Positions 1 through 64,000 of a DNA stretch of 64,000 bases are shown in pieces. A model generated the notes under the pieces. It made no database searches, was not told where the DNA came from, and saw only the letters and a program-made list of their open reading frames with translations. Position numbers and translations under genes: made by a program. The number at the start of each line of letters is the position of its first letter. The first letter of the stretch is position 1. Location of the stretch: contig NZ_PDWR01000005.1 of NCBI RefSeq assembly GCF_010211755.1, forward strand, positions 62,001 through 126,000, in the 5' to 3' direction. The stretch is from Pseudoxanthomonas sangjuensis. Lineage in GTDB: Bacteria > Pseudomonadota > Gammaproteobacteria > Xanthomonadales > Xanthomonadaceae.

Positions 1-1
1 T

Positions 2-115
2 ACCGAACTGCTGATGCAGGAAATCCGCAATACGCGGCCGCTGTCGGTGCTGATGGCCGAACAGGTCGAAGCGCTGCGCGAATGGGCGCGCGAGCGCACG
101 GTGCCGGCGGATTGA
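2..115 (+). CDS. C-terminal end of an unidentified protein (5' partial)
   Basis: An open frame enters from the left edge and gives 37 residues before TGA at 113-115, ending in a charged helix-like stretch (EQVEALREWARERTVPAD). Codon use fits a high-GC coding sequence. There is too little to assign a family. It converges on the leftward gene that ends at 155. Confidence 0.55.
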   Translation, partial: TELLMQEIRNTRPLSVLMAEQVEALREWARERTVPAD

Positions 116-154
116 TCGCGCCGTCCCTTCGGCACGGCCACGCCGCGCCCTGCC

Positions 155-619
155 TTACTCCGGGTTGGACTTGCGGAACTCGGCCACGACTTCTTCCGGC
201 GTCGGGTTCGCCTTGGCCCTGCCGTTGACGTAGACCACCGGGATCGGGCCGTTCATCACCGACATCACTTTCGTCGCTTCTTCCTGCGACGAGAGATTGC
301 TGTAGTTGGCCGAATCGGCGTTGGCGTAGCCGATGCGGTGGTCGGAAAGATAGCCGGCCAGGCTGCGGGCGCGTTGCGCGGCATCGGAGGGGCAATTCTT
401 CGGCGCGAAGATCACGATTCCGCTCGGCGACATTCCGTCCGGCATGGGGATGGCGACGAATCCGTTCGGGCTGGCCCTGTCCGGGCCGGTCCCGTTTCCG
501 ACCGCCCCGCCCAGCCGATCCATTGCCTTGCCGATCCCGATGCCGGATCCGCAGGACTTCCAGAAAGCGGTCAGCGCCATGACCAGAAACAGGACAGCGC
601 CAATCTTGATCGCATTCAT
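155..619 (-). CDS. Membrane-anchored glutaredoxin/thioredoxin-fold protein
   Basis: The product is 154 aa. An N-terminal hydrophobic segment (residues 4-20) should act as a membrane anchor or signal sequence. The rest looks like a small thioredoxin-fold domain: strand GIVIFAPKNCPSD (about 67-79), a helix, a second strand-helix, then PIPVVYVNGR (125-134) with the cis-Pro-type strand of glutaredoxins and a final helix PTPEEVVAEFRKS. Only one Cys (C76) lies at the usual active-site position, so any redox activity would be monothiol. The ATG at 617-619 is chosen because the hydrophobic segment follows directly; the same frame stays open far upstream, but only antisense to the patatin gene. Family membership is inferred from the fold pattern. 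Confidence 0.7.
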   Translation of the reverse strand: MNAIKIGAVLFLVMALTAFWKSCGSGIGIGKAMDRLGGAVGNGTGPDRASPNGFVAIPMPDGMSPSGIVIFAPKNCPSDAAQRARSLAGYLSDHRIGYANADSANYSNLSSQEEATKVMSVMNGPIPVVYVNGRAKANPTPEEVVAEFRKSNPE

Positions 620-982
620 GCCGGCATCGTCTCCATGGGTTCCCCGGACGCGCAACCGCATCCCTTTTCCGTGCGTCGAACCGTGCGGCCACCAATGCCG
701 GCGCTTCGTTCGCCTATCGTCGCTTCCCGATGCCGGGATTCGCAAGTTCGCGTCATCCCGCCCGCAGGCGCGATTCCATCCGGCGTGGATGCGATCCGAT
801 TGACCGCCCCTCCGGCGGCATTGCGTTAACCTAGGCGTACAGCGAAAGGTTGGCCGCGCGTTCGCGGCCGCTCGGGGGCTTTCCGCACGGCGACGGACTG
901 GCCCTGCCTGCCCGCGCGCGGCGGCGACTCCTGGATTTCCCCTTCCCCCGGCAAGCCGCCGGCATGAAGCAGGAGTGCTCGC
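620..982. other. Divergent intergenic region (363 bp)
   Basis: This region separates the leftward glutaredoxin-like gene from the rightward patatin gene and must hold both promoters. A TTGACC at 800-805 followed by GTTAAC at 825-830 is a weak sigma70-like candidate with a long spacer. AGGAG at 970-974 is a good Shine-Dalgarno sequence for the ATG at 983. No convincing gene or repeat was seen. Confidence 0.4.
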
Positions 983-3900
983 ATGGGAACCGCCAGCGAC
1001 CGCAATCCCGACCAGCGACCGCCGGACCCCGTCGCGGCGGCGCTGGCCGACGAATTCGAGAACGTGGTCAAGCCGCGCCGCGCCGCCGCCGGCATCGACG
1101 CGGACGATCGCGGCAGCTGGGCGCTGGCCTTGTCCGGCGGCGGCATCCGCAGCGCGACGTTCTGCCTGGGCCTGATCCGCGGGCTGGCCAAGAACAACAT
1201 GCTGCGCGAATTCGACTACCTTTCGACGGTTTCCGGCGGCGGGTACATCGGCGCCAGCCTCGGCCGCCTGTACGGCGCGGCCAACGGCAGCGGCGAACGC
1301 GCCGGCGCGGCGGAAGTGGAAGGCGGCGTCGCCAGCGACCGCTCGATGTGGCTGTGGTGGCTGCGCAACAACGGCCGCTACCTCACCCCCGCCGGCGCCA
1401 AGGACCTGAGTTTCGCCACCGCGTCGATCGTGCGCGGGGTCATCGCCACCAACCTGGAGATCGGCATCCTGCTGCTGTTGCTGGCCGGGGTCGTGCTGCT
1501 GCCGCACGTGCTGGTCTACGCGGCGCCGCCGCAGCCGTCGCTGGCTTCGTGGTGGAGCCAGGATTTCGCGCAGCTGACCGACTCGGCCTGGTGGTGGCTG
1601 TTGCCGCTGCCGCTGTTCGCGTTCGTGCACCAGGTGATCGCCTACTGGTACACCCGCGAGTCGCACAGCGTGCGCAGCGTGCTGCTGATCGTGGCGGCGG
1701 CGTTCCTGTCGATGGCCGCGGCGCTGCAACTGTTCGAGAACGGCAGCGCCGCGCTCGACACGGGCATGCAGGCGGCGGAGCAGTTCCATCCGGCCCGGAC
1801 CGTGGCCTCGTTCCTGGCCGGTTTCCTGCTGCTGGCGCCGGCCACCGCATGGGTGGCGTCGTGGATCGACTGGCTGCGCAAGACGCCGGTCGGCGAAGTG
1901 CGGCTGAAGCGGACCAAGCGCCAGGCCTACGCGATGTGGACGATGGCGGTGGTCGTCGCCATCGCGCTGCTCGACGCCACCAGCTGGTGGCTGACCCGGC
2001 TCCTGCTGTGGCAGGGCCCGGGGCCGCTGCCGCTGGGCCGGACCGCGCTGATCGGCCTGCTGCTGGTCGCCGGGCGTTTCGTCGTGCCCGAGATCCAGAA
2101 GCGGCTGGCGGCGACCAAGAAGCCGAACCTCAACGTCGAGAAGCTGCTGAACGTGTTCGGCCTGCTGATCGCCATCGCCACCCTGGTGTTCTGGACCACC
2201 GCCTTCAACATGTTCCTGTTCGCATGGACGCGCTGGGACACGCCGCTGCCGCCGGGGCCGGTCTGGACGTTCTCCCCGGCCGTGAACTGGGCGACCGTGG
2301 TCGGCACCTGCCTGCTGTACACGTTTTTCACCTGCCGCAGCTTCGAGTTGCTGAACCTGGCGTCGCTGCACAACTTCTACCGCGCCCGCATCGAACGCGC
2401 CTACGTCTCGTCCGGCAACGCCGGGACGGATGCCGCGCGCTTCCCGGATTCGGCGCTGGCCGAAGCCAGCGAGGCGCGGACGATGCGGGTGGCGCCGTTG
2501 ATGGAGACGATCGCCGGCGACGACGTCGACCTGACGGCGTACCAGCCGCACCGCCACGGCGGGCCGATCCATCTGGTCAACTGCTGCATCAACCAGTCGG
2601 TGGACGACCGCACCGGCATCTACAACGCCGACCGCAAGGGCGTGGCGCTGACGGTCAGCGCGCTGGGCGCGGAGATCGGCGCGCACTTCGCCGCGCCCGG
2701 CGGGTTCGCGCAATCGCCGGGCAAGCTGTCGCGCTGGATCGCGATCTCCGGCGCCGCGACCAGCACCGGCATGGGTTCGCGCACCTCGCCGGGCTTCGCC
2801 ACCCTGCTGTTCATGACCGGCGTGCGCCTGGGCTACTGGATCCGCTCGCTGGCGCCGCCGCGTTGCCCGCAGCGCAACCCGCCGGGATGGCTGCGCGCGT
2901 GGCTCGTCGCGCAGATGCCGAAGCCGCTGGCCATCGTCGCCGAATCCATCGCCCGCTTCCCGGGCCCGTTCGGCCCGGTCTGGTACGTTTCCGACGGCGG
3001 CCATTACGACAACACCGGCATCTACGCGCTGCTCAAGCGCAAGCCGCGGCTGATCGTCGCCGCCGATTGCGGCGCCGACCCGAAGTACCTGTTCGCCGAC
3101 CTCGAGTCGCTGGTGCGCAAGGCCAAGATCGACTACGACGCGAGCATCGAGTTCGTCGAACCGCAGCGGGTGCAGGAGGAAGCGCCGAACGCGTTCAAGT
3201 GCCAGCTGGGGACGCCGGAGAGCATCACCCCGGAGGCGGGTACGCGCTGGCTGGTGCTCGGGCGCATCCGCTACGCCGACGGATCGCATGGCGCCCTGCT
3301 CCTGGTCAAGCCGCGGCGGCTGGACCGGATGCCGTTCGACATCGTCGCCTACGCCGACCGCAACCCGGATTTCCCGCAGCAGACCACCGGCGACCAGTTC
3401 TTCGACGAAGCGCAATGGGAGGCCTACCACCAGCTCGGGCTGACGCTCGGCCGCCGCATCGACCGGCACGCACTGGAGTCCGCGCTGTCGATCGTCGACG
3501 AAAAGCCGTTCACTTCGTCCAGTCTCGCCGCGGCGCAGGCCGGCAGCGAAGCGCCGGAACCCAAGGAGAGCCGCCGCAGCCGGGTCGGGCTGACGGTGCA
3601 GGCCTCGCTCGGCGCCGGCATCTCGCTGAGCCTGATCCTGGCGCTGTGGCAGGGCTTCGAGCAGTTCCGCGAAACGCGCCTGCTCGAACAGAAGGAATAC
3701 GATGCACGCTACGGCGAACTCGCCGCGCAGATCGGCGAACGCGACAAGCTGCGCAAGCTGCGCGTGGAGGATTTCCGGCCGTTCGCCAAACTCTCGGAAA
3801 GCCGCGACGACGGCCGCTTCGAATACCTGCGCAAGCTGGTCAACGACGCCTGCGCCGCGCTGCCGGTCGACGCCGACCCCGCCGAAAGCCGGCATTGCTT

Positions 3901-4534
3901 CGACCTGCACGAGGAAATGGCGCTGGCACCACCGGTCCGCTACGACTACTGGTTCCTCGACCGGCCCCTCGACACGGCCGTCGACACGGCCGTGGCCGCG
4001 GCCACGCCGGCAGCCGATGCAGCGGCGCCAACCGGTGCGCCGGCATCGGAACCGGCAACGGCGCCACCGCCAGCCCCATCGGCGGCCATGCCGACGGCCG
4101 CGCCCGCGCCCGCAGCGCCGGCCCCGCAGGAACCGGCAGCCGCGCCGCAGGTTTCCCTGCCGCCAGTGGAAGCGATGGCCTGCGACGCCGTCGACGGCAT
4201 CCGGCCGCGCGTCTACATCCACATCTACGACGAAGCCAGCCGCAAGCCCGCCGACGTGCTCGCCTACCGCTTGCAGGCGCGACTGGGCATCGAGCCGCAA
4301 CCGGTCGAGAACGTGGTGCGTGCGGCCAACCGCACCAGCAAGGCGGCGCCCTTCGTGTGGACGACGCCGGCCCTGGTCAACCACGGCGGCGTCTCCGAGC
4401 CCTGCATCAAGGCGATCCGCGCCGCGACCGGCGGCGTGATGCGCAGCTCCAGGGTCGTGGTCAGGCCGCTGCCGTCGTCGTACAAGCCCAATCCGGGCAT
4501 GGTCGAGGTGTGGCTGCCGCCGGCGAAGGAATAG
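983..4534 (+). CDS. Large multi-pass membrane patatin-like phospholipase
   Basis: The product is 1183 aa, far longer than a simple patatin domain. The oxyanion-hole motif SGGGIRSA is at residues 51-58. The likely nucleophile is S84 in STVSGGGY, a variant of GxSxG, and the matching Asp is D671 in SDGGHYDN, so the catalytic dyad is split by about 590 residues. Several hydrophobic segments (about 150-175, 200-250, 270-300, 310-350, 390-420, 425-460) fill the gap. Another transmembrane segment near 870-890 is followed by a charged stretch, an Ala/Pro-rich linker (about 1000-1055) and a C-terminal module (from about 1062) with VYIHIYDEASR and L..RLGIEPQPVENV, reminiscent of LytR_C-type folds. The predicted role is acyl hydrolysis at the inner membrane; the substrate is unknown. 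The start is supported by AGGAG nine bases upstream. Confidence 0.8.
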   Translation: MGTASDRNPDQRPPDPVAAALADEFENVVKPRRAAAGIDADDRGSWALALSGGGIRSATFCLGLIRGLAKNNMLREFDYLSTVSGGGYIGASLGRLYGAANGSGERAGAAEVEGGVASDRSMWLWWLRNNGRYLTPAGAKDLSFATASIVRGVIATNLEIGILLLLLAGVVLLPHVLVYAAPPQPSLASWWSQDFAQLTDSAWWWLLPLPLFAFVHQVIAYWYTRESHSVRSVLLIVAAAFLSMAAALQLFENGSAALDTGMQAAEQFHPARTVASFLAGFLLLAPATAWVASWIDWLRKTPVGEVRLKRTKRQAYAMWTMAVVVAIALLDATSWWLTRLLLWQGPGPLPLGRTALIGLLLVAGRFVVPEIQKRLAATKKPNLNVEKLLNVFGLLIAIATLVFWTTAFNMFLFAWTRWDTPLPPGPVWTFSPAVNWATVVGTCLLYTFFTCRSFELLNLASLHNFYRARIERAYVSSGNAGTDAARFPDSALAEASEARTMRVAPLMETIAGDDVDLTAYQPHRHGGPIHLVNCCINQSVDDRTGIYNADRKGVALTVSALGAEIGAHFAAPGGFAQSPGKLSRWIAISGAATSTGMGSRTSPGFATLLFMTGVRLGYWIRSLAPPRCPQRNPPGWLRAWLVAQMPKPLAIVAESIARFPGPFGPVWYVSDGGHYDNTGIYALLKRKPRLIVAADCGADPKYLFADLESLVRKAKIDYDASIEFVEPQRVQEEAPNAFKCQLGTPESITPEAGTRWLVLGRIRYADGSHGALLLVKPRRLDRMPFDIVAYADRNPDFPQQTTGDQFFDEAQWEAYHQLGLTLGRRIDRHALESALSIVDEKPFTSSSLAAAQAGSEAPEPKESRRSRVGLTVQASLGAGISLSLILALWQGFEQFRETRLLEQKEYDARYGELAAQIGERDKLRKLRVEDFRPFAKLSESRDDGRFEYLRKLVNDACAALPVDADPAESRHCFDLHEEMALAPPVRYDYWFLDRPLDTAVDTAVAAATPAADAAAPTGAPASEPATAPPPAPSAAMPTAAPAPAAPAPQEPAAAPQVSLPPVEAMACDAVDGIRPRVYIHIYDEASRKPADVLAYRLQARLGIEPQPVENVVRAANRTSKAAPFVWTTPALVNHGGVSEPCIKAIRAATGGVMRSSRVVVRPLPSSYKPNPGMVEVWLPPAKE

Positions 4535-4672
4535 AACCCCGGCCAAATCCCGTTCGCCCCGGGGCGTGGCACCGGAGGCGCGGAGTCGAACGACGGCATG
4601 GCCTGGAATCCAGGCGTTCCGACTTCGCGGAACCACGCTCGGCGCGAACGGTTCCCGGTTCCGGGATCGGTG

Positions 4673-5587
4673 CTAGACAAGCCCGCGCAGCAGCCACATC
4701 CACGCCGGCAGGGTGGCCAGCGACAGCAGGATGCCGTAGCCGACCAGCGCGGCGGCCAGGCGCGAGGCGAGGTGGTGGGCGATCGCCAGTGCGGCGGCGC
4801 TGATCATCGGCGGCATCGCCGATTCCAGCACGTTCGCCTGCAGCATCTGCCCGCGCATGCCGAACGCCAGCGACAGGCCCAGCGCCAGCGCCGGCAGCGC
4901 CACCAGTTTCAGCAGCAGGCCGGCCGCCAGCGGCTTCACTTCGTCGCGCGGCAGGCGCAGCCTGATCGACAGACCCACCGCCAGCATCACCAGCGGCAGC
5001 AGCGCGTCGGACAGCTTCTGCAGCATCGACGCGACCCACGCCGGCGGTTGCGCCGGCATCAGCGTCAGCCCGAACAGCAGCGCCCACAGCGGCGGGAACT
5101 TCAGCATCCGCAACCCGATCTGTTGCGCGGTCGGCGGCGCGTCGCCGCCGTACTTCGCCACCACGTACAGGCCGAAGCTCGACAGCAGCACGAAGGTGCC
5201 CAGCTGGTCGTACACCACCGCGTACGGCAGCGCGCGTTCGCCGAGCAGCGCGTGCACCATCGGGTAGCCGATGAAGCCGGTGTTGCCCAGGCCCACGCAC
5301 AGCAGCAGCGCCGCGCGCTCGTCGCGGCGGAAGCCGGACCACCGGGCGCACGCCACGACCAGCGCCACCGTCGCCGCCACCAGCAGCCACGGCGTGGCGA
5401 CCAGCCCGAGCAGCGAAGGGTCGATGCGCAGGCGCGGCACGTAGATCAGCACCGCCGCCGGCAGGCAGACGTACAGCACGACCAGGTTCAATGCCTCGGC
5501 CGACGTCGGCGGCAGCAGGCGCAGTCGCGCGAACAACATGCCCAGCGCGAGCATGGCGAGGATCAGGGCGAAAGCATCGAAAGCCAT
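4673..5587 (-). CDS. AEC-family (auxin efflux carrier-like) transporter
   Basis: The product is 304 aa with about ten hydrophobic segments in the two-bundle arrangement of the bacterial AEC family. The typical GLGNTGFIGYPMV stretch lies near residues 107-119, and a second crossover-like segment contains NVLESAMPPM near 245-254. Such carriers export or import small organic anions (malate or malonate in known cases); the substrate cannot be told here. The start MAFDAFALILAML at 5587 puts the first transmembrane segment at the N terminus; the frame is open further upstream but that part is not protein-like. It converges with the patatin gene and diverges from the indolepyruvate oxidoreductase gene. 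Confidence 0.85.
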   Translation of the reverse strand: MAFDAFALILAMLALGMLFARLRLLPPTSAEALNLVVLYVCLPAAVLIYVPRLRIDPSLLGLVATPWLLVAATVALVVACARWSGFRRDERAALLLCVGLGNTGFIGYPMVHALLGERALPYAVVYDQLGTFVLLSSFGLYVVAKYGGDAPPTAQQIGLRMLKFPPLWALLFGLTLMPAQPPAWVASMLQKLSDALLPLVMLAVGLSIRLRLPRDEVKPLAAGLLLKLVALPALALGLSLAFGMRGQMLQANVLESAMPPMISAAALAIAHHLASRLAAALVGYGILLSLATLPAWMWLLRGLV

Positions 5588-5830
5588 CGACGGGCGGCGT
5601 GGGGGGCGCGAATCCGGCCAGTCTAAGGCAACGCCGAACGAGGACGGCGCGCCCGCGGATCGAGCGCGTACGCGCCCGAGCGGCCGCGGGTCGAACGCCG
5701 GTCCCGGCGCCACTGGAAAGCCAAGGAGAGGGCTTCCCGGCGGCGTCCGATGGGTCGGTGTGCGACGCACGGTTACAATTACCGGCCGTTGCATCCCGCG
5801 CATACGCGCCAGCCATCCCCCGGGCCAGCC

Positions 5831-8800
5831 ATGACCAGCACCGCCGAACTGACTTCGCCTTCGTCCGCCAACACGCCGCAGATCGGCGCGCTCGACCGCG
5901 ATTACACGCTGGAGCACAAGTACACCCGCACCGACGGCCGCATCTACCTGAGCGGCGTGCAGGCGCTGGTGCGGCTACCGCTGATGCAGCAGTTGCGCGA
6001 TGCGGCGGCGGGGCTCAACACCGCCGGCTTCATCAGCGGCTACCGCGGCTCGCCGCTGGGCGGCTTCGACCTGGAGCTGTGGCGCGCGAAGAAGCACCTG
6101 GAGGCGGCGAAGGTGCGCTTCCAGCCCGGCCTCAACGAGGACCTCGGCGCGACCATGGTCTGGGGCACGCAGCAGACCAACCTGTTCCCCGGCGCGAAGG
6201 TCGATGGCGTGTACGCGATGTGGTACGGCAAGGGCCCCGGCGTCGACCGCTGCGGCGACGTGTTCAAGCACGGCAACGCCGCCGGCACGTCCAGGCACGG
6301 CGGCGTGCTGGCGATGGCCGCCGACGACCACGCCTGCCGCAGCTCGACGCTGCCGCACGGCAGCGAAGACGAATTCGTCAGCGCGATGATGCCGGTGCTG
6401 AACCCGGCCGGCGTGCAGGACATCCTCGACCTGGGCCTGGTCGGCTGGGCGATGAGCCGCTACACCGGGCGCTGGATCGGCTTCAAGACCATCGCCGAGA
6501 CGGTGGAATCGTCGGCCTCGGTCGACGTGAACCCGTTCGCGCGGCAGATCGTGCTGCCGCAGGACTTCGAGATGCCGGAAGGCGGCCTGAACATCCGCTG
6601 GCCGAACCCGCCGCTCGACCAGGAGATGCGCCTGCACCGCTACGCGGTCAAGGCCGCGCAGGCCTTCGCGCGGGCCAACGGCATCGACCGGGTGGTGCTG
6701 GACTCGCCGCGCGCGCGGCTGGGCATCGTCACCACCGGCAAGAGCTACCTAGACGTGCTGCAGGCGCTCGAATACCTCGGCCTCGACGCGCAGGCCTGCG
6801 CCGACATCGGCATCCGCGTGTACAAGGTCGGCATGACCTGGCCGCTGGAGCCGGTCGGCATCGCCGCGTTCGCGCGCGGCCTCGAGGACATCGTCGTCGT
6901 CGAGGAGAAGAAGGCCTTCATCGAGCAGCAGATGAAGGAACAGTTCTACAACTGGCCGGCGGACTGGGGCCCGCGCCCGAGCATCGTCGGCAAGTTCGAC
7001 GAGGCCGGCGAGTGGATCCTGCCGTCGACCGGCGAGCTGACCCCGGCGACGATCGCCGGCGTGATCGGCAAGCGCATCCAGCGCTTCTTCAACACCGAAT
7101 CCATCGAACAGCGGCTGCGCTGGATGGAAGAGAAGGAAGCGGAGATGGCGCTGCCGCGCGCCAGCTTCCCGCGCGTGCCGCACTACTGCTCGGGCTGCCC
7201 GCACAACACCTCGACCAAGGTCCCGGAAGGCAGCCGCGCGCTCGGCGGCATCGGCTGCCACTACATGGTCACCTGGATGGACCGGCGCACCGATACCTTC
7301 ACCCACATGGGCGGCGAAGGCGTGACCTGGTCCGGGCAGGCGCCGTTCACCGCGACCGAGCACGTCTTCCAGAACCTCGGCGACGGCACCTATTTCCACA
7401 GCGGTTCGCTGGCGATCCGCCAGTCGATCGCCGCCGGCGTCAACATCACCTACAAGATCCTGTACAACGACGCGGTGGCGATGACCGGCGGCCAGCCGGT
7501 CGACGGCCAGCTCAACGTGCCCGACATCGCCCACCAGGTGCGCGCCGAGGGCGTCGAGACGATCGTCGTGGTCAGCGACGAGAGCGGCAAGTGGAGCGAC
7601 AAGTCGATCTTCCCGGCCGGCGTGGAGTTCTTCGACCGCCGCCAGCTCGACGACGTGCAGAAGCGGCTGCGCGGGACCAAGGGCGTGTCGATCCTGATCT
7701 ACGACCAGGTCTGCGCGACGGAAAAGCGCCGCCGGCGCAAGCGCGGCAAGATGGTCGACCCGAACAAGCGCGTGGTGATCAACTCGCTGGTCTGCGAAGG
7801 CTGCGGCGACTGCGGGGTGAAGAGCTTCTGCGTATCGGTGCTGCCGAAGGAAACCGAGTTCGGGCGCAAGCGCGAGATCGACCAGAGCAACTGCAACAAG
7901 GACTTCAGCTGCGTCGAGGGCTTCTGCCCCAGCTTCGTCACCGTGCACGGCGGCCAGTTGCGCAAGGGCAGGAAGTCGAACGCGGCGGCGAAGCTGGACA
8001 ACCTGCCCGCGCCGCAGTTCCGCAGCGACCTGGCGCAGCCCTGGAACATCCTGATCACCGGCGTCGGCGGCACCGGCGTGGTCACCATCGGCGCGCTGCT
8101 GGGCATGGCCGGCCACCTGGAAGGCAAGGGTGCGACCGTGCTCGACCAGACCGGGCTGGCGCAGAAGGGCGGCGCGGTGACCACCCACATCCGCATCGCG
8201 CGCGCGCCGGAAGACATCCACGCGGTGCGCATCGCCGCCGGCGAGGCCGACCTGGTGCTGGGCTGCGACATGGTCGTGGTCAACGACTACTGGGCGCTGT
8301 CGAAGGTGCGCGGCGAACGCAGCAACGTGGTGCTGAACACCTACGAAGCGATGCCGGGCACCTTCACCACGCACCCGGACATGCAGTTCCCGGCCGCCGA
8401 AATCGTCGCCGGGGTGAAGCTGGCGCTGGGCGGGCGCGATCCGGTGCTGCTGGACGCCACGCAGTTGGCGACCGCACTGCTCGGCGACGCGATCGCGACC
8501 AACCTGTTCATGCTCGGCTACGCCTGGCAGCAGGGCTGGGTGCCGGTGTCGTTCGACGCGCTGATGCGCGCGATCGACCTCAACGGCGCCGCGGTGGACA
8601 TGAACAAGACCGCGTTCGCCTGGGGCCGCCTGATGGCCATCGACCCGCAAGCGGTGCTCGAGGCCGCCGGCGTGGTCCACAACGCGCAAACCGAAAGCGA
8701 GCGCACGCCGCGCAACCTGCTGCCGCTGCCGCCCAGGCAGTGGGAAGGCACCGAGTGGGGCGCCAACTCCGCGCCGCGCGACCCGGCCGACGAATCGGAG

Positions 8801-9526
8801 CTGCGCGGCCTGCCCGACGGCGGCGCCGGCAACGTCGCCTTCCCGCCGCTGGACGACGCGCGCCTGTCGCGCTCGCTCGACGAGCTGATCGCGCGCCGCG
8901 TCGCGTTCCTGGCCGATTACCAGAACGCCGCCTACGCGAAGCGCTACGAAGACCTCGTCACGGCGGCGCGCGCCGCCGAGAACCTGAAGGCGCCGGGCTC
9001 GACCGCGCTGACCGAAGCGGTGGCGCGCAACTTCTTCAAGCTGATGGCGTACAAGGACGAATACGAAGTGGCGCGGCTGTATGCCGCCAGCGGCTTCCGC
9101 CAGCAACTGGCGCAGCAGTTCGAAGGCGACTACAGGCTGCGCTTCCACCTCGCCCCGCCGCTGCTGGCGAAGAAGGACGCGCACGGCCGGCTGCGGAAAC
9201 GGGAATACGGGCCATGGGTGCTCACCGCGTTCGGCCTGCTGGCGAAGCTGAAGTTCCTGCGCGGCAGCGCGTTCGACCCGTTCGGCCACACCGCGGAACG
9301 CAAGGCCGAGCGCCAGCTGGTCGCCGACTACGAACGCACCGCACGTGAATTGCTGGCGAAGCTCGACGCCGGCAACCTCGGCCTCGCCGTCGAGATCGCC
9401 AGCATCCCCGAGCACATCCGCGGCTACGGTCACGTCAAGGAAGCGCACCTGGAGAAGGCCAGGGCGCGCGAAGCGGCGCTGCTGAAGCAGTGGAACGATC
9501 CGCTGCGGGTGGCACAGGCGGCGTAA
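5831..9526 (+). CDS. Indolepyruvate:ferredoxin oxidoreductase, fused single-chain type
   Basis: The product is 1231 aa, a one-polypeptide counterpart of archaeal IorA+IorB, expected to oxidatively decarboxylate aryl or branched 2-oxoacids (indolepyruvate and similar) to acyl-CoA while reducing ferredoxin. Domains in order: an N-terminal pyrimidine-binding transketolase-like domain (GFISGYRGSPLGG near residue 65; NEDLGATMVWG), a TPP-binding domain (GIGCHYMV and HMGGEGVTW around 475-500, NDAVAMTGGQ near 545), a Cys-rich [4Fe-4S] segment (CEGCGDCG through CVEGFCPSF, about 653-700), then the gamma-type domain beginning GVGGTGVVTIGALLG (about 745) and a long C-terminal region. ATG 5831 gives MTSTAELTSP. 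It appears monocistronic. Confidence 0.93.
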   Translation: MTSTAELTSPSSANTPQIGALDRDYTLEHKYTRTDGRIYLSGVQALVRLPLMQQLRDAAAGLNTAGFISGYRGSPLGGFDLELWRAKKHLEAAKVRFQPGLNEDLGATMVWGTQQTNLFPGAKVDGVYAMWYGKGPGVDRCGDVFKHGNAAGTSRHGGVLAMAADDHACRSSTLPHGSEDEFVSAMMPVLNPAGVQDILDLGLVGWAMSRYTGRWIGFKTIAETVESSASVDVNPFARQIVLPQDFEMPEGGLNIRWPNPPLDQEMRLHRYAVKAAQAFARANGIDRVVLDSPRARLGIVTTGKSYLDVLQALEYLGLDAQACADIGIRVYKVGMTWPLEPVGIAAFARGLEDIVVVEEKKAFIEQQMKEQFYNWPADWGPRPSIVGKFDEAGEWILPSTGELTPATIAGVIGKRIQRFFNTESIEQRLRWMEEKEAEMALPRASFPRVPHYCSGCPHNTSTKVPEGSRALGGIGCHYMVTWMDRRTDTFTHMGGEGVTWSGQAPFTATEHVFQNLGDGTYFHSGSLAIRQSIAAGVNITYKILYNDAVAMTGGQPVDGQLNVPDIAHQVRAEGVETIVVVSDESGKWSDKSIFPAGVEFFDRRQLDDVQKRLRGTKGVSILIYDQVCATEKRRRRKRGKMVDPNKRVVINSLVCEGCGDCGVKSFCVSVLPKETEFGRKREIDQSNCNKDFSCVEGFCPSFVTVHGGQLRKGRKSNAAAKLDNLPAPQFRSDLAQPWNILITGVGGTGVVTIGALLGMAGHLEGKGATVLDQTGLAQKGGAVTTHIRIARAPEDIHAVRIAAGEADLVLGCDMVVVNDYWALSKVRGERSNVVLNTYEAMPGTFTTHPDMQFPAAEIVAGVKLALGGRDPVLLDATQLATALLGDAIATNLFMLGYAWQQGWVPVSFDALMRAIDLNGAAVDMNKTAFAWGRLMAIDPQAVLEAAGVVHNAQTESERTPRNLLPLPPRQWEGTEWGANSAPRDPADESELRGLPDGGAGNVAFPPLDDARLSRSLDELIARRVAFLADYQNAAYAKRYEDLVTAARAAENLKAPGSTALTEAVARNFFKLMAYKDEYEVARLYAASGFRQQLAQQFEGDYRLRFHLAPPLLAKKDAHGRLRKREYGPWVLTAFGLLAKLKFLRGSAFDPFGHTAERKAERQLVADYERTARELLAKLDAGNLGLAVEIASIPEHIRGYGHVKEAHLEKARAREAALLKQWNDPLRVAQAA

Positions 9527-9764
9527 GTCCGGCAGGCGCGTCGAGCGGGTACGGCTGCGTATCGCCGGCGACACCGGACGCCGCCTTCCGCGGGGAGAAC
9601 CGCACCGATCGGCGACGCCTTGCGTCGCCTGGTCCGGCGCAGACGTCAAACCGCACGGCCCGGGCGCGACTCGGCTTCGGCACGGGATCCGGGCCGGGAC
9701 AACCGTACCAGCGCCTGGAAGCACATACCCGTACCCGCGATCGAACAGGCGGGACGGGGGTGCC

Positions 9765-11834
9765 ATGCGATTCGCTACCGACGGGAAGGTCTGGGATCGG
9801 CTGCTGCCGGCCTTCGTGTTGCCGTACGCCATCTGGACCCTCTACGTCCACCTGATCGTCTCCGCGCACGCCAGTTTCACGACCCTCCTGCAGGGGTTGC
9901 CGCTGGTCGCCGTGGTCGCTGTCGCGGCCACGGCCGGATGGTTCCGCCTGCACGATCCCGCCGCCGCGCGCGAACCCACCCCGGCCGTCCAGGGGAGCGC
10001 CGCACCGGCGACTCCGGGCCCGACCGGCATGGGCAACACCCGGGCCGTCCCGCTGGCTGTGCTCGCGGCGGCGATGCTCTGGGTCGGACTGCTTTCGGCG
10101 GGCATGCCGTACGCGGTGTTCTGGTGGGGTGGCCTGCTGGCGATGTGCGGGGCCTGGATCCGGCACCTGCGTGGCCGGCATTCCCGGCCGCAAGCCGGAA
10201 GCGCGGTGAAGTGCCCGGCGTGGCTGGTGCCGTGCGTCATCGCCGCCGCGGTTTGCGTGGTCCTGGTCGCGAATCGACCGGACGCGGACGATGCCTTGTA
10301 CCTGAGCATCCCGGCGACGCTGCTGCGGCTTCCGCAGCAACCCGTGCTGTTGCACGACACCATGTACCGGTTGCCGGAAGGTTCGATCCTGCTGCCCTTC
10401 TACCGGCTCAGCAACTACAACGTGCTGATCGGCGCGGTCGCCCGGCTGACCGGCATCGACCATCTGCTGGTTGCCTATCTGGTGCTTCCCGCGCTGTTCG
10501 CCGCAATCGTCGTCTTCGCATGGATCTACCTCTTGCGGCGCATCGTGCCGGCGCGCTGGCCGGTGGTGCTGCCGATCCTGTTCCTTTGCGTCATGGCGTT
10601 CGGCGAAGCGCACCGCGCGTACGGCAATTTCGCGTTCGTGCGCCTGTTCCAGGGCAAGGCGATCCTGGCGGCCTGCATGGTGCCGGCCATCGCCGGCGCG
10701 GCGCTGGCCTATGCGCGCCACGGCGGCCTGCGCCATTGGCTGCTGCTGTGCGCGGCGCAAATCGCGGCGCTCGGGGTCGCGGCGAGCGCCTTGTTCGTGG
10801 CGCCGGCCACCGCGGCCCTGGGCCTGGCCGGCGGCTGGTCGCCGGATGCAAGGCGCAGCCTGCGCTTCGTGCTGGGATTGCTGCCGGCCGCATATCTTTT
10901 CGGCGCGGCCTGGCTGGTAGGCTCCGATACGCGCGAAGCGCAGGCCCTGGCGCTTCCCTCTGCCGTGGCGATGCCCAGCGTGCCCCATCTCCTCGAACGG
11001 ACCTGGGGCGTCTGGAGCACGCGAGTCCTGCTGACGGCCCTACTTGCCGCGTGGGCCTTCGTGCGCGACCCGGTCCGGGCGCGCTACTTCTCCGCCGGCG
11101 CGTTCTTTTTCCTGCTCGTCGCGCTCAATCCCTACACGACGCCATTCGTGGCGGCGCACTCCGTCGGCGCCAAGACCTACTGGCGATTGACCTGGGCATT
11201 GCCCTTGCCGTTGTTCCTCGCGGTGATCATCGACGGCATGGGCGCCCGCGCGCTGGCGTTGAGGCCGAAGGCGCTGGCGGTGGGCGCATGCCTGGCCCTG
11301 TCGTTGCCGGCGATCGTGTTCGGCTCGCGGTTCGGCACGCTCCTGCGTGCGAATCACGTCACCCTGGGGTTCCCCGGCCCCAAGGTTCCGCCGATCGAAT
11401 TCGGGGTGGCGCGGGAAGTGGCCGAACACGTCGACGAAAAGGGAACCGTGCTTGCCCCGCAAGATGTCGCCACGTGGTTGCCGGCCTTCGCCGTCCGCCC
11501 GAACGTCATCGGCGTTCGGCACATGTACCTGAGCCTGGCCTTCACGCCGCGGGAAACGGCGCAGCGCAGCAACATGATGCGATACGTCGAGGGCAAGTAC
11601 CGGCCAGCCGATGCGGAGCGGTGGTTCGCGGAGTCGGTCCGGCGATATCGCCTCACCGCGGTCGTGTTCTCGCGCTCGGCTCCGTGGGCGAAAGAGATCG
11701 AAACGATCCTCGGCGAACAAGGGTGGCGGCCGCTTTCGTGCGGCGCCTACGAAATACAGGTGCGGGGCGAACCCGGCATCGCCGCGGCCGGGCCGGCCGG
11801 GTGCGGGACGCAAGCGATCCCTGCGCGGCCGTGA
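9765..11834 (+). CDS. Polytopic inner-membrane protein, possibly GT-C-like (DUF6077-like)
   Basis: The product is 689 aa with roughly 12-14 hydrophobic segments spread from residue 12 to about 510, followed by a soluble C-terminal domain of about 150 aa. An acidic motif NRPDADDALYLSIP (about 168-181) follows a transmembrane segment, as in GT-C glycosyltransferases where a loop Asp is catalytic. The soluble tail has FGVAREVAEHVDEKGTVLAP, resembling the C-terminal domains of large membrane glycosyltransferases. The function is not established, and the DUF6077 link is from memory of family appearance. It ends 12 bp before the convergent subtilisin gene. The start ATG has a G-rich stretch just upstream. 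Confidence 0.65.
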   Translation: MRFATDGKVWDRLLPAFVLPYAIWTLYVHLIVSAHASFTTLLQGLPLVAVVAVAATAGWFRLHDPAAAREPTPAVQGSAAPATPGPTGMGNTRAVPLAVLAAAMLWVGLLSAGMPYAVFWWGGLLAMCGAWIRHLRGRHSRPQAGSAVKCPAWLVPCVIAAAVCVVLVANRPDADDALYLSIPATLLRLPQQPVLLHDTMYRLPEGSILLPFYRLSNYNVLIGAVARLTGIDHLLVAYLVLPALFAAIVVFAWIYLLRRIVPARWPVVLPILFLCVMAFGEAHRAYGNFAFVRLFQGKAILAACMVPAIAGAALAYARHGGLRHWLLLCAAQIAALGVAASALFVAPATAALGLAGGWSPDARRSLRFVLGLLPAAYLFGAAWLVGSDTREAQALALPSAVAMPSVPHLLERTWGVWSTRVLLTALLAAWAFVRDPVRARYFSAGAFFFLLVALNPYTTPFVAAHSVGAKTYWRLTWALPLPLFLAVIIDGMGARALALRPKALAVGACLALSLPAIVFGSRFGTLLRANHVTLGFPGPKVPPIEFGVAREVAEHVDEKGTVLAPQDVATWLPAFAVRPNVIGVRHMYLSLAFTPRETAQRSNMMRYVEGKYRPADAERWFAESVRRYRLTAVVFSRSAPWAKEIETILGEQGWRPLSCGAYEIQVRGEPGIAAAGPAGCGTQAIPARP

Positions 11835-11846
11835 ACGTCACCAAGC

Positions 11847-13166
11847 TCATCGCGCCGTCCGCTTGCGCGGATCGGCCGAGCGCGCGCCGGGCAACGCCGC
11901 GATGGCCGCAGCCGCATTCACCTGCCGGTTGCCGCCGGGGCCCATGCTGCTTCGCTCGAGGATCGCCCGGACCTCGCGGGCATCGAGCGCCGGCGCAAGC
12001 GACAGCAGCAGCGCGGCGATGCCGCTGACATGGGCGGCGGCCAGCGACGAACCGGAGGCGAAGCCGTAGCGGCCATCGGGCTGGGTCGTCAGGATGTCCG
12101 TCCCGGGCGCGTCCACCACGCCCGCCGGCGCTTTCCGCGCCTGCGCGGAGCGCACCACGATCACGCCCGGCGTCGCCGCCGGGAAGCCTGCGACCCGCCC
12201 ATCCGGCGGCATCGCCGCCACGACGATGCGGTCCTGCCGCAGCAGGACCGCGAGCAGTTGTTCGAGCAGCAGGTCCGGCGGCCCGCCAAGGCTCATGTTG
12301 ATGATGCGGGTGTCGGTATCGATGAGCGCGGCCAGGGCCTTGGCCAGGGTGAAGGTGTTGCAGCGCGCGCTGCCCGCGCCGGCCGGATGCCAGCACGCCT
12401 TGTAGGCGCTGAGCCTTGCCTGCGGCGCGATGCCGACAATGCCCACCTTGTTGCCGCCGGCGGCCGCGATCACCCCGGCGACTTCGGTGCCATGGAGATC
12501 GCGGCGGAAGGCCGCGGCATCGTCGTCGACCATGTTGTACGCGCCGCGGATGCGGTCCTTGAGGTCGGGGTGGGCGAGGTCGACGCCCGTGTCGACAAGC
12601 GCGACATCGACCCCCCTGCCCTGGCTGGATTGTTGCGCCAGCGGTGCATCGATTTCGGCGAAACCGCGCTGGAGCCGGACGTAGGGATCGTCGTAGCGCA
12701 TTTCCCCGGGCTGCCCGGCATACACGTCGTATTCCTGCAGCCGTTCGGCGATCCGCACCCGCGCATCCGCGGACAACGCCTTGAGCAGGGCATCGCGGTC
12801 GGTGCCGGAAGCCGGCCTGAGCACGGCGCAATACAGGCCCAGCGGCTTGATCGGCCAACCGACGATCTCGCGAAGCCGGTATTGCCGCTTCAATTCGTCG
12901 AGCGTGGACATCGCACGCTGGCCATTCCGGTATTGGTCCGCGGTCCCGTAGCCCAGCACGTTCGACGCCGCATGCGGCGCCGGCGGCGACACCGGGTTGG
13001 CGACCGCGATCACGATGTCGCGCTGGCCGTCGATCGCCGCCATCCTGTCCGCCGGCTGCACGCCGCCGGCTCCGGCGCGACTGTCCGGGAATGCGTCCGC
13101 AGGCGCGTGCGCGCAGGCGCAGAGGGCCGCCGCGGCAGCGAGCAGGAACGGTATTACCGGTTTCAT
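11847..13166 (-). CDS. S8 subtilisin-like serine protease, probable lipoprotein
   Basis: The product is 439 aa. A short signal sequence ends in a lipobox-like LCAC (C18), suggesting an envelope lipoprotein. A propeptide-like segment (about 92-145) precedes the peptidase domain. The triad residues are D192 (VDTGVDLAHPD), H225 (DLHGTEVAGV) and S374 (SGSSLAAAHVSG). At the usual oxyanion Asn position the sequence reads VAAMPPDGR instead of the AAGN motif. Its start overlaps the stop of the anti-sigma gene by 4 bp (ATGA), so the protease is the last gene of a sigma / anti-sigma / protease operon. It may process envelope proteins or the anti-sigma factor itself (inference). Confidence 0.88.
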   Translation of the reverse strand: MKPVIPFLLAAAAALCACAHAPADAFPDSRAGAGGVQPADRMAAIDGQRDIVIAVANPVSPPAPHAASNVLGYGTADQYRNGQRAMSTLDELKRQYRLREIVGWPIKPLGLYCAVLRPASGTDRDALLKALSADARVRIAERLQEYDVYAGQPGEMRYDDPYVRLQRGFAEIDAPLAQQSSQGRGVDVALVDTGVDLAHPDLKDRIRGAYNMVDDDAAAFRRDLHGTEVAGVIAAAGGNKVGIVGIAPQARLSAYKACWHPAGAGSARCNTFTLAKALAALIDTDTRIINMSLGGPPDLLLEQLLAVLLRQDRIVVAAMPPDGRVAGFPAATPGVIVVRSAQARKAPAGVVDAPGTDILTTQPDGRYGFASGSSLAAAHVSGIAALLLSLAPALDAREVRAILERSSMGPGGNRQVNAAAAIAALPGARSADPRKRTAR

Positions 13167-13798
13167 GGCGTGCCGGCCACGGGCTCGGCGAGGAGGATGC
13201 CGCGGGTCGAACGCAGCCGCTGGAGCAGTGCCTCGCGCCGGACGGCTTCCGTGGTCGGCACGACCAGGTAGCCGCCGACCTTGTTGGGGCCCTCCACCAC
13301 CCGCAAGCCGCTGGCATCCAGCAGGGCGTTCCAGTCGGCCAGCTCCATCGCGGGGTCCGGCACCAGCCGGATGGAACCGGCGGGCGCCGGCGCCGCCTCG
13401 CGGCTCAGCGTGCGGTATGCGGGAGCCGACTCCAGCGACCACAGCTTCGCCCCCATCGCGCCCAGCCCGATCGCCTGCAGCACGATGGCGGCAACCAGCG
13501 CGCGTCCCGCCCAGCCGACCGGACGCGAAGGTTCCGGCGCCTTCGCAAGGTCGGGATTGTCGATCCGGGAAAGCAGGCGCTTCAGGCCGGCTTCCGCATC
13601 GATCGGCAAGTCGACCGGCAGCGACATCGCGCGTTGCAGGCGCTGTTGTTGCGCGAATTGCGCGCGGCACGCATCGCAGCGCGCGAGGTGGCCGTCCAGC
13701 CACTCGCTTTGCCGGGGCGTCAGGGCGCCCTGCAACGCGTCGGGCATCGCTTCCCAGGCGAGCATGCAATCCTGATTGGAATTCGGGGTAAAGCCCAT
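13163..13798 (-). CDS. Transmembrane anti-sigma factor with zinc-finger N terminus
   Basis: The product is 211 aa. The zf-HC2-type motif H37-x3-C41-x2-C44 is cytoplasmic. A transmembrane helix spans about residues 95-118. The extracytoplasmic C-terminal domain (about 135-211) has the pattern of a subtilisin-propeptide-like or I9-like fold (MELADWNALLDASGLRVVEG, then a final ILLAEP). It lies 5 bp downstream of the ECF sigma gene and overlaps the protease gene by 4 bp. The predicted role is to hold the sigma factor at the membrane until an envelope signal releases it. Confidence 0.85.
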   Translation of the reverse strand: MGFTPNSNQDCMLAWEAMPDALQGALTPRQSEWLDGHLARCDACRAQFAQQQRLQRAMSLPVDLPIDAEAGLKRLLSRIDNPDLAKAPEPSRPVGWAGRALVAAIVLQAIGLGAMGAKLWSLESAPAYRTLSREAAPAPAGSIRLVPDPAMELADWNALLDASGLRVVEGPNKVGGYLVVPTTEAVRREALLQRLRSTRGILLAEPVAGTP

Positions 13799-13803
13799 GC
13801 TGT

Positions 13804-14391
13804 CTAACTCCCCTGCTCCCGCGTCTCGCCGCTCAGGGCGGGCACGACGTTGAGCAGCTTCATTCTTGCGTGGAACAGGCGCGCCTTCACCGTCCCGACC
13901 GGGCATTGGAGGATGGCGGCGACCTCGTTGAGGCTGTGGCCCACGCCGTAGACCAGTTCGACGACGACGCGCTGGTCCGCGCTGAGCAGTGCGAGCGCCT
14001 TGCCCAGCAGATCGCGCAATTCGCGGTCCTCGCCCGGATCCGTACCTTCACCCAATCCCGGAGGGAAGGCGTCGTCGGTCAAGTCGTCGGCCAATTCGAC
14101 GCCCTGCCGGCGCAACGCCTTGAGTCCGCAGCGATAGGTGATTCCCATCAGCCAGGTGGAAACCCGGGCATCCCCGCGGAAGTCGCCCGCGTGCTGCCAG
14201 GCGATCCAGAAGCAGTCGTTGACGACCTCCTCGATGATGTCCGGGCGTCGCGTCAGCCGGGACAGGAACCGGCACAGCCTGCCGTGGTAGCTCCGGTACA
14301 GCGCGGCCAGCGCCGCATGGTCGCCCGCCGCCATGCGCTGGAGCAGCGCACGATCGATGGCATCGGCGGTGCGGGCATTCGCCTCGTTCAT
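13804..14391 (-). CDS. ECF-type RNA polymerase sigma factor
   Basis: The product is 195 aa. The sigma-2 region includes DIIEEVVNDCFWIAWQHA (about residues 50-67) and the region 2.4 stretch RVSTWLMGITYRCGLKALRR. The sigma-4 helix-turn-helix is SLNEVAAILQCPVGTVKARL (about 152-171). It is the first gene of the operon with the anti-sigma factor and subtilisin lipoprotein. ATG 14391 follows a modest purine stretch; an in-frame upstream extension (MERDRPPGP...) is possible. Confidence 0.92.
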   Translation of the reverse strand: MNEANARTADAIDRALLQRMAAGDHAALAALYRSYHGRLCRFLSRLTRRPDIIEEVVNDCFWIAWQHAGDFRGDARVSTWLMGITYRCGLKALRRQGVELADDLTDDAFPPGLGEGTDPGEDRELRDLLGKALALLSADQRVVVELVYGVGHSLNEVAAILQCPVGTVKARLFHARMKLLNVVPALSGETREQGS

Positions 14392-14458
14392 TGGCCCTGG
14401 TGGTCGATCCCGTTCGTGGTTCCCTGCATAGGTGCCCCGACGCCCCGGATTGGTTGCC

Positions 14459-15265
14459 TCAGAACGACCGGGTGAGGCTTGCGACCCAGTGCGGCGGAGC
14501 ATGGGCGCCGTAGACCCGTCGCGCGCCGAGGCTGTTCATGTTGCGGTCGACCTGCAGCCGCCAGGGTCCGTCGCTCCACGCCAGCCCCAGGTTGCCGTAA
14601 CCGTACGTCCGCAGCCGGCTGTATCCGTATCCATAACCGTAACCGTGTTCGTAGTAGGGGTGGTGCCCGGGACCATACGAGCCGACAGCCACCTCGGCGA
14701 TCCCGGCGCCCGCGGAAAGGGAGACGTGCCGCGTCAAAGGCCAGCTGACGGCCACGTCGACGGCGCCGCGGAAATGCCGCTCCCCGTCGTCGCCGACGTG
14801 GATGGCCGAAAGGCCGAGGGTCACGCTGTCCCGGTAGGTGAAATAGAGGTTCGCCTCGGCGCGATCGGGCATCCGGTTGCGGCGATAGTCGTAGTACAGC
14901 AGGCCGGCCTGCGCCCGCCAGTCGTCCGAAAGCGCCCAGGAACGCGATACCCGCGCCAGGGCCATCACCGGCCGCCCCGGCGAGCGCGCTTCCACCCCGC
15001 CCGCAAGGCCGAGCGACCAGCCGCCGGGGGACGCCCAGGAGATCGCGCCCTGGAGGACCGGGGTGGCCGGCGTGATCGCCAGGCCACGGTCGACCAATTG
15101 CGAAGCCAGCGCGACCTCCCCGCCGATGCGCGAGGCCTGTGCCTGGAGCGGCGCAGGCCGGCAGGCCAGCGCGACCGCCGTGGCCAGCAGTACCGGACAG
15201 GAACGGAGCCGGGTTGGTGGGGACGCGCGCGAGTTCCGGATGAATCGGCGCCTAGGGGTTGTCAT
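14459..15265 (-). CDS. Outer-membrane beta-barrel protein of unknown function
   Basis: The product is 268 aa. A long Arg-rich n-region and hydrophobic core (about residues 24-42) end at LQAQA, a likely signal-peptidase I site. The mature protein has alternating strands (IGGEVALASQLVDRGLAI, WSLGLAGGVEARS, LYYDYRRNR) and a terminal Phe, typical of outer-membrane barrels. The pattern recalls the TIGR02001 group. A Tyr/Gly/His-rich loop with repeated GY (about 200-225) is unusual. ATG 15265 is used; an in-frame TTG lies 12 bp upstream. It lies between the sigma operon and the cytochrome operon, and it is unclear which it belongs to. Confidence 0.65.
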   Translation of the reverse strand: MTTPRRRFIRNSRASPPTRLRSCPVLLATAVALACRPAPLQAQASRIGGEVALASQLVDRGLAITPATPVLQGAISWASPGGWSLGLAGGVEARSPGRPVMALARVSRSWALSDDWRAQAGLLYYDYRRNRMPDRAEANLYFTYRDSVTLGLSAIHVGDDGERHFRGAVDVAVSWPLTRHVSLSAGAGIAEVAVGSYGPGHHPYYEHGYGYGYGYSRLRTYGYGNLGLAWSDGPWRLQVDRNMNSLGARRVYGAHAPPHWVASLTRSF

Positions 15266-15358
15266 GTCCGCGCTCAAGCCATCCGCTTGGGCGCGAGCTT
15301 ACCGGCCCCGCACGGGCCGTTCAAATACGCACGGCGCCGGCCCTTGCCGGGCGTTGGC

Positions 15359-16093
15359 TCAGTGCGCGTCGACGAAATCCGCCACCGCCTTGATGTCCGC
15401 CTCGCTCAGCGACTTGGCCACGCCTTGCATGATCTTCGCATTGCTGGTCTTGCCGCGGGCGCCGCTCTTGAAATCGTGGAGCGCCTTGGCGACATAGGTC
15501 CCGGACTGGCCCTGCAGGCGCGGAATCGTGGCCCAGGGCGGTCGCGGCTGCGTGGTGTTGACGTCGGCATCCGAACGCGGGCCCTTCCCGTTGGCGCCAT
15601 GGCAACCCTGGCACGGGGGAATGCCGCGGGACGGATCGCCATCGCTGAAGAGCCGTCCACCCGGCGAGGCGGCAGCGGCGCCCGCGCCCGGCTTGGGAGG
15701 GAGCGACGCGTAATAGGCGGCGAGGTTGCGCATCTCGGCATCGCCCAGGGAAGCGACCAGCGGACCCATGACCGGATCGCTGCGCTCCCCGTCCTTGAAC
15801 GTCTTCAGCTGCACGTAGAGATAGGTCGCCGATTGCCCGGCCAGATCCGGGAACGTCGGTGCGATGCCGAGTCCGTTGGCGCCATGACATGCGCTGCAGA
15901 CATTCGACAGCGCCTTGCCGGCCTGGACGTCGCCGGAGATCGGCTGCTGCCGGCGCACATCGAGGAAGGCCCCGGGCGCTTTCGGCGCGTTGCCGTCGCC
16001 ATCGGCCACGGCCGCCGCCGTGGCGGCAAGGGTGACCGCCAATCCCCCGGTGGCGAACGCGATCAGGTGCAGGGCTCGCTTCGAAAACCACAT
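15359..16093 (-). CDS. Periplasmic diheme cytochrome c (c4-like)
   Basis: The product is 244 aa with a Sec signal peptide (residues 1-31) and two CXXCH heme sites, CSACH (66-70) and CQGCH (161-165). Each lies in a class I cytochrome c domain with a downstream Met ligand candidate (PVMG near 107 and KIMQG near 220). The two-domain layout matches cytochrome c4-type electron shuttles. It is last in the operon with the MtrB-like barrel (11 bp away) and the decaheme cytochrome, so it probably carries electrons between the inner membrane and the conduit (inference). Confidence 0.9.
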   Translation of the reverse strand: MWFSKRALHLIAFATGGLAVTLAATAAAVADGDGNAPKAPGAFLDVRRQQPISGDVQAGKALSNVCSACHGANGLGIAPTFPDLAGQSATYLYVQLKTFKDGERSDPVMGPLVASLGDAEMRNLAAYYASLPPKPGAGAAAASPGGRLFSDGDPSRGIPPCQGCHGANGKGPRSDADVNTTQPRPPWATIPRLQGQSGTYVAKALHDFKSGARGKTSNAKIMQGVAKSLSEADIKAVADFVDAH

Positions 16094-16104
16094 GATTCCA
16101 CTCC

Positions 16105-18753
16105 TCACAGCCTCAGGGTGATGAATATACCCATCGCCATGGCGTCCCATTGCGATGCGGGCGCCAGCTCGGTGAACACGCGATTGCCGACGACCAGGTC
16201 GCCGGGCGTGTCGAAACCGGCAAGGTGCCAATCGGAGAACCGGCCGCGCTGGTACTTCCAGAAAAAGCGCAGGTCGGCGTTCGCGGACAGGGCCAGGTCG
16301 AGTTTCGCGGTCAGGTCGTGCACGCGATAGACGTTGGTGGGGAAACGGTCGCCGACGGCCGCTTCGTCCAGGATGCGGGCGTAGACGACGGAAAGCGCCG
16401 CCAGGCTCGCGTAGTCGTAACGATTGACGCCGCGCGAATAGGTGAAGTCGTAACCGAGGTCGAGGCGGACGCGCGGCGAGAACGCGCGATTGAAGTGGGC
16501 GCCCGCATTGACGTTGCGCTCGTCGTCGGTCTCGGACCAGAAATTGGCGAAGGGATAGAACCGCCCACCGAACTGCATGTCGGCCTGGTCCGGAGAGGAA
16601 TAGGTCAGCGCCTCGTTGTCGTTGACGTTGCCATTCCTCAGCCGGCTGGCCTGGTAGCCGGCATACGCGCTCATGCTGGTGGCCGGCGACGGCGACCAGT
16701 CCCATGCGGCATCGGCGCCGAAGGTGTCGAACGACCGCCGTCCGATCGTCGCCCGGTAATCCTTGCGGTCGCCGTGCAGCGTCGCGCTGAACGTGGCCGT
16801 CTCCCCCACCGGCATGGTCAGGATCGCCTTGAGCCTGCCCGCCTGCAGGTCGCCGAGGTCGTACTTGCGCATCTGCGCGACGGTGAAGGCCGGGTTGCCC
16901 GTCGCGGGCGGCACGTAACCCGGCAACGACGGCGAACGGGCATCGGAATAGGGGTACGGATCGTAGGGGTCGCCGCTGCGCCTTTGCGCTTCGTAGCTTA
17001 TCCGCAAGGTCGCGTCGTCGAAGACCGTGCCGTCCCAGTCCAGCTCGAGGCGCTGGTCGTCGACCCGGTCGCGTTCGCGCACGTGCGGCGTGCGGCGCTC
17101 GAACCGGTAGCGCAGGCCCAGCGCGCTTTCGCCGAGGTCGCGGTTTCCGCCGAGTTCGAACTCCAGGCGGTCGTAGCTGTAGGGGATGTTGGCGATCCGG
17201 GTGTAGACCGACTGGTAGGCGGGGTCCCCGGGCTTGAACAGGCCGGAGAAGGCCGGCGCCGGGATGATGAACGCCACCGCCCCGTTCTCCGCGACATAGC
17301 CGTACTGCCCGGTGAGCGGGTTGTACATCGTGTACCGGGTCTTGTTGTCTTCGTCGTACCGGCGCAGGTGCGCGTACAGCCCGAGCGCCTGGGTCGGGCG
17401 GAAATCCGCCCGCAGGTCGACGAGCAGGGTGTCGATCCGCGCCCTGGCCGTGCTGCGCGACAACGCCGCCGTGGTGTTCCAGTCCGCGCAGGCGATGCCG
17501 CTGCCGCCGATCATCGCGCCGTCGGGGCAGAACGCGGGGTCGAGCGGCGCCTGCAGCGCGTCGTCCTGGCGCATGCTGGCCCAGGACGCGACCAGCGACA
17601 GGTTGCCGTTCCAGAGCTTCAGCGGGTGCGACGCCTTCATCTGCGCGCTGTAGTAATCGTTGTCCGGCTCGAGCGCCCAGGTGCCGCCATCGATCATGGA
17701 GGCGGCGCCGGGCACCACGGCGAAAGGCACCCGGAAGTCCAGGCGATCCTTGTCGTTGCGGAAGAACGAGCCGTTCAGGCTGAAATCGAACAACCAGCCC
17801 ATGGCGCCACTCTTGTTGCGCAGCCCCAGGCGGATGTCGGTGGTCGTGGAATCGACCGGGCGCACGGTTTCGTACTGGCCGCCGTAGCGGCCGGGCACGC
17901 TGGGCGTGCCCGCGCCGCCGGGTCCCGGCGCCACGAAGTAATAGCTCAGGTACATCGGCCCGCCCCACGCGCGCGTGCCCTCGCGGCGCTCGTTGGTCAC
18001 GCCGGCATAGCCGATCCAGTGCCGGGCCGGCGCCGCGCCTTCCCAGCTGGCGCCGGTGCTGCGGCGGTTGATCGCCAGGGTCTGCCGCGGCCGTTCCTCC
18101 ATCGCCTCGCGCACCGCTTGCGGCGTGCTGCCGGCGGCGATGCCCGGCGGCAGCGTCAGCTGCGTGGTTCCCACGCCGTCCCACAGGGGATACGCGGTGG
18201 TGCTCAGGGCGTGCGGCGTCGCGCGATGGAAGAACTCGAACCGGCCCGCGCCGTAGCGGCCCGCGCGCACGCGGAAATACTGGTCGTCCTGGCTGATCCG
18301 GCTGCCGCGCAGCTCCACGAAGCCGCCGGTCTTGCGGTTCGTGGCGGAAAAGGCCGCCAGGCCCAGCACCGGCCCGTTTCCCCAGTCCGCGTACCTGCGG
18401 AAGAAGGCGTTGTCGGCATCGCCGCCGGTGGACAGGTAGCCGAACTGGACCAGGCCGAAATGGCTCCAGTCCGCCTGGTCTTCCCCGTCGGCGCTCTCGT
18501 CGCCGGGATATTCGTAGGGGTACGGGTAGAGCGCGCCGCTGGGCGTGCGCAATTGGCCCGGATGCAGCCACGACATGCCCCGCGGATCCGGGACGATGAA
18601 CGGCTCCCAGCCGGTCGGGTCCAGGCCGTTGCCGAACTGCAGGTTGCCGACGCGTTGCGAATCGCTGACGTCGGCCTGCGCCATGGCCTCCGCGCAGACG
18701 GCCATGCCGAGCGCGGCGGCGATCAGTGTTGCCAGCAGGTTTCGTTTCGGCAT
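16105..18753 (-). CDS. MtrB/PioB-family outer-membrane beta-barrel of a porin-cytochrome conduit
   Basis: The product is 882 aa. The signal peptide ends near AEAMA (residues 21-25). The rest is a long series of alternating amphipathic strands rich in Tyr, Arg and Asp, with family-like segments such as DQYFRVRAGRYGAGRFEFF and a C-terminal IFITLRL strand. MtrB/PioB barrels sheath a multiheme cytochrome across the outer membrane. The assignment is strengthened by the adjacent decaheme cytochrome gene, 26 bp upstream in the same operon. I did not see the N-terminal CXXC that some MtrB homologues carry. Confidence 0.85.
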   Translation of the reverse strand: MPKRNLLATLIAAALGMAVCAEAMAQADVSDSQRVGNLQFGNGLDPTGWEPFIVPDPRGMSWLHPGQLRTPSGALYPYPYEYPGDESADGEDQADWSHFGLVQFGYLSTGGDADNAFFRRYADWGNGPVLGLAAFSATNRKTGGFVELRGSRISQDDQYFRVRAGRYGAGRFEFFHRATPHALSTTAYPLWDGVGTTQLTLPPGIAAGSTPQAVREAMEERPRQTLAINRRSTGASWEGAAPARHWIGYAGVTNERREGTRAWGGPMYLSYYFVAPGPGGAGTPSVPGRYGGQYETVRPVDSTTTDIRLGLRNKSGAMGWLFDFSLNGSFFRNDKDRLDFRVPFAVVPGAASMIDGGTWALEPDNDYYSAQMKASHPLKLWNGNLSLVASWASMRQDDALQAPLDPAFCPDGAMIGGSGIACADWNTTAALSRSTARARIDTLLVDLRADFRPTQALGLYAHLRRYDEDNKTRYTMYNPLTGQYGYVAENGAVAFIIPAPAFSGLFKPGDPAYQSVYTRIANIPYSYDRLEFELGGNRDLGESALGLRYRFERRTPHVRERDRVDDQRLELDWDGTVFDDATLRISYEAQRRSGDPYDPYPYSDARSPSLPGYVPPATGNPAFTVAQMRKYDLGDLQAGRLKAILTMPVGETATFSATLHGDRKDYRATIGRRSFDTFGADAAWDWSPSPATSMSAYAGYQASRLRNGNVNDNEALTYSSPDQADMQFGGRFYPFANFWSETDDERNVNAGAHFNRAFSPRVRLDLGYDFTYSRGVNRYDYASLAALSVVYARILDEAAVGDRFPTNVYRVHDLTAKLDLALSANADLRFFWKYQRGRFSDWHLAGFDTPGDLVVGNRVFTELAPASQWDAMAMGIFITLRL

Positions 18754-18779
18754 GACGGTGCCCCTGCGATAAGGACAGG

Positions 18780-19937
18780 TCACTTGACCAGGGTGGAACC
18801 CGCGGGATGGTTGGACCCGTGGATGTTGGCGTGGCAGTTGAGGCACCCGCGCGCCATCACGCGCTCGTCGGGGGCGATTCCGCTGCGCAGGCCCTGCCGC
18901 GTCAGCAGGTCGTTGGGATGCCCGCTGTTGGTGTGGCACTGCCGGCACAGCATCGGCACCGGGAGTACCGTCAGGTTCGCGTGGTTGGACCCGTGCGGGG
19001 TGTGGCAATTCAGGCAGCTTTCCCGCACCGGCGCGTGCTCGAACAGGAACGGCCCGCGCTTGTCGGCATGGCAGGTGAAGCAGGTTTCGTTGGCCGTGGC
19101 GGTCTTGAGCAGCGGCTTGGTGAAGCTGCCGTGCGGATTGTGGCAATCCACGCAGGAGATCTGCCCCTCCGGCAACGGCATGTGCGAACGGCGGTTGAAC
19201 TGGACGCGGATGTCGCGATGGCAGGTCGAGCAGACCTCGTTGACCGAGGCCTTGGCCATCAGGCCTTCGGGCGACAGCCTCGCCATCGGATTGTGGCAAT
19301 CCGTGCACGACAATCCGCGCCGCTCGTGCACCGAGCCGATCCAGTGCTGGCGGGCGCCGCCGGCGTGGCAGCCCAGGCAAGTGCGTACCTGGACCTCGAC
19401 CGGGGTCGCGCTGCCGTGCGTATAGGCGATGATCAGGCCGCGGATGTCCGGGCGCTTCGCATGCTCCGACCCGGGGCCATGGCAGGCTTCGCACGCGCCT
19501 TCCGGCGCGACCCCGTGCGCTCCGGCGACGAATGCGCTCACGTGCATGCTGTGCGATGCGTGCACGTCCTCCAGCGCATGGCAGGACCCGCAGCTTTTCG
19601 CGCCGATCGCGGTCGCGTGGGCCGCCAACGGATTGCGCGCCATCGACGCCGCCGAGAACGGCAGCGCGGCAGCGTCGTCCCATGCCGGGCGACGATGTTC
19701 GTCGCTTCCCGCACCCATGTCGGTCGGAGGCAGGCTGCGCGCGATGTCGCTTGCGCTCAGCGGCTCGGGTAGCCCGCGGGGTTCGGCCTGGCCGGATTGG
19801 GCCGATTGGACCGACTGGGCCGAGTCGCTCCGCTGCGCGTGCAACGTGGACAAACCGGCCAGCAGCAGCATGGCCAGCACCGCCGTCATCGGCAGTGCCT
19901 TGCGCATCGTGCGTTTCCGCCGGGATGTTTCCGTCAT
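18780..19937 (-). CDS. DmsE/MtrA-type periplasmic decaheme cytochrome c
   Basis: The product is 385 aa with a signal peptide (hydrophobic core MTAVLAMLLLAGLSTLHA). Exactly ten CXXCH motifs are visible: CGSCH, CEACH, CLGCH, CTDCH, CSTCH, CVDCH, CFTCH, CLNCH, CRQCH and CLNCH. Many distal His residues are placed as in the MtrA/PioA/DmsE family. This is the first gene of the operon with the MtrB-like barrel and the diheme cytochrome. ATG 19937 is favoured by AGGTGG with 8-nt spacing; MRKALP at 19907 is an alternative. The gene diverges from the methyltransferase at 20108 across a large inverted repeat. Confidence 0.92.
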   Translation of the reverse strand: MTETSRRKRTMRKALPMTAVLAMLLLAGLSTLHAQRSDSAQSVQSAQSGQAEPRGLPEPLSASDIARSLPPTDMGAGSDEHRRPAWDDAAALPFSAASMARNPLAAHATAIGAKSCGSCHALEDVHASHSMHVSAFVAGAHGVAPEGACEACHGPGSEHAKRPDIRGLIIAYTHGSATPVEVQVRTCLGCHAGGARQHWIGSVHERRGLSCTDCHNPMARLSPEGLMAKASVNEVCSTCHRDIRVQFNRRSHMPLPEGQISCVDCHNPHGSFTKPLLKTATANETCFTCHADKRGPFLFEHAPVRESCLNCHTPHGSNHANLTVLPVPMLCRQCHTNSGHPNDLLTRQGLRSGIAPDERVMARGCLNCHANIHGSNHPAGSTLVK

Positions 19938-20006
19938 CGAACCGTCCACCTGCGTTCCGCAGGGATGGACGAACGCCATCCCCGGGCAATGAAAGGACTT
20001 GTTGCG

Positions 20007-20085
20007 GGTAGGTGCCGGCCGCGCCGGGAAAAGGTTGCATCGCCAGCGCGAATGCAACTTTTCGCCCCCTCCCGCGGCACCTACC
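20007..20085. repeat. Long hairpin element 1 (79 bp inverted repeat, 11-nt loop)
   Basis: Two 34-nt arms face each other. The outer ends GGTAGGTGCC (20007-20016) and GGCACCTACC (20076-20085) are perfectly complementary. The inner ends AAAAGGTTGCAT and ATGCAACTTTT are nearly so, around the loop 20041-20051. It ends 7 bp before the Shine-Dalgarno sequence of the methyltransferase gene and lies 69 bp from the decaheme cytochrome start. A closely related element occurs at 31804-31878. It could be an operator, a 5'-UTR structure or a REP-like repeat. Confidence 0.8.
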
Positions 20086-20107
20086 GGCATTCGAGGAGGC
20101 GCATGAC

Positions 20108-20992
20108 ATGACGGGAACCCGCATGCCCGAGACCGCGGGCGGCGTCGCGACGGATTCCGGCGAGCGCGGCGCCGGGGCCGCCGCCGCAGCGGACGCGGCG
20201 CAGTTGCACGACACCCAACTCGCCTTCGACAGCGTGGCCGCCGACTACGACGGCCCGCGCGGCAACAACGAGCTGATCCAGCGCATGCGGCACACGCTCC
20301 GGGAAGTCGTGTGCCGCGAGCTCCCGCCGGGATCGAGGCTGCTGGACCTGGGTTGCGGCACCGGCATCGATGCGCTCGGGTTCGCGCAACTCGGCTATCC
20401 GGTCGTCGCCACCGACTGGTCGCCGGGCATGGTCGCGCGCACCGAAGCGCGCATCGCCGGCGCTTCCCTGCCGGTGCCCGTGGCCGTCAGGCAGCTGGGC
20501 ATCCACCAGCTTGCCGCCCTCGATGGCAGCTTCGACGGCATCTACTCCAACTTCGGACCGATGAACTGCGTCCCGGACCTGGCCGCGACCGCGGACGAAT
20601 GCGCGCGCCTGCTGGCCCCGGGCGGGGTCCTCGTGTTTTCGGTGATGGGCCGGATCTGCCCATGGGAACTGGGTTACTACGCGCTGCGCGGCCGCTTCGG
20701 GCGGGCCGCCGTGCGCGCCGCGCGCGGTGCGACGCCGGTGGGCATGAACCGGCACACGATCTGGACGCGGTACTACCTGCCGCGCGAGTTCCACCGCCAT
20801 TTCGCGGCGCGGTTCGAGTTGGCCGGCTACCGTGCGCTGAGCCTGTTCATGCCGCCACCCTACCTGGTGGACTTCTACCGGCGCCACCCGCAATTGTGCG
20901 ATCGCCTGGGCCGGCTCGACGATTATCTTGGCGAATGGCCGCTGCTGCGCGACATGGGCGACCACTTCCTCATGGTGATGCGCCGGCGCTGA
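20108..20992 (+). CDS. Class I SAM-dependent methyltransferase (operon A, gene 1)
   Basis: The product is 294 aa. The SAM-binding motif I LLDLGCGTGIDALGF begins near residue 78, followed by an acidic motif-II position (VVATDWSPGM). A Pro/Gly-rich segment LLAPGGVLVFSVMG is near 172-185. The C-terminal part (DFYRRHPQL...DYLGEWPLLRDMGDHF) is typical of small-molecule or lipid methyltransferases, but the substrate is unknown. GAGGAGG at 20093-20099 with 8-nt spacing fixes the ATG at 20108. It is first of six tightly spaced genes and sits directly behind hairpin element 1. Confidence 0.85.
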   Translation: MTGTRMPETAGGVATDSGERGAGAAAAADAAQLHDTQLAFDSVAADYDGPRGNNELIQRMRHTLREVVCRELPPGSRLLDLGCGTGIDALGFAQLGYPVVATDWSPGMVARTEARIAGASLPVPVAVRQLGIHQLAALDGSFDGIYSNFGPMNCVPDLAATADECARLLAPGGVLVFSVMGRICPWELGYYALRGRFGRAAVRAARGATPVGMNRHTIWTRYYLPREFHRHFAARFELAGYRALSLFMPPPYLVDFYRRHPQLCDRLGRLDDYLGEWPLLRDMGDHFLMVMRRR

Positions 20993-20995
20993 GGC

Positions 20996-22228
20996 ATGGA
21001 CGGCGCGCCCGCCACGACCGGGATCGTCCTGCACGGCGCCGCCGTGGTCACGCCGGCGGGCATCGCGCAGGCGCCGTTGCCGCTCCGTGCGGGCCGGATC
21101 GCCGCCGTCGCGGGCACGCGCGTTCCGCGCCTCGCGCTCGACGGACACCTCGTATTCCCGGCGCTGGTCAACGCGCACGACCACCTGCACGTCAACGCCG
21201 TCCCGCTGCTGCCCGCGCCTGGGCCGTTCCGCAACAGCTACGAATGGATCGAGGCCTTCAAGGCGCATTTCGCCGAGCCGGCGGTGGCGGCGGCGCTCGC
21301 CGTGCCGAAGGACGTGCGCCTGCGCCACGGCGCGCTGAAGAACCTGCTCGCGGGAACGACCTGCGTGGCGCACCACGATCCCTGGCATCCGGTCTTCGAC
21401 GCGCCGGACTTCCCCGTCGCCGTGCTGCGCGAGCATGGCTGGGCCTACGCGCCGGGCTGGCCCGGCTACGGGCCGGACGTGCGGCGCAGCTTCCTCGACA
21501 CGCCGCCCGACCGCCCGTGGATGATCCATCTGGCGGAAGGCACCGACGCCGTGGCCCGGGCGGAACTGGCCGGGCTCGAGGCGATGGGATGCCTGGCGCC
21601 GAACAGCGTGCTGGTGCATGGCGTGGGCCTGCGCCCGCAGGACGTGGAACGCGTGATCGCGCGCGGCGCCGCCGTGGTCTGGTGCCCGTCGAGCAACCAC
21701 GCCCTGCTCGGCGCGACGCTCGATCCGCGACCGCTTTGCGCGGCGGGCCGCCTCGCCCTCGGCACCGATTCGCGACTGAGCGGCGCGCGCGACATGCTCG
21801 ACGAGATGCGCGGCATCCTCCTGCGCGGCGAACTCGGCCCGGCGCAGCTCCTGGAGATCGCGACCACCGCGGCCGCGCGCATCCTGCGGCTGCCCGGACG
21901 CGGCGACCTGTCACCGGGCGACCATGCGGACCTGATCGTCGTGCGCGACGATCGCGGCGCCGGGCCCCATGCGCTGGCGGGCCTTCATCGCAGCGAAATC
22001 CGCGCGGTCGTGCGCGACGGCACGCCGTGCATCGCCGACCCCGACCTCGCCGACTGGTTCGCGCTCGCCGGCATCGACGCCGTGCCGGCAACGCTGGACG
22101 GCAAGCCGAAGCTGCTGGCGCGCTGGCTGGCCGATCCCGAAGTCGCGGCGCTCGAACCCGGACTGGCACTGCATGCCGACGCGGGCTTGCGACGCCACGC
22201 GCCGATGCCCATGGCGGGGAGTCGCTGA
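20996..22228 (+). CDS. Metal-dependent amidohydrolase/deaminase (operon A, gene 2)
   Basis: The product is 410 aa. A small N-terminal beta-sandwich precedes the TIM barrel. Metal-ligand signatures in order: NAHDHLH (H61, H63, H65), HLAEGTD (about 176-182), VLVHGVGL (about 202-209) and LGTDSRLSG (about 257-265). This matches the cytosine-deaminase/chlorohydrolase branch of the superfamily. The product could hydrolyse a C-N bond or deaminate a nitrogenous intermediate. It starts 3 bp after the upstream methyltransferase stop, and its stop overlaps the next start (TGATG). Confidence 0.8.
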   Translation: MDGAPATTGIVLHGAAVVTPAGIAQAPLPLRAGRIAAVAGTRVPRLALDGHLVFPALVNAHDHLHVNAVPLLPAPGPFRNSYEWIEAFKAHFAEPAVAAALAVPKDVRLRHGALKNLLAGTTCVAHHDPWHPVFDAPDFPVAVLREHGWAYAPGWPGYGPDVRRSFLDTPPDRPWMIHLAEGTDAVARAELAGLEAMGCLAPNSVLVHGVGLRPQDVERVIARGAAVVWCPSSNHALLGATLDPRPLCAAGRLALGTDSRLSGARDMLDEMRGILLRGELGPAQLLEIATTAAARILRLPGRGDLSPGDHADLIVVRDDRGAGPHALAGLHRSEIRAVVRDGTPCIADPDLADWFALAGIDAVPATLDGKPKLLARWLADPEVAALEPGLALHADAGLRRHAPMPMAGSR

Positions 22229-22926
22229 TGGCCGGCGCGATCATGCTCGAACCCGCGGCGGCGTATTCGCTGTGGGCGCCCAGCTACCCGCCGCACGCCC
22301 ACAACCCGGTGATGCAGGCCGAAGAGCGCGCCATGCTCGCGCTCATGCCGGAAGCACTGCACGGCCAGTCCGTCCTCGACGCCGGCTGCGGCAGCGGGCG
22401 CTATCTGCTGCATGCACTGCACCGAGGCGCGGCGCGCGTTACCGGCGTGGACCTGTCGCCGGAAATGCTGGCGCGCGCCGACACCGCCTTGCGCGATGAA
22501 AGTCGCGAAGTCCCCATCGCGCTGCTGGCCGGAAGCATCGACGCACTGCCTGTTGCCGATGCCTGCGCGGACCTGACCGTGTGCGGCCTGGTGGTCGGCC
22601 ACCTGCAGGAACTGCGTCCGTGCCTGGCGGAACTGCAACGCGCGACCCGGCCGGGCGGCATCGTGCTGTGCAGCGACGTGCATCCGATCGGGCACGCGCT
22701 CGGCTGGGTGCGCGACTTCAAGTCCGGCGGGCAACGCTACGCCGTGCGGCACACGCAACACCTGTACGGCCACTGGCACGACGCCTGCGCCTCGCTCGGG
22801 CTGCGCATCGAGCGGGTGCGCGAGCCGATGCTGGATCCCGCCGACATTCCCGCGGATGCGCACTTCGACCGCACCGCGCTGGAAGTTCCCGTCGCCCTGG
22901 TGCTGCAACTGCGACGCGAGCGCTGA
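22228..22926 (+). CDS. Class I SAM-dependent methyltransferase (operon A, gene 3)
   Basis: The product is 232 aa. Motif I VLDAGCGSGRYLLHAL begins near residue 49, with motif II VTGVDLSPEML. The later RATRPGGIVLCSDVHPIG is typical of BioC/UbiE-like enzymes. The N-terminal YSLWAPSYPPHAHNP resembles the substrate-facing cap of malonyl-ACP O-methyltransferase relatives, but this is only a likeness. ATG 22228 overlaps the upstream stop and has GGGGAG upstream inside the amidohydrolase gene. Confidence 0.85.
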   Translation: MAGAIMLEPAAAYSLWAPSYPPHAHNPVMQAEERAMLALMPEALHGQSVLDAGCGSGRYLLHALHRGAARVTGVDLSPEMLARADTALRDESREVPIALLAGSIDALPVADACADLTVCGLVVGHLQELRPCLAELQRATRPGGIVLCSDVHPIGHALGWVRDFKSGGQRYAVRHTQHLYGHWHDACASLGLRIERVREPMLDPADIPADAHFDRTALEVPVALVLQLRRER

Positions 22927-22944
22927 CCAGGAGACCCGGAACCC

Positions 22945-24465
22945 ATGCCGCCGATGCCACGCACCCTGCTGATCAACCCGACGATCGCCTCGCGGCGCAG
23001 CGCGCGGTTCCCGCTGGCCCTGCTGCACCTGTCCGCGGCACTGGAACGCAGCGGCGCCGGCAGCAGCCGGATCATCGACGGCAACGTCGACCGCGACTTC
23101 ATCGACGCGACCTTGCATGCGCTCGAACAGGAGCGCTTCGACCTGGCCGGCATCAGCGTCATGGGCGGCCCGCAGCTGGCCCCGGCGATCGCCGTTTCCC
23201 GCGCCATCCGCGAACGCTTCCCGCAGGTGCCGATCGCCTGGGGCGGCTACTTTCCCACCCTCAATACCGCGGCGGCGATCGCCTCGCCCGATGTCGACTA
23301 CGTCGTCCGCGGGCCGGGCGACGAAACCCTGCCGGAACTCGTCGCCGCGTTGCGCGGCGAAGGCGCGCCGGCGCTGGAGCGGATTGCCGGGCTGTCGTGG
23401 AAACGCGCCGGGGGCATCGTGCACAACCCGGCCCGCGGCATCCCGGTGCCCGCCGACGGGGCCCGGCTTCCCTACGAACTGCTGGGCGACCCGCGCCGCT
23501 ACCTGGCGCGCACCTACCTGGGCGAGCGCACCGTGGCGCACCAGGCCGCGACCGGCTGCCGCTTCCGCTGCACTTTCTGCGGGGTGGCGGCGATGTACGG
23601 CGGCGCGACCCACCTGTCGAGCGCAGCGCGGCTGGAACGCGACCTCGGCTACTTCAAGCACGAACTCGGCGCCGATTCCGTCCAGTACTACGACCACAAC
23701 TTCTTCGACCGCGAACAGGACATGGTGCCGCTGCTCGAAGTCATGGCCCGCTTCGAAATGCCCTGGTGGTGCTACGCCCGCGCGGATGCGCTGCTGGGCC
23801 TGTCGGCGCGTTCCTGGGAGCTGGTGCGCAGGAGCCGCCTGCGGATGGCGTACATCGGCGCCGAATCGCCCAACGGGCAGATGCTCAAGGACATCCGCAA
23901 GGGCACGCGGCCGGACCAGACCGTGGAAGTGGTGAAGTTGTGCAAGCGCCAGGGCGTGATCCCGGAACTGTCGTTCATGGTCGCGCCGCCGGAAAACACC
24001 GAGGAAGAGACCGAACGCACTTTCGCGTTCATCCGCGAACTGAAGCGCATCAATCCGGAGGCGGAGGTGATCGTCTACGTCTACACCCCGCTGCCGGACG
24101 AGAGCCGGCACGAATCCGACCGCCGCCGGCGCGCGCCCGTCGCGATGCGCGACCTCCACGGCCAGCCCGTGGCGTTCCCGAAGACGGTCGAGGAATGGGC
24201 CGAGCCGCGCTGGATCGACTATGCCTGCCACGCCGATGCGCCGTGGCTCGACGAGAAGCTGCGCCGGCGCATCCATGATTTCGTGACGGTGCTGCGTTGC
24301 CGCTATCCGACGGTGCAGGACCTGCATTCGCCCGCATGGGCCAAGCGCGGTTTGCGCGCCATGGCCGGCTGGCGTTACCGCTTCGGGAAGATCGACCGCC
24401 CGTGGGAACTGGAACTCGCCAGCCGGCTGGTGCGCCTGCGCATGCCGCAGGTATCGGGGCTCTGA
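22945..24465 (+). CDS. B12-binding-domain radical SAM protein 1 (operon A, gene 4)
   Basis: The product is 506 aa. The N-terminal region (about 5-130) has the Rossmann-like B12-binding-domain pattern of class B radical SAM enzymes (TLLINPTIA, LAGISVMGG, PIAWGGYFPTL, DYVVRGPGDETL). It lacks an obvious DxHxxG base-off motif. The radical SAM cluster ligands are C205-x3-C209-x2-C212 (GCRFRCTFCGV). The barrel continues with YIGAESPNGQ and a C-terminal domain of about 120 aa. The reaction could be a methylation, ring contraction or C-C bond formation on an unknown substrate. It starts 18 bp after the previous gene. Confidence 0.88.
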   Translation: MPPMPRTLLINPTIASRRSARFPLALLHLSAALERSGAGSSRIIDGNVDRDFIDATLHALEQERFDLAGISVMGGPQLAPAIAVSRAIRERFPQVPIAWGGYFPTLNTAAAIASPDVDYVVRGPGDETLPELVAALRGEGAPALERIAGLSWKRAGGIVHNPARGIPVPADGARLPYELLGDPRRYLARTYLGERTVAHQAATGCRFRCTFCGVAAMYGGATHLSSAARLERDLGYFKHELGADSVQYYDHNFFDREQDMVPLLEVMARFEMPWWCYARADALLGLSARSWELVRRSRLRMAYIGAESPNGQMLKDIRKGTRPDQTVEVVKLCKRQGVIPELSFMVAPPENTEEETERTFAFIRELKRINPEAEVIVYVYTPLPDESRHESDRRRRAPVAMRDLHGQPVAFPKTVEEWAEPRWIDYACHADAPWLDEKLRRRIHDFVTVLRCRYPTVQDLHSPAWAKRGLRAMAGWRYRFGKIDRPWELELASRLVRLRMPQVSGL

Positions 24466-24480
24466 GCGCGGACCGCCTGC

Positions 24481-25617
24481 GTGCATGTCGTCCAGGCCAA
24501 CCTGTTGCCGGTGCCGGAAGGCTGGATGCATGCCGATGTCCTCCGGCAATGGCACTCGCTGGTGGACATCGCCGAGATCGCCGCGAGCGGCGGCGTCCGC
24601 GTCTCGGTGCTCCAGGCAGCGTCGCGCGAGGATCGCATCGTGCGCGACGGCATCGAATACCGCTTCGTCGACGTTTCCGAAGCGAAGGGAGCGCCGGAAC
24701 GCAGCCACCGCCTCGCCGCCGCGTTGCAGGAGCTCGGGGCCGACGTCCTGCACGTGCAGGGCCTGGCGTTCGGCGGCGATGCGTTTGCGATCTCGCGCCG
24801 GCTCCCGCGGTTGCCGATCCTGTGCCAGGACCACGCCGACCATCCGCCAAGCCGGTGGCGGCCGTGGCGGCGGCTGCAGTGGCGTCGCTGGTTCGCCGCG
24901 GTCTCCGCGGTTTCGTTCACCGCGCCGGAGCAGGCGCAGCCGTTCATCGACGCCGGCGTGTTCGCGAAGCGGATGCAGGTGTTCGCCATCCCCGAATCCA
25001 CCAGCCGCTTCACGCCCGGGGATCGCGGGCTGGCGCGCGCCGCGACCGGGCTGCATGGCGATCCGTGCGTGTTGTGGGTGGGGCACCTGGCCCGGGGCAA
25101 GGATCCGCTGGCCGTCATCGACGGCATCGCGCGGGCCGCGTTGCGGCTGCCGGGGCTGCAATTATGGTGCGCCTACGGGACGGCCCCGCTGCTGGACGCG
25201 GTCCACCAGCGCATGGCGGCGTACCCGCAACTCGCCGGGCGCGTGCATCTGCTCGGCAAGGTGCCGCACGCCAGGATCGAGTCGTTGATGCGCGCCGCCG
25301 ACCTGTTCGTGTCCGGCAGCCACGCGGAAGGTTCCGGATACGCCCTGCTGGAAGCGCTTGCCTGCGACGCCACGCCGGTGGTCACCGACATCCCGCCATT
25401 CCGCGCACTGACCGGCGACGGCGCCATCGGGCGGCTGTGGCCGCCGGGCGATCCGGAACGCCTGTCCGGGGCGCTGGTGGACGCATGGTCGAACCGGGCG
25501 CCACCCGGCCGGGTGCGCGATCACTTCGATGCGACCCTGTCGTTCGCCGCGGTGGGGCGTCGATGGGCGGATGCCTATGCGCGGGTGGTCGACAGCCATG
25601 CGCGGGGTGCGCGGTGA
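24481..25617 (+). CDS. GT-B glycosyltransferase, group 1/GT4-like (operon A, gene 5)
   Basis: The product is 378 aa, starting with GTG (MHVVQANLL). The N-terminal Rossmann domain has DVLHVQGLAFGG. The C-terminal donor-binding domain begins at CVLWVGHLARGKDPLAVIDG (about 196-215). The signature region ADLFVSGSHAEGSGYALLEALAC contains the E-x7-E spacing of GT4-type retaining enzymes. The donor and acceptor are unknown. It lies 15 bp after the radical SAM gene, and its stop overlaps the next GTG by 4 bp. Confidence 0.85.
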   Translation: MHVVQANLLPVPEGWMHADVLRQWHSLVDIAEIAASGGVRVSVLQAASREDRIVRDGIEYRFVDVSEAKGAPERSHRLAAALQELGADVLHVQGLAFGGDAFAISRRLPRLPILCQDHADHPPSRWRPWRRLQWRRWFAAVSAVSFTAPEQAQPFIDAGVFAKRMQVFAIPESTSRFTPGDRGLARAATGLHGDPCVLWVGHLARGKDPLAVIDGIARAALRLPGLQLWCAYGTAPLLDAVHQRMAAYPQLAGRVHLLGKVPHARIESLMRAADLFVSGSHAEGSGYALLEALACDATPVVTDIPPFRALTGDGAIGRLWPPGDPERLSGALVDAWSNRAPPGRVRDHFDATLSFAAVGRRWADAYARVVDSHARGAR

Positions 25618-26741
25618 AACTCGCGCTGATGGTCCCGGGCGGCGTGGATCGCAGCGGCGAGCAGCGCGTGATTCCGGCGTTGCTCGCCCTGATCGAGCGA
25701 CTCGCGCGGCACCACGAGGTGCACGTGTTCGTCTTGCGGCAGGAGGCGACGGCGGGCGAATGGATGCTTGCCGGCGCGCGCATCCACAACATCGGCGAGG
25801 GCTGGACCCGCCTGCGCGCCATCCGCGAGGTCCGCCGCGAGCACCGGCGGGCGCCGTTCGACACGATCCACGCCATCTTTTCCGGTTCCTGCGGCCTGTT
25901 CGCGGTGGCGATGGCCAGGCTCCTGCGCGTGCGCAGCCTGGTCCATGTCGCGGGTGGCGAGCTCGCATCCCTGCCCGAGATCGCTTACGGGGGGCGCCGG
26001 CGTTGGACCGGCCGGCTGCGCGAAGCGCTGGTATTGCGCGCCGCCGATGCCGTCACCGCCGCCAGTGCGCCGATCCTCGCTTCGTTGCAAGACCTCGGGA
26101 TCGCCGCGCAGCGGGTGCCATTGGGAGTCGATCTCGCGGCCTGGCCGCCTTTGCCGCCTCGCCGACGCAGCGCGGGGCCGGCGAAACTGATCCATGTCGC
26201 CAGCCTCAACCGGGTCAAGGACCAGGCGACCCTGTTGCGGGCGCTGGCGATCCTGGCGGCGCGCGGACAGGCGTTCACGCTGGACGTGGTCGGCGTGGAC
26301 ACCTTGCATGGCGAAGTGCAGGCGCTGGCCGGCGAACTCGGGCTGGAGCGCCGCGTCCGCTTCCATGGCTTCCGGACGCAGCGCGAACTGCGTCCGCTGC
26401 TGGCGTCGGCCGACCTGCTGGTGATGTCGTCGTTGCACGAGGCCGGGCCGCTGGCCCTGCTGGAAGCCGCGGTGGCGGGCGTGCCCGCGGTCGGCACGGC
26501 GGTCGGGCATTTCGCGGAGTGGTCGCCTTCGGCGGCCCTGGCCGTCCCCGTCAGGAATCCGGACGAAATGGCGAATGCCATCCAGCGGGCGCTTGCCGAC
26601 GAGGAACTGCGGTTGCGGCTGGCGGAGGAAGCGCAGCGTCGCGCGATGCGGGAGGATGCCGATTCCACCGCCGAGGCGTTCCAGGCCTTGTATCGAACGA
26701 CTCCACAAAACGGAAGGCATTATCGATCCGGCCCAAATTGA
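25614..26741 (+). CDS. GT-B glycosyltransferase, group 1/GT4-like (operon A, gene 6)
   Basis: The product is 375 aa with a GTG start that overlaps the previous stop. The N-terminal domain begins KLALMVPGGVDRSGEQRVIP, with a Gly-rich acceptor loop. The donor domain starts at LIHVASLNRVKDQATLL (about 198-214), and the signature region is DLLVMSSLHEAGPLALLEAA. It is distinct from its neighbour in sequence, so two different sugar transfers are likely. Its stop codon abuts the palindrome that separates it from the convergent sulfotransferase gene. Confidence 0.87.
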   Translation: MKLALMVPGGVDRSGEQRVIPALLALIERLARHHEVHVFVLRQEATAGEWMLAGARIHNIGEGWTRLRAIREVRREHRRAPFDTIHAIFSGSCGLFAVAMARLLRVRSLVHVAGGELASLPEIAYGGRRRWTGRLREALVLRAADAVTAASAPILASLQDLGIAAQRVPLGVDLAAWPPLPPRRRSAGPAKLIHVASLNRVKDQATLLRALAILAARGQAFTLDVVGVDTLHGEVQALAGELGLERRVRFHGFRTQRELRPLLASADLLVMSSLHEAGPLALLEAAVAGVPAVGTAVGHFAEWSPSAALAVPVRNPDEMANAIQRALADEELRLRLAEEAQRRAMREDADSTAEAFQALYRTTPQNGRHYRSGPN

Positions 26742-26753
26742 ATACGAACTTCA

Positions 26754-26852
26754 CCGTTCGTACTGAGCGCAGGCGCGTAGCGCCGGAGTCGAAGGACGTG
26801 GCGAGGCTGTCCTTCGACTCCGCGCCTTCGGCGCGACGCTCAGGGCGAACGG
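26754..26852. repeat. Convergent-gene palindrome (99 bp)
   Basis: The arms are CCGTTCG...CTGAGCG...GGAGTCGAAGGAC (26754-26797) and GTCCTTCGACTCC...CGCTCAG..CGAACGG (26809-26852), around the 11-nt loop 26798-26808. Short internal palindromes lie in each arm. A second, outer pair ATACGAAC/GTTCGTAT extends the symmetry to the stop codons of both flanking genes (26741 and 26879). It resembles dispersed intergenic palindromes common in high-GC proteobacteria. It may act as a bidirectional terminator. Confidence 0.8.
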
Positions 26853-26878
26853 AGACTTTGGACTGTTCGAGGTTCGTA

Positions 26879-28147
26879 TCAATGGAGACCACGTCGCCTC
26901 GGGAGCGCGGAAAGGAACCGCACCCGACGCGCCCTGATGCGATCGACCATCCAGCCGGCGCGTATCCACGCCTGCAACAGTCGCCGGCGCAACGCGGGCA
27001 GCGGCACCAGCGGATAGCCGAGCTTTCCGGCAGGGTCGGCCAATATCGCGCTCAATCGCTCGCGATCGCGTCGCGTCAGCGCATTCAACGCACCCTCCGC
27101 AGGCTGGCGGTTCAATTTCCCCGCCGCGTTGTTGCTGTCGAAAGAGCTGTTGCTCGGGGTGGGAATGCCGTTCGCGGTGGGCCGCATCATGACGGGCAGC
27201 GGCTCGATCCCGAGAAAAGACGCCATCCGGCGGACACTGCCCGCCGTGTCGTCGAGCAGGTCCTCGTAGCGGACGAGCAGGTACGCGTCCGACGCGGGCC
27301 GGTCGGAGCGACGGGCCGCTTCCCGGTACGACAGGTGCATCTGGCGAAGGATCCGGCGCGCGTCGCCCGACGGATGGCCGGCATTCCGTGCGGCCTGGCG
27401 GCTGGATGCGTAGACCGCGCAAGGATGGCGGACGACATGGAGCAGTTTCGCCTCGGGGAATTCGGCCGTCAGGCGCCCCAGGAAACGCTCGTTCGCGGGT
27501 GTTTTTTCCACCCATCGCTGCAGGGCGTGCGCGGTGCCGAACCCCGCCGTGCAATGCGCGTAGGCAAGCGCGATCGCGACCAGCGGCCAGGACGTCGTGC
27601 GCGGCCCGAGCCGCGTTTCGACCAGCGGCCACCATGCCAGCAGGGCGCGCATGAATCCGACATACGGCGAGTTTTCCGCCGACGAGCGCCCGAGCAGCCA
27701 GTAGGGGGACTGGTTGATCGGGTTGGCAAGCCTGCGCAGCCACTCGCAGCCGAGGAATGGCAGCCATGCCTCCGCGGGCAAGCGCTTCAGGTGCCAGGCG
27801 AAATTGGTGAGCATGGTGCCTTCGGCGGGAAGCACGGAGAGCGCCGGATGGTGGTCGAGCAGGTCGCGCACCAGGGTCGTGCCGCTGCGGTGGGCACCGA
27901 AGACGAACACGGGCCGGCGCGCGATGGCGAACGCGTGCTCGATCTCGCCGGCAGCGAGGAGCGCGGGACCCGCCGATTCGGCAGCGGACCACACGGCATC
28001 GGACCACGCCGCCGCGGCCTGGCGCACCGCGCCCAGGTCGGTGACGCGCGGCCTTTGCAGCTGCCGGTCGAATTGCGCCTCGAGATGGACGATGTCCAGG
28101 GGATCGCATCCCGGGTATGCGCGTCGTCGGGGATCTGGCCGGTCCAT
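26879..28147 (-). CDS. PAPS-dependent sulfotransferase family protein (operon B, gene 4)
   Basis: The product is 422 aa. The 5'-phosphosulfate-binding loop GAHRSGTTLVRD is at residues 84-95, and the 3'-phosphate-binding region has HVVRHPCAVYASSRQ near 235. Both are hallmarks of the Sulfotransfer_3-type family. The N-terminal 75 aa form an extra helical segment. The predicted role is to sulfate a small molecule, lipid, sugar or peptide. It is last in the leftward operon B, 17 bp after the zinc-ribbon methyltransferase. The TGA sits at the outer edge of the palindrome. Confidence 0.88.
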   Translation of the reverse strand: MDRPDPRRRAYPGCDPLDIVHLEAQFDRQLQRPRVTDLGAVRQAAAAWSDAVWSAAESAGPALLAAGEIEHAFAIARRPVFVFGAHRSGTTLVRDLLDHHPALSVLPAEGTMLTNFAWHLKRLPAEAWLPFLGCEWLRRLANPINQSPYWLLGRSSAENSPYVGFMRALLAWWPLVETRLGPRTTSWPLVAIALAYAHCTAGFGTAHALQRWVEKTPANERFLGRLTAEFPEAKLLHVVRHPCAVYASSRQAARNAGHPSGDARRILRQMHLSYREAARRSDRPASDAYLLVRYEDLLDDTAGSVRRMASFLGIEPLPVMMRPTANGIPTPSNSSFDSNNAAGKLNRQPAEGALNALTRRDRERLSAILADPAGKLGYPLVPLPALRRRLLQAWIRAGWMVDRIRARRVRFLSALPRRRGLH

Positions 28148-28164
28148 GCGTGGCTTCGTCCCGA

Positions 28165-29097
28165 TCAGGCGTCTTTGCGGGCCACGTACAGGCGAAACCT
28201 CGAGGGTTCCCTGTGGCCGCGAAGTTTCGCCGCGAGAGGGCGCATCGCCCACGCCAGCCCGTACCAGGGGCGGTGGACTTCCCAGCGGATCGACAGCGCC
28301 CGCTGCATCTCCTGCAGCCACCCATCGGTCAGGAAACCGAGCATGGCGATCGAGTCGCCCGCCACGCCATGGCGCTGCAGGAAGGCGGCCTGTCGCTCGG
28401 CGAGCATCCTGCGTCCGTCCTCCTCGCGCGGGTACCAGGGCGTATCGCCGATGACCACCAGGCCGCCCGGCCTCACGCAGCGCAGCGCCTCGCGCAGGCT
28501 GGCCTCGGCGTCCTCGCTGTAATGGAAGGAAGCATTGAACACGGCGGCGTCGAACTGGTCGTCGGCGAACGGGAGCCGGTCGAAGCTGGCCTGGAAACGC
28601 GGGAACAACGCCGGCAACCGCGCCCGGTAATGGCGCGCGGCGCCCAACCCGTCGCTGTCGTTGGTGAGCAGGTCGACGGCGCAGGGACGATGGCCCGCGA
28701 GCGACAGGCGATAACTCATCCAGCCGTTGCCCGCGCCCAGGTCGAGGACCCTGCCCTTCGGCCGGTCGGGCAACAGGCGCCGCACGACGTAGTCGTGGCT
28801 GCGCGCCCTGATGCGCCATTGCGCGGGGTCCTTGCCGGAGACATCGCGATACGGAAGCTCCAGGTAGTAATCCCCGCAGTCGCTGCCACGACCTTCCGCC
28901 TTCCTGACCCGTTCGTAATCCCGGATGAAGCCGGCAAGGCGGAGCTGCGTTTCCGGCGGCAGCGCCCGCGCGATGCCGCGGCGGACCGTGATGGAAAACC
29001 CGCACGCCGCGCAGTCCGAAGCGGGGATGCCGGCGCCGCAACGGGGGCAGCGCAAGCGGATCCCCGCCGGCAATCGCTCCTCCTCCATTGCGTGCAT
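28165..29097 (-). CDS. SAM methyltransferase with N-terminal zinc ribbon (operon B, gene 3)
   Basis: The product is 310 aa. Four Cys (C17, C20, C29, C32 in CPRCGAG...CAACG) form a zinc ribbon. The methyltransferase core starts with VLDLGAGNGWMSYRLSLAG (about 119-137), followed by RCVRPGGLVVIGDTPW. A metal-ribbon plus methyltransferase arrangement is seen in RlmA-like enzymes and in many natural-product methyltransferases; this context favours the latter. The start ATG lies 2 bp after the upstream stop; an in-frame ATG at 29088 is an alternative. Confidence 0.83.
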   Translation of the reverse strand: MHAMEEERLPAGIRLRCPRCGAGIPASDCAACGFSITVRRGIARALPPETQLRLAGFIRDYERVRKAEGRGSDCGDYYLELPYRDVSGKDPAQWRIRARSHDYVVRRLLPDRPKGRVLDLGAGNGWMSYRLSLAGHRPCAVDLLTNDSDGLGAARHYRARLPALFPRFQASFDRLPFADDQFDAAVFNASFHYSEDAEASLREALRCVRPGGLVVIGDTPWYPREEDGRRMLAERQAAFLQRHGVAGDSIAMLGFLTDGWLQEMQRALSIRWEVHRPWYGLAWAMRPLAAKLRGHREPSRFRLYVARKDA

Positions 29098-29099
29098 GC

Positions 29100-30317
29100 T
29101 CAAGGCGCCAGGACCGGGGATTCCATGGCCGCGCGCACCGCATACAGCATGTCCATGCGCGGCACCGGCCGCGTCAACCAGCGCAGCGCGCGCCGGCCCA
29201 GGCTCATCGTGGGCCAGCGCTGGCCCTGCAGCCACAACTGCGTGCGCACCATGTCGTCGCGTTCCTGGATGGTTTCCTGCGACGGCCTGATGCGGTTCTT
29301 CAGGTAGCGGCCCGCGTCGCCGGCGGAGCGGGACCATTCCATGCCGGCCAACGGATGCAGCCACAGTTCGGAACAGGAGACCCGGGTCATCGTCTGGCGG
29401 CGCGAGAGCGTCCGCAGCAGGAGCGGGCACTGCCGCGAGAACCGCGCCAGCACGTCGCCGGGAACCGCGCCCGGGTAATAGCGGTCGACCATGCGCAACG
29501 GCGGCAGCGCCCACCAGAACGAACCGTCGTCGCGGCCGCCATCGACCTCGCGCCAGTCGTCCGCGGTCATCGCGGCGCACAGCAGGGCGATGTCGTGCAG
29601 GTGCATCAGGCGCAGGTTGCGGTTGCAGATGCTGCCGGCCGCATGCAGCAGCAGGTGGCTCATCAGGCCGCCGGTGGATGCGTAGCCGTTCAGGCCGGGC
29701 CGTGCGTCCGCCGGGTAGACGCGCCCGGTGACGTCGGCGACCGAGACCGGCAGCCGCTCCTGGATGCGGACGTGCAGCTCGATGTTGACCGGCATGTCCC
29801 AATGCTCGCCGAGGCCGGGCACGGGCTGGCTGTCGGCCGGCTTGAACACGCGGTGCTTCCATTGCGCGTACGCCTCCTCGTAGCCGATCGCCCGCAGCAT
29901 CGCGCCCGCCGCCCCGGCATCGCTTTCGCAAACCAGCAGGTCGATGTCGGCCATCGGGCGTTCGCCCTGCGCATACAGCCCCATGGCCTGCAGCGCCGAT
30001 CCCTTCAGGGCCACCACCGCCAGGCCGGCCGCGCGCGCGTCCGCATCGATGCGCTTCAGCATCGCCTTGATGTGCCGCTGGCGGCATTCGACATGCGCGT
30101 GCTGGTCGCGCAGGAAGCGCTGCCATGGGGTGTGCTGCCAGCGGCAGCGCCCGCTCAGCACGGGGGAAACGCCGTGCGCCGCGGCCACGGCCGACGCCAG
30201 TCGCCACTGGATGCCGTCCCATGCCGGCGTCTCCGTCCCCGGCCGCGCCAACTCCAGCGCCAGCGCCTCCGTGGCCCGCGACAGGCCGGCCTTAACCGTC
30301 TTGAGTGGCGGCAACAT
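29100..30317 (-). CDS. NTP_transf_5-like nucleotidyltransferase (operon B, gene 2)
   Basis: The product is 405 aa. The pol-beta-like nucleotidyltransferase core is visible as VVALKGSALQ (K105) followed by ERPMADIDLLV with D124-x-D126 as metal ligands. The long helical C-terminal region is typical of PF14907 proteins. Members are often found in RiPP (lasso-peptide-type) clusters and exosortase-type loci beside HprK-like kinases, and an HprK-like gene lies about 1.6 kb away here. The nucleotide and acceptor are unknown. GGAAGGGA just upstream is a strong ribosome-binding site. The start overlaps the radical SAM gene by 26 bp. Confidence 0.85.
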   Translation of the reverse strand: MLPPLKTVKAGLSRATEALALELARPGTETPAWDGIQWRLASAVAAAHGVSPVLSGRCRWQHTPWQRFLRDQHAHVECRQRHIKAMLKRIDADARAAGLAVVALKGSALQAMGLYAQGERPMADIDLLVCESDAGAAGAMLRAIGYEEAYAQWKHRVFKPADSQPVPGLGEHWDMPVNIELHVRIQERLPVSVADVTGRVYPADARPGLNGYASTGGLMSHLLLHAAGSICNRNLRLMHLHDIALLCAAMTADDWREVDGGRDDGSFWWALPPLRMVDRYYPGAVPGDVLARFSRQCPLLLRTLSRRQTMTRVSCSELWLHPLAGMEWSRSAGDAGRYLKNRIRPSQETIQERDDMVRTQLWLQGQRWPTMSLGRRALRWLTRPVPRMDMLYAVRAAMESPVLAP

Positions 30318-31797
30318 AGATCCCTTCCCGTGCAGGGTGCTTCGTCGGGGCGGCGGTGGCGCCGGGATTGCGGTGATCGCGCTCGCTGGCGATCAATGCG
30401 TCCCAGCACGCATCGAGGCCGATGCGGGCCTCGTGGTATTCCCGGGTCGCAAGGCGCTGCCGCGACTGCAGCAGTTCGACCTGTCGGTGCAACAGGTCGC
30501 GAAAGCGGCGGTAGAACTCCGAGTCGTAGGCGCCGCGGAACATCATGGCCAGGTCGCCGCTGTCCTTCCAGTGCGTTTTCCTGCCCAGCTGGGCCCTGAC
30601 TTGCTCGTAGAAGCGGGTGCCCGGGAGCGGATAGGAAACGCTGACCCCGATTTCGTCCGGCGCCGTGCGCGCCACCAGCGCGCGGGTCGCCAGCAGGTCC
30701 TCCAGCTGCTCGCCGAGGTATCCCAGCTGGATGAAGAAACCCACGCGGATGCCGTGCGCGCCGAGCCGCTCCCGCGCGGCGACCAGTTCCTCGATGGACG
30801 TGTCCTTGGACATCGCGTCCAGGATCCGCTGGCTCCCGCTCTCCGCCCCGATCCACGCCTCGACGCACCCCGCTTCCCGGAGCGCGGCGGCCATCCGTTC
30901 GCTGATCATGTTGGCGCGGATCTGGATGGTGAAAGGCACCGCGCCATCCAGTTCCGCGAGGCGCTCCGAGAACTCCCTGAGCCAGTCGACGCGGAAGCCG
31001 AAGATGTCGTCCGCCATCCAGATGTGGTCGGGCGCGTAGGCGCGCTTCAGGAAGCTCATCTCTGCGGCGACGTCGCGCGCGCTGCGTTGCGCGTAGTGGT
31101 TGCCCCAGATCGGCTTGGAACACCAGTTGCAGCGGAACGGGCAGCCCCGCGACGCCACCATGTTCAGGCTGAAATAGCCGTGCCGCTCCCGCCACAGGCG
31201 GCGATAGCGCTCGATGTCGACCAGGTCCCATGCGGCGTCGCCGGAGAGCTGGCGATCCGGCGGCAGCGCGCCCACCCGCGCCACTTCCGTGCGCCCATCC
31301 ACCAGGGACGCCACGCCGGAAACGCCGGAAACCCAATCCGCCGCAGCGACGTCCGGGTCGCGTTCGAGGCGCCCGACCAGCTCGCGCAGGGCGGCGATGC
31401 CCTCGCCGACCAGTACGGCATCGGCCCCGGCCTCGAGCAACCGCCCGGGCCGGTCCGAGGCATCCGAACCGGCGACCACGACCCGGGTCCCGGCCGCGCT
31501 TGCCATGGACACCATCCGGCAGGCGGCCTCGTGCATGCGATCGAGGCACATCTTGGTCAGGAAGTTGAAATTGTCCTCGTACAGGACGACCAGGTCCGGA
31601 TCCGCGCCGCGCAGCGCCTCCGCGTACGCTTCGACGCCATCGGCCAGCATCGCATCGAACAGCGTCACCTCGTGCCCCATCTGGCGCAGCATGGCCGCGA
31701 CCTGCAGGGTGGCGAGCGGCGGGTACGGCTTGCCGCGGTCCCACTGCTTCTGGTCGAAGCGGAGGAAATAGGAGTGGGCGAGCTGGATCCTGAGCAT
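30292..31797 (-). CDS. B12-binding-domain radical SAM protein 2 (operon B, gene 1)
   Basis: The product is 501 aa. The N-terminal B12-binding-like domain (about 1-135: LATLQVAAMLRQMGHEVTLFD, VVVAGSDAS, ADAVLVGEG) is followed by the radical SAM cluster C219-x3-C223-x2-C226 (RGCPFRCNWCSKP). Downstream motifs include WMADDIFGF and EAWIGAESGSQ. It differs clearly from the protein at 22945, so the two are not a recent duplication. ATG 31797 lies only 6 bp from hairpin element 2, and no clear Shine-Dalgarno sequence is visible. Confidence 0.88.
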   Translation of the reverse strand: MLRIQLAHSYFLRFDQKQWDRGKPYPPLATLQVAAMLRQMGHEVTLFDAMLADGVEAYAEALRGADPDLVVLYEDNFNFLTKMCLDRMHEAACRMVSMASAAGTRVVVAGSDASDRPGRLLEAGADAVLVGEGIAALRELVGRLERDPDVAAADWVSGVSGVASLVDGRTEVARVGALPPDRQLSGDAAWDLVDIERYRRLWRERHGYFSLNMVASRGCPFRCNWCSKPIWGNHYAQRSARDVAAEMSFLKRAYAPDHIWMADDIFGFRVDWLREFSERLAELDGAVPFTIQIRANMISERMAAALREAGCVEAWIGAESGSQRILDAMSKDTSIEELVAARERLGAHGIRVGFFIQLGYLGEQLEDLLATRALVARTAPDEIGVSVSYPLPGTRFYEQVRAQLGRKTHWKDSGDLAMMFRGAYDSEFYRRFRDLLHRQVELLQSRQRLATREYHEARIGLDACWDALIASERDHRNPGATAAPTKHPAREGIYVAATQDG

Positions 31798-31803
31798 GTC
31801 CGG

Positions 31804-31878
31804 GGTAGGTTCCCGGCGGCCGGCCAATGGTTGCCTGCGGGGGCACGGCAACTTTTCCGCGCCGAAGCCGCACCCACC
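31804..31878. repeat. Long hairpin element 2 (75 bp inverted repeat, 11-nt loop)
   Basis: The arms are 31804-31835 and 31847-31878, with an 11-nt loop at 31836-31846. The inner stem is GGTTGCC/GGCAAC and the outer stem is GGTAGGT/ACCCACC. The right arm carries GGCAACTTTTCC, matching GCAACTTTTC in element 1, and both elements have the same loop length and order of parts. It fills the divergent promoter region between operon B (start 31797) and operon C (start 31904). Confidence 0.78.
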
Positions 31879-31903
31879 GGTGCAAGGACCGAATCCCCGA
31901 GCG

Positions 31904-32887
31904 ATGCACAGCATGATGACCGCCAGACGGCCGTGCCTTGCCAGGCACAAGCAGCTCATGGGTGGACGGTTCCGCTTCCGCAGCGAAAGCGAGGCGCTGC
32001 TGGACGTGGTCGAAGCGGCCTACGCCGGGCACGCCCCGCACCGCTTCCCGCAGGCAGGCCCGGAGCTCGATGTCGAGTTGCGCCTGCTGCCGCGACGGAT
32101 GCCGGCGGCCGGCGAACCGCCGGCCGTCCGCACGCGACTGGACGGCGGCATCCTCTGCGGGATCATGGACGAGCACAATTACGTGCTGGTTTCGCCGCAA
32201 CAGCGCCGTGCGCAGGTCGTCGCATCGGCGGACATGCTCGACCATCCCTACCACCTGCGCTACGAGCTGGTCGAATTCGCGGTCTTTCTCCTGGCCGCGC
32301 GCTGCCAGGGCCTGGTGCCCGTGCATGCCGCCTGCGTCGGCCGCGACGGGCGCGGCCTGCTCCTGCTCGGCGAAAGCGGCGCCGGCAAGTCGACCCTCGC
32401 CCTGCACAGTCTGCTGCGGGGCCTGGATTTCCTTTCCGAGGACGCGGTGTTCGTCCGGCCGGACGGCATGCTGGCGACCGGCGTCGCCAATTTCCTGCAC
32501 GTGCACGCCGATGTCCTGCACGGCATCGGCGACGACGCGCGGCGCTGGATCGCCGGTTCGCCGGTGATCCGGCGCCGCAGCGGCGTGGAGAAGTTCGAGG
32601 CCGACCTGCAACGGGCGCCCGCGGGCACCCGCCTCGCGGCGACGCCCCTGCAACTGGTCGGCACGGTGATCCTTTCGCGGCACACAGCCGGCGGTTCCCG
32701 GGCGGAACTGGCGCCCGTGGCCCGCGAGGATGTCGCTGCCTGCCTCGTGGCCGACCAGGCCTACGCCATGGCCCAGCCGGGATGGCATCGCTTCGAACAA
32801 TGGGCCCTGGGATCGCCGGCCCATCGCCTGCAACGCGGTCCGCACCCGGGGAGCTCGGTCGATGCCCTGCAGCGACTCCTCGGCTGA
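31904..32887 (+). CDS. HPr kinase-like P-loop protein (operon C, gene 1)
   Basis: The product is about 327 aa. The Walker A is GESGAGKST (156-164), preceded by VPVHAACV (about 138-145), the usual strand before the P-loop in HprK-related proteins. The N-terminal 120 aa replace the normal HPr kinase N-terminal domain. No PTS gene is nearby. Such kinases occur in lasso-peptide and HPr-rel-A loci, where they phosphorylate a peptide or act in an unknown role. ATG 31904 is chosen; in-frame ATGs at 31913, 31916 and 31958 are possible because no strong ribosome-binding site is seen. It overlaps the ABC gene by 26 bp. Confidence 0.8.
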   Translation: MHSMMTARRPCLARHKQLMGGRFRFRSESEALLDVVEAAYAGHAPHRFPQAGPELDVELRLLPRRMPAAGEPPAVRTRLDGGILCGIMDEHNYVLVSPQQRRAQVVASADMLDHPYHLRYELVEFAVFLLAARCQGLVPVHAACVGRDGRGLLLLGESGAGKSTLALHSLLRGLDFLSEDAVFVRPDGMLATGVANFLHVHADVLHGIGDDARRWIAGSPVIRRRSGVEKFEADLQRAPAGTRLAATPLQLVGTVILSRHTAGGSRAELAPVAREDVAACLVADQAYAMAQPGWHRFEQWALGSPAHRLQRGPHPGSSVDALQRLLG

Positions 32888-34607
32888 CGAAGGCCGCATC
32901 GTGTTGCGCGCCTTCGCGGGCACGCTGACCGGCCGCGACTGGCTCCAGGTGGCGGCGTACGTCCTGGCATCGCTGCTGGCGGCGTTCGCCGGAAGCCTGG
33001 CGGCCCTGTTCCTCGTGCCGCTGATCCAGCCTGGGCCGGTGCTGCCGTTCGGCGGCGGCATCCTCGGTTCGCCCGGGAGCCTCGAGGCCGATGCGGCGCT
33101 GTTCGCGGCCGCCGCCGGCCTGTTCGCGCTGTCGCGATGGTCCGCGGCCTGCCTGGGCGCGCGGCTGGCGGCGCGCTACGGCATGTTCCTGCGCCGGAGG
33201 GTCCACGCGCGGCTGGTCCGCGCGAAGCTCGCTGCGCTGGCGGATTCGACCTCCGCCGAGATCGCCAACGTCCTCACCTATAACGTCGAAATCATCGTCA
33301 ATGGCTTCAATGCGCTGCTCCAGCTGCTGGTTGCGGTCCTCACCACCGTCGTGACGCTCGCATTCGCGTTCTGGGTGTCGCCGCCCCTGGTGCTGGCGTT
33401 GCCCGCGTTCGCGGCCCTGGCGTGGATGGCGACCAGCCTGTTCGGCCGCGAACAGTCGCGCATCGGCCGCCGGTACGTCGCCGACATGACCCGCCTGTTC
33501 TGGCGCGGCGAGGACTTCCCGCGGCGCTTGCGCCATGTCCGTTCGTTCGGGCGGCAGCAGGCCGATCACGCCGCCTATGCGGACATGGCGGCGCAGCTCG
33601 GGCGCGGCTACAGGCGCCGGTTGGAACTCGCCGCCCATGGACGCCTGCTGCTCGAGTTGCTGGCAACGGCCATGATCGCCGCGGCCTTCGTGCTGGCCCA
33701 TCGCTGGCATGGCATCGACCAGGCCGCGCTGGTCGCGGTGAGCCTGTTGCTGGGGCGCCTGTTGCCTTACCTGGCATTGACCCGGCAAGGCGTGCAGCAA
33801 CTGCGTTCGGCCATGCCGGCATTCGAGCTGTGGCAGCGCTATGTGTCGCTGGAGGCGGACCGGACGCCACGCGCGCATGACGCGGACGGCGATCTGCCCG
33901 CCCTGCGCATCAGGCGGATGCGCCTGCCGCGATCGCTCGTCTCCCTCGAGGTTCGCGACCTGTCCCTGGCGCCCGGCGAACTGACGCTGGTCTGCGGCGG
34001 CTCCGGCATCGGCAAGAGCTGCCTGGTCGACATCCTCTCGGGCATGATGGCGCCGGCGGAATTCGAGGCGGACATCGCCGGGCAGGAAATCGGCTTCGAC
34101 CGGTACCGGGCGCTCGTCGGCCGGAGCGCCTACGTCAGCCAGCAGGTCCGTCCCTGGCACGCGAGCGTGCGCGAAAGCCTGCTCTGGGCCGCGCCCGAAG
34201 CGAGCGAGGCGCTGATGTGGAGCGCGCTGGCCGATGTCGGCCTCGACAAGCGACTGCACAGGAGCGGGTACGGGCTCGACACCGCCCTGCAGGATTCCAC
34301 CAGCCGGTTCTCCGGCGGCGAGCTGCAGAGGTTGCTGCTGGCCCAGGTGCTGTTGCGGAAGCCGACGCTCGCCATCCTGGACGAAGCGACGGGAGCGCTC
34401 GATACCGCCTCGGAACGCGAGGTCCTGTCCACGCTGCGGATCCGCCTGCCGCGAACCGCCCTGGTCGTCGTGTCGCACCGGACCGGACTGGCGACGATGG
34501 CCGACCAGTCGCTGGAAATCGACGGCAGCGGCGTGGCGGCCGCGGTTCGCCATCGACAGTCCGCGGAACCGGGGCACGGGCCGGCCGCCCTGGCCCTGGA
34601 ACCCTAG
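32862..34607 (+). CDS. ABC exporter, fused permease-ATPase (operon C, gene 2)
   Basis: The product is 581 aa. About six transmembrane segments lie between residues 20 and 310. The ATPase has Walker A GGSGIGKSC (about 382), signature FSGGELQRLLLAQ and Walker B LAILDEATGALD. This is the half-size exporter layout used for peptides, lipids or glycoconjugates; no peptidase C39 domain is present. GGGGAG upstream with 8-nt spacing supports ATG 32862 inside the kinase gene. It probably exports the product of the cluster (inference). Confidence 0.9.
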   Translation: MPCSDSSADEGRIVLRAFAGTLTGRDWLQVAAYVLASLLAAFAGSLAALFLVPLIQPGPVLPFGGGILGSPGSLEADAALFAAAAGLFALSRWSAACLGARLAARYGMFLRRRVHARLVRAKLAALADSTSAEIANVLTYNVEIIVNGFNALLQLLVAVLTTVVTLAFAFWVSPPLVLALPAFAALAWMATSLFGREQSRIGRRYVADMTRLFWRGEDFPRRLRHVRSFGRQQADHAAYADMAAQLGRGYRRRLELAAHGRLLLELLATAMIAAAFVLAHRWHGIDQAALVAVSLLLGRLLPYLALTRQGVQQLRSAMPAFELWQRYVSLEADRTPRAHDADGDLPALRIRRMRLPRSLVSLEVRDLSLAPGELTLVCGGSGIGKSCLVDILSGMMAPAEFEADIAGQEIGFDRYRALVGRSAYVSQQVRPWHASVRESLLWAAPEASEALMWSALADVGLDKRLHRSGYGLDTALQDSTSRFSGGELQRLLLAQVLLRKPTLAILDEATGALDTASEREVLSTLRIRLPRTALVVVSHRTGLATMADQSLEIDGSGVAAAVRHRQSAEPGHGPAALALEP

Positions 34608-34676
34608 CCGGCACCTGGCCGGGCCGACGCACGCGGGAAGGGTAGACTGGCGGTCGGCACCCCTCGCTTCCCGACG

Positions 34677-35582
34677 ATGAACGAGCAACCCGCCAACTCG
34701 CCCAACCCGGCGCATTCGCTGCGGCGCTGGTTCGGCACCGCGATCGTGCTCGGCGGCGCGGCGGTGATGGCCGCGCAGTTCCTCGCCTTCGCCCGCAGCA
34801 GCGACGTCACCTGGAACGCGCTGGTCGGCGGCTGCGTCGCCGCGCTGGCCACCGCGTTGGGCACGTTGCCGGTGCTGTTCTCGCAGCGCCTGTCCGAACG
34901 CATGCAGGACACCCTGCTCGGCTTCGGCGCCGGGGTGATGCTGGCCGCGTCGGCGTTCTCGCTGATCATCCCCGGCCTCAACGCGACGCGGAACGCAGGG
35001 CTGTTCGGCGGCGGCGGCTGGGCCGCCGGCGCGGTGATCGGCACGGCGTTGCTGCTCGGCGCCGGCACGCTGATGCTGATCGACCAGCTGCTGCCGCACG
35101 AGCACTTCATCAAGGGCCGCGAAGGCCAGAGCCCGGGCAAGCTGCGCCGCACCTGGCTGTTCGTGTTCGCGATCATCCTGCACAACCTGCCCGAAGGCCT
35201 GGCGATCGGCGTCGGCTACGCCGGCAACGATCCGCTGCGCGCCTACGCGCTGGCCACCGGCATCTCGATCCAGGACATCCCCGAGGGACTGGTCATCGCG
35301 GTCGCGCTGCTGGCCGCCAACTACAGCCGCTGGCTCGCGGTCGGCATCGGCATGGCCTCGGGGCTGGTCGAACCGCTCGGCGCGGTGCTCGGCGCCGGCA
35401 TCGTCAGCCATTCGGCGTTGCTGCTGCCCTGGGGCCTGGGCTTCGCCGCCGGCGCGATGCTGTTCGTGATCAGCCACGAGATCATCCCCGAATCGCACCG
35501 CAAGGGCCACGAGAAGTTCGCCACCGCGGGATTGCTGGTCGGCTTCGTGCTGATGATGCTGCTGGATACCGCGCTGGGCTGA
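34677..35582 (+). CDS. ZIP-family divalent metal transporter
   Basis: The product is 301 aa with about eight transmembrane segments. The metal-site motif HNLPEGLAIGVGYAGND (about 168-184) and the second helix motif QDIPEGLVIAVAL (about 201-213) are diagnostic of GufA/ZupT-type ZIP proteins, which import zinc and related cations. It begins 69 bp after the ABC exporter and is probably a separate housekeeping gene. Confidence 0.92.
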   Translation: MNEQPANSPNPAHSLRRWFGTAIVLGGAAVMAAQFLAFARSSDVTWNALVGGCVAALATALGTLPVLFSQRLSERMQDTLLGFGAGVMLAASAFSLIIPGLNATRNAGLFGGGGWAAGAVIGTALLLGAGTLMLIDQLLPHEHFIKGREGQSPGKLRRTWLFVFAIILHNLPEGLAIGVGYAGNDPLRAYALATGISIQDIPEGLVIAVALLAANYSRWLAVGIGMASGLVEPLGAVLGAGIVSHSALLLPWGLGFAAGAMLFVISHEIIPESHRKGHEKFATAGLLVGFVLMMLLDTALG

Positions 35583-35911
35583 GCCGGCCCGCGGAACCGG
35601 CGGCGTTGCTTTACTGCGGAGCGCCTTCAGGACCTTCTCCCGCGACGCCCGTTGCCAGGCGAGCCGCAGCTTAAGCCGGCCCTGCAGGAGACGCGGCCGG
35701 CCATCGGCTTGCTGTGGCACCGATGCCGGGCAACCGCGACCCGCACCGAATCAACGCTGGAAACCATGGCCGGCCCCGATTGCCCAGGTCGTTAGGAAAG
35801 TAACGAGCGCCCGGCAAGCCCGCGAAAGATGGGCGCTGCTTCTGTCGCAATCGCTGCGCGCCCGGCCGTGATCGGGCGCGGGCCCATCGGACGACCGGGA
35901 GGCCGATCGCC
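35583..35911. other. Intergenic region without visible gene (329 bp)
   Basis: No protein-like frame was seen. A short hairpin GCCGG/CCGGC follows the ZIP gene stop but has no T tract. GGGAGG close to 35900 serves as the ribosome-binding site of the gene at 35912. No clear promoter box or repeat was recognised. Confidence 0.4.
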
Positions 35912-36715
35912 ATGTCCACGAACCACGCACAAGCGCTTCATCTGTCCGCCAATCCGCTCGCGTTGGCGGTCGACCGCTGGATCTGGGTCTTCATGGCGGC
36001 CTTCTTCATCGCCATCACGCTGACCGGATTCATCCCGGATTCGATCGTGAAGATCGAAATGGTGCGGGCCGGCATGCGCCCGCCGTTCCCGCTGGTGCTG
36101 CACCTGCACGCCATCCTCATGGGCGCCTTCCTGCTGTTGCTGCTCGCCCAAGCCACGTTGATGGCGACCGGCCGGCGCGACCGGCACATGCTGCTGGGGC
36201 GCACGGCCTTCGTGCTCGTGCCGGCCATCGTGGTCGTCGGCTTCATCCTGGTTCCGACCATGTATCAGCAGGTCTGGCACGGGATGCAAACCGCACCACC
36301 GCCGGTACGCGAGCGGCTCCGGGAACTGTTGCTTTTCCTCGACAACATCAAGCTGTTCCAGATCCGCGCCGGCATCCTGTTTCCCGTCTGCATATGGCTG
36401 GCCTTGCGCGCGCGGCGGACCGACCCCGGCTTCCACAAGCGGATGATGTTCCTGGCCACGGCCATCCCGTTGCCGGCGGCGATCGACCGGATGACCTGGT
36501 TGCCGTCCACGCTTCCGGCCAGCCCGTTGGCCTCCGACCTCTACATGCTGCTGGCCGTGTCGCCGATGTTGCTGTGGGACGTGATCCGGCAGCGGACGGT
36601 ACATCGGGCTTACTTGGTCTGGCTGGGCCTGTTCCTGCCCTTCGCCGTCGCCGTGCAGCTGTTGTGGGACACGGCAGGCTGGCATGCGTTCGTGGCGCGG
36701 ATTTTTGTGCCCTGA
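35912..36715 (+). CDS. Polytopic membrane protein, unknown function (DUF2306-like)
   Basis: The product is 267 aa with about seven hydrophobic segments. A conserved-looking stretch LHLHAILMGAFLLLLLAQ (about 64-81) carries paired His residues in a membrane helix, and GRRDRHMLLGRT follows. Paired membrane histidines may bind heme or metal; this is inference. The likeness to DUF2306 proteins is by general pattern only. It ends 31 bp from the convergent transglycosylase gene. Confidence 0.6.
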   Translation: MSTNHAQALHLSANPLALAVDRWIWVFMAAFFIAITLTGFIPDSIVKIEMVRAGMRPPFPLVLHLHAILMGAFLLLLLAQATLMATGRRDRHMLLGRTAFVLVPAIVVVGFILVPTMYQQVWHGMQTAPPPVRERLRELLLFLDNIKLFQIRAGILFPVCIWLALRARRTDPGFHKRMMFLATAIPLPAAIDRMTWLPSTLPASPLASDLYMLLAVSPMLLWDVIRQRTVHRAYLVWLGLFLPFAVAVQLLWDTAGWHAFVARIFVP

Positions 36716-36746
36716 GATTTCGCAAGTCGGGCTGGCTGCCGACGAT

Positions 36747-37988
36747 TCAGCGCGGCAGCGCCACCGGCGGACCTTCGCGGACCAGTGCGTCGAGGATCCT
36801 GTGCCCGGCGCGGCCATCGGCCGGTTGCAGGCCGAGGCGTTGCTGCTCGACGACGATGGCGCGGCGGCTCAAGGGTCCGATCGCGCCGTCGACTTCGCCG
36901 ATGTCGTGGCCGCGGGCGAGCAGCAGGATCTGCAGGTGCTTGCGTGCGGCGCGGTCGAGGCCGGGATCGTCGGTCGGCCACGCACCCAGCAGCGGGCCAG
37001 CGCCACGCAGGCGGTCGGACAGCAGCGCGATCGCCAGCGCGTAGCTCTCGGCGGCGTTGTACGAATAGATCGCATCGAAGTTGCGGAACACCAGGAAGGC
37101 CGGGCCGGCGACGCCCGCCGGCAGCAGCAGCCCGGCGGCTGCGTCGCTCGCCGGCAACGGCGTTCCGTCCGCGCGCGTCACGCCGCGGCTGCTCCAGTCG
37201 GCGACCGGGCGCTTGTTCTTCCGGCCCGCGTCCGCGGCGTCGAATCCCGCCGGCAGCTTCACTTCGTAGCCCCAGCCTTCGCTGGGGCGCCAGCCGTTGC
37301 GGGCCAGGTAGTTCGCGGTCGAAGCCAGCGCATCGGGCACGCTGCCGACCAGGTCGCGGCGGCCGTCGCCGTCGAAATCGACCGCGATGTCCCGGTAGGT
37401 ACTGGGCATGAACTGGGTGTGGCCGAACGCGCCGGCCCACGAGCCGAGCAACCCGTCCGCCTGCAGGTCGCCGGACTGCAGCAGCGCCAGCGTCGCGAAC
37501 AGTTCGCCGCGGAAGTACGCCTGGCGCCGGCCACGGCACGACAGCGTCGCCAGCGACTGCAGCAGCGGGCGCTTGCCGAAGGTCGTGCCGTAGTCGCTTT
37601 CCACGCCCCACACCGCGACCACGGTTTCGGCGTCGACGCCGTATTGCGCCGCGACCCGCGCCAGCGTGTCGGCGTGTTCCCGCAACTTCGCCTGGCCGTC
37701 GGCGATGCGTTGCGCATCGACCAGCACCGCCAGGTAGTCCCAGATCGGCGTGCGGAACTCGGGTTGCGCGTCGAGCAGTTGCAGCACTTCCATTTGCGGC
37801 TGCAAGCCGGCGGTGAAGCGGTCGAAGGCCGCCGCGGACACACCGCTGGCCGCCGCCTGCCCGCGCAGACCGGACAGGCAGTCGGCGAAAGCCGCGTCGC
37901 CGGCCCATGCCGCGGCGGAAGAAAGCCACAAGGCGGCGCCCGCCAACCGCGCCGGCATGCCGGCCCCTGTCGTATCCGTCCGTTCCAT
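36747..37988 (-). CDS. Lytic murein transglycosylase, MltB-like
   Basis: The product is 413 aa. A signal peptide ends near AAAWA (about 27-31). The SLT_2-type catalytic domain contains GVESDYGTTFG with the presumed catalytic Glu, then the typical GSWAGAFGHTQFMPSTY and VDFDGDGRRDL. A C-terminal peptidoglycan-binding-like domain (about 345-405) has GEVDGAIGPLSRRAIV. It cleaves peptidoglycan to 1,6-anhydro-muropeptides in the periplasm. ATG 37988 is preceded by GGAGA; the upstream in-frame extension is not protein-like. Confidence 0.9.
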   Translation of the reverse strand: MERTDTTGAGMPARLAGAALWLSSAAAWAGDAAFADCLSGLRGQAAASGVSAAAFDRFTAGLQPQMEVLQLLDAQPEFRTPIWDYLAVLVDAQRIADGQAKLREHADTLARVAAQYGVDAETVVAVWGVESDYGTTFGKRPLLQSLATLSCRGRRQAYFRGELFATLALLQSGDLQADGLLGSWAGAFGHTQFMPSTYRDIAVDFDGDGRRDLVGSVPDALASTANYLARNGWRPSEGWGYEVKLPAGFDAADAGRKNKRPVADWSSRGVTRADGTPLPASDAAAGLLLPAGVAGPAFLVFRNFDAIYSYNAAESYALAIALLSDRLRGAGPLLGAWPTDDPGLDRAARKHLQILLLARGHDIGEVDGAIGPLSRRAIVVEQQRLGLQPADGRAGHRILDALVREGPPVALPR

Positions 37989-38156
37989 CGCGTCTCCATC
38001 TCCATGCGGAAAACCCGGGGCGACATCCATCGCCCAGACCTTCCTACGTCCGTGCGCCGCATCATGCAGCATGCGGGGCGCTTGTGGTTTACTCTGCGGC
38101 AACGGCGCGTGCAGGGATGTTCGGCCAACCTTCATCCATCATCCCGGAGCGTCCCG

Positions 38157-38522
38157 ATGATCCGACTGCTGTCGCCTGCCGTTGCCCTTCTCGCATTCAG
38201 CCTTGCCGCCTGCACTTCGCCGGAACCGGACGAACAGGAACAGGCGTTGGCGCAATCCGAACAGCGCGCCGCCGAGGCCGCGCAGCCGGCGGCGAGCGAG
38301 CCCGCTCCCGCCGACGCGGGCAGTTGCGATGCGCTGCAGGCGCAGTGGACGGTCGGCAAGGCGGTCGGCGAAACCGAACTCGAACAGGCGCGCAAGGACG
38401 CCGGTGCGGCCAGCGCGCGCGTGCTCAAGCCCGGCCAGCCGGTGACGATGGAGTTCAACGCGGCGCGGCTGAACATCGAAGTCGACGACAAGGGCATCGG
38501 CGTTTCGGTGCGCTGCGGCTGA
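38157..38522 (+). CDS. I78-type peptidase-inhibitor-like lipoprotein
   Basis: The product is 121 aa. A lipoprotein signal with lipobox LAAC (C19) is followed by a Glu/Ala/Pro-rich linker and a compact C-terminal domain. SCDALQAQWTVGKAVGE, a middle TARVL-like strand (SARVLKPGQ), and RLNIEVDDKGIGVSVRCG match the I78 inhibitor family pattern with paired Cys. It may protect envelope proteins from proteases (known for the family, not shown here). It is divergent from the transglycosylase gene. GGAG lies upstream of the ATG. Confidence 0.82.
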   Translation: MIRLLSPAVALLAFSLAACTSPEPDEQEQALAQSEQRAAEAAQPAASEPAPADAGSCDALQAQWTVGKAVGETELEQARKDAGAASARVLKPGQPVTMEFNAARLNIEVDDKGIGVSVRCG

Positions 38523-38562
38523 TTTTCCGGCGCCCCGGAATTCCAATGTGAAACCACCTTCT

Positions 38563-38579
38563 CCCCGCTTGCGGCGGGG
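38563..38579. terminator. G/C-rich hairpin after the I78 lipoprotein gene
   Basis: The stem is CCCCGC/GCGGGG with a 5-nt loop, 40 bp past the stop at 38522. There is no T tract, so it may be a repeat remnant rather than a true terminator. The flanking CCTTCTCC resembles the palindrome at 49462. Confidence 0.3.
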
Positions 38580-38611
38580 GAAATGCGGTTACTCCTGCAA
38601 CAATTGCGGCA

Positions 38612-38636
38612 CCGCACCAACTGTGTTTTAGTGCGG
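38612..38636 (+). promoter_or_regulatory. Dyad in the gltB upstream region, possible operator
   Basis: CCGCAC (38612-38617) and GTGCGG (38631-38636) form a perfect dyad 77 bp upstream of gltB. Read on the minus strand it contains GCACTAAAA and TGGTGC, the two halves of an NtrC-like site but with six extra bases between them. Nitrogen control of gltBD would make sense; the match is only suggestive. Confidence 0.3.
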
Positions 38637-38712
38637 TTTTCCCGACGTTTCCGCGCGATCCCTCCCGGTGCGCGCGGCGTTGTCGTCCCTGCCGCTCGAG
38701 GTTGCACGCACC

Positions 38713-43185
<4,473 letters not shown>

Positions 43186-43193
43186 TGGCCCCC

Positions 43194-44744
<1,551 letters not shown>

Positions 44745-44794
44745 GGCGCCATCCGCCGCGCCCGGCATGCCCGTCCGTCCGCAAGAAATGCCCA

Positions 44795-44815
44795 TCGGTT
44801 CGAAACCGGCTTTTT
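44795..44815 (+). terminator. Probable intrinsic terminator of gltBD
   Basis: The stem CGGTT/AACCG with a 3-nt loop (44796-44808) is followed by GGC and TTTTT at 44811-44815, 50 bp past the gltD stop. The stem is short, so termination may be partial. Confidence 0.5.
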
Positions 44816-44923
44816 GCCTGACTTTGCGCTGAAAACGCCGCGCACGGCTGCTGCAATCGCCGCGCGAAAGGCGGACGATGCGCCTACGGGCGAAACACGC
44901 GCTGCAATCCGGAGGGCGCTTCG

Positions 44924-46300
44924 ATGTTCAAGACACCACGATTCCTGTTGCCGGCCGCGCTGGCCGCGCTCGCCGCCTGCGCCGCGAGCGATGCCTCGCC
45001 GCCGGCCGCGGCGGCAAAGGCCGGCGATCCCGACGCGAAAACCGAAAGCATCGTGCTCGGCATGGGCTGCTTCTGGGGCGCGGAGAAGCGCATGTCGGCC
45101 CTGCCCGGCGTGGTCGACGTCGAAGCCGGCTACGCCGGCGGCGACGACCCGAAGGTGCGCTACGACGACCTGCACAAGCAGGAACTGCGCCTGCGCGCCG
45201 GCAGGAGCGATGCGCGCAACCACGCCGAAGTGGTCAAGGTCCGCTTCGATCCGGCGAAGACCACGCTGGAGAACGTGCTGATCGGCTTCTGGCAGAACCA
45301 CGACCCCACCCAGGGCGACCGCCAGGGCAACGACGTCGGCAGCAACTACCGCAGCGCGATCTACTACGCCGACGAAACCCAGCACCAGCTGGCGCTGGCC
45401 ACGCGCGACGCCTACCAGCAGGCGCTGCGCAAGGCCGGTTACGGCGCCATCACCACCGAGATCGCGCCGCTGCGCAACTACAACCGCGCCGAGGACTACC
45501 ACCAGGACTACCTGGTCAAGCATCCCGACGGCTACTGCGGCCTCGGCGGCACCGGCGTGGCCTACGCGCCGACGCAAGCCGCCGCCGACGCGGGCGCTGG
45601 CCCCGCTGTCGCGAAAGCTGCCGCGCCGCTCGATCCGGCGAAACTGTCGCTGCAGCGGCAGCTGGTTTCGTTCGAGGCCGAAGACTGCCCGTACTGCGCG
45701 AAATTCCACGCCGAGGTGATGGACCACTGGAGCAGCCCGGTGCCGATCGTCGCGACGCTGAGCCCGCGGCCGCCGCAGGGCTGGACGCTGGCCAAGGCGC
45801 TGTTCGCCACGCCGACGATCGTGCTGTTCGAGAACGGCAAGGAAGTCTCGCGCTACACCGGCTACAACGGCGACAAGGCGCGCTTCTGGGGCTGGCTCGG
45901 CCAGCGCCTGCTGACCCCGGAGCAGCGCCGCATCGCCTTCGAGCAGGGCACCGAGACCGCGTACACCGGCTCGTACCTCGACGAGGAGCGTCCCGGCACC
46001 TTCGTCGATCCGATCACCGGCGCGCCGCTGTTCCGTTCCGACAGCAAGTTCCACAGCGGCACCGGCTGGCCGAGCTTCTTCAGCCCGATCCCCGGCTCGA
46101 TCACGCTGCACAAGGACCGTTCGCACGGCATGGTCCGCACCGAGGTGCGCAGCGCCAGTTCCGGCATCCACCTCGGCCACGTGTTCGACGACGGCCCGCC
46201 GCCGACCGGCAAGCGCTACTGCATCAATGGCAACGTATTGGTATTCGTGCCGGACAAGCCGGGCGAAGACTGGCGGGTGGCGGTGAAGGCGGCGAATTGA
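44924..46300 (+). CDS. MsrA-thioredoxin-MsrB fusion lipoprotein (methionine sulfoxide reductase)
   Basis: The product is 458 aa. The lipoprotein signal has LAAC with C19. The MsrA domain (about 42-210) has the catalytic Cys in GCFWG (C49) and a Cys in GYCGLGG (C205) that could resolve it. A thioredoxin-like domain (about 241-332) has CPYC at 255-258 and ATPTIVLFENGK. The MsrB domain (about 333-455) has KFHSGTGWPSF and the catalytic RYCINGN (C433). The zinc-binding CXXC pairs of many MsrB proteins are absent. It should repair both Met-sulfoxide epimers in envelope proteins with a built-in electron donor. The domain order differs from PilB of Neisseria. Confidence 0.92.
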   Translation: MFKTPRFLLPAALAALAACAASDASPPAAAAKAGDPDAKTESIVLGMGCFWGAEKRMSALPGVVDVEAGYAGGDDPKVRYDDLHKQELRLRAGRSDARNHAEVVKVRFDPAKTTLENVLIGFWQNHDPTQGDRQGNDVGSNYRSAIYYADETQHQLALATRDAYQQALRKAGYGAITTEIAPLRNYNRAEDYHQDYLVKHPDGYCGLGGTGVAYAPTQAAADAGAGPAVAKAAAPLDPAKLSLQRQLVSFEAEDCPYCAKFHAEVMDHWSSPVPIVATLSPRPPQGWTLAKALFATPTIVLFENGKEVSRYTGYNGDKARFWGWLGQRLLTPEQRRIAFEQGTETAYTGSYLDEERPGTFVDPITGAPLFRSDSKFHSGTGWPSFFSPIPGSITLHKDRSHGMVRTEVRSASSGIHLGHVFDDGPPPTGKRYCINGNVLVFVPDKPGEDWRVAVKAAN

Positions 46301-46352
46301 TCGTCGCCCGGGCGACGTACACTGTCGGCATCCCGACCGATGCCGACACCCC

Positions 46353-47225
46353 ATGCGCCTGGGCCTCGCCGCCAACAAGCTTCACCACGCCAACGACAAC
46401 GCCGCGCTGTTCCGCTGGCTGCGCGCCTGCGAACCGGGCATCCGCGAACTCGGCCTGGGCCTGCACGCGGTCGGCCGCACCTACGACGCGATCGCCGCCG
46501 CCGGCATGCTGCGCGGCCACGACGGCCTGAAGCGCTATCCCTATGGCCGCGACGGCGGGCTGATGAAGCTGGTCGCCGAGGTCGTCGGCATCGAAGGCGC
46601 CGAGCGCACGCTGGACGGCGCGATCTACCTGATCGACCCGGTCGATCCCTCGTCGATCTTCCCCGAGGCGGTGGCGCTGAAGCGGCAGTGCGTGATCCAC
46701 GGCAAGCCGTTCGTCTCCACCGTGGCCTCGGCGCGCGACTGGATCGAGATGGAACGCATCCACGCCGGCCTCGCGCCCGACCGCAACGCCGACGTTTTCC
46801 ACGCGCTGGAATCGCAGACGCTGGCGCTGATCGCGCACGACGCGATGAAGGCGACGATGCTGGCGTTCGCCGCCGACAGCTTCGACGTGCTGTCGCGCTA
46901 CGCGCAGCGCGTCGCCACCGGCACCACCGGCCAGCAGCTCAACGAACTGGCGTGGAGCCGCGGCTGGCCGCGGGACACGCCGTGGGTGGTGCGCTACAAC
47001 AGCGGCCCGCTCGGCGGCGACGCGCAGATCGCCGACCGCGTGCTGGAGCGGCGCTGCCAGCGCGTGGTGTTCTTCGAGGACCCGCACGTCGCACGCCAGC
47101 ACGAGGCCGACATCCAGCTGCTGGAGCGCGCGGTGACCACGGTCACCGACGAAGCGGTGTGCATCACGTCGCCGGCGGTGGCGAAGCGCTGGATCGAAAC
47201 AGCGAGGTTGCGCGCCGCGCGATGA
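46353..47225 (+). CDS. Tandem methylglyoxal-synthase-like protein
   Basis: The product is 290 aa, twice the normal MgsA length. The C-terminal half (about 155-290) keeps the family residues: AHD (D163), TGTTG (189-193), SGPLGGD (D223) and H250 in RQHEAD. The N-terminal half (1-135) has the same strand order (AVGRTYDAI, YPYGRDGGLM, YLIDPVDPSS, GKPFVSTVASA) but lacks the AHD and GGD acids, so it looks like a degenerate copy. It may make methylglyoxal from dihydroxyacetone phosphate or have a new substrate. It starts 52 bp after the Msr fusion gene. Confidence 0.85.
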   Translation: MRLGLAANKLHHANDNAALFRWLRACEPGIRELGLGLHAVGRTYDAIAAAGMLRGHDGLKRYPYGRDGGLMKLVAEVVGIEGAERTLDGAIYLIDPVDPSSIFPEAVALKRQCVIHGKPFVSTVASARDWIEMERIHAGLAPDRNADVFHALESQTLALIAHDAMKATMLAFAADSFDVLSRYAQRVATGTTGQQLNELAWSRGWPRDTPWVVRYNSGPLGGDAQIADRVLERRCQRVVFFEDPHVARQHEADIQLLERAVTTVTDEAVCITSPAVAKRWIETARLRAAR

Positions 47226-47351
47226 CGCCGCATCACGCGGCGTTCAACACCATGAAATCCGGGTCAGCAACGTGCAAGGCGCGTTAGTTCATCGTCGAGT
47301 CCGGAAGCGCTTGGCAACATCGCCACACCCTTCCACTGCAGGAGAAATTCC

Positions 47352-47789
47352 ATGCAGAAGCACCATGCGTTGTTTGCAATGACCGCACTGGCCGTCGTCG
47401 CGTTCGCCGTCCGCGCGCAGGACGCGGCGCGGGACGCGCTGACCGAACCGCAGGTGCGCGCCCTGCTCACCGACAACGGCTACAGGCGCATCGACGACCT
47501 CGATTTCGAGGACGGCATGTGGGAGACCGAGGCCACCAGCGCCGACGGCAACCGCGTCTACCTGCGGGTTCCGGCCAACGGCTCGGGCATCCGCGCCGAA
47601 GCCCTGGTGTCGACGCTGAGCAAGGCCGACGTCAAGGCCAAGCTCACCGCCGCCGGCTACTCCAAGGTGCACGACGTCGAATTCGACGACGGCGTCTGGG
47701 AGGCCCAGGCCGAACGCGAGGACGGCAACGACGTCATCCTCCGCGTCGATCCGAACAGCGGCGAGGTCCTCGCCGTCGAGAACGACTGA
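47352..47789 (+). CDS. Exported protein with two PepSY-like repeats
   Basis: The product is 145 aa with a signal peptide ending near VRAQD (about 19-23). Two similar repeats follow: LLTDNGYRRIDDLDFEDGMW and KLTAAGYSKVHDVEFDDGVW, each leading into a strand with an acidic turn, as in PepSY_2-type proteins. It is probably periplasmic and may bind metal or inhibit a protease; the function is unknown. AGGAGA upstream of the ATG is a strong ribosome-binding site. Confidence 0.82.
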   Translation: MQKHHALFAMTALAVVAFAVRAQDAARDALTEPQVRALLTDNGYRRIDDLDFEDGMWETEATSADGNRVYLRVPANGSGIRAEALVSTLSKADVKAKLTAAGYSKVHDVEFDDGVWEAQAEREDGNDVILRVDPNSGEVLAVEND

Positions 47790-47796
47790 CCCTGCG

Positions 47797-47831
47797 GGCA
47801 ACGGCGCCGCCGTAGAAGCGGTGCCGTTGCC
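47797..47831 (+). terminator. Stem-loop downstream of the PepSY-like gene
   Basis: The perfect 9-bp arms GGCAACGGC (47797-47805) and GCCGTTGCC (47823-47831) start 7 bp after the stop at 47789. Only a short TGTTT follows, so it is a weak intrinsic terminator or an mRNA-stabilising hairpin. Confidence 0.5.
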
Positions 47832-47867
47832 TGTTTCGTGTCCGTGTCCCAGTCGTGGTTGCTGTTT

Positions 47868-48152
47868 TCAATCCATGCAGCGTGTAAGCCAGACACTATC
47901 GCTATGTGCCGAAAGCGAATGAATCACGGTCCCAAGGACGCGATGGAACAGTGGTCCGGATCCAGAGCCGCGAATACGGACGAAAGGCACACCTTCATCG
48001 TGTTCAAGCCGAACCGATACCTCTTCTTCCTCAGATCGCATTTCGACGTCGTATTCATTTCCTGACACGAATTCCGGCCAAGAACCCAATTCCTCAGCCA
48101 AATCCGTTGGAAGGGAAAAATAGGAATCGATTCGTACGTCTCTGTTCGACAT
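47868..48152 (-). CDS. Low-GC orphan small acidic protein
   Basis: The product is 94 aa (MSNRDVRIDSYFSLP...). It is soluble and acidic, with the run RSEEEEVSVRLEHDEG and a C-terminal helix-like FHRVLGTVIHSLSAHSD. I recognise no family. The local base composition is about 52% G+C against about 70% around it, which suggests recent acquisition. ATG 48152 is favoured by TGAGG nine bases upstream; an ATG at 48167 would add MRFRS. It follows the MFS pump gene in the same direction and may be co-transcribed. A competing 75-aa frame on the other strand looks less protein-like. Confidence 0.55.
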   Translation of the reverse strand: MSNRDVRIDSYFSLPTDLAEELGSWPEFVSGNEYDVEMRSEEEEVSVRLEHDEGVPFVRIRGSGSGPLFHRVLGTVIHSLSAHSDSVWLTRCMD

Positions 48153-48170
48153 AGAGCGGAACCTCATGCC

Positions 48171-49421
48171 TCAAGCGTGCACGGATGCTGCTTTTGCAAA
48201 CCGCCAGCCGATCAGCAAGCCGGCGAACAGGAACGCCGCCGCCAGCAGCCACGGCGCGCCGGGCAGGTGCAGCGGCGCATGGTCGCTGATGAACAGGCCG
48301 AAGGTGCCGGCGAACATCAACGGCGCGAAGATGCCGGCCAGCGAGACCAGCGACATCAACGCGCCCTGCACGCGGCCCTGCGCGTCGGCGCTGACCTGCC
48401 GGGTGATCAACGCCTGCGTCGCCGGACCGGCGAGGCCCCACAGCGCGCTGATCGGCAGGCCGACCAGGAACATCCAACCGGTGCCAGCGAAACCGTAGAC
48501 CACGAAGCCGACCACGCCGCACGCCAGCCCGAACAGCAGCGTGCGCCGTTCGCCCAGCGCGGGCACGATGCGCCCGACCAGCCCGGCCTGCACGATCACG
48601 CTGCACACGCCGACGATGCCCAGCACCCAGCTCACCTGCCGCGCGTCCCACTGGTACAGGTATTCGGCGAACAACACGAACACGCTGGGATACACGTAGT
48701 GCGCCAGGTTGGAGACCAGCACCACCGCGGCCAGGCCGAACACCTGCGGGAACCGGCGCAACATGCCGAGCGAGCCGACCGGATTGGCGTGCGACCAGTC
48801 GAAGCGTGGCGTGCGCTTTTCCTTCGGCAGCGATTCCGGCAGCACGAACCAGCCGTACAGGAAGTTCGCCAGCGCCAGGCAGGCCGAGAACCAGAACGGC
48901 GCGCGCAGGCTGATTTCGGACAACTGCCCGCCGATCACCGGGCCGATGATGAAGCCGAGGCCGAACGCGGCGCCGATCTTGCCGAAGGCCGCGGCGCGCT
49001 TCTCCGGGGCGGTGACGTCGGCGATGTAGGCGTTCGCGGTGGTGAAGCTGGCCGAGAACATGCCGGAGAACACTCGTGCGATCAGCAGCCACGGCAGCGA
49101 CTGCGCCAGCGCCATCAGGATGAAGTCCATGCCCAGGCCGAAGCACGACAGCAGGATCACCGGGCGCCGGCCATGGCGGTCCGACAGCGCGCCCTGGATC
49201 GGCGTGCAGAAGAACTGGATCCCCGCGAACAGCGTGCCGAACACGCCGACCCACCAGCTGGCCTTGGCGAAGTCGCCGCCGGTGAATTCGCGCACCAGCC
49301 CCGGCAGCACCGGGATGATCACGCCGAACGACAGGATGTCGATCAGCACGGTGACGAAGATGAAGGCCAGCGCGGCCTGACGGGCTGGGTTTGCTGCGGA
49401 TTCGGGAGCGGGGGAATTCAT
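48171..49421 (-). CDS. MFS efflux transporter, TetA-like (DHA1 family)
   Basis: The product is 416 aa with 12 predicted transmembrane segments. Motif A GALSDRHGRRPVILLS (about 78-93) and the motif-C-like GLGFIIGPVIGG (about 155-166) are typical of drug:H+ antiporters, and IDILSFGVIIPVLP in helix 1 is characteristic of the TCR/Tet group. The substrate is not known, and tetracycline resistance should not be assumed from sequence alone. The small orphan gene follows 18 bp later. Confidence 0.9.
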   Translation of the reverse strand: MNSPAPESAANPARQAALAFIFVTVLIDILSFGVIIPVLPGLVREFTGGDFAKASWWVGVFGTLFAGIQFFCTPIQGALSDRHGRRPVILLSCFGLGMDFILMALAQSLPWLLIARVFSGMFSASFTTANAYIADVTAPEKRAAAFGKIGAAFGLGFIIGPVIGGQLSEISLRAPFWFSACLALANFLYGWFVLPESLPKEKRTPRFDWSHANPVGSLGMLRRFPQVFGLAAVVLVSNLAHYVYPSVFVLFAEYLYQWDARQVSWVLGIVGVCSVIVQAGLVGRIVPALGERRTLLFGLACGVVGFVVYGFAGTGWMFLVGLPISALWGLAGPATQALITRQVSADAQGRVQGALMSLVSLAGIFAPLMFAGTFGLFISDHAPLHLPGAPWLLAAAFLFAGLLIGWRFAKAASVHA

Positions 49422-49461
49422 CCAGGCCTTCCTGCCGGGCGGAAGCGCGCATTATGCGTTC

Positions 49462-49641
49462 CCTTCTCCCTCCGGGAGAAGGTGGCGCGAAGCGCCGGAT
49501 GAGGGTTCGGCGAAGCTGACTGCGCCAGGGTTAGCCAAAGATCCAACCAGCGGCCTGCACACTTCTTGTCGCGACATCGCGAGTGCATGCATTTCCGCTC
49601 CACCGAACCCTCACCCCAACCCCTCTCCCAATGGGAGAGGG
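49462..49641. repeat. Composite intergenic palindrome
   Basis: Three palindromes are nested here. CCTTCTCCC/GGGAGAAGG (49462-49482, 3-nt loop) is followed by GGCGC/GCGCC (49484-49496). CCCTCTCCC/GGGAGAGGG lies at 49621-49641. An outer 11-bp pair TGAGGGTTCGG (49500-49510) and CCGAACCCTCA (49603-49613) links the two ends. This is a dispersed repeat type of Xanthomonas-like and Pseudomonas-like genomes. It fills the gap between the YchJ-like and MFS genes. Confidence 0.8.
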
Positions 49642-49651
49642 CCTTCACGGC

Positions 49652-50044
49652 TCAGCCGACGTCGCCGTCGACGTAATACCAGCGGCCGCCTTCGCGGCGG
49701 AACCGGCTCGTCTCGCGCATCCGCTGCGCCGAACCGCCGCCGACGCGGAAACGCGCGGTGAACTCGACCTCGGCGGCATCGTCGCCGGCCGGCCGGTGCG
49801 CATGCACGGTCAGGCCGAGCCAGGTCGGCCGCCGGTGACCCGCTTCGCCGGATTCGAGCGATGCCGGCCGCGTCTCCGGCGCCCAGGTCGCGAGCAGGTA
49901 GTCGTCCAGTTCGAGGACGTAGGCGCTGTAGCGCGAACGCATCAGCGCCTCTGCGTCGGGCGCTGCCTCGCCGGCGTGGAAGCGGCCGCAGCAGCCGGCG
50001 TACGGCCTGCCGCTGCCGCAGGGACAGGCCGGCGGCGCCTTCAT
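49652..50044 (-). CDS. YchJ-family SEC-C motif protein
   Basis: The product is 130 aa. The N-terminal SEC-C zinc motif [17 protein letters not shown] is at residues 8-24. The typical YchJ core follows: [20 protein letters not shown] and [11 protein letters not shown]. The C-terminal SEC-C motif seen in some relatives is absent. The function of the family is not firmly known. It lies 4 bp downstream of folE and is probably co-transcribed. Confidence 0.9.
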
Positions 50045-50048
50045 CGGC

Positions 50049-50648
50049 TCAGCGCTTGCCGTTGCCGGTCTCGATGAAGCGCAGGAACTCGGTGCGGGTG
50101 CGCGCGTCCTCGCGGAAGATGCCGAGCATCTTCGAGGTGACCATGCTGACCCCGCGCTTGTGGATGCCGCGCGTGGTCATGCACTCGTGCGCGCCCTCGA
50201 CCACCACCGCGACGCCGCGCGGCTGCAGCACGTCCTGGATGCAGGTGGCGATCTCCGCGGTCATCTTCTCCTGCACCTGGAAGCGGCGCGCGTAGGTCTC
50301 GACCACGCGCGCCAGCTTGCTGATGCCGACGACCTTGCCGTCCGGCAGGTAGCCGACGTGGGCGCGGCCGATGATCGGCGCCATGTGGTGCTCGCAATGG
50401 CTTTCGTATTCGATGTCGCGCAACACGATCATCTCGTCGTAGCCGGCGACTTCCTCGAAGGTGCGCTCCAGGTAGGCGCGCGGATCGTCCGTGTAGCCGC
50501 TGAACCAGTCGCCGTAGGCCTCGACCACGCGCCGCGGCGTGTCGAGCAGGCCCTCGCGCGACGGATCCTCGCCGGCCCAGCGCAGCAGCGTGCGCACGGC
50601 GTCCTCGGCCTGTTGCTGGCTGGGTCTGTTCGCGTAGGCGTCGCTCAT
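50049..50648 (-). CDS. folE: GTP cyclohydrolase I
   Basis: The product is 199 aa. Zinc and catalytic residues are in [19 protein letters not shown] (about 82-100), and the second zinc Cys is in [15 protein letters not shown]. It converts GTP to 7,8-dihydroneopterin triphosphate, the first step of folate synthesis. The length is normal, and no second folate gene lies nearby. Confidence 0.96.
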
Positions 50649-50750
50649 GGCGCGAAGGCTCCTCGACTCGGGACGCGCATGGTACCCGGTTTGCCGTGAC
50701 GGCGCCCTCGCCGCGGCGGTTTCCCCGCGCGGGAGCGGCGCGCGCCGCCC

Positions 50751-52589
50751 CTACCGGGACGCGATCTCGGAAAGTCGGGGAGACAGGCCCGATACGCGCA
50801 CCACGTGGCGGCCGAGCGCGGCGCGCAACACGGCTTCGGAAGCGGCGATGTGAAGCTCGCCGCGGGCGCGGGTGATCGCGGTGTAGACCAGTTCGCGCGA
50901 GAGCACGCGGTTGTCGTTGCGCGGGAGTTGCAGCCAGACGCTGTCGAACTCGGAGCCCTGGGCCTTGTGCACGGTGGTGGCGAAGGCGCTGTCGTGGGCG
51001 GGGAGCGCCGCCGGGTGGAAGGCGCGCGGATTGCCTTCGGTTTCGCCGGGAAACCAGGCCAGCAACGCGCCGTCCGCGCCGCGCAGGCAGACGCCGACGT
51101 CGCCGTTGAACAGGCGGTTGCGGTAATCGTTCTCGGTGACCAGCAGCAACTGGCCGTGGAAATGCTCCGTCGCGGCGCGGCGGCGGACGCCCGACAACAG
51201 CTCGCCGATGCGCACGTTGAGCGCGTGCACGCCCTGTGCGCCTTCGCGCACGGCGGCAAGCAGGCGCAGGCGCGCGGACAGGGCGAGCGCAGCGACCGGA
51301 TCGTCGGTCGCCGCGAGTTCGCGCCAGCGCGCGAGCAGGATGTCGCGATGCGCTTCGAGCGGATCGGCCAGGTTCTCGTGGAAATGCACCCCGCCCAAAC
51401 CGCCGCGCAGCAATTGCAGGGCCGCGTCGGCATCGCCGTCGCGCACCGCCTCGGCCAGCGGCGCCAGTCGCAGCGATTCCTGCTGGCGGTAGCCGCGGCG
51501 CAGGTGCACGCGGCGCGCGGCGAAGGCGCGGGGGGCGTCGTCCGCGGCGGGCGACGCAGAGAGCAGCGGTTGCAACAGCCTCGCATCCTCGGCATCGAGG
51601 GAAGCGCCGTCGCCGGCCGCGTGCAGGATCGCCGCAAGCACGTCGCCGGCCTCCACCGACGGTAGCTGGTCGGGGTCGCCTAGCAGGATCAGCCGCGCGC
51701 CGTCGGCGACCGCTTCCACCAGTTTCGCCATCAGCGGCAAGTCGACCATCGAGGCTTCGTCGACCACCACCACGTCGTGCCGCAGCGGATTGTCCGCGCC
51801 GTGGCGGAAGTCGACCGATTCCGGAATCGTGCCGAGCAGGCGGTGCAGCGTGCGCGCCCCGGTCGGCAAGGCATCCAGCAGGGTCGCGTCGACCTTGCCC
51901 TGCAGCTTCCGCAATGCCGAACGCAGGCTCTCGGCCATGCGCTCGGCGGCGCGGCCGGTCGGCGCGGCGAGCGCGATGTCCGGCAGCGGCTGTTGCTGCT
52001 GCACGGCGCGCGCGGCCAGCAGCACCAGCAGGCGCGCGATGGGCGTGGTCTTGCCGGTGCCGGGGCCGCCGGTGACCAGCAGCAGCTTGTGCCGCAACGC
52101 CATCGCCGCGGCGCGCGCCTGCAGGTCCTCGCCGGCTTTCGCCTCGGGGAACAACACGGCGAACAGGTCGCCGAGCGGTTCGACGCCGGCGTTCGATTCC
52201 GGCGACGCGGCGATGCGCTGCAGGCCGGAAGCCAGGCGCCGCTCGTATTCGCGATAACGGCGCAGGTACAGCAGTCCGTTCTCGAGCACCAGCGGCGCAT
52301 CTGCGGGGGAAACTCCGGCCGGCGCCGCCGGCTGCGCCACCCAGCGCGAACCCGCCAGCGCCCGCAGCCAATCCGCCGTCGCCGGCCACGCGAACGCGCC
52401 TTCGACGTGCAGCTGCGGCCGCGACGGATCGAACGCCGCATGTCCCTGCGACACCGCCAGCGACGCGAGTGCGGCGGCGGCCAGCACTTCGTCCGGCGTG
52501 GCGCCGTCGAGCCGGCGCAGGCTCTGCGCGAAGGCGTGGTCGAGGGTGCGCAGCGCGCCGGCGCGGGCCAGGTCGTCGAACAGGCTCAT
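50751..52589 (-). CDS. recD: Exodeoxyribonuclease V alpha subunit
   Basis: The product is 612 aa. An N-terminal domain of about 150 aa is followed by the SF1 helicase core with Walker A GGPGTGKTT (about 172-180), Walker B VVVVDEASM, and a C-terminal UvrD-like motif TTVHKAQGSEFD and YTAITRARGEL. It is the fast 5'-3' motor of RecBCD. Its start overlaps the recB stop by 4 bp. Spacing to folE is about 100 bp with no visible feature. Confidence 0.95.
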   Translation of the reverse strand: MSLFDDLARAGALRTLDHAFAQSLRRLDGATPDEVLAAAALASLAVSQGHAAFDPSRPQLHVEGAFAWPATADWLRALAGSRWVAQPAAPAGVSPADAPLVLENGLLYLRRYREYERRLASGLQRIAASPESNAGVEPLGDLFAVLFPEAKAGEDLQARAAAMALRHKLLLVTGGPGTGKTTPIARLLVLLAARAVQQQQPLPDIALAAPTGRAAERMAESLRSALRKLQGKVDATLLDALPTGARTLHRLLGTIPESVDFRHGADNPLRHDVVVVDEASMVDLPLMAKLVEAVADGARLILLGDPDQLPSVEAGDVLAAILHAAGDGASLDAEDARLLQPLLSASPAADDAPRAFAARRVHLRRGYRQQESLRLAPLAEAVRDGDADAALQLLRGGLGGVHFHENLADPLEAHRDILLARWRELAATDDPVAALALSARLRLLAAVREGAQGVHALNVRIGELLSGVRRRAATEHFHGQLLLVTENDYRNRLFNGDVGVCLRGADGALLAWFPGETEGNPRAFHPAALPAHDSAFATTVHKAQGSEFDSVWLQLPRNDNRVLSRELVYTAITRARGELHIAASEAVLRAALGRHVVRVSGLSPRLSEIASR

Positions 52590-55500
52590 GCGGCGCTCCG
52601 TTCGCCATCGCGACCGAACAATCCGTCGAGTCCATCGACCAGTGCGGCATCGAACTTGCGCTCGTGGATGCCGCGCCCATCGCCGCGCGCCGCGTCGATG
52701 CCGCGGCAGAACAGGTAGCGGATGCCGCCGAAGTCGCGTTCGTAGTCGTACTCCGCGCCGCGGCGGAAGCGCAGCCAGCGGTGCAGCGCCACGGTGTAGA
52801 CCAGCGCCTGCAGGTCGTACTCGCTGTGCCGCATCGCGCGTTCCAGGCCGGCCGCGGCGTAGTCGCCAGCGAGGTCGTTGGACTTCCAGTCGAGCACGTA
52901 GCAGCGTCCGCCATGGAAATAGGTCAGGTCGATCTTGCCGGTCATCAGGCCTTCCAGCTGCCGGCGCGCGCCGAAGCCGTTGCGGTCGCGCGAGACGCCG
53001 TGCTCGTGCAGCAGCTTCAGCAGCTCCCGTACCGCGGTCGGCTGCAGCGAGAAGTGGAACTCGATCTCGGCGCGACGGCGGTCGCCCGGCACGTCGCACA
53101 GGCGCACGCCTTCGGGCATCGTCGCGGTGAGCGCGTTGCCGATCAGCGGCGTCAGCGCGGCGACGCCGTCGTCGAGCGCGTCGTCGGCGAAGCCGCGGCC
53201 GATCAAGGCCTCCCGCAGCACTTCGTCCTGCCCGGCCGGCGCAGCCGGGCCGACCCGCCAGCCGCGCCACGCGGCGAAGTCGCAATGCTCCAGCGCATCG
53301 TGCAGCGCGCTGCCGTAACCGGTGCCGGCGAAGCGCGGGTCGCGCTGGGCGTCGCCGGATTCCCCCGCGGCGGCGGTATCGTCCTCCGGTTCGTCGGCGG
53401 CCGGGCTCTCGTCGAGCGCGGTCGTGGTCGCGCCTTCGCCGGCATCGGCTTTCGACAGCTGGCTGAAGCTGTATACCCACCAGTCGCGCGACAGTTCGAC
53501 GCGCGGTTCGCGCGCGGCGGCGACCTCGGCGTCGGCTTCCGGCGGCAGGCGCTTCGGCGCGGGGCCGACCTTGCCGTCGTCGAGGAAGATGTCGGCGCAG
53601 GCCTCCAGTGCCCCTCTATCCGCGAGCATCTTCCACAGCGGCGTGGCATGCGCGTTGTAGAACGGCCCCGCCGCGATCCACAGCGCGTGCTCGGCGCGGG
53701 TCAGGCCGACGTAGAGCAGGCGCGCGTCCTCGGCGCACTGTTCCCGCTTCCAGCGTTCCACCGCATCCTTCCAGCGCGAACCGTCGCCGGCCTTCCAGTG
53801 CAGCTCGCGGCCCTTGTCCCTGTCGTAGGCCACGCAGTTGCGGTTCGGCGCCTTGTGGTCGCGGCCGATGCCGGCGTACGGCAGGAACACCAGCGGGTAT
53901 TCCAGGCCCTTGCTCTTGTGCAGGGTGACGATCTGCACGCGCCGGGCGTCGGATTCCAGGCGCAGTTGCTGCGCCTCGTCGTTTTCGTCGGCCTCGGCGA
54001 TGCGCCGCTGCAGCCAGTCCGACAGGTCGCGCAGGCCGAGCGTGCGCGCGTGCGCTTCCTGCAGCTGTTCGCCGAGCTGCAGGTAGTTGCTCAGGCGGCG
54101 CTCGCCGTCGAGCAGGCCCATCAGCCGCTGCGCGTTGGCCGCGCACAGGTCGGACACCAGCGCGAACGGACCGTTGCGCAGGTAGCGCTCGCGCCATTGC
54201 ATCAGCGCGTGCAGGCGCGAGCCCATCGCGTTTTCGTCGGTTTCCAGCGCGGCCACCATCGCGGCGCTTTCGCCCAGCAGCACGGTCGACAGCAGCGCGC
54301 GCAGCCGACCGGGGTCGCCGGGTTGCAGCAGCGCCTGCAGCAGCGCGGACAGGTCGCGCGCCTCGTCGGTGTCGAACAGGCTGTGCTTGCCGGCGGCGAC
54401 GGCGGGAATGCCGACCTGCCCCAGCGCGTCGCGGATGCGGGTGGCTTCGTAATGGCTGCGCACCAGCACGGCGATGTCGCCGGGGCGCACCGGTTCGCCG
54501 TCGATACTGGCCTTGCCGGCGCGCGCGTCGGACAGCACCGAGTGAATCGCGGCGACGCAGGCGCGGGTGGCGGCATCGCGCGAGTTGCCGGCATTGAGCT
54601 CGCCTTGCTTGTTGAGCTTCCCAGCGTCGGGCTCGATCATGCGCACGGTCAGCGCCGGCGCGGGCTTGCCGTTGCGGACGAAGTTTTCGTCCTGGCGCTT
54701 GCCGCCGGGGCGGACGGTCTCGAAGGCGATGCCTTCGATGTCGAACGCGGTTTCCTTGCCGGCGATCTCGTACAACCTGTCGATCGCGCGCAGCACGCCG
54801 GGGCGCGAGCGGAAGTTGTGCGACAGCGGCGGCGCAGGCGTCGCTTCCCGCTTCGCCGCGAGGTAGGTGTGCACGTCGCCGCCGCGGAAGCCGTAGATGG
54901 CCTGCTTGGGGTCGCCGATCAGGAACAGCGCCGGCTCCGTCCCGTCGCCCGCCTCGCCGAACACGTTGCGGAAGATTTCCCATTGGCGCTCGTCGGTGTC
55001 CTGGAATTCGTCGACCAGGGCAATGGCGTACTGTCTGCGCAGGTTGCGGCGCAGTTGTCCGGCGTGCGCGCCCTGCAGCGCGTCGGCGACGCCGCCGATC
55101 TGGTCGTCGAAGCTTTGCACGCGGCGCTCGCGCTTGGTCGCGGCGAGACGGGTGCGCGCTTCGGCGCGGATGCGGTGGAGAAGCTGGATGCGGCGGCGCT
55201 CGGCGTATGCGTCGCAAGCCTCGCGCATCGACAGATACGCCTCGACGGCCGGCGAGAGCGGCGACCTTGGGGTCTTGCCGGCATGTGCCTTCTTTGTGCC
55301 CTTTTCCAGCTCCGCAGCGGTCAGCTTGGCGAGCCTCGTCTGCGGCACGGCGCCGATGCCGGCCCCGGCGCAACAGCGGTCGAGCTCGCGGCGCAGCGGT
55401 TCGACCCAGTCGCGCCTGTAGCTGTTGCGGTTCATGACGTCGCCATCGATGGCCGACAGCAATGCGTCGAAGAATGCCGCGCCGTGCTTCACGTACGCGG

Positions 55501-56188
55501 CAACGAGCCCTTCCGCTGCCGCCTTCAGCCGCGGAAACGGGTCCTCGCCAAGCTCTTGTGGCTCCGGCAGCAATACCTTCTGCTTCACCAAGGCCGGCAA
55601 ATCCTTCGCCAGGTCTTCGGGCTTCGACCACAACGCCGACAAATCCTCGGCCTCGACCGCATCGGCCGCATGCACGCGCCACAGGTCCGCGGCCAGTGCC
55701 TCGAACAACTCGTGCTCGCTGCCCAGCAACTCGGGCGCGGCGAAGGCGATGCCGGTCTCCAATGCGTGTTCGCGCAGCACGCGGGCGCAGAAACCGTGGA
55801 TGGTGAAGATCGAGGCGAGGTCGATCTCCAGCGCGGCGGTGCGCAGGCGGCGCTGCAGGGCGGCCGGGGTTTCCTCGCTGCGTTCGAGATGGCGCTCGAC
55901 GATCCGGCGGGTCAGCCGCTTTTCCGGGTTTTCGTCGGCGGTCGCCCCGGTGCCGACCAGGCCGGCCGCGAGTGCCAGCCGCTCGCGGATGCGCCGGCGC
56001 AGTTCCTGCGTGGCCGCCTCGGTGAAGGTCACCGCCAGCACCTGGCCGATGCGCAACTGCTTCTCGACGACGAGGCGCACGAACAGCGTGGCCAGCGCGA
56101 AGGTCTTGCCGGTACCGGCGCTGGCCTCGATGAGGCGGATGCCGTGCAGTTCCAGCTCCAGCCCGGAGTCGTCGCCGCGCGCGGTCAT
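52586..56188 (-). CDS. recB: Exodeoxyribonuclease V beta subunit
   Basis: The product is 1200 aa. The UvrD-type helicase has Walker A ASAGTGKTFALA (about 22-33), DEFQDTDERQW and VTLHKSKGLEYPLVFLP. The C-terminal nuclease domain keeps GKIDLTYF and YVLDWKSN with the metal-binding Asp and the Lys of the active site. It does the 3'-5' unwinding and DNA cleavage of the RecBCD repair enzyme. It is joined by ATGA overlaps to both recC and recD. The same frame runs on upstream through recC, but that part is not protein-like. Confidence 0.96.
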   Translation of the reverse strand: MTARGDDSGLELELHGIRLIEASAGTGKTFALATLFVRLVVEKQLRIGQVLAVTFTEAATQELRRRIRERLALAAGLVGTGATADENPEKRLTRRIVERHLERSEETPAALQRRLRTAALEIDLASIFTIHGFCARVLREHALETGIAFAAPELLGSEHELFEALAADLWRVHAADAVEAEDLSALWSKPEDLAKDLPALVKQKVLLPEPQELGEDPFPRLKAAAEGLVAAYVKHGAAFFDALLSAIDGDVMNRNSYRRDWVEPLRRELDRCCAGAGIGAVPQTRLAKLTAAELEKGTKKAHAGKTPRSPLSPAVEAYLSMREACDAYAERRRIQLLHRIRAEARTRLAATKRERRVQSFDDQIGGVADALQGAHAGQLRRNLRRQYAIALVDEFQDTDERQWEIFRNVFGEAGDGTEPALFLIGDPKQAIYGFRGGDVHTYLAAKREATPAPPLSHNFRSRPGVLRAIDRLYEIAGKETAFDIEGIAFETVRPGGKRQDENFVRNGKPAPALTVRMIEPDAGKLNKQGELNAGNSRDAATRACVAAIHSVLSDARAGKASIDGEPVRPGDIAVLVRSHYEATRIRDALGQVGIPAVAAGKHSLFDTDEARDLSALLQALLQPGDPGRLRALLSTVLLGESAAMVAALETDENAMGSRLHALMQWRERYLRNGPFALVSDLCAANAQRLMGLLDGERRLSNYLQLGEQLQEAHARTLGLRDLSDWLQRRIAEADENDEAQQLRLESDARRVQIVTLHKSKGLEYPLVFLPYAGIGRDHKAPNRNCVAYDRDKGRELHWKAGDGSRWKDAVERWKREQCAEDARLLYVGLTRAEHALWIAAGPFYNAHATPLWKMLADRGALEACADIFLDDGKVGPAPKRLPPEADAEVAAAREPRVELSRDWWVYSFSQLSKADAGEGATTTALDESPAADEPEDDTAAAGESGDAQRDPRFAGTGYGSALHDALEHCDFAAWRGWRVGPAAPAGQDEVLREALIGRGFADDALDDGVAALTPLIGNALTATMPEGVRLCDVPGDRRRAEIEFHFSLQPTAVRELLKLLHEHGVSRDRNGFGARRQLEGLMTGKIDLTYFHGGRCYVLDWKSNDLAGDYAAAGLERAMRHSEYDLQALVYTVALHRWLRFRRGAEYDYERDFGGIRYLFCRGIDAARGDGRGIHERKFDAALVDGLDGLFGRDGERSAA

Positions 56189-59100
56189 GCGCCCTCCCCT
56201 GCATCGGCGAAGCCCGTGAATACCTCGCCAGCGCAAACCGCCTTGAACACCCGATGCGCGGTTTCCGCGAATTCGCGCGACACGTCCTCGCCCGCGAACG
56301 GGTCGGCGCCGCGCAGGGCCAGCCGGATCGACGGCGATGCGCTTTCGGCGTCGATGTACTCGCCGCCGTACCACTGGTCCTCGGCCTTCTGCCGCGCGCG
56401 ATCCGGCCGGTCTTCCTTGTACCAGGCCCAGCCGCTGCGCGGGCCGTACTGCAGCGGCGCGCGCAGGCCGCGCTGGCGCAGGTCGAGCAGCGCGGCGAGC
56501 ACGCGTTGTGCCTGTTCCTTGTCGAAAGGTTCGAGCACGTGCGGGCCGATGTCGCCTTCGCCATCGTCGACGAACTCGACCAGCGGCAACCGGATGCCCT
56601 GCGCCGCCGCGGCCAGGCGGTCGATGCCGTGCCGCACCCACGAGGTGCCGTTGCGCTGGCCGATGCGCACGCGGGCGATGCCCCCGGGATAGGCGTCGAC
56701 GAGGTTGCCGTGCAGCTTCCAGCCGTCGATGCCGACCTCGACCGGCAACGATTGCGGGCGATCCTCGCCACGCCAGTCGGCGAACTTCGCGGCGTACGGC
56801 GCCACCTCGTCGACCAGCTTGCGCAGCCCGCGCCGGCCGACCTCGCCCGACGGCACCAGCGCCCGCGCGCGCAGCCGTGCGTACAGCGCGTCGGGGTCCA
56901 CGCCGGCGAGCAACGCGTCGAACACCTGCTGCTTCAGCGCCCAGCCTTCCAGCCCGCGCGCGGCCACCTGCAGCGGCTCGACGTCCTCGACCGTGTTGGC
57001 TTCCTCGGGCAGGCGCAGGCCGAGGCGCTGCGACAGGAAGCGCCCGGCCGGGTCGAGCAGGAAGCGCTTCAGTTCGTCCAGCGACAGTTCCCGCTCCATG
57101 TCCTTCGGCGGCGGCAGCGTCGCATCGAACCATCGCGGCAACGCTTCCCGCGTACCGGAAGCGCCCGCCGCCGCCGGCCGCCATTCGCCGCGATAGCTGA
57201 AGCGCCGCGTCTCGGGCTCCTCGTCGCCGCGCCGCTGCCGCTTCGCTTCGCCGAACGCCTGCGGCGAGAACGGCTGCAGCGGGTGGCGCACCACGAATTT
57301 CCTGCCGAACGCTTCGTCGTCGGCATGGGGCCGTTGCGCCACGGCCAGCAACTCCGCCACCAGCGGCGAAGGCTCGCGCGTGCTGCCGTCGCGCGGGTCG
57401 GCGCCGAGGTAGCTGAGGTAGAACACGTCCTGCGCGGCGGCGAACAGCTGCAGGAACAGGTAGCGGTCGTCGTCGCGCAGCGAGCGGTCGCCGGCGCGGC
57501 GCGCCGGCGTGCCCAGCGCGGTCGCCAACCGGTTGAGCCCGGCGGACGGATCGCGGCGCGGGTATTCGCCGTCGTTCATGCCGAGCACGCAGAGGGCGCG
57601 GAACGGCAGCAGGCGCAGCGGCACCATGCGGCCGAAGCCGACGCCGCCGCTCATCAGCGGTGCGCGGGTGTCGGCTTCGCCGAGAACACTGGCGAAATGC
57701 GCGCGCACCGCCTCGGCCGGCACCTCGCCGTCGAAGCCGGCGTTCGCCGCACCCTTCGCGAATTCGTCGACGTGCCTGCGCAGGCGCTCCAGCGCGCGCT
57801 GCGCGTCGTCTTCGCGCGGCTGGCGCGGGAACAGCGCGTCGAGCAGGTCGAGCAGGCGCCGGCGCCATTGCGCCGGCGCCGCCGCTTCGCCCAGCAGCTT
57901 CTGCTGCCGCGCGAGCAGGCGCAGCAGCCGCAGCAAACGGTCGAGCGCATCCAGCGCGCTGCCTTCCAGCCGCGGCCACGGCGCGACGCCGCCGATGTCG
58001 GCTTCGTCGCCGCTGGCGTGGCCCAGCAGCAGGCGGTCGATGGCGAACGCCCAGGTGCCGGCATCGTCGCGCGGGGCGCCGGCGCGTTCGCGGTGTTCGG
58101 CGTTGATGCCCCAGCGCGCGCCGGCCTCGCGCAGCCACGCCTGCAGCTGGTCGAGCTCGGCCGCGGCCAGTCCGCCGTTGCCGGCCAGCGCGGGGCTGGC
58201 CAGCAGGTCGAGGATCTCGTGCAGGCCGAAGCGCGAGGCCGGCAGTTGCAGCAGGCGCAGGAACAGGTCGGCGACCGGTTCGCTGGCCAGCGGGCTGGCG
58301 TCGGCGACGGTGTAGGGAATGAAGTCGGCGTGGCCGCGGCGGCCGCCGAACACGGCTTCGACGTAGGGCAGGTACGGGTCGATGTCCGGCGCGAGCACGG
58401 CGATTTCGCGCGGCTGCAGCGGCGGATCGAAGCGTTCGTCGTCGAGCAGCGCACGCAACTGGTCGTGCAGCACCTGCACTTCGCGCAGGCGGGTGTGGCA
58501 GGCGTGGACCTGCAAGCTGGGGTCGTCCCGTTCGATGGCGACGCGCTGCGCGGCGGGCTTCGGTTCCCGGTTGAGCAGGTCGGTTTGCAGCCGGTGCAGC
58601 AGGCTGTCGCCGAACGGTTCGGGATAGGTGCCGAGGTCGATGGTCGGGTGCACGACTTCGTAGCCGCCGAGCACGGCCATGAAGTCGCGGCCGACGGCGC
58701 CCCAGTCGCGCAGCAGCGGGTTGTCGTCGTCGCCTTCGCCGAAGGGATCGAGGCCGGCGCGGAGCTTTTCCTTCAGCGTCTGCAGGTCGCCCCAGAATTC
58801 CCGGGTCGGCGAGGGCAGGTAGAAGTGCAGGGTGCCGGCGCGGGCCTGGGTGGCGATGACGCGCAGCACGTCGGGGGAGACGTTGAGGGTGGCGAAGACG
58901 AACAGGCGCGGGGGCAGGCCTTGCGGCACCGCCCCGGTTTCGCCGAAGCGGGCGAGGTAGTCGCCGATCCGGCGGGCGCGGTGCGCTTCGCCCCTGGCGA
59001 GGTGACGCCACAGCGTCGCCTGCGGGTCGTCGGGTTCGGCGCCCTGCTCCCAATCGAGCAGCCAGTCGCGGCGCCAGGCCTGGTATTTCTCGAAGATGTC

Positions 59101-59514
59101 GGCGAGCTCGGCGGCCAGTGTCCAGGGCTTGAGCGGGTCGGCGTCGGCCAGGTAGTCGCGCAGGGGCCGCATCGCCGGCTTGCGCATCAGGGCGGGGTCG
59201 CGCAGGGCGGCGTAGAGGCGCCAGTGCAGGGCCGGCGCGTCGAAGGCGTCGCCGCGGTCGCGGAGGTTTTCCTTCAATGCGCGGGCGACGAATTCGCCGG
59301 GGGCGAGGAATTCGAGGTTGGCGGCGATGCCGTGGGCCTGGGCCAGTTCCGCCTGCAGCCAGCGCTTCATCGCGGCCTGGGGAACGAGGATCACGTCGGG
59401 GGCCAGCAGGTCCTGCCCCGGCGCGGGCCGCTTGAGCTCCCCGGCCAGCAGACCCGCCAGCACCTGCAGCGAGTTGGAGTGGTAAAGGCGGAAGTCGGCG
59501 GCGGTCCCCTGCAT
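56185..59514 (-). CDS. recC: Exodeoxyribonuclease V gamma subunit
   Basis: The product is 1109 aa. The N terminus MQGTAADFRLYHSNSLQVLA matches the RecC start pattern (short strand then YHSN). Helicase-like but inactive domains follow, with ATLNVSPDVLRVI, REIAVLAPDIDPYLP and LCVLGMNDGEYPR, and a nuclease-like C-terminal fold. RecC recognises Chi and holds RecB and RecD. An upstream ATG at 59538 would add eight residues. It is the first gene of recCBD, divergent from mlaF across 173 bp. Confidence 0.95.
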   Translation of the reverse strand: MQGTAADFRLYHSNSLQVLAGLLAGELKRPAPGQDLLAPDVILVPQAAMKRWLQAELAQAHGIAANLEFLAPGEFVARALKENLRDRGDAFDAPALHWRLYAALRDPALMRKPAMRPLRDYLADADPLKPWTLAAELADIFEKYQAWRRDWLLDWEQGAEPDDPQATLWRHLARGEAHRARRIGDYLARFGETGAVPQGLPPRLFVFATLNVSPDVLRVIATQARAGTLHFYLPSPTREFWGDLQTLKEKLRAGLDPFGEGDDDNPLLRDWGAVGRDFMAVLGGYEVVHPTIDLGTYPEPFGDSLLHRLQTDLLNREPKPAAQRVAIERDDPSLQVHACHTRLREVQVLHDQLRALLDDERFDPPLQPREIAVLAPDIDPYLPYVEAVFGGRRGHADFIPYTVADASPLASEPVADLFLRLLQLPASRFGLHEILDLLASPALAGNGGLAAAELDQLQAWLREAGARWGINAEHRERAGAPRDDAGTWAFAIDRLLLGHASGDEADIGGVAPWPRLEGSALDALDRLLRLLRLLARQQKLLGEAAAPAQWRRRLLDLLDALFPRQPREDDAQRALERLRRHVDEFAKGAANAGFDGEVPAEAVRAHFASVLGEADTRAPLMSGGVGFGRMVPLRLLPFRALCVLGMNDGEYPRRDPSAGLNRLATALGTPARRAGDRSLRDDDRYLFLQLFAAAQDVFYLSYLGADPRDGSTREPSPLVAELLAVAQRPHADDEAFGRKFVVRHPLQPFSPQAFGEAKRQRRGDEEPETRRFSYRGEWRPAAAGASGTREALPRWFDATLPPPKDMERELSLDELKRFLLDPAGRFLSQRLGLRLPEEANTVEDVEPLQVAARGLEGWALKQQVFDALLAGVDPDALYARLRARALVPSGEVGRRGLRKLVDEVAPYAAKFADWRGEDRPQSLPVEVGIDGWKLHGNLVDAYPGGIARVRIGQRNGTSWVRHGIDRLAAAAQGIRLPLVEFVDDGEGDIGPHVLEPFDKEQAQRVLAALLDLRQRGLRAPLQYGPRSGWAWYKEDRPDRARQKAEDQWYGGEYIDAESASPSIRLALRGADPFAGEDVSREFAETAHRVFKAVCAGEVFTGFADAGEGA

Positions 59515-59687
59515 CAGGCCATGATGCCCAATGGCCATCGCAATTGCCGAGACCTTGCGTTCCGGCGCATGCGGGCGGGCGACGACGCACGTCGAATACC
59601 ATACCGACGGGTGCAGGTTCGGTTCAGCCCGTACCGGCGAAGCTTGAGCGTTGTTTTTCCGTTAACCCGTTGCCCGCCTCCCCATCG

Positions 59688-60476
59688 ATGACACCCACCG
59701 ACGTCCCCGCCATCCGCCTTGCCGGCCTGCAGCTGGACCGCGGCGCGCGCACGATCCTGCGCGGCATCGACCTGGTCGTGCCGAAGGGCAGCATCACCGC
59801 GGTGCTGGGGCCGTCGGGCTGCGGCAAGTCGACGCTGCTGTCGGCGATCACCGGCGAGCTGGTGCCGGCGGCGGGCACGGTCGAGCTGTTCGGCCGGGCG
59901 GTGCCGCGGCGCAGCCGCGAGCTGCTGGAGCTGCGCAAGGGCCTGGGCGTGCTGTTGCAGGGCAACGGCCTGCTGACCGACCTGACCGTGGCCGAGAACG
60001 TGGCGTTGCCGCTGCGCACGCACACCAAGTTGCCCGAGCCGCTGGTCCGCCGCATCGTCGACTTCAAGTTGAACGCGGTCGGCCTGCGCAACGCCGCCGA
60101 ACTGTACCCGCGCGAGCTGTCCGGCGGCATGGCCCGCCGCGTGGCGCTGGCGCGGGCGCTGGCGCTGGACCCGCCGATCGTCATCTACGACGAGCCGCTG
60201 ACCGGCCTCGACCCGATCGCCAGCGGGGTGATCATGAGCCTGATCCAGCGCCTCAACGACACGCTGGGCCTGACCAGCGTCATCGTCAGCCACCACGTGC
60301 ACGAGACCCTGCCGATCGCCGACCAGGCGGTGGTGATCGCCAACGGCGGGCTGGTGTTCTCCGGCACGCCGGCGGAACTGCAAGCCTCGCCCGACCCGTT
60401 CGTGCGCCAGTTCCTGCACGGCGAACCGGACGGCCCCATCGCGTTCGACGCGGGCAAGCGCGCGGAGGCTGCGTAA
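59688..60476 (+). CDS. mlaF: Phospholipid-transport ABC ATPase
   Basis: The product is 262 aa. Walker A GPSGCGKSTLL (about 43-53), signature ELSGGMARRVALARAL and Walker B IVIYDEPLTGLDP are all present, with the switch His in IVSHHVHE. It powers the MlaFEDB complex that moves phospholipids between inner membrane and periplasm. ATG 59688 gives MTPTDVPAIRL. It is first in mlaFEDCBA, and its stop overlaps mlaE (TAATG). Confidence 0.95.
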   Translation: MTPTDVPAIRLAGLQLDRGARTILRGIDLVVPKGSITAVLGPSGCGKSTLLSAITGELVPAAGTVELFGRAVPRRSRELLELRKGLGVLLQGNGLLTDLTVAENVALPLRTHTKLPEPLVRRIVDFKLNAVGLRNAAELYPRELSGGMARRVALARALALDPPIVIYDEPLTGLDPIASGVIMSLIQRLNDTLGLTSVIVSHHVHETLPIADQAVVIANGGLVFSGTPAELQASPDPFVRQFLHGEPDGPIAFDAGKRAEAA

Positions 60477-61228
60477 TGGCGTTCGCCGAATCGGTCCGCG
60501 CGCTCGGCTCGGCCGGGCTGTTCTCGCTGTCGGTGCTGCGCGCGTCGAAGCCGACCCGCGACTTCTTCGCCGAACTGACCCGCGAGATCTACAAGATCGG
60601 CGGGCGCTCGCTGCCGATCATCGTGGTCGGCGGCGCCTTCGTCGGCCTGGTGCTGACCCTGCAGGGCTACCGCACGCTGACCACGTTCGGCGCGTCGGAC
60701 GCGCTGTCGACGCTGCTGGGCCTGTCGCTGTACCGCGAGCTGGGCCCGGTGCTGACCGCGCTGCTGTTCATCGGCCGCGCCGGCTCGTCGATCGCCGCCG
60801 AACTGGGCCTGATGCGCGCCACCGACCAGATCAAGGCGCTGGAGCTGATGGCCATCGACCCGGTGGCGAAGGCGGTGGCGCCGCGCTTCTGGGCCGCGGT
60901 GCTGACCGTGCCGCTGCTGACCGGCTTCTTCTGCTCGCTGGCGATTTCCGCCAGCTGGTTCGAGGCGGTGCGCGTGCTCGGCCTCGACAACGGCACGTTC
61001 TGGTCGGCGCTGCAGAACAGCGTCGACTTCTGGGACGACTTCGGCGTGGCCCTGCTGAAGTCGGCGATCTTCGGCGGCACCTCCGCGCTGGTCGCCGCCC
61101 ACGTCGGCTACCACGCCGAACCGACCATCGAAGGCACCTCGGTGGCGACCACCCGCGCGGTGGTCAACGCCTCGCTGCTGGTGCTGATGTTCAATTTCGT
61201 CCTGTCCGCCCTGCTTTTCAGGAGTTGA
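60476..61228 (+). CDS. mlaE: Phospholipid-transport ABC permease
   Basis: The product is 250 aa with about five to six transmembrane segments. The MlaE-family stretches GGAFVGLVLTLQGYRTL, YRELGPVLTALLFIGRAGSS and ELMAIDPVAKAVAPRFWA are clear. It is the membrane dimer of the Mla transporter. It sits between mlaF and mlaD with no intergenic space. Confidence 0.96.
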   Translation: MAFAESVRALGSAGLFSLSVLRASKPTRDFFAELTREIYKIGGRSLPIIVVGGAFVGLVLTLQGYRTLTTFGASDALSTLLGLSLYRELGPVLTALLFIGRAGSSIAAELGLMRATDQIKALELMAIDPVAKAVAPRFWAAVLTVPLLTGFFCSLAISASWFEAVRVLGLDNGTFWSALQNSVDFWDDFGVALLKSAIFGGTSALVAAHVGYHAEPTIEGTSVATTRAVVNASLLVLMFNFVLSALLFRS

Positions 61229-61232
61229 TCCC

Positions 61233-61754
61233 ATGTCCATCCGCGGACCCCGCCTCGAATTCGCCGTCGGCGCCTTCCTGCTGCTGGCACTGGCCTCGTT
61301 GCTGGTGCTGGCGATCGCCTCGACCAACCGCAACTTCGGCTTCGGCAAGCACGACTACGAACTGAAGGCGCGCTTCAGCAACCTCGGCCAGCTGCGCAAG
61401 CAGGCGCCGGTGAAGATCGGCGGCGTGGTGGTCGGCCAGGTCAGCGACATCCAGCTCGACCCGGTCAAGTTCGATTCGGTGCTGACCCTGACCATCGACG
61501 ACAGGTTCAAGGACCTGCCCGCCGACACCGCCGCCGGCATCCTCACCAGCGGCCTGCTCGGCGAGAACTACGTGAACCTGTCGCCGGGCGGCGACCCCGA
61601 GGTGCTCAAGCCCGGCGACGAGATCGCCTTTACCCAGCCGGCCGTGGACCTGATCCAGCTGGTCGGAAAGTACATGTTCAGCGGCGCTGGGAATAATGCG
61701 GCCGGCAACAATCCGCCCCCACCACCTCCGCCGGAGGAAGGAAACGCACAATGA
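61233..61754 (+). CDS. mlaD: MCE-domain lipid-binding subunit
   Basis: The product is 173 aa. One N-terminal transmembrane helix (about 8-29) is followed by a single MCE domain with KARFSNLGQLRKQAPVKIGG (about 43-62) and SGLLGENYVNLSPGG. The C terminus ends in a Pro-rich tail. It forms the periplasmic hexameric ring of MlaFEDB. It overlaps mlaC by 4 bp. Confidence 0.95.
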   Translation: MSIRGPRLEFAVGAFLLLALASLLVLAIASTNRNFGFGKHDYELKARFSNLGQLRKQAPVKIGGVVVGQVSDIQLDPVKFDSVLTLTIDDRFKDLPADTAAGILTSGLLGENYVNLSPGGDPEVLKPGDEIAFTQPAVDLIQLVGKYMFSGAGNNAAGNNPPPPPPPEEGNAQ

Positions 61755-62413
61755 AGTCGAATCTGCTCACCGCCGCCGTCGCCGCCGCGCTGCTGGTTTC
61801 GGCCCCGTTCGCCGCCAGCGCGCAGCAGGCGCAGGCCACCGCGCGCGTCGCGCCCGCGCCGCAGAGCAGCGCCAGCAAGCTGGTGCTGGACAGCAGCACG
61901 CGCATCCTGACCACGCTGGAGAAGCGCCGCGCCGAATTCCGCGCCAGCCCGGCCGCGCTGAACGCCTACGTCGACAGCGAGTTCAACCGCCTGTTCGACC
62001 GCGAGTACGCCGCGCGCCTGGTGCTGGGCCTGCACGGCCGCGGCGCCAGCGACGCCGACGTCAAGCTGTTCGCCGACGCGCTGGCCGACAACCTGCTGGC
62101 GCGCTACGGCACCGCGCTGCTCGATTTCGACGGCCAGCTGAAGGTGCGGATCAAGTCCGAGGCCGCGCTGCCCGGCGGCCGCGGCGTCAAGGTGTCCAGC
62201 GAGTTCCTGCGCGCCAGCGGCGAGCCGGTGCCGGTCGACTACCTGATGCGCAACACCGGCGGCCAGTGGAAGCTGTTCGACGTGATGATCGAAGGCATCA
62301 GCTACGTGCAGACTTTCAAGAACCAGTTCGACGCGCCGTTGCGCACCAAGAGCATCGCCCAGGTCGCCGCCGACCTGCGCGCGGGCAGGCTGCAGGCCGG
62401 TGGCAATAACTGA
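61751..62413 (+). CDS. mlaC: Periplasmic phospholipid-binding protein
   Basis: The product is 220 aa with a signal peptide ending at FAASAQQ (about 20-26). The MlaC/Ttg2D-like domain has FRASPAALNAYVDSEFNRLFD, DFDGQLKVRIKSEA, WKLFDVMIEGISYVQTFKNQF and a helical C terminus. It shuttles phospholipids between the MlaA site and MlaD. It overlaps both neighbours. Confidence 0.94.
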   Translation: MKSNLLTAAVAAALLVSAPFAASAQQAQATARVAPAPQSSASKLVLDSSTRILTTLEKRRAEFRASPAALNAYVDSEFNRLFDREYAARLVLGLHGRGASDADVKLFADALADNLLARYGTALLDFDGQLKVRIKSEAALPGGRGVKVSSEFLRASGEPVPVDYLMRNTGGQWKLFDVMIEGISYVQTFKNQFDAPLRTKSIAQVAADLRAGRLQAGGNN

Positions 62414-62690
62414 GGCCGGCTGCCGCCGCGACGGCGACGCGCTGGTGTTCGCCGGCGCGCTCGACCGCACCGCCGCGGGCGCGTTGTGGACGCAGGCCAG
62501 CGCCGCGCTGGAGGGCGTGCAACGCTTCGTCCTGACTTCGGTCACTACCGTCGACAGCGCCGGGCTGGCATTGTTGGCCGAACTCGCCGCGCGCGCGCGC
62601 GCGGCGGGCGCGGCACCGGCCATCGAGGGCGAACCGCCGGGGCTGTCCGACCTGCGCGCGGCCTACCGGCTGACCTCCGGCCTGGCCTGA
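62400..62690 (+). CDS. mlaB: STAS-domain subunit of the Mla transporter
   Basis: The product is 96 aa with a GTG start inside the end of mlaC. The STAS fold is seen as ALVFAGALDRTAAGALWTQA, then FVLTSVTTVDSAGLALLAEL, where the Thr/Ser-rich turn before DSAG is the conserved site. It binds MlaF and stabilises the complex. Confidence 0.92.
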   Translation: MAITEAGCRRDGDALVFAGALDRTAAGALWTQASAALEGVQRFVLTSVTTVDSAGLALLAELAARARAAGAAPAIEGEPPGLSDLRAAYRLTSGLA

Positions 62691-62764
62691 TCCGCACCGG
62701 CGCGACGCCCCGCTCCGGCATCTCCAGACGTCCGTTCCGCGCTTCACCAAGGACCCCCACCCCA

Positions 62765-63790
62765 ATGAAGCCGTACCGCCTCGCCATCGCCGCCGTTTTC
62801 GCCGCGCTCGCCTCGGCCTGCGCCAGCGCGCCGCCGTCGGCCGCATCGGCCGATCCCGTGCCGCAGATCGTCGCCGCCGACGCGCCGGCCGACGCCACCG
62901 CCGACGACGCGGGGCCCGCGGCGGAAGCGCCGCCCGCCGAAGCCGCCGCGGACGAACCCGCGGCCGCCAGCGCGGCCGAGCAGGACTTCGCCGCGATCTA
63001 CGGCCAGGACTACGACCCGGTCGCCGACCCCACCCTGCCGCCGGAAGCGCAGCTGCCGGTCAGCTACGACCCGTGGGAGAAGTACAACCGCAAGATGCAC
63101 GCGTTCAACAACGCGGTCGACCGCGGCATCGCGCGGCCGCTGGCGCGCGGCTACGTCAAGGTGGTGCCGAAGCCGGTGCGCACCGGCGTCAGCAATTTCT
63201 TCGACAACCTGCGCTCGCCGCTGTCGATGTTCAACCTGTTCCTGCAGGGGCGGCCGAAGGACGCGTGGGACACGCTGGGCCGCTTCCTGATGAACACCAC
63301 GTTCGGCATCGGCGGCCTGTTCGACCCGGCGAGCAAGGCCGGCGTCGCGCGCCACAATGCCGACTTCGGCCAGACGATGGCCGTGTGGGGCTGGCGGCGC
63401 TCGCGCTATTTCGAACTGCCGCTGTTCGGCCCGCGCACCGTGCGCGACGCCTTCGGCGTGGTCGGCGACATCCCGCTGTCGCCGACGCACTTCATCGAAC
63501 GGGACGCCGTGCGCGTCGGCCTGCAGGGCGTGCAACTGGTCGACACCCGCGCGCAACTGCTGCCGCTGGACGGCATGCGCGACGGCGCGCTCGACGAATA
63601 CGCGCTGGTCCGCGACTCCTGGCTGCAGCGGCGCAACTACCAGATCCAGCAGCGCGTCGGCGAGAAGAAGGACCAGGACGAGTCGCTGCCCGACTACCTG
63701 CGCGAACCCGACAGCATGCCCGACGTGCCGGCCAACGCGATGCCGATCCCGGTGACGCTGCCGGTGCCGAGCATCGACGGCGGCGGCTGA
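62765..63790 (+). CDS. mlaA: Outer-membrane lipoprotein of the Mla system
   Basis: The product is 341 aa. A signal with LASAC (C19) suggests lipidation. A long Ala/Glu/Pro-rich insert follows (about 20-78), then the MlaA (VacJ) domain: YDPWEKYNRKMHAFNNAVD (about 101-119), SNFFDNLRSPLSMFNLFLQG and FGIGGLFDPASKAG. It extracts mislocalised phospholipids from the outer leaflet. It lies 74 bp after mlaB, and the operon is thus complete in one place. Confidence 0.94.
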   Translation: MKPYRLAIAAVFAALASACASAPPSAASADPVPQIVAADAPADATADDAGPAAEAPPAEAAADEPAAASAAEQDFAAIYGQDYDPVADPTLPPEAQLPVSYDPWEKYNRKMHAFNNAVDRGIARPLARGYVKVVPKPVRTGVSNFFDNLRSPLSMFNLFLQGRPKDAWDTLGRFLMNTTFGIGGLFDPASKAGVARHNADFGQTMAVWGWRRSRYFELPLFGPRTVRDAFGVVGDIPLSPTHFIERDAVRVGLQGVQLVDTRAQLLPLDGMRDGALDEYALVRDSWLQRRNYQIQQRVGEKKDQDESLPDYLREPDSMPDVPANAMPIPVTLPVPSIDGGG

Positions 63791-63863
63791 GCCGCCCTTC
63801 CCGCGGCATCGCGAAAAATTGCCGGGAGCAAATTTCGGCATCGCGTCGGCGATGGCCCGAAGG

Positions 63864-63915
63864 GTTGCCGCCATGGATGGCGGCAACAAAAAAGACCGCC
63901 GGATGGCGGTCTTTT
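63864..63915. terminator. Double-hairpin bidirectional terminator
   Basis: The first stem is GTTGCCGCCAT/ATGGCGGCAAC (63864-63887). The second is AAAAGACCGCC/GGCGGTCTTTT with a 4-nt loop (63890-63915), with A/T tracts on both strands. It ends the mla operon rightward and the convergent gene leftward. Confidence 0.88.
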
Positions 63916-63941
63916 CCGTTGCGGGGAACCCGTCGCGGGCG

Positions 63942-64000
63942 TCAGGCGGCCAGCGCCGCGTCGATGGCTTCGCGCAGGCGCGGATCGTCGGCGCCGATGT
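63942..64000 (-). CDS. C-terminal end of an unidentified protein (partial)
   Basis: A leftward frame leaves the right edge and ends at TGA (63942-63944). The 18 visible residues IGADDPRLREAIDAALAA form an amphipathic helix. It ends 26 bp from the terminator, which fits a real gene end. No family can be assigned. Confidence 0.6.
   Translation of the reverse strand, partial: IGADDPRLREAIDAALAA

Follow-up and report, generated by a model that had tools for sequence, protein, structure and literature searches.

A conserved locus with two B12-binding radical SAM enzymes in Pseudoxanthomonas sangjuensis, probably the tailoring half of a surface-glycan locus

Wzm/Wzt O-antigen loci can carry WbdD-type methyl/phosphate caps, the HPr-rel-A system (HprK_rel_A, TIGR04352) is associated with NTP_transf_5 and PqqD, and the products of psmK and psmN are an HprK-like and an NTP_transf_5 protein, respectively. 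The latter two genes form the kinase and nucleotidyltransferase pair of the pseudomycoidin lasso cluster (PMC9266682, in the part available). Here we analyse a cluster of twelve genes within a 64,000-nucleotide stretch of the P. sangjuensis genome (the window). Its counterparts in relatives are like Wzx/Wzy O-antigen, capsule and enterobacterial-common-antigen-like loci in carrying FdtA, DegT, a NeuD-type acyltransferase, a WzxE-like flippase, Wzz, glycosyltransferases and a variable tailoring slot. Unlike such loci, they share a conserved block made up of B12 radical SAM enzymes, an amidohydrolase, a PEPCK/HprK-fold kinase, an NTP_transf_5 protein and an extra ABC exporter, and Wzx, Wzy and Wzz are all missing from the window copy. 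The kinase, methyltransferases and ABC transporter recall Wzm/Wzt loci with WbdD-type caps, and in one relative (L153) part of the cluster lies beside Wzm/Wzt genes; however, the ABC protein of the window carries its membrane and ATPase domains on a single chain, its nearest models being CydC, CydD and MsbA. The kinase and nucleotidyltransferase pair resembles the lasso tailoring genes psmK/psmN and padeK (paeninodin), but the window's genome lacks PqqD and a transglutaminase-like protease, and no precursor was seen. The kinase is also a P-loop relative of the HPr-rel-A kinase, but at 42.1 bits against a cut-off of 200 we rejected its membership of TIGR04352; PqqD is also absent from the genome.

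No account of the locus or its gene set was found in the open-licence literature, which is weak evidence because only that literature was covered. PMC11467524 concerns Pantoea and is, in the part available, unrelated to the locus; the available part of PMC11340318, on Sphingomonas, mentions neither HPr nor radical SAM.

Gene content and family assignments

The initial annotation described twelve genes in three tightly spaced operons, and we find all twelve intact at 20108-34607 in that arrangement, separated within operons by 2-18 bp or overlapping. Operon A, on the forward strand, comprises the class I SAM methyltransferase MT1 (20108-20992, in an ORF of 20012-20992; PF08241, 5e-17), the amidohydrolase/deaminase-like protein AH (20996-22228; PF01979, 3e-15), a second class I SAM methyltransferase, MT2 (22228-22926, in an ORF of 20311-22926; PF08241, 5e-21), the B12-binding radical SAM enzyme rSAM1 (22945-24465; PF02310 and PF04055; motif CRFRCTFC) and two GT4-type glycosyltransferases, GT1 (24481-25617; PF00534, 1e-15) and GT2 (25614-26741; PF00534, 4e-27). 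A convergent spacer (26742-26878), repeat-like when read by eye, separates it from operon B on the reverse strand, which holds the sulfotransferase ST (26879-28147; PF13469, 6.5e-27), the methyltransferase MT3 with a Cys-rich N-terminus (28165-29097; PF08241, 1e-14), the NTP_transf_5 (MNT-fold) transferase NTP (29100-30317) and a second B12-binding radical SAM enzyme, rSAM2 (30292-31797; PF04055 and PF02310). Beyond a divergent spacer (31798-31903), presumed to be a promoter region, operon C encodes on the forward strand the PEPCK/HprK-fold kinase-like protein HPRK (31904-32887) and the ABC exporter (32862-34607, with a start at 32862 or 32904; PF00005, 1.5e-21; PF00664, 3.5e-11). To the left, on the reverse strand, an ECF sigma factor and its adjoining gene (13804-15277) are a conserved landmark of the locus and only putative members of the pathway.

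The family assignments of the initial annotation are borne out by Pfam scores above cut-off, with a single exception: HPRK matches Hpr_kinase_C at 26.0 bits, below the cut-off of 33.3. Its HprK-like character is nonetheless recovered by the predicted structure, which has the PEPCK/HprK fold, and by its P-loop. NTP combines the nucleotidyltransferase (MNT) fold with the NTP_transf_5 family score and metal-binding motif; a sequence search of solved structures returned nothing for it. Among the matches listed in an NCBIfam scan of ten of the proteins, none reached its cut-off. P-loop, radical-SAM and SAM-binding motifs were all found. In both rSAM1 and rSAM2 a B12-binding domain is joined to a radical SAM domain with CxxxCxxC, a motif present in 47/48 rSAM1 relatives and 80/80 rSAM2 relatives. 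These motif searches used loose regular expressions on partial matches, and the lower counts for AH (TD[ST], 17/66), HPRK ([ED]D[AD], 52/79) and MT3 (5/9) reflect poor patterns and are no sign of lost residues. The window contains no tRNAs and no Rfam families at gathering score, and four of its genes outside the cluster have no PADLOC match to defence families.

Synteny and co-occurrence in relatives

We examined 80 loci, the best 80 of 413 relatives and therefore biased to close kin. Nine core genes were considered, excluding rSAM1, ST and MT3, and 22 loci were set aside as not showing all nine, several being cut by a contig or stretch end. In the 58 others the order and orientation of operons A (MT1-AH-MT2-rSAM1-GT1-GT2), B (NTP-rSAM2) and C (HPRK-ABC) are kept without exception, which upholds the earlier proposal that the three operons form one functional unit. 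Their co-occurrence nevertheless has an exception among the incomplete loci: L153 keeps operons B and C, but where A would be it carries Wzm/Wzt/WbsX-type (O-antigen-type) genes. rSAM1 is absent from 23 of the 58 complete loci, every one of them Xanthomonas. Individual departures include L097, which has HPRK with no ABC homologue within 8.8 kb beyond it and no Wzz within 1.8 kb upstream of MT1; L042, with an ABC match of only 28%; and L095, where extra genes are inserted left of NTP and operon A was not seen within 8.8 kb. The left landmark is kept in 14/14 extended relatives, so the window locus occupies the same chromosomal site. A tree of 39 of the 80 loci plus the window was drawn from four proteins by a quick method with a midpoint root.

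At the start of the locus, relatives carry FdtA (PF05523, 155.8 bits), a DegT aminotransferase, a flippase (Wzx; PF13440, with 279.6 bits to the WzxE model, slightly below its cut-off of 325), a glycosyltransferase, a Wzy-like protein and Wzz (PF02706), as well as a NeuD-type acyltransferase above its cut-off. The Wzy-like protein has no Pfam or NCBIfam match and is named from its membrane-protein appearance and its position. Wzz is a neighbour of MT1 in relatives and lies upstream of it in 51 of the 55 loci with at least 1.1 kb of sequence there; none was seen in L133, but in L056 (genome G135), whose contig has the same length, it lies about 2 kb upstream of MT1. Locus sets L034-L070 and L091-L170 share genomes, and their counts are therefore kept separate. 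Across 250 genomes of the order, the 37 others with rSAM2 (E <= 1e-60) are exactly the 37 with the Wzy gene (E <= 1e-30), the window's genome being the only one with rSAM2 and no Wzy gene. Outside the order, rSAM2 was found in none of 369 genomes drawn from the class or 398 drawn from the phylum (E <= 1e-60); the search of relatives found one Nevskiaceae MAG (L150). Within the order, none of the five other genomes listed from the window's own genus has rSAM2.

The initial annotation took the sulfotransferase as a defining part of the cluster, which the comparison does not support: ST occurs in 4/80 loci and MT3 in 9/80, both as optional genes of a slot between GT2 and NTP. Across relatives this slot holds sulfotransferases, methyltransferases, an OafA-type acyltransferase, a flavin reductase or a glycosyltransferase, and we regard its occupants as interchangeable tailoring genes, which supports a glycan reading. 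ST of the window is 80-84% identical to four Rhodanobacter copies, and its dS against L099 is 0.36 compared with 0.60-0.97 for eight other genes, so it appears, from these sequence distances, to have been gained in the window lineage.

In the window's genome no match to the relatives' Wzy was found; Wzx was absent from the searched stretches of contig C55, with only a 22% match genome-wide, on contig C33; and other Wzz-type genes occur on C74 and, at cut-off, on C33. The window locus itself holds glycosyltransferases and sugar-type tailoring enzymes (GT1, GT2, methyltransferases and the sulfotransferase). The genes are under purifying selection: against L091 and L122, where 11 of them have a homologue, dN/dS is 0.17-0.42, and ST, which has none in these two loci, gives 0.26 against L099. 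Together with the family matches and motifs, these ratios indicate that the genes are selected and are not chance ORFs.

Function of the locus

From the coincidence of rSAM2 and Wzy in the same genomes and the polymer genes at the start of the relatives' locus, we hypothesize that the twelve genes are most likely the half of a Wzx/Wzy-type surface-glycan locus that assembles and tailors the glycan. Such a locus, belonging to Xanthomonadaceae and Rhodanobacteraceae, would serve an O-antigen, a capsule or an exopolysaccharide. The scaffold had been thought to be encoded elsewhere or of a new kind; the flippase, polymerase-like, chain-length and deoxyamino-sugar genes of relatives instead make a surface glycan most likely. 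The window organism most likely keeps the decorating half though the polymer-building half is gone; a part in glycan synthesis is here extrapolated from relatives, because its genome lacks their Wzy and a close Wzx.

We infer every reaction and substrate of the following scheme. FdtA and DegT of the relatives would synthesise a 3-amino-3,6-dideoxy sugar. A lipid-linked oligosaccharide would receive sugars from GT1 and GT2 and methyl groups from MT1 and MT2, and AH may remove an acyl, formyl or amino group, while rSAM1 and rSAM2 would make carbon-centred sugar changes (C-methylation or similar). HPRK may phosphorylate a hydroxyl and NTP transfer a nucleotidyl or phospho-sugar group to that same site, the sharing of one site being suggested by analogy. 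The slot enzymes, here ST and MT3, would add sulfate and methyl groups, and the ABC protein would take the product, or else an intermediate, across the inner membrane. Wzx, Wzy and Wzz of relatives would flip and polymerise the unit; since the polymer half is gone in the window lineage, what is made there is probably a short glycan left unpolymerised, or one polymerised by another locus.

That the genes make a small secreted non-polymer metabolite on a new kind of scaffold, exported by the ABC protein, with the relatives' glycan genes as mere neighbours, would explain why the window lineage retains them under purifying selection in the absence of Wzx and Wzy, but it is unlikely given the 37 genomes shared by rSAM2 and Wzy, the glycan-type slot genes, the two GT4 glycosyltransferases and the O-antigen export genes adjoining the L153 copy. 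Decay of the window locus after loss of the polymer half seems more improbable still: although no close Wzx homologue was found in four tested genomes of the window's Luteimonas-like lineage, the twelve frames are open with motifs retained, the dN/dS ratios are low enough to signal selection, and a sulfotransferase was apparently gained.

We consider it very improbable that HPRK, NTP and the ABC protein act on a peptide precursor in the manner of the paeninodin and pseudomycoidin lasso tailoring genes. The pseudomycoidin cluster does contain a kinase and a nucleotidyltransferase gene, and ABC transporters are not rare among lasso clusters (PMC9266682, in the part available), but the window's genome (G000) has 0 matches to PqqD and 0 to Transglut_core3, and on this basis we rejected a lasso or other RiPP reading. 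No spacer in the cluster exceeds 137 bp, and the Pfam matches of the twelve genes include no asparagine-synthase-like cyclase. Among five relatives tested, Transglut_core3 exceeded its cut-off in G202 and G145 and PqqD was present in G101, each of these genes being distant from the locus; two further relatives have weak, sub-cut-off Transglut_core3 matches.

Within the surface-glycan reading, operons B and C could tentatively be seen as an undescribed, portable glycan-decorating module, in which the PEPCK/HprK-fold kinase and MNT-fold transferase would place a phosphodiester-linked group on a sugar carbon-altered by B12 radical SAM enzymes. With its own ABC transporter, such a module might work with Wzy polymers (as in most genomes where it is found), beside Wzm/Wzt (L153), or from a locus that has no polymerase, as in the window lineage, where the outcome would be a short glycolipid bearing the decoration.

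To our knowledge, the chemistry of this locus, which is of surface-glycan type and common to Xanthomonas, Rhodanobacter, Dyella and Luteibacter, is unusual among glycan loci. Surface glycans control how such bacteria bind phages, form biofilms and make contact with hosts. The window lineage, with the tailoring half and no polymer half, and the Xanthomonas group lacking rSAM1 offer natural experiments in which the steps are separated.

Gene models and linkage of the three operons

All twelve genes of the cluster (20108-34607) were confirmed at the positions claimed for them in the initial annotation, and Pfam upheld the family assignments made there. The exception by sequence is the HprK domain of HPRK, which falls under the Pfam cut-off, although its predicted structure shows a PEPCK/HprK fold. 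The frame of GT2, absent from the initial ORF list, is supported by codon-position GC and a GT4 Pfam match; it starts at a GTG codon and overlaps the other glycosyltransferase gene, GT1, by 4 bp.

Searching 250 genomes of the same order, we found the B12-binding radical SAM enzyme rSAM2 in 38, the window genome included, with two families represented; it was not found in the five other same-genus genomes listed. Comparing the genes around rSAM2 in the other 37 genomes, we observed MT1-AH-MT2-(rSAM1)-GT1-GT2 facing NTP-rSAM2 in 35. In the two that deviate, MT1 is absent within the stretch examined (locus L068) or the contig ends (L070). HPRK and the exporter gene ABC come next, save in L036, where the contig ends, and L042, whose ABC is just 28% alike. 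From a named collection we took the best 80 of 413 loci, which belong to Xanthomonas, Luteimonas, Dyella, Luteibacter, Rhodanobacter, Frateuria and some MAGs; gene order and orientation agree in 58 of the 58 that show all nine tested core genes. Operons A, B and C thus co-occur, as first proposed, rather than lying scattered in other genomes. One informative exception to the linkage is L153, which lacks operon A; a Wzm fragment, a Wzt with its C-terminal domain and a WbsX-type glycosyltransferase fusion (10342-16938 of L153) adjoin its operons B and C.

Upstream polymer genes and the chromosomal site

The relatives' locus begins farther upstream than that of the window. Of eight upstream stretches read gene by gene, six contain FdtA, a NeuD-type acyltransferase, a glycosidase-like protein (weak matches only), a FemAB/GNAT-like protein and DegT, while two (L077, L084) have FdtA and DegT only. 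As a rule there follow a WzxE-like flippase, a GT2-family glycosyltransferase, a Wzy-like membrane protein and Wzz. The Wzy gene occurs in 37 of the 250 genomes, the same 37 that carry rSAM2 besides the window genome, where it has zero matches; the relatives' Wzx finds there a 22% match at most. Wzx has no match at E ≤ 0.001 in the genomes of L091, L092 and L122, the window's nearest kin, and is matched in the other four genomes of that search, one being the query's own source. Two other Wzz-type matches in the window genome (contig C74:80634 and, just at the cut-off, C33:122174) probably mark other polysaccharide loci.

An ECF sigma factor, possibly a regulator, and a neighbouring gene (13804-15277, minus strand) lie upstream of the locus in the window and in 14 of 14 extended relatives. 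Directly adjoining the locus are a cytochrome c, an MtrB/PioB-type outer-membrane porin and a multihaem cytochrome (15359-20090, minus strand), a candidate extracellular electron conduit. In one relative, L080, all three again lie upstream of the locus, in the opposite orientation (multihaem cytochrome 60%, porin 55%, cytochrome c 50%), and in L091 and L122 the cytochrome adjoins MT1, as in the window. Elsewhere in the window, a 1183-residue protein (983-4534, plus strand) had no Pfam or PADLOC match.

The tree groups the window with L091, L092 and L122 in a single clade (support 100), whose neighbour is Xanthomonas (95). Of the seven Xanthomonas rows, six have Wzy and Wzz, the seventh (L142) being cut. 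The simplest reading would be a single loss of the upstream genes on the stem of this four-member clade.

Backbone, optional genes and overall reading

The GT2-NTP interval is shorter than 400 bp in 45 of 75 named loci measured and exceeds 1100 bp in 18. The longer intervals contain methyltransferases, a sulfotransferase, an OafA-type acyltransferase, a glycosyltransferase or a flavin-reductase-like protein or, in a few cases, unrelated insertions. rSAM1 is absent from 23 of 58 complete loci, all Xanthomonas. Given this variation, ST, MT3 and rSAM1 look like optional genes, and MT1, AH, MT2, GT1, GT2, NTP, rSAM2, HPRK and ABC are the backbone. Of 78 named loci, 11 carry a peroxiredoxin-like gene that separates HPRK from ABC. 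In L148 (Xanthomonas phaseoli) NTP looks broken: its frame stops at 242 residues and it matches in two pieces. In L095 (Rhodanobacter), turned to place rSAM2 on the minus strand, the first 7 kb contain inserted genes left of NTP, VgrG-like ones among them, judged by eye from the sequence.

The sulfotransferase ST shares 80-84% identity with four copies from Rhodanobacter. Its dS against L099 (0.36) is lower than that of eight other genes compared with the same locus (0.60-0.97), which suggests a recent horizontal gain. The window's cluster appears to be still in use: eleven of its genes have a homologue in L091 and L122, and their dN/dS against these two loci is 0.17-0.42.

The cluster had been read as tailoring an orphan scaffold, encoded elsewhere or of a new kind. 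This was not borne out, and a glycan reading takes its place, because the relatives' locus carries Wzx/Wzy/Wzz-type genes. The locus is apparently of surface-glycan type, a known kind in a new form, whose conserved tailoring block appears to be undescribed.
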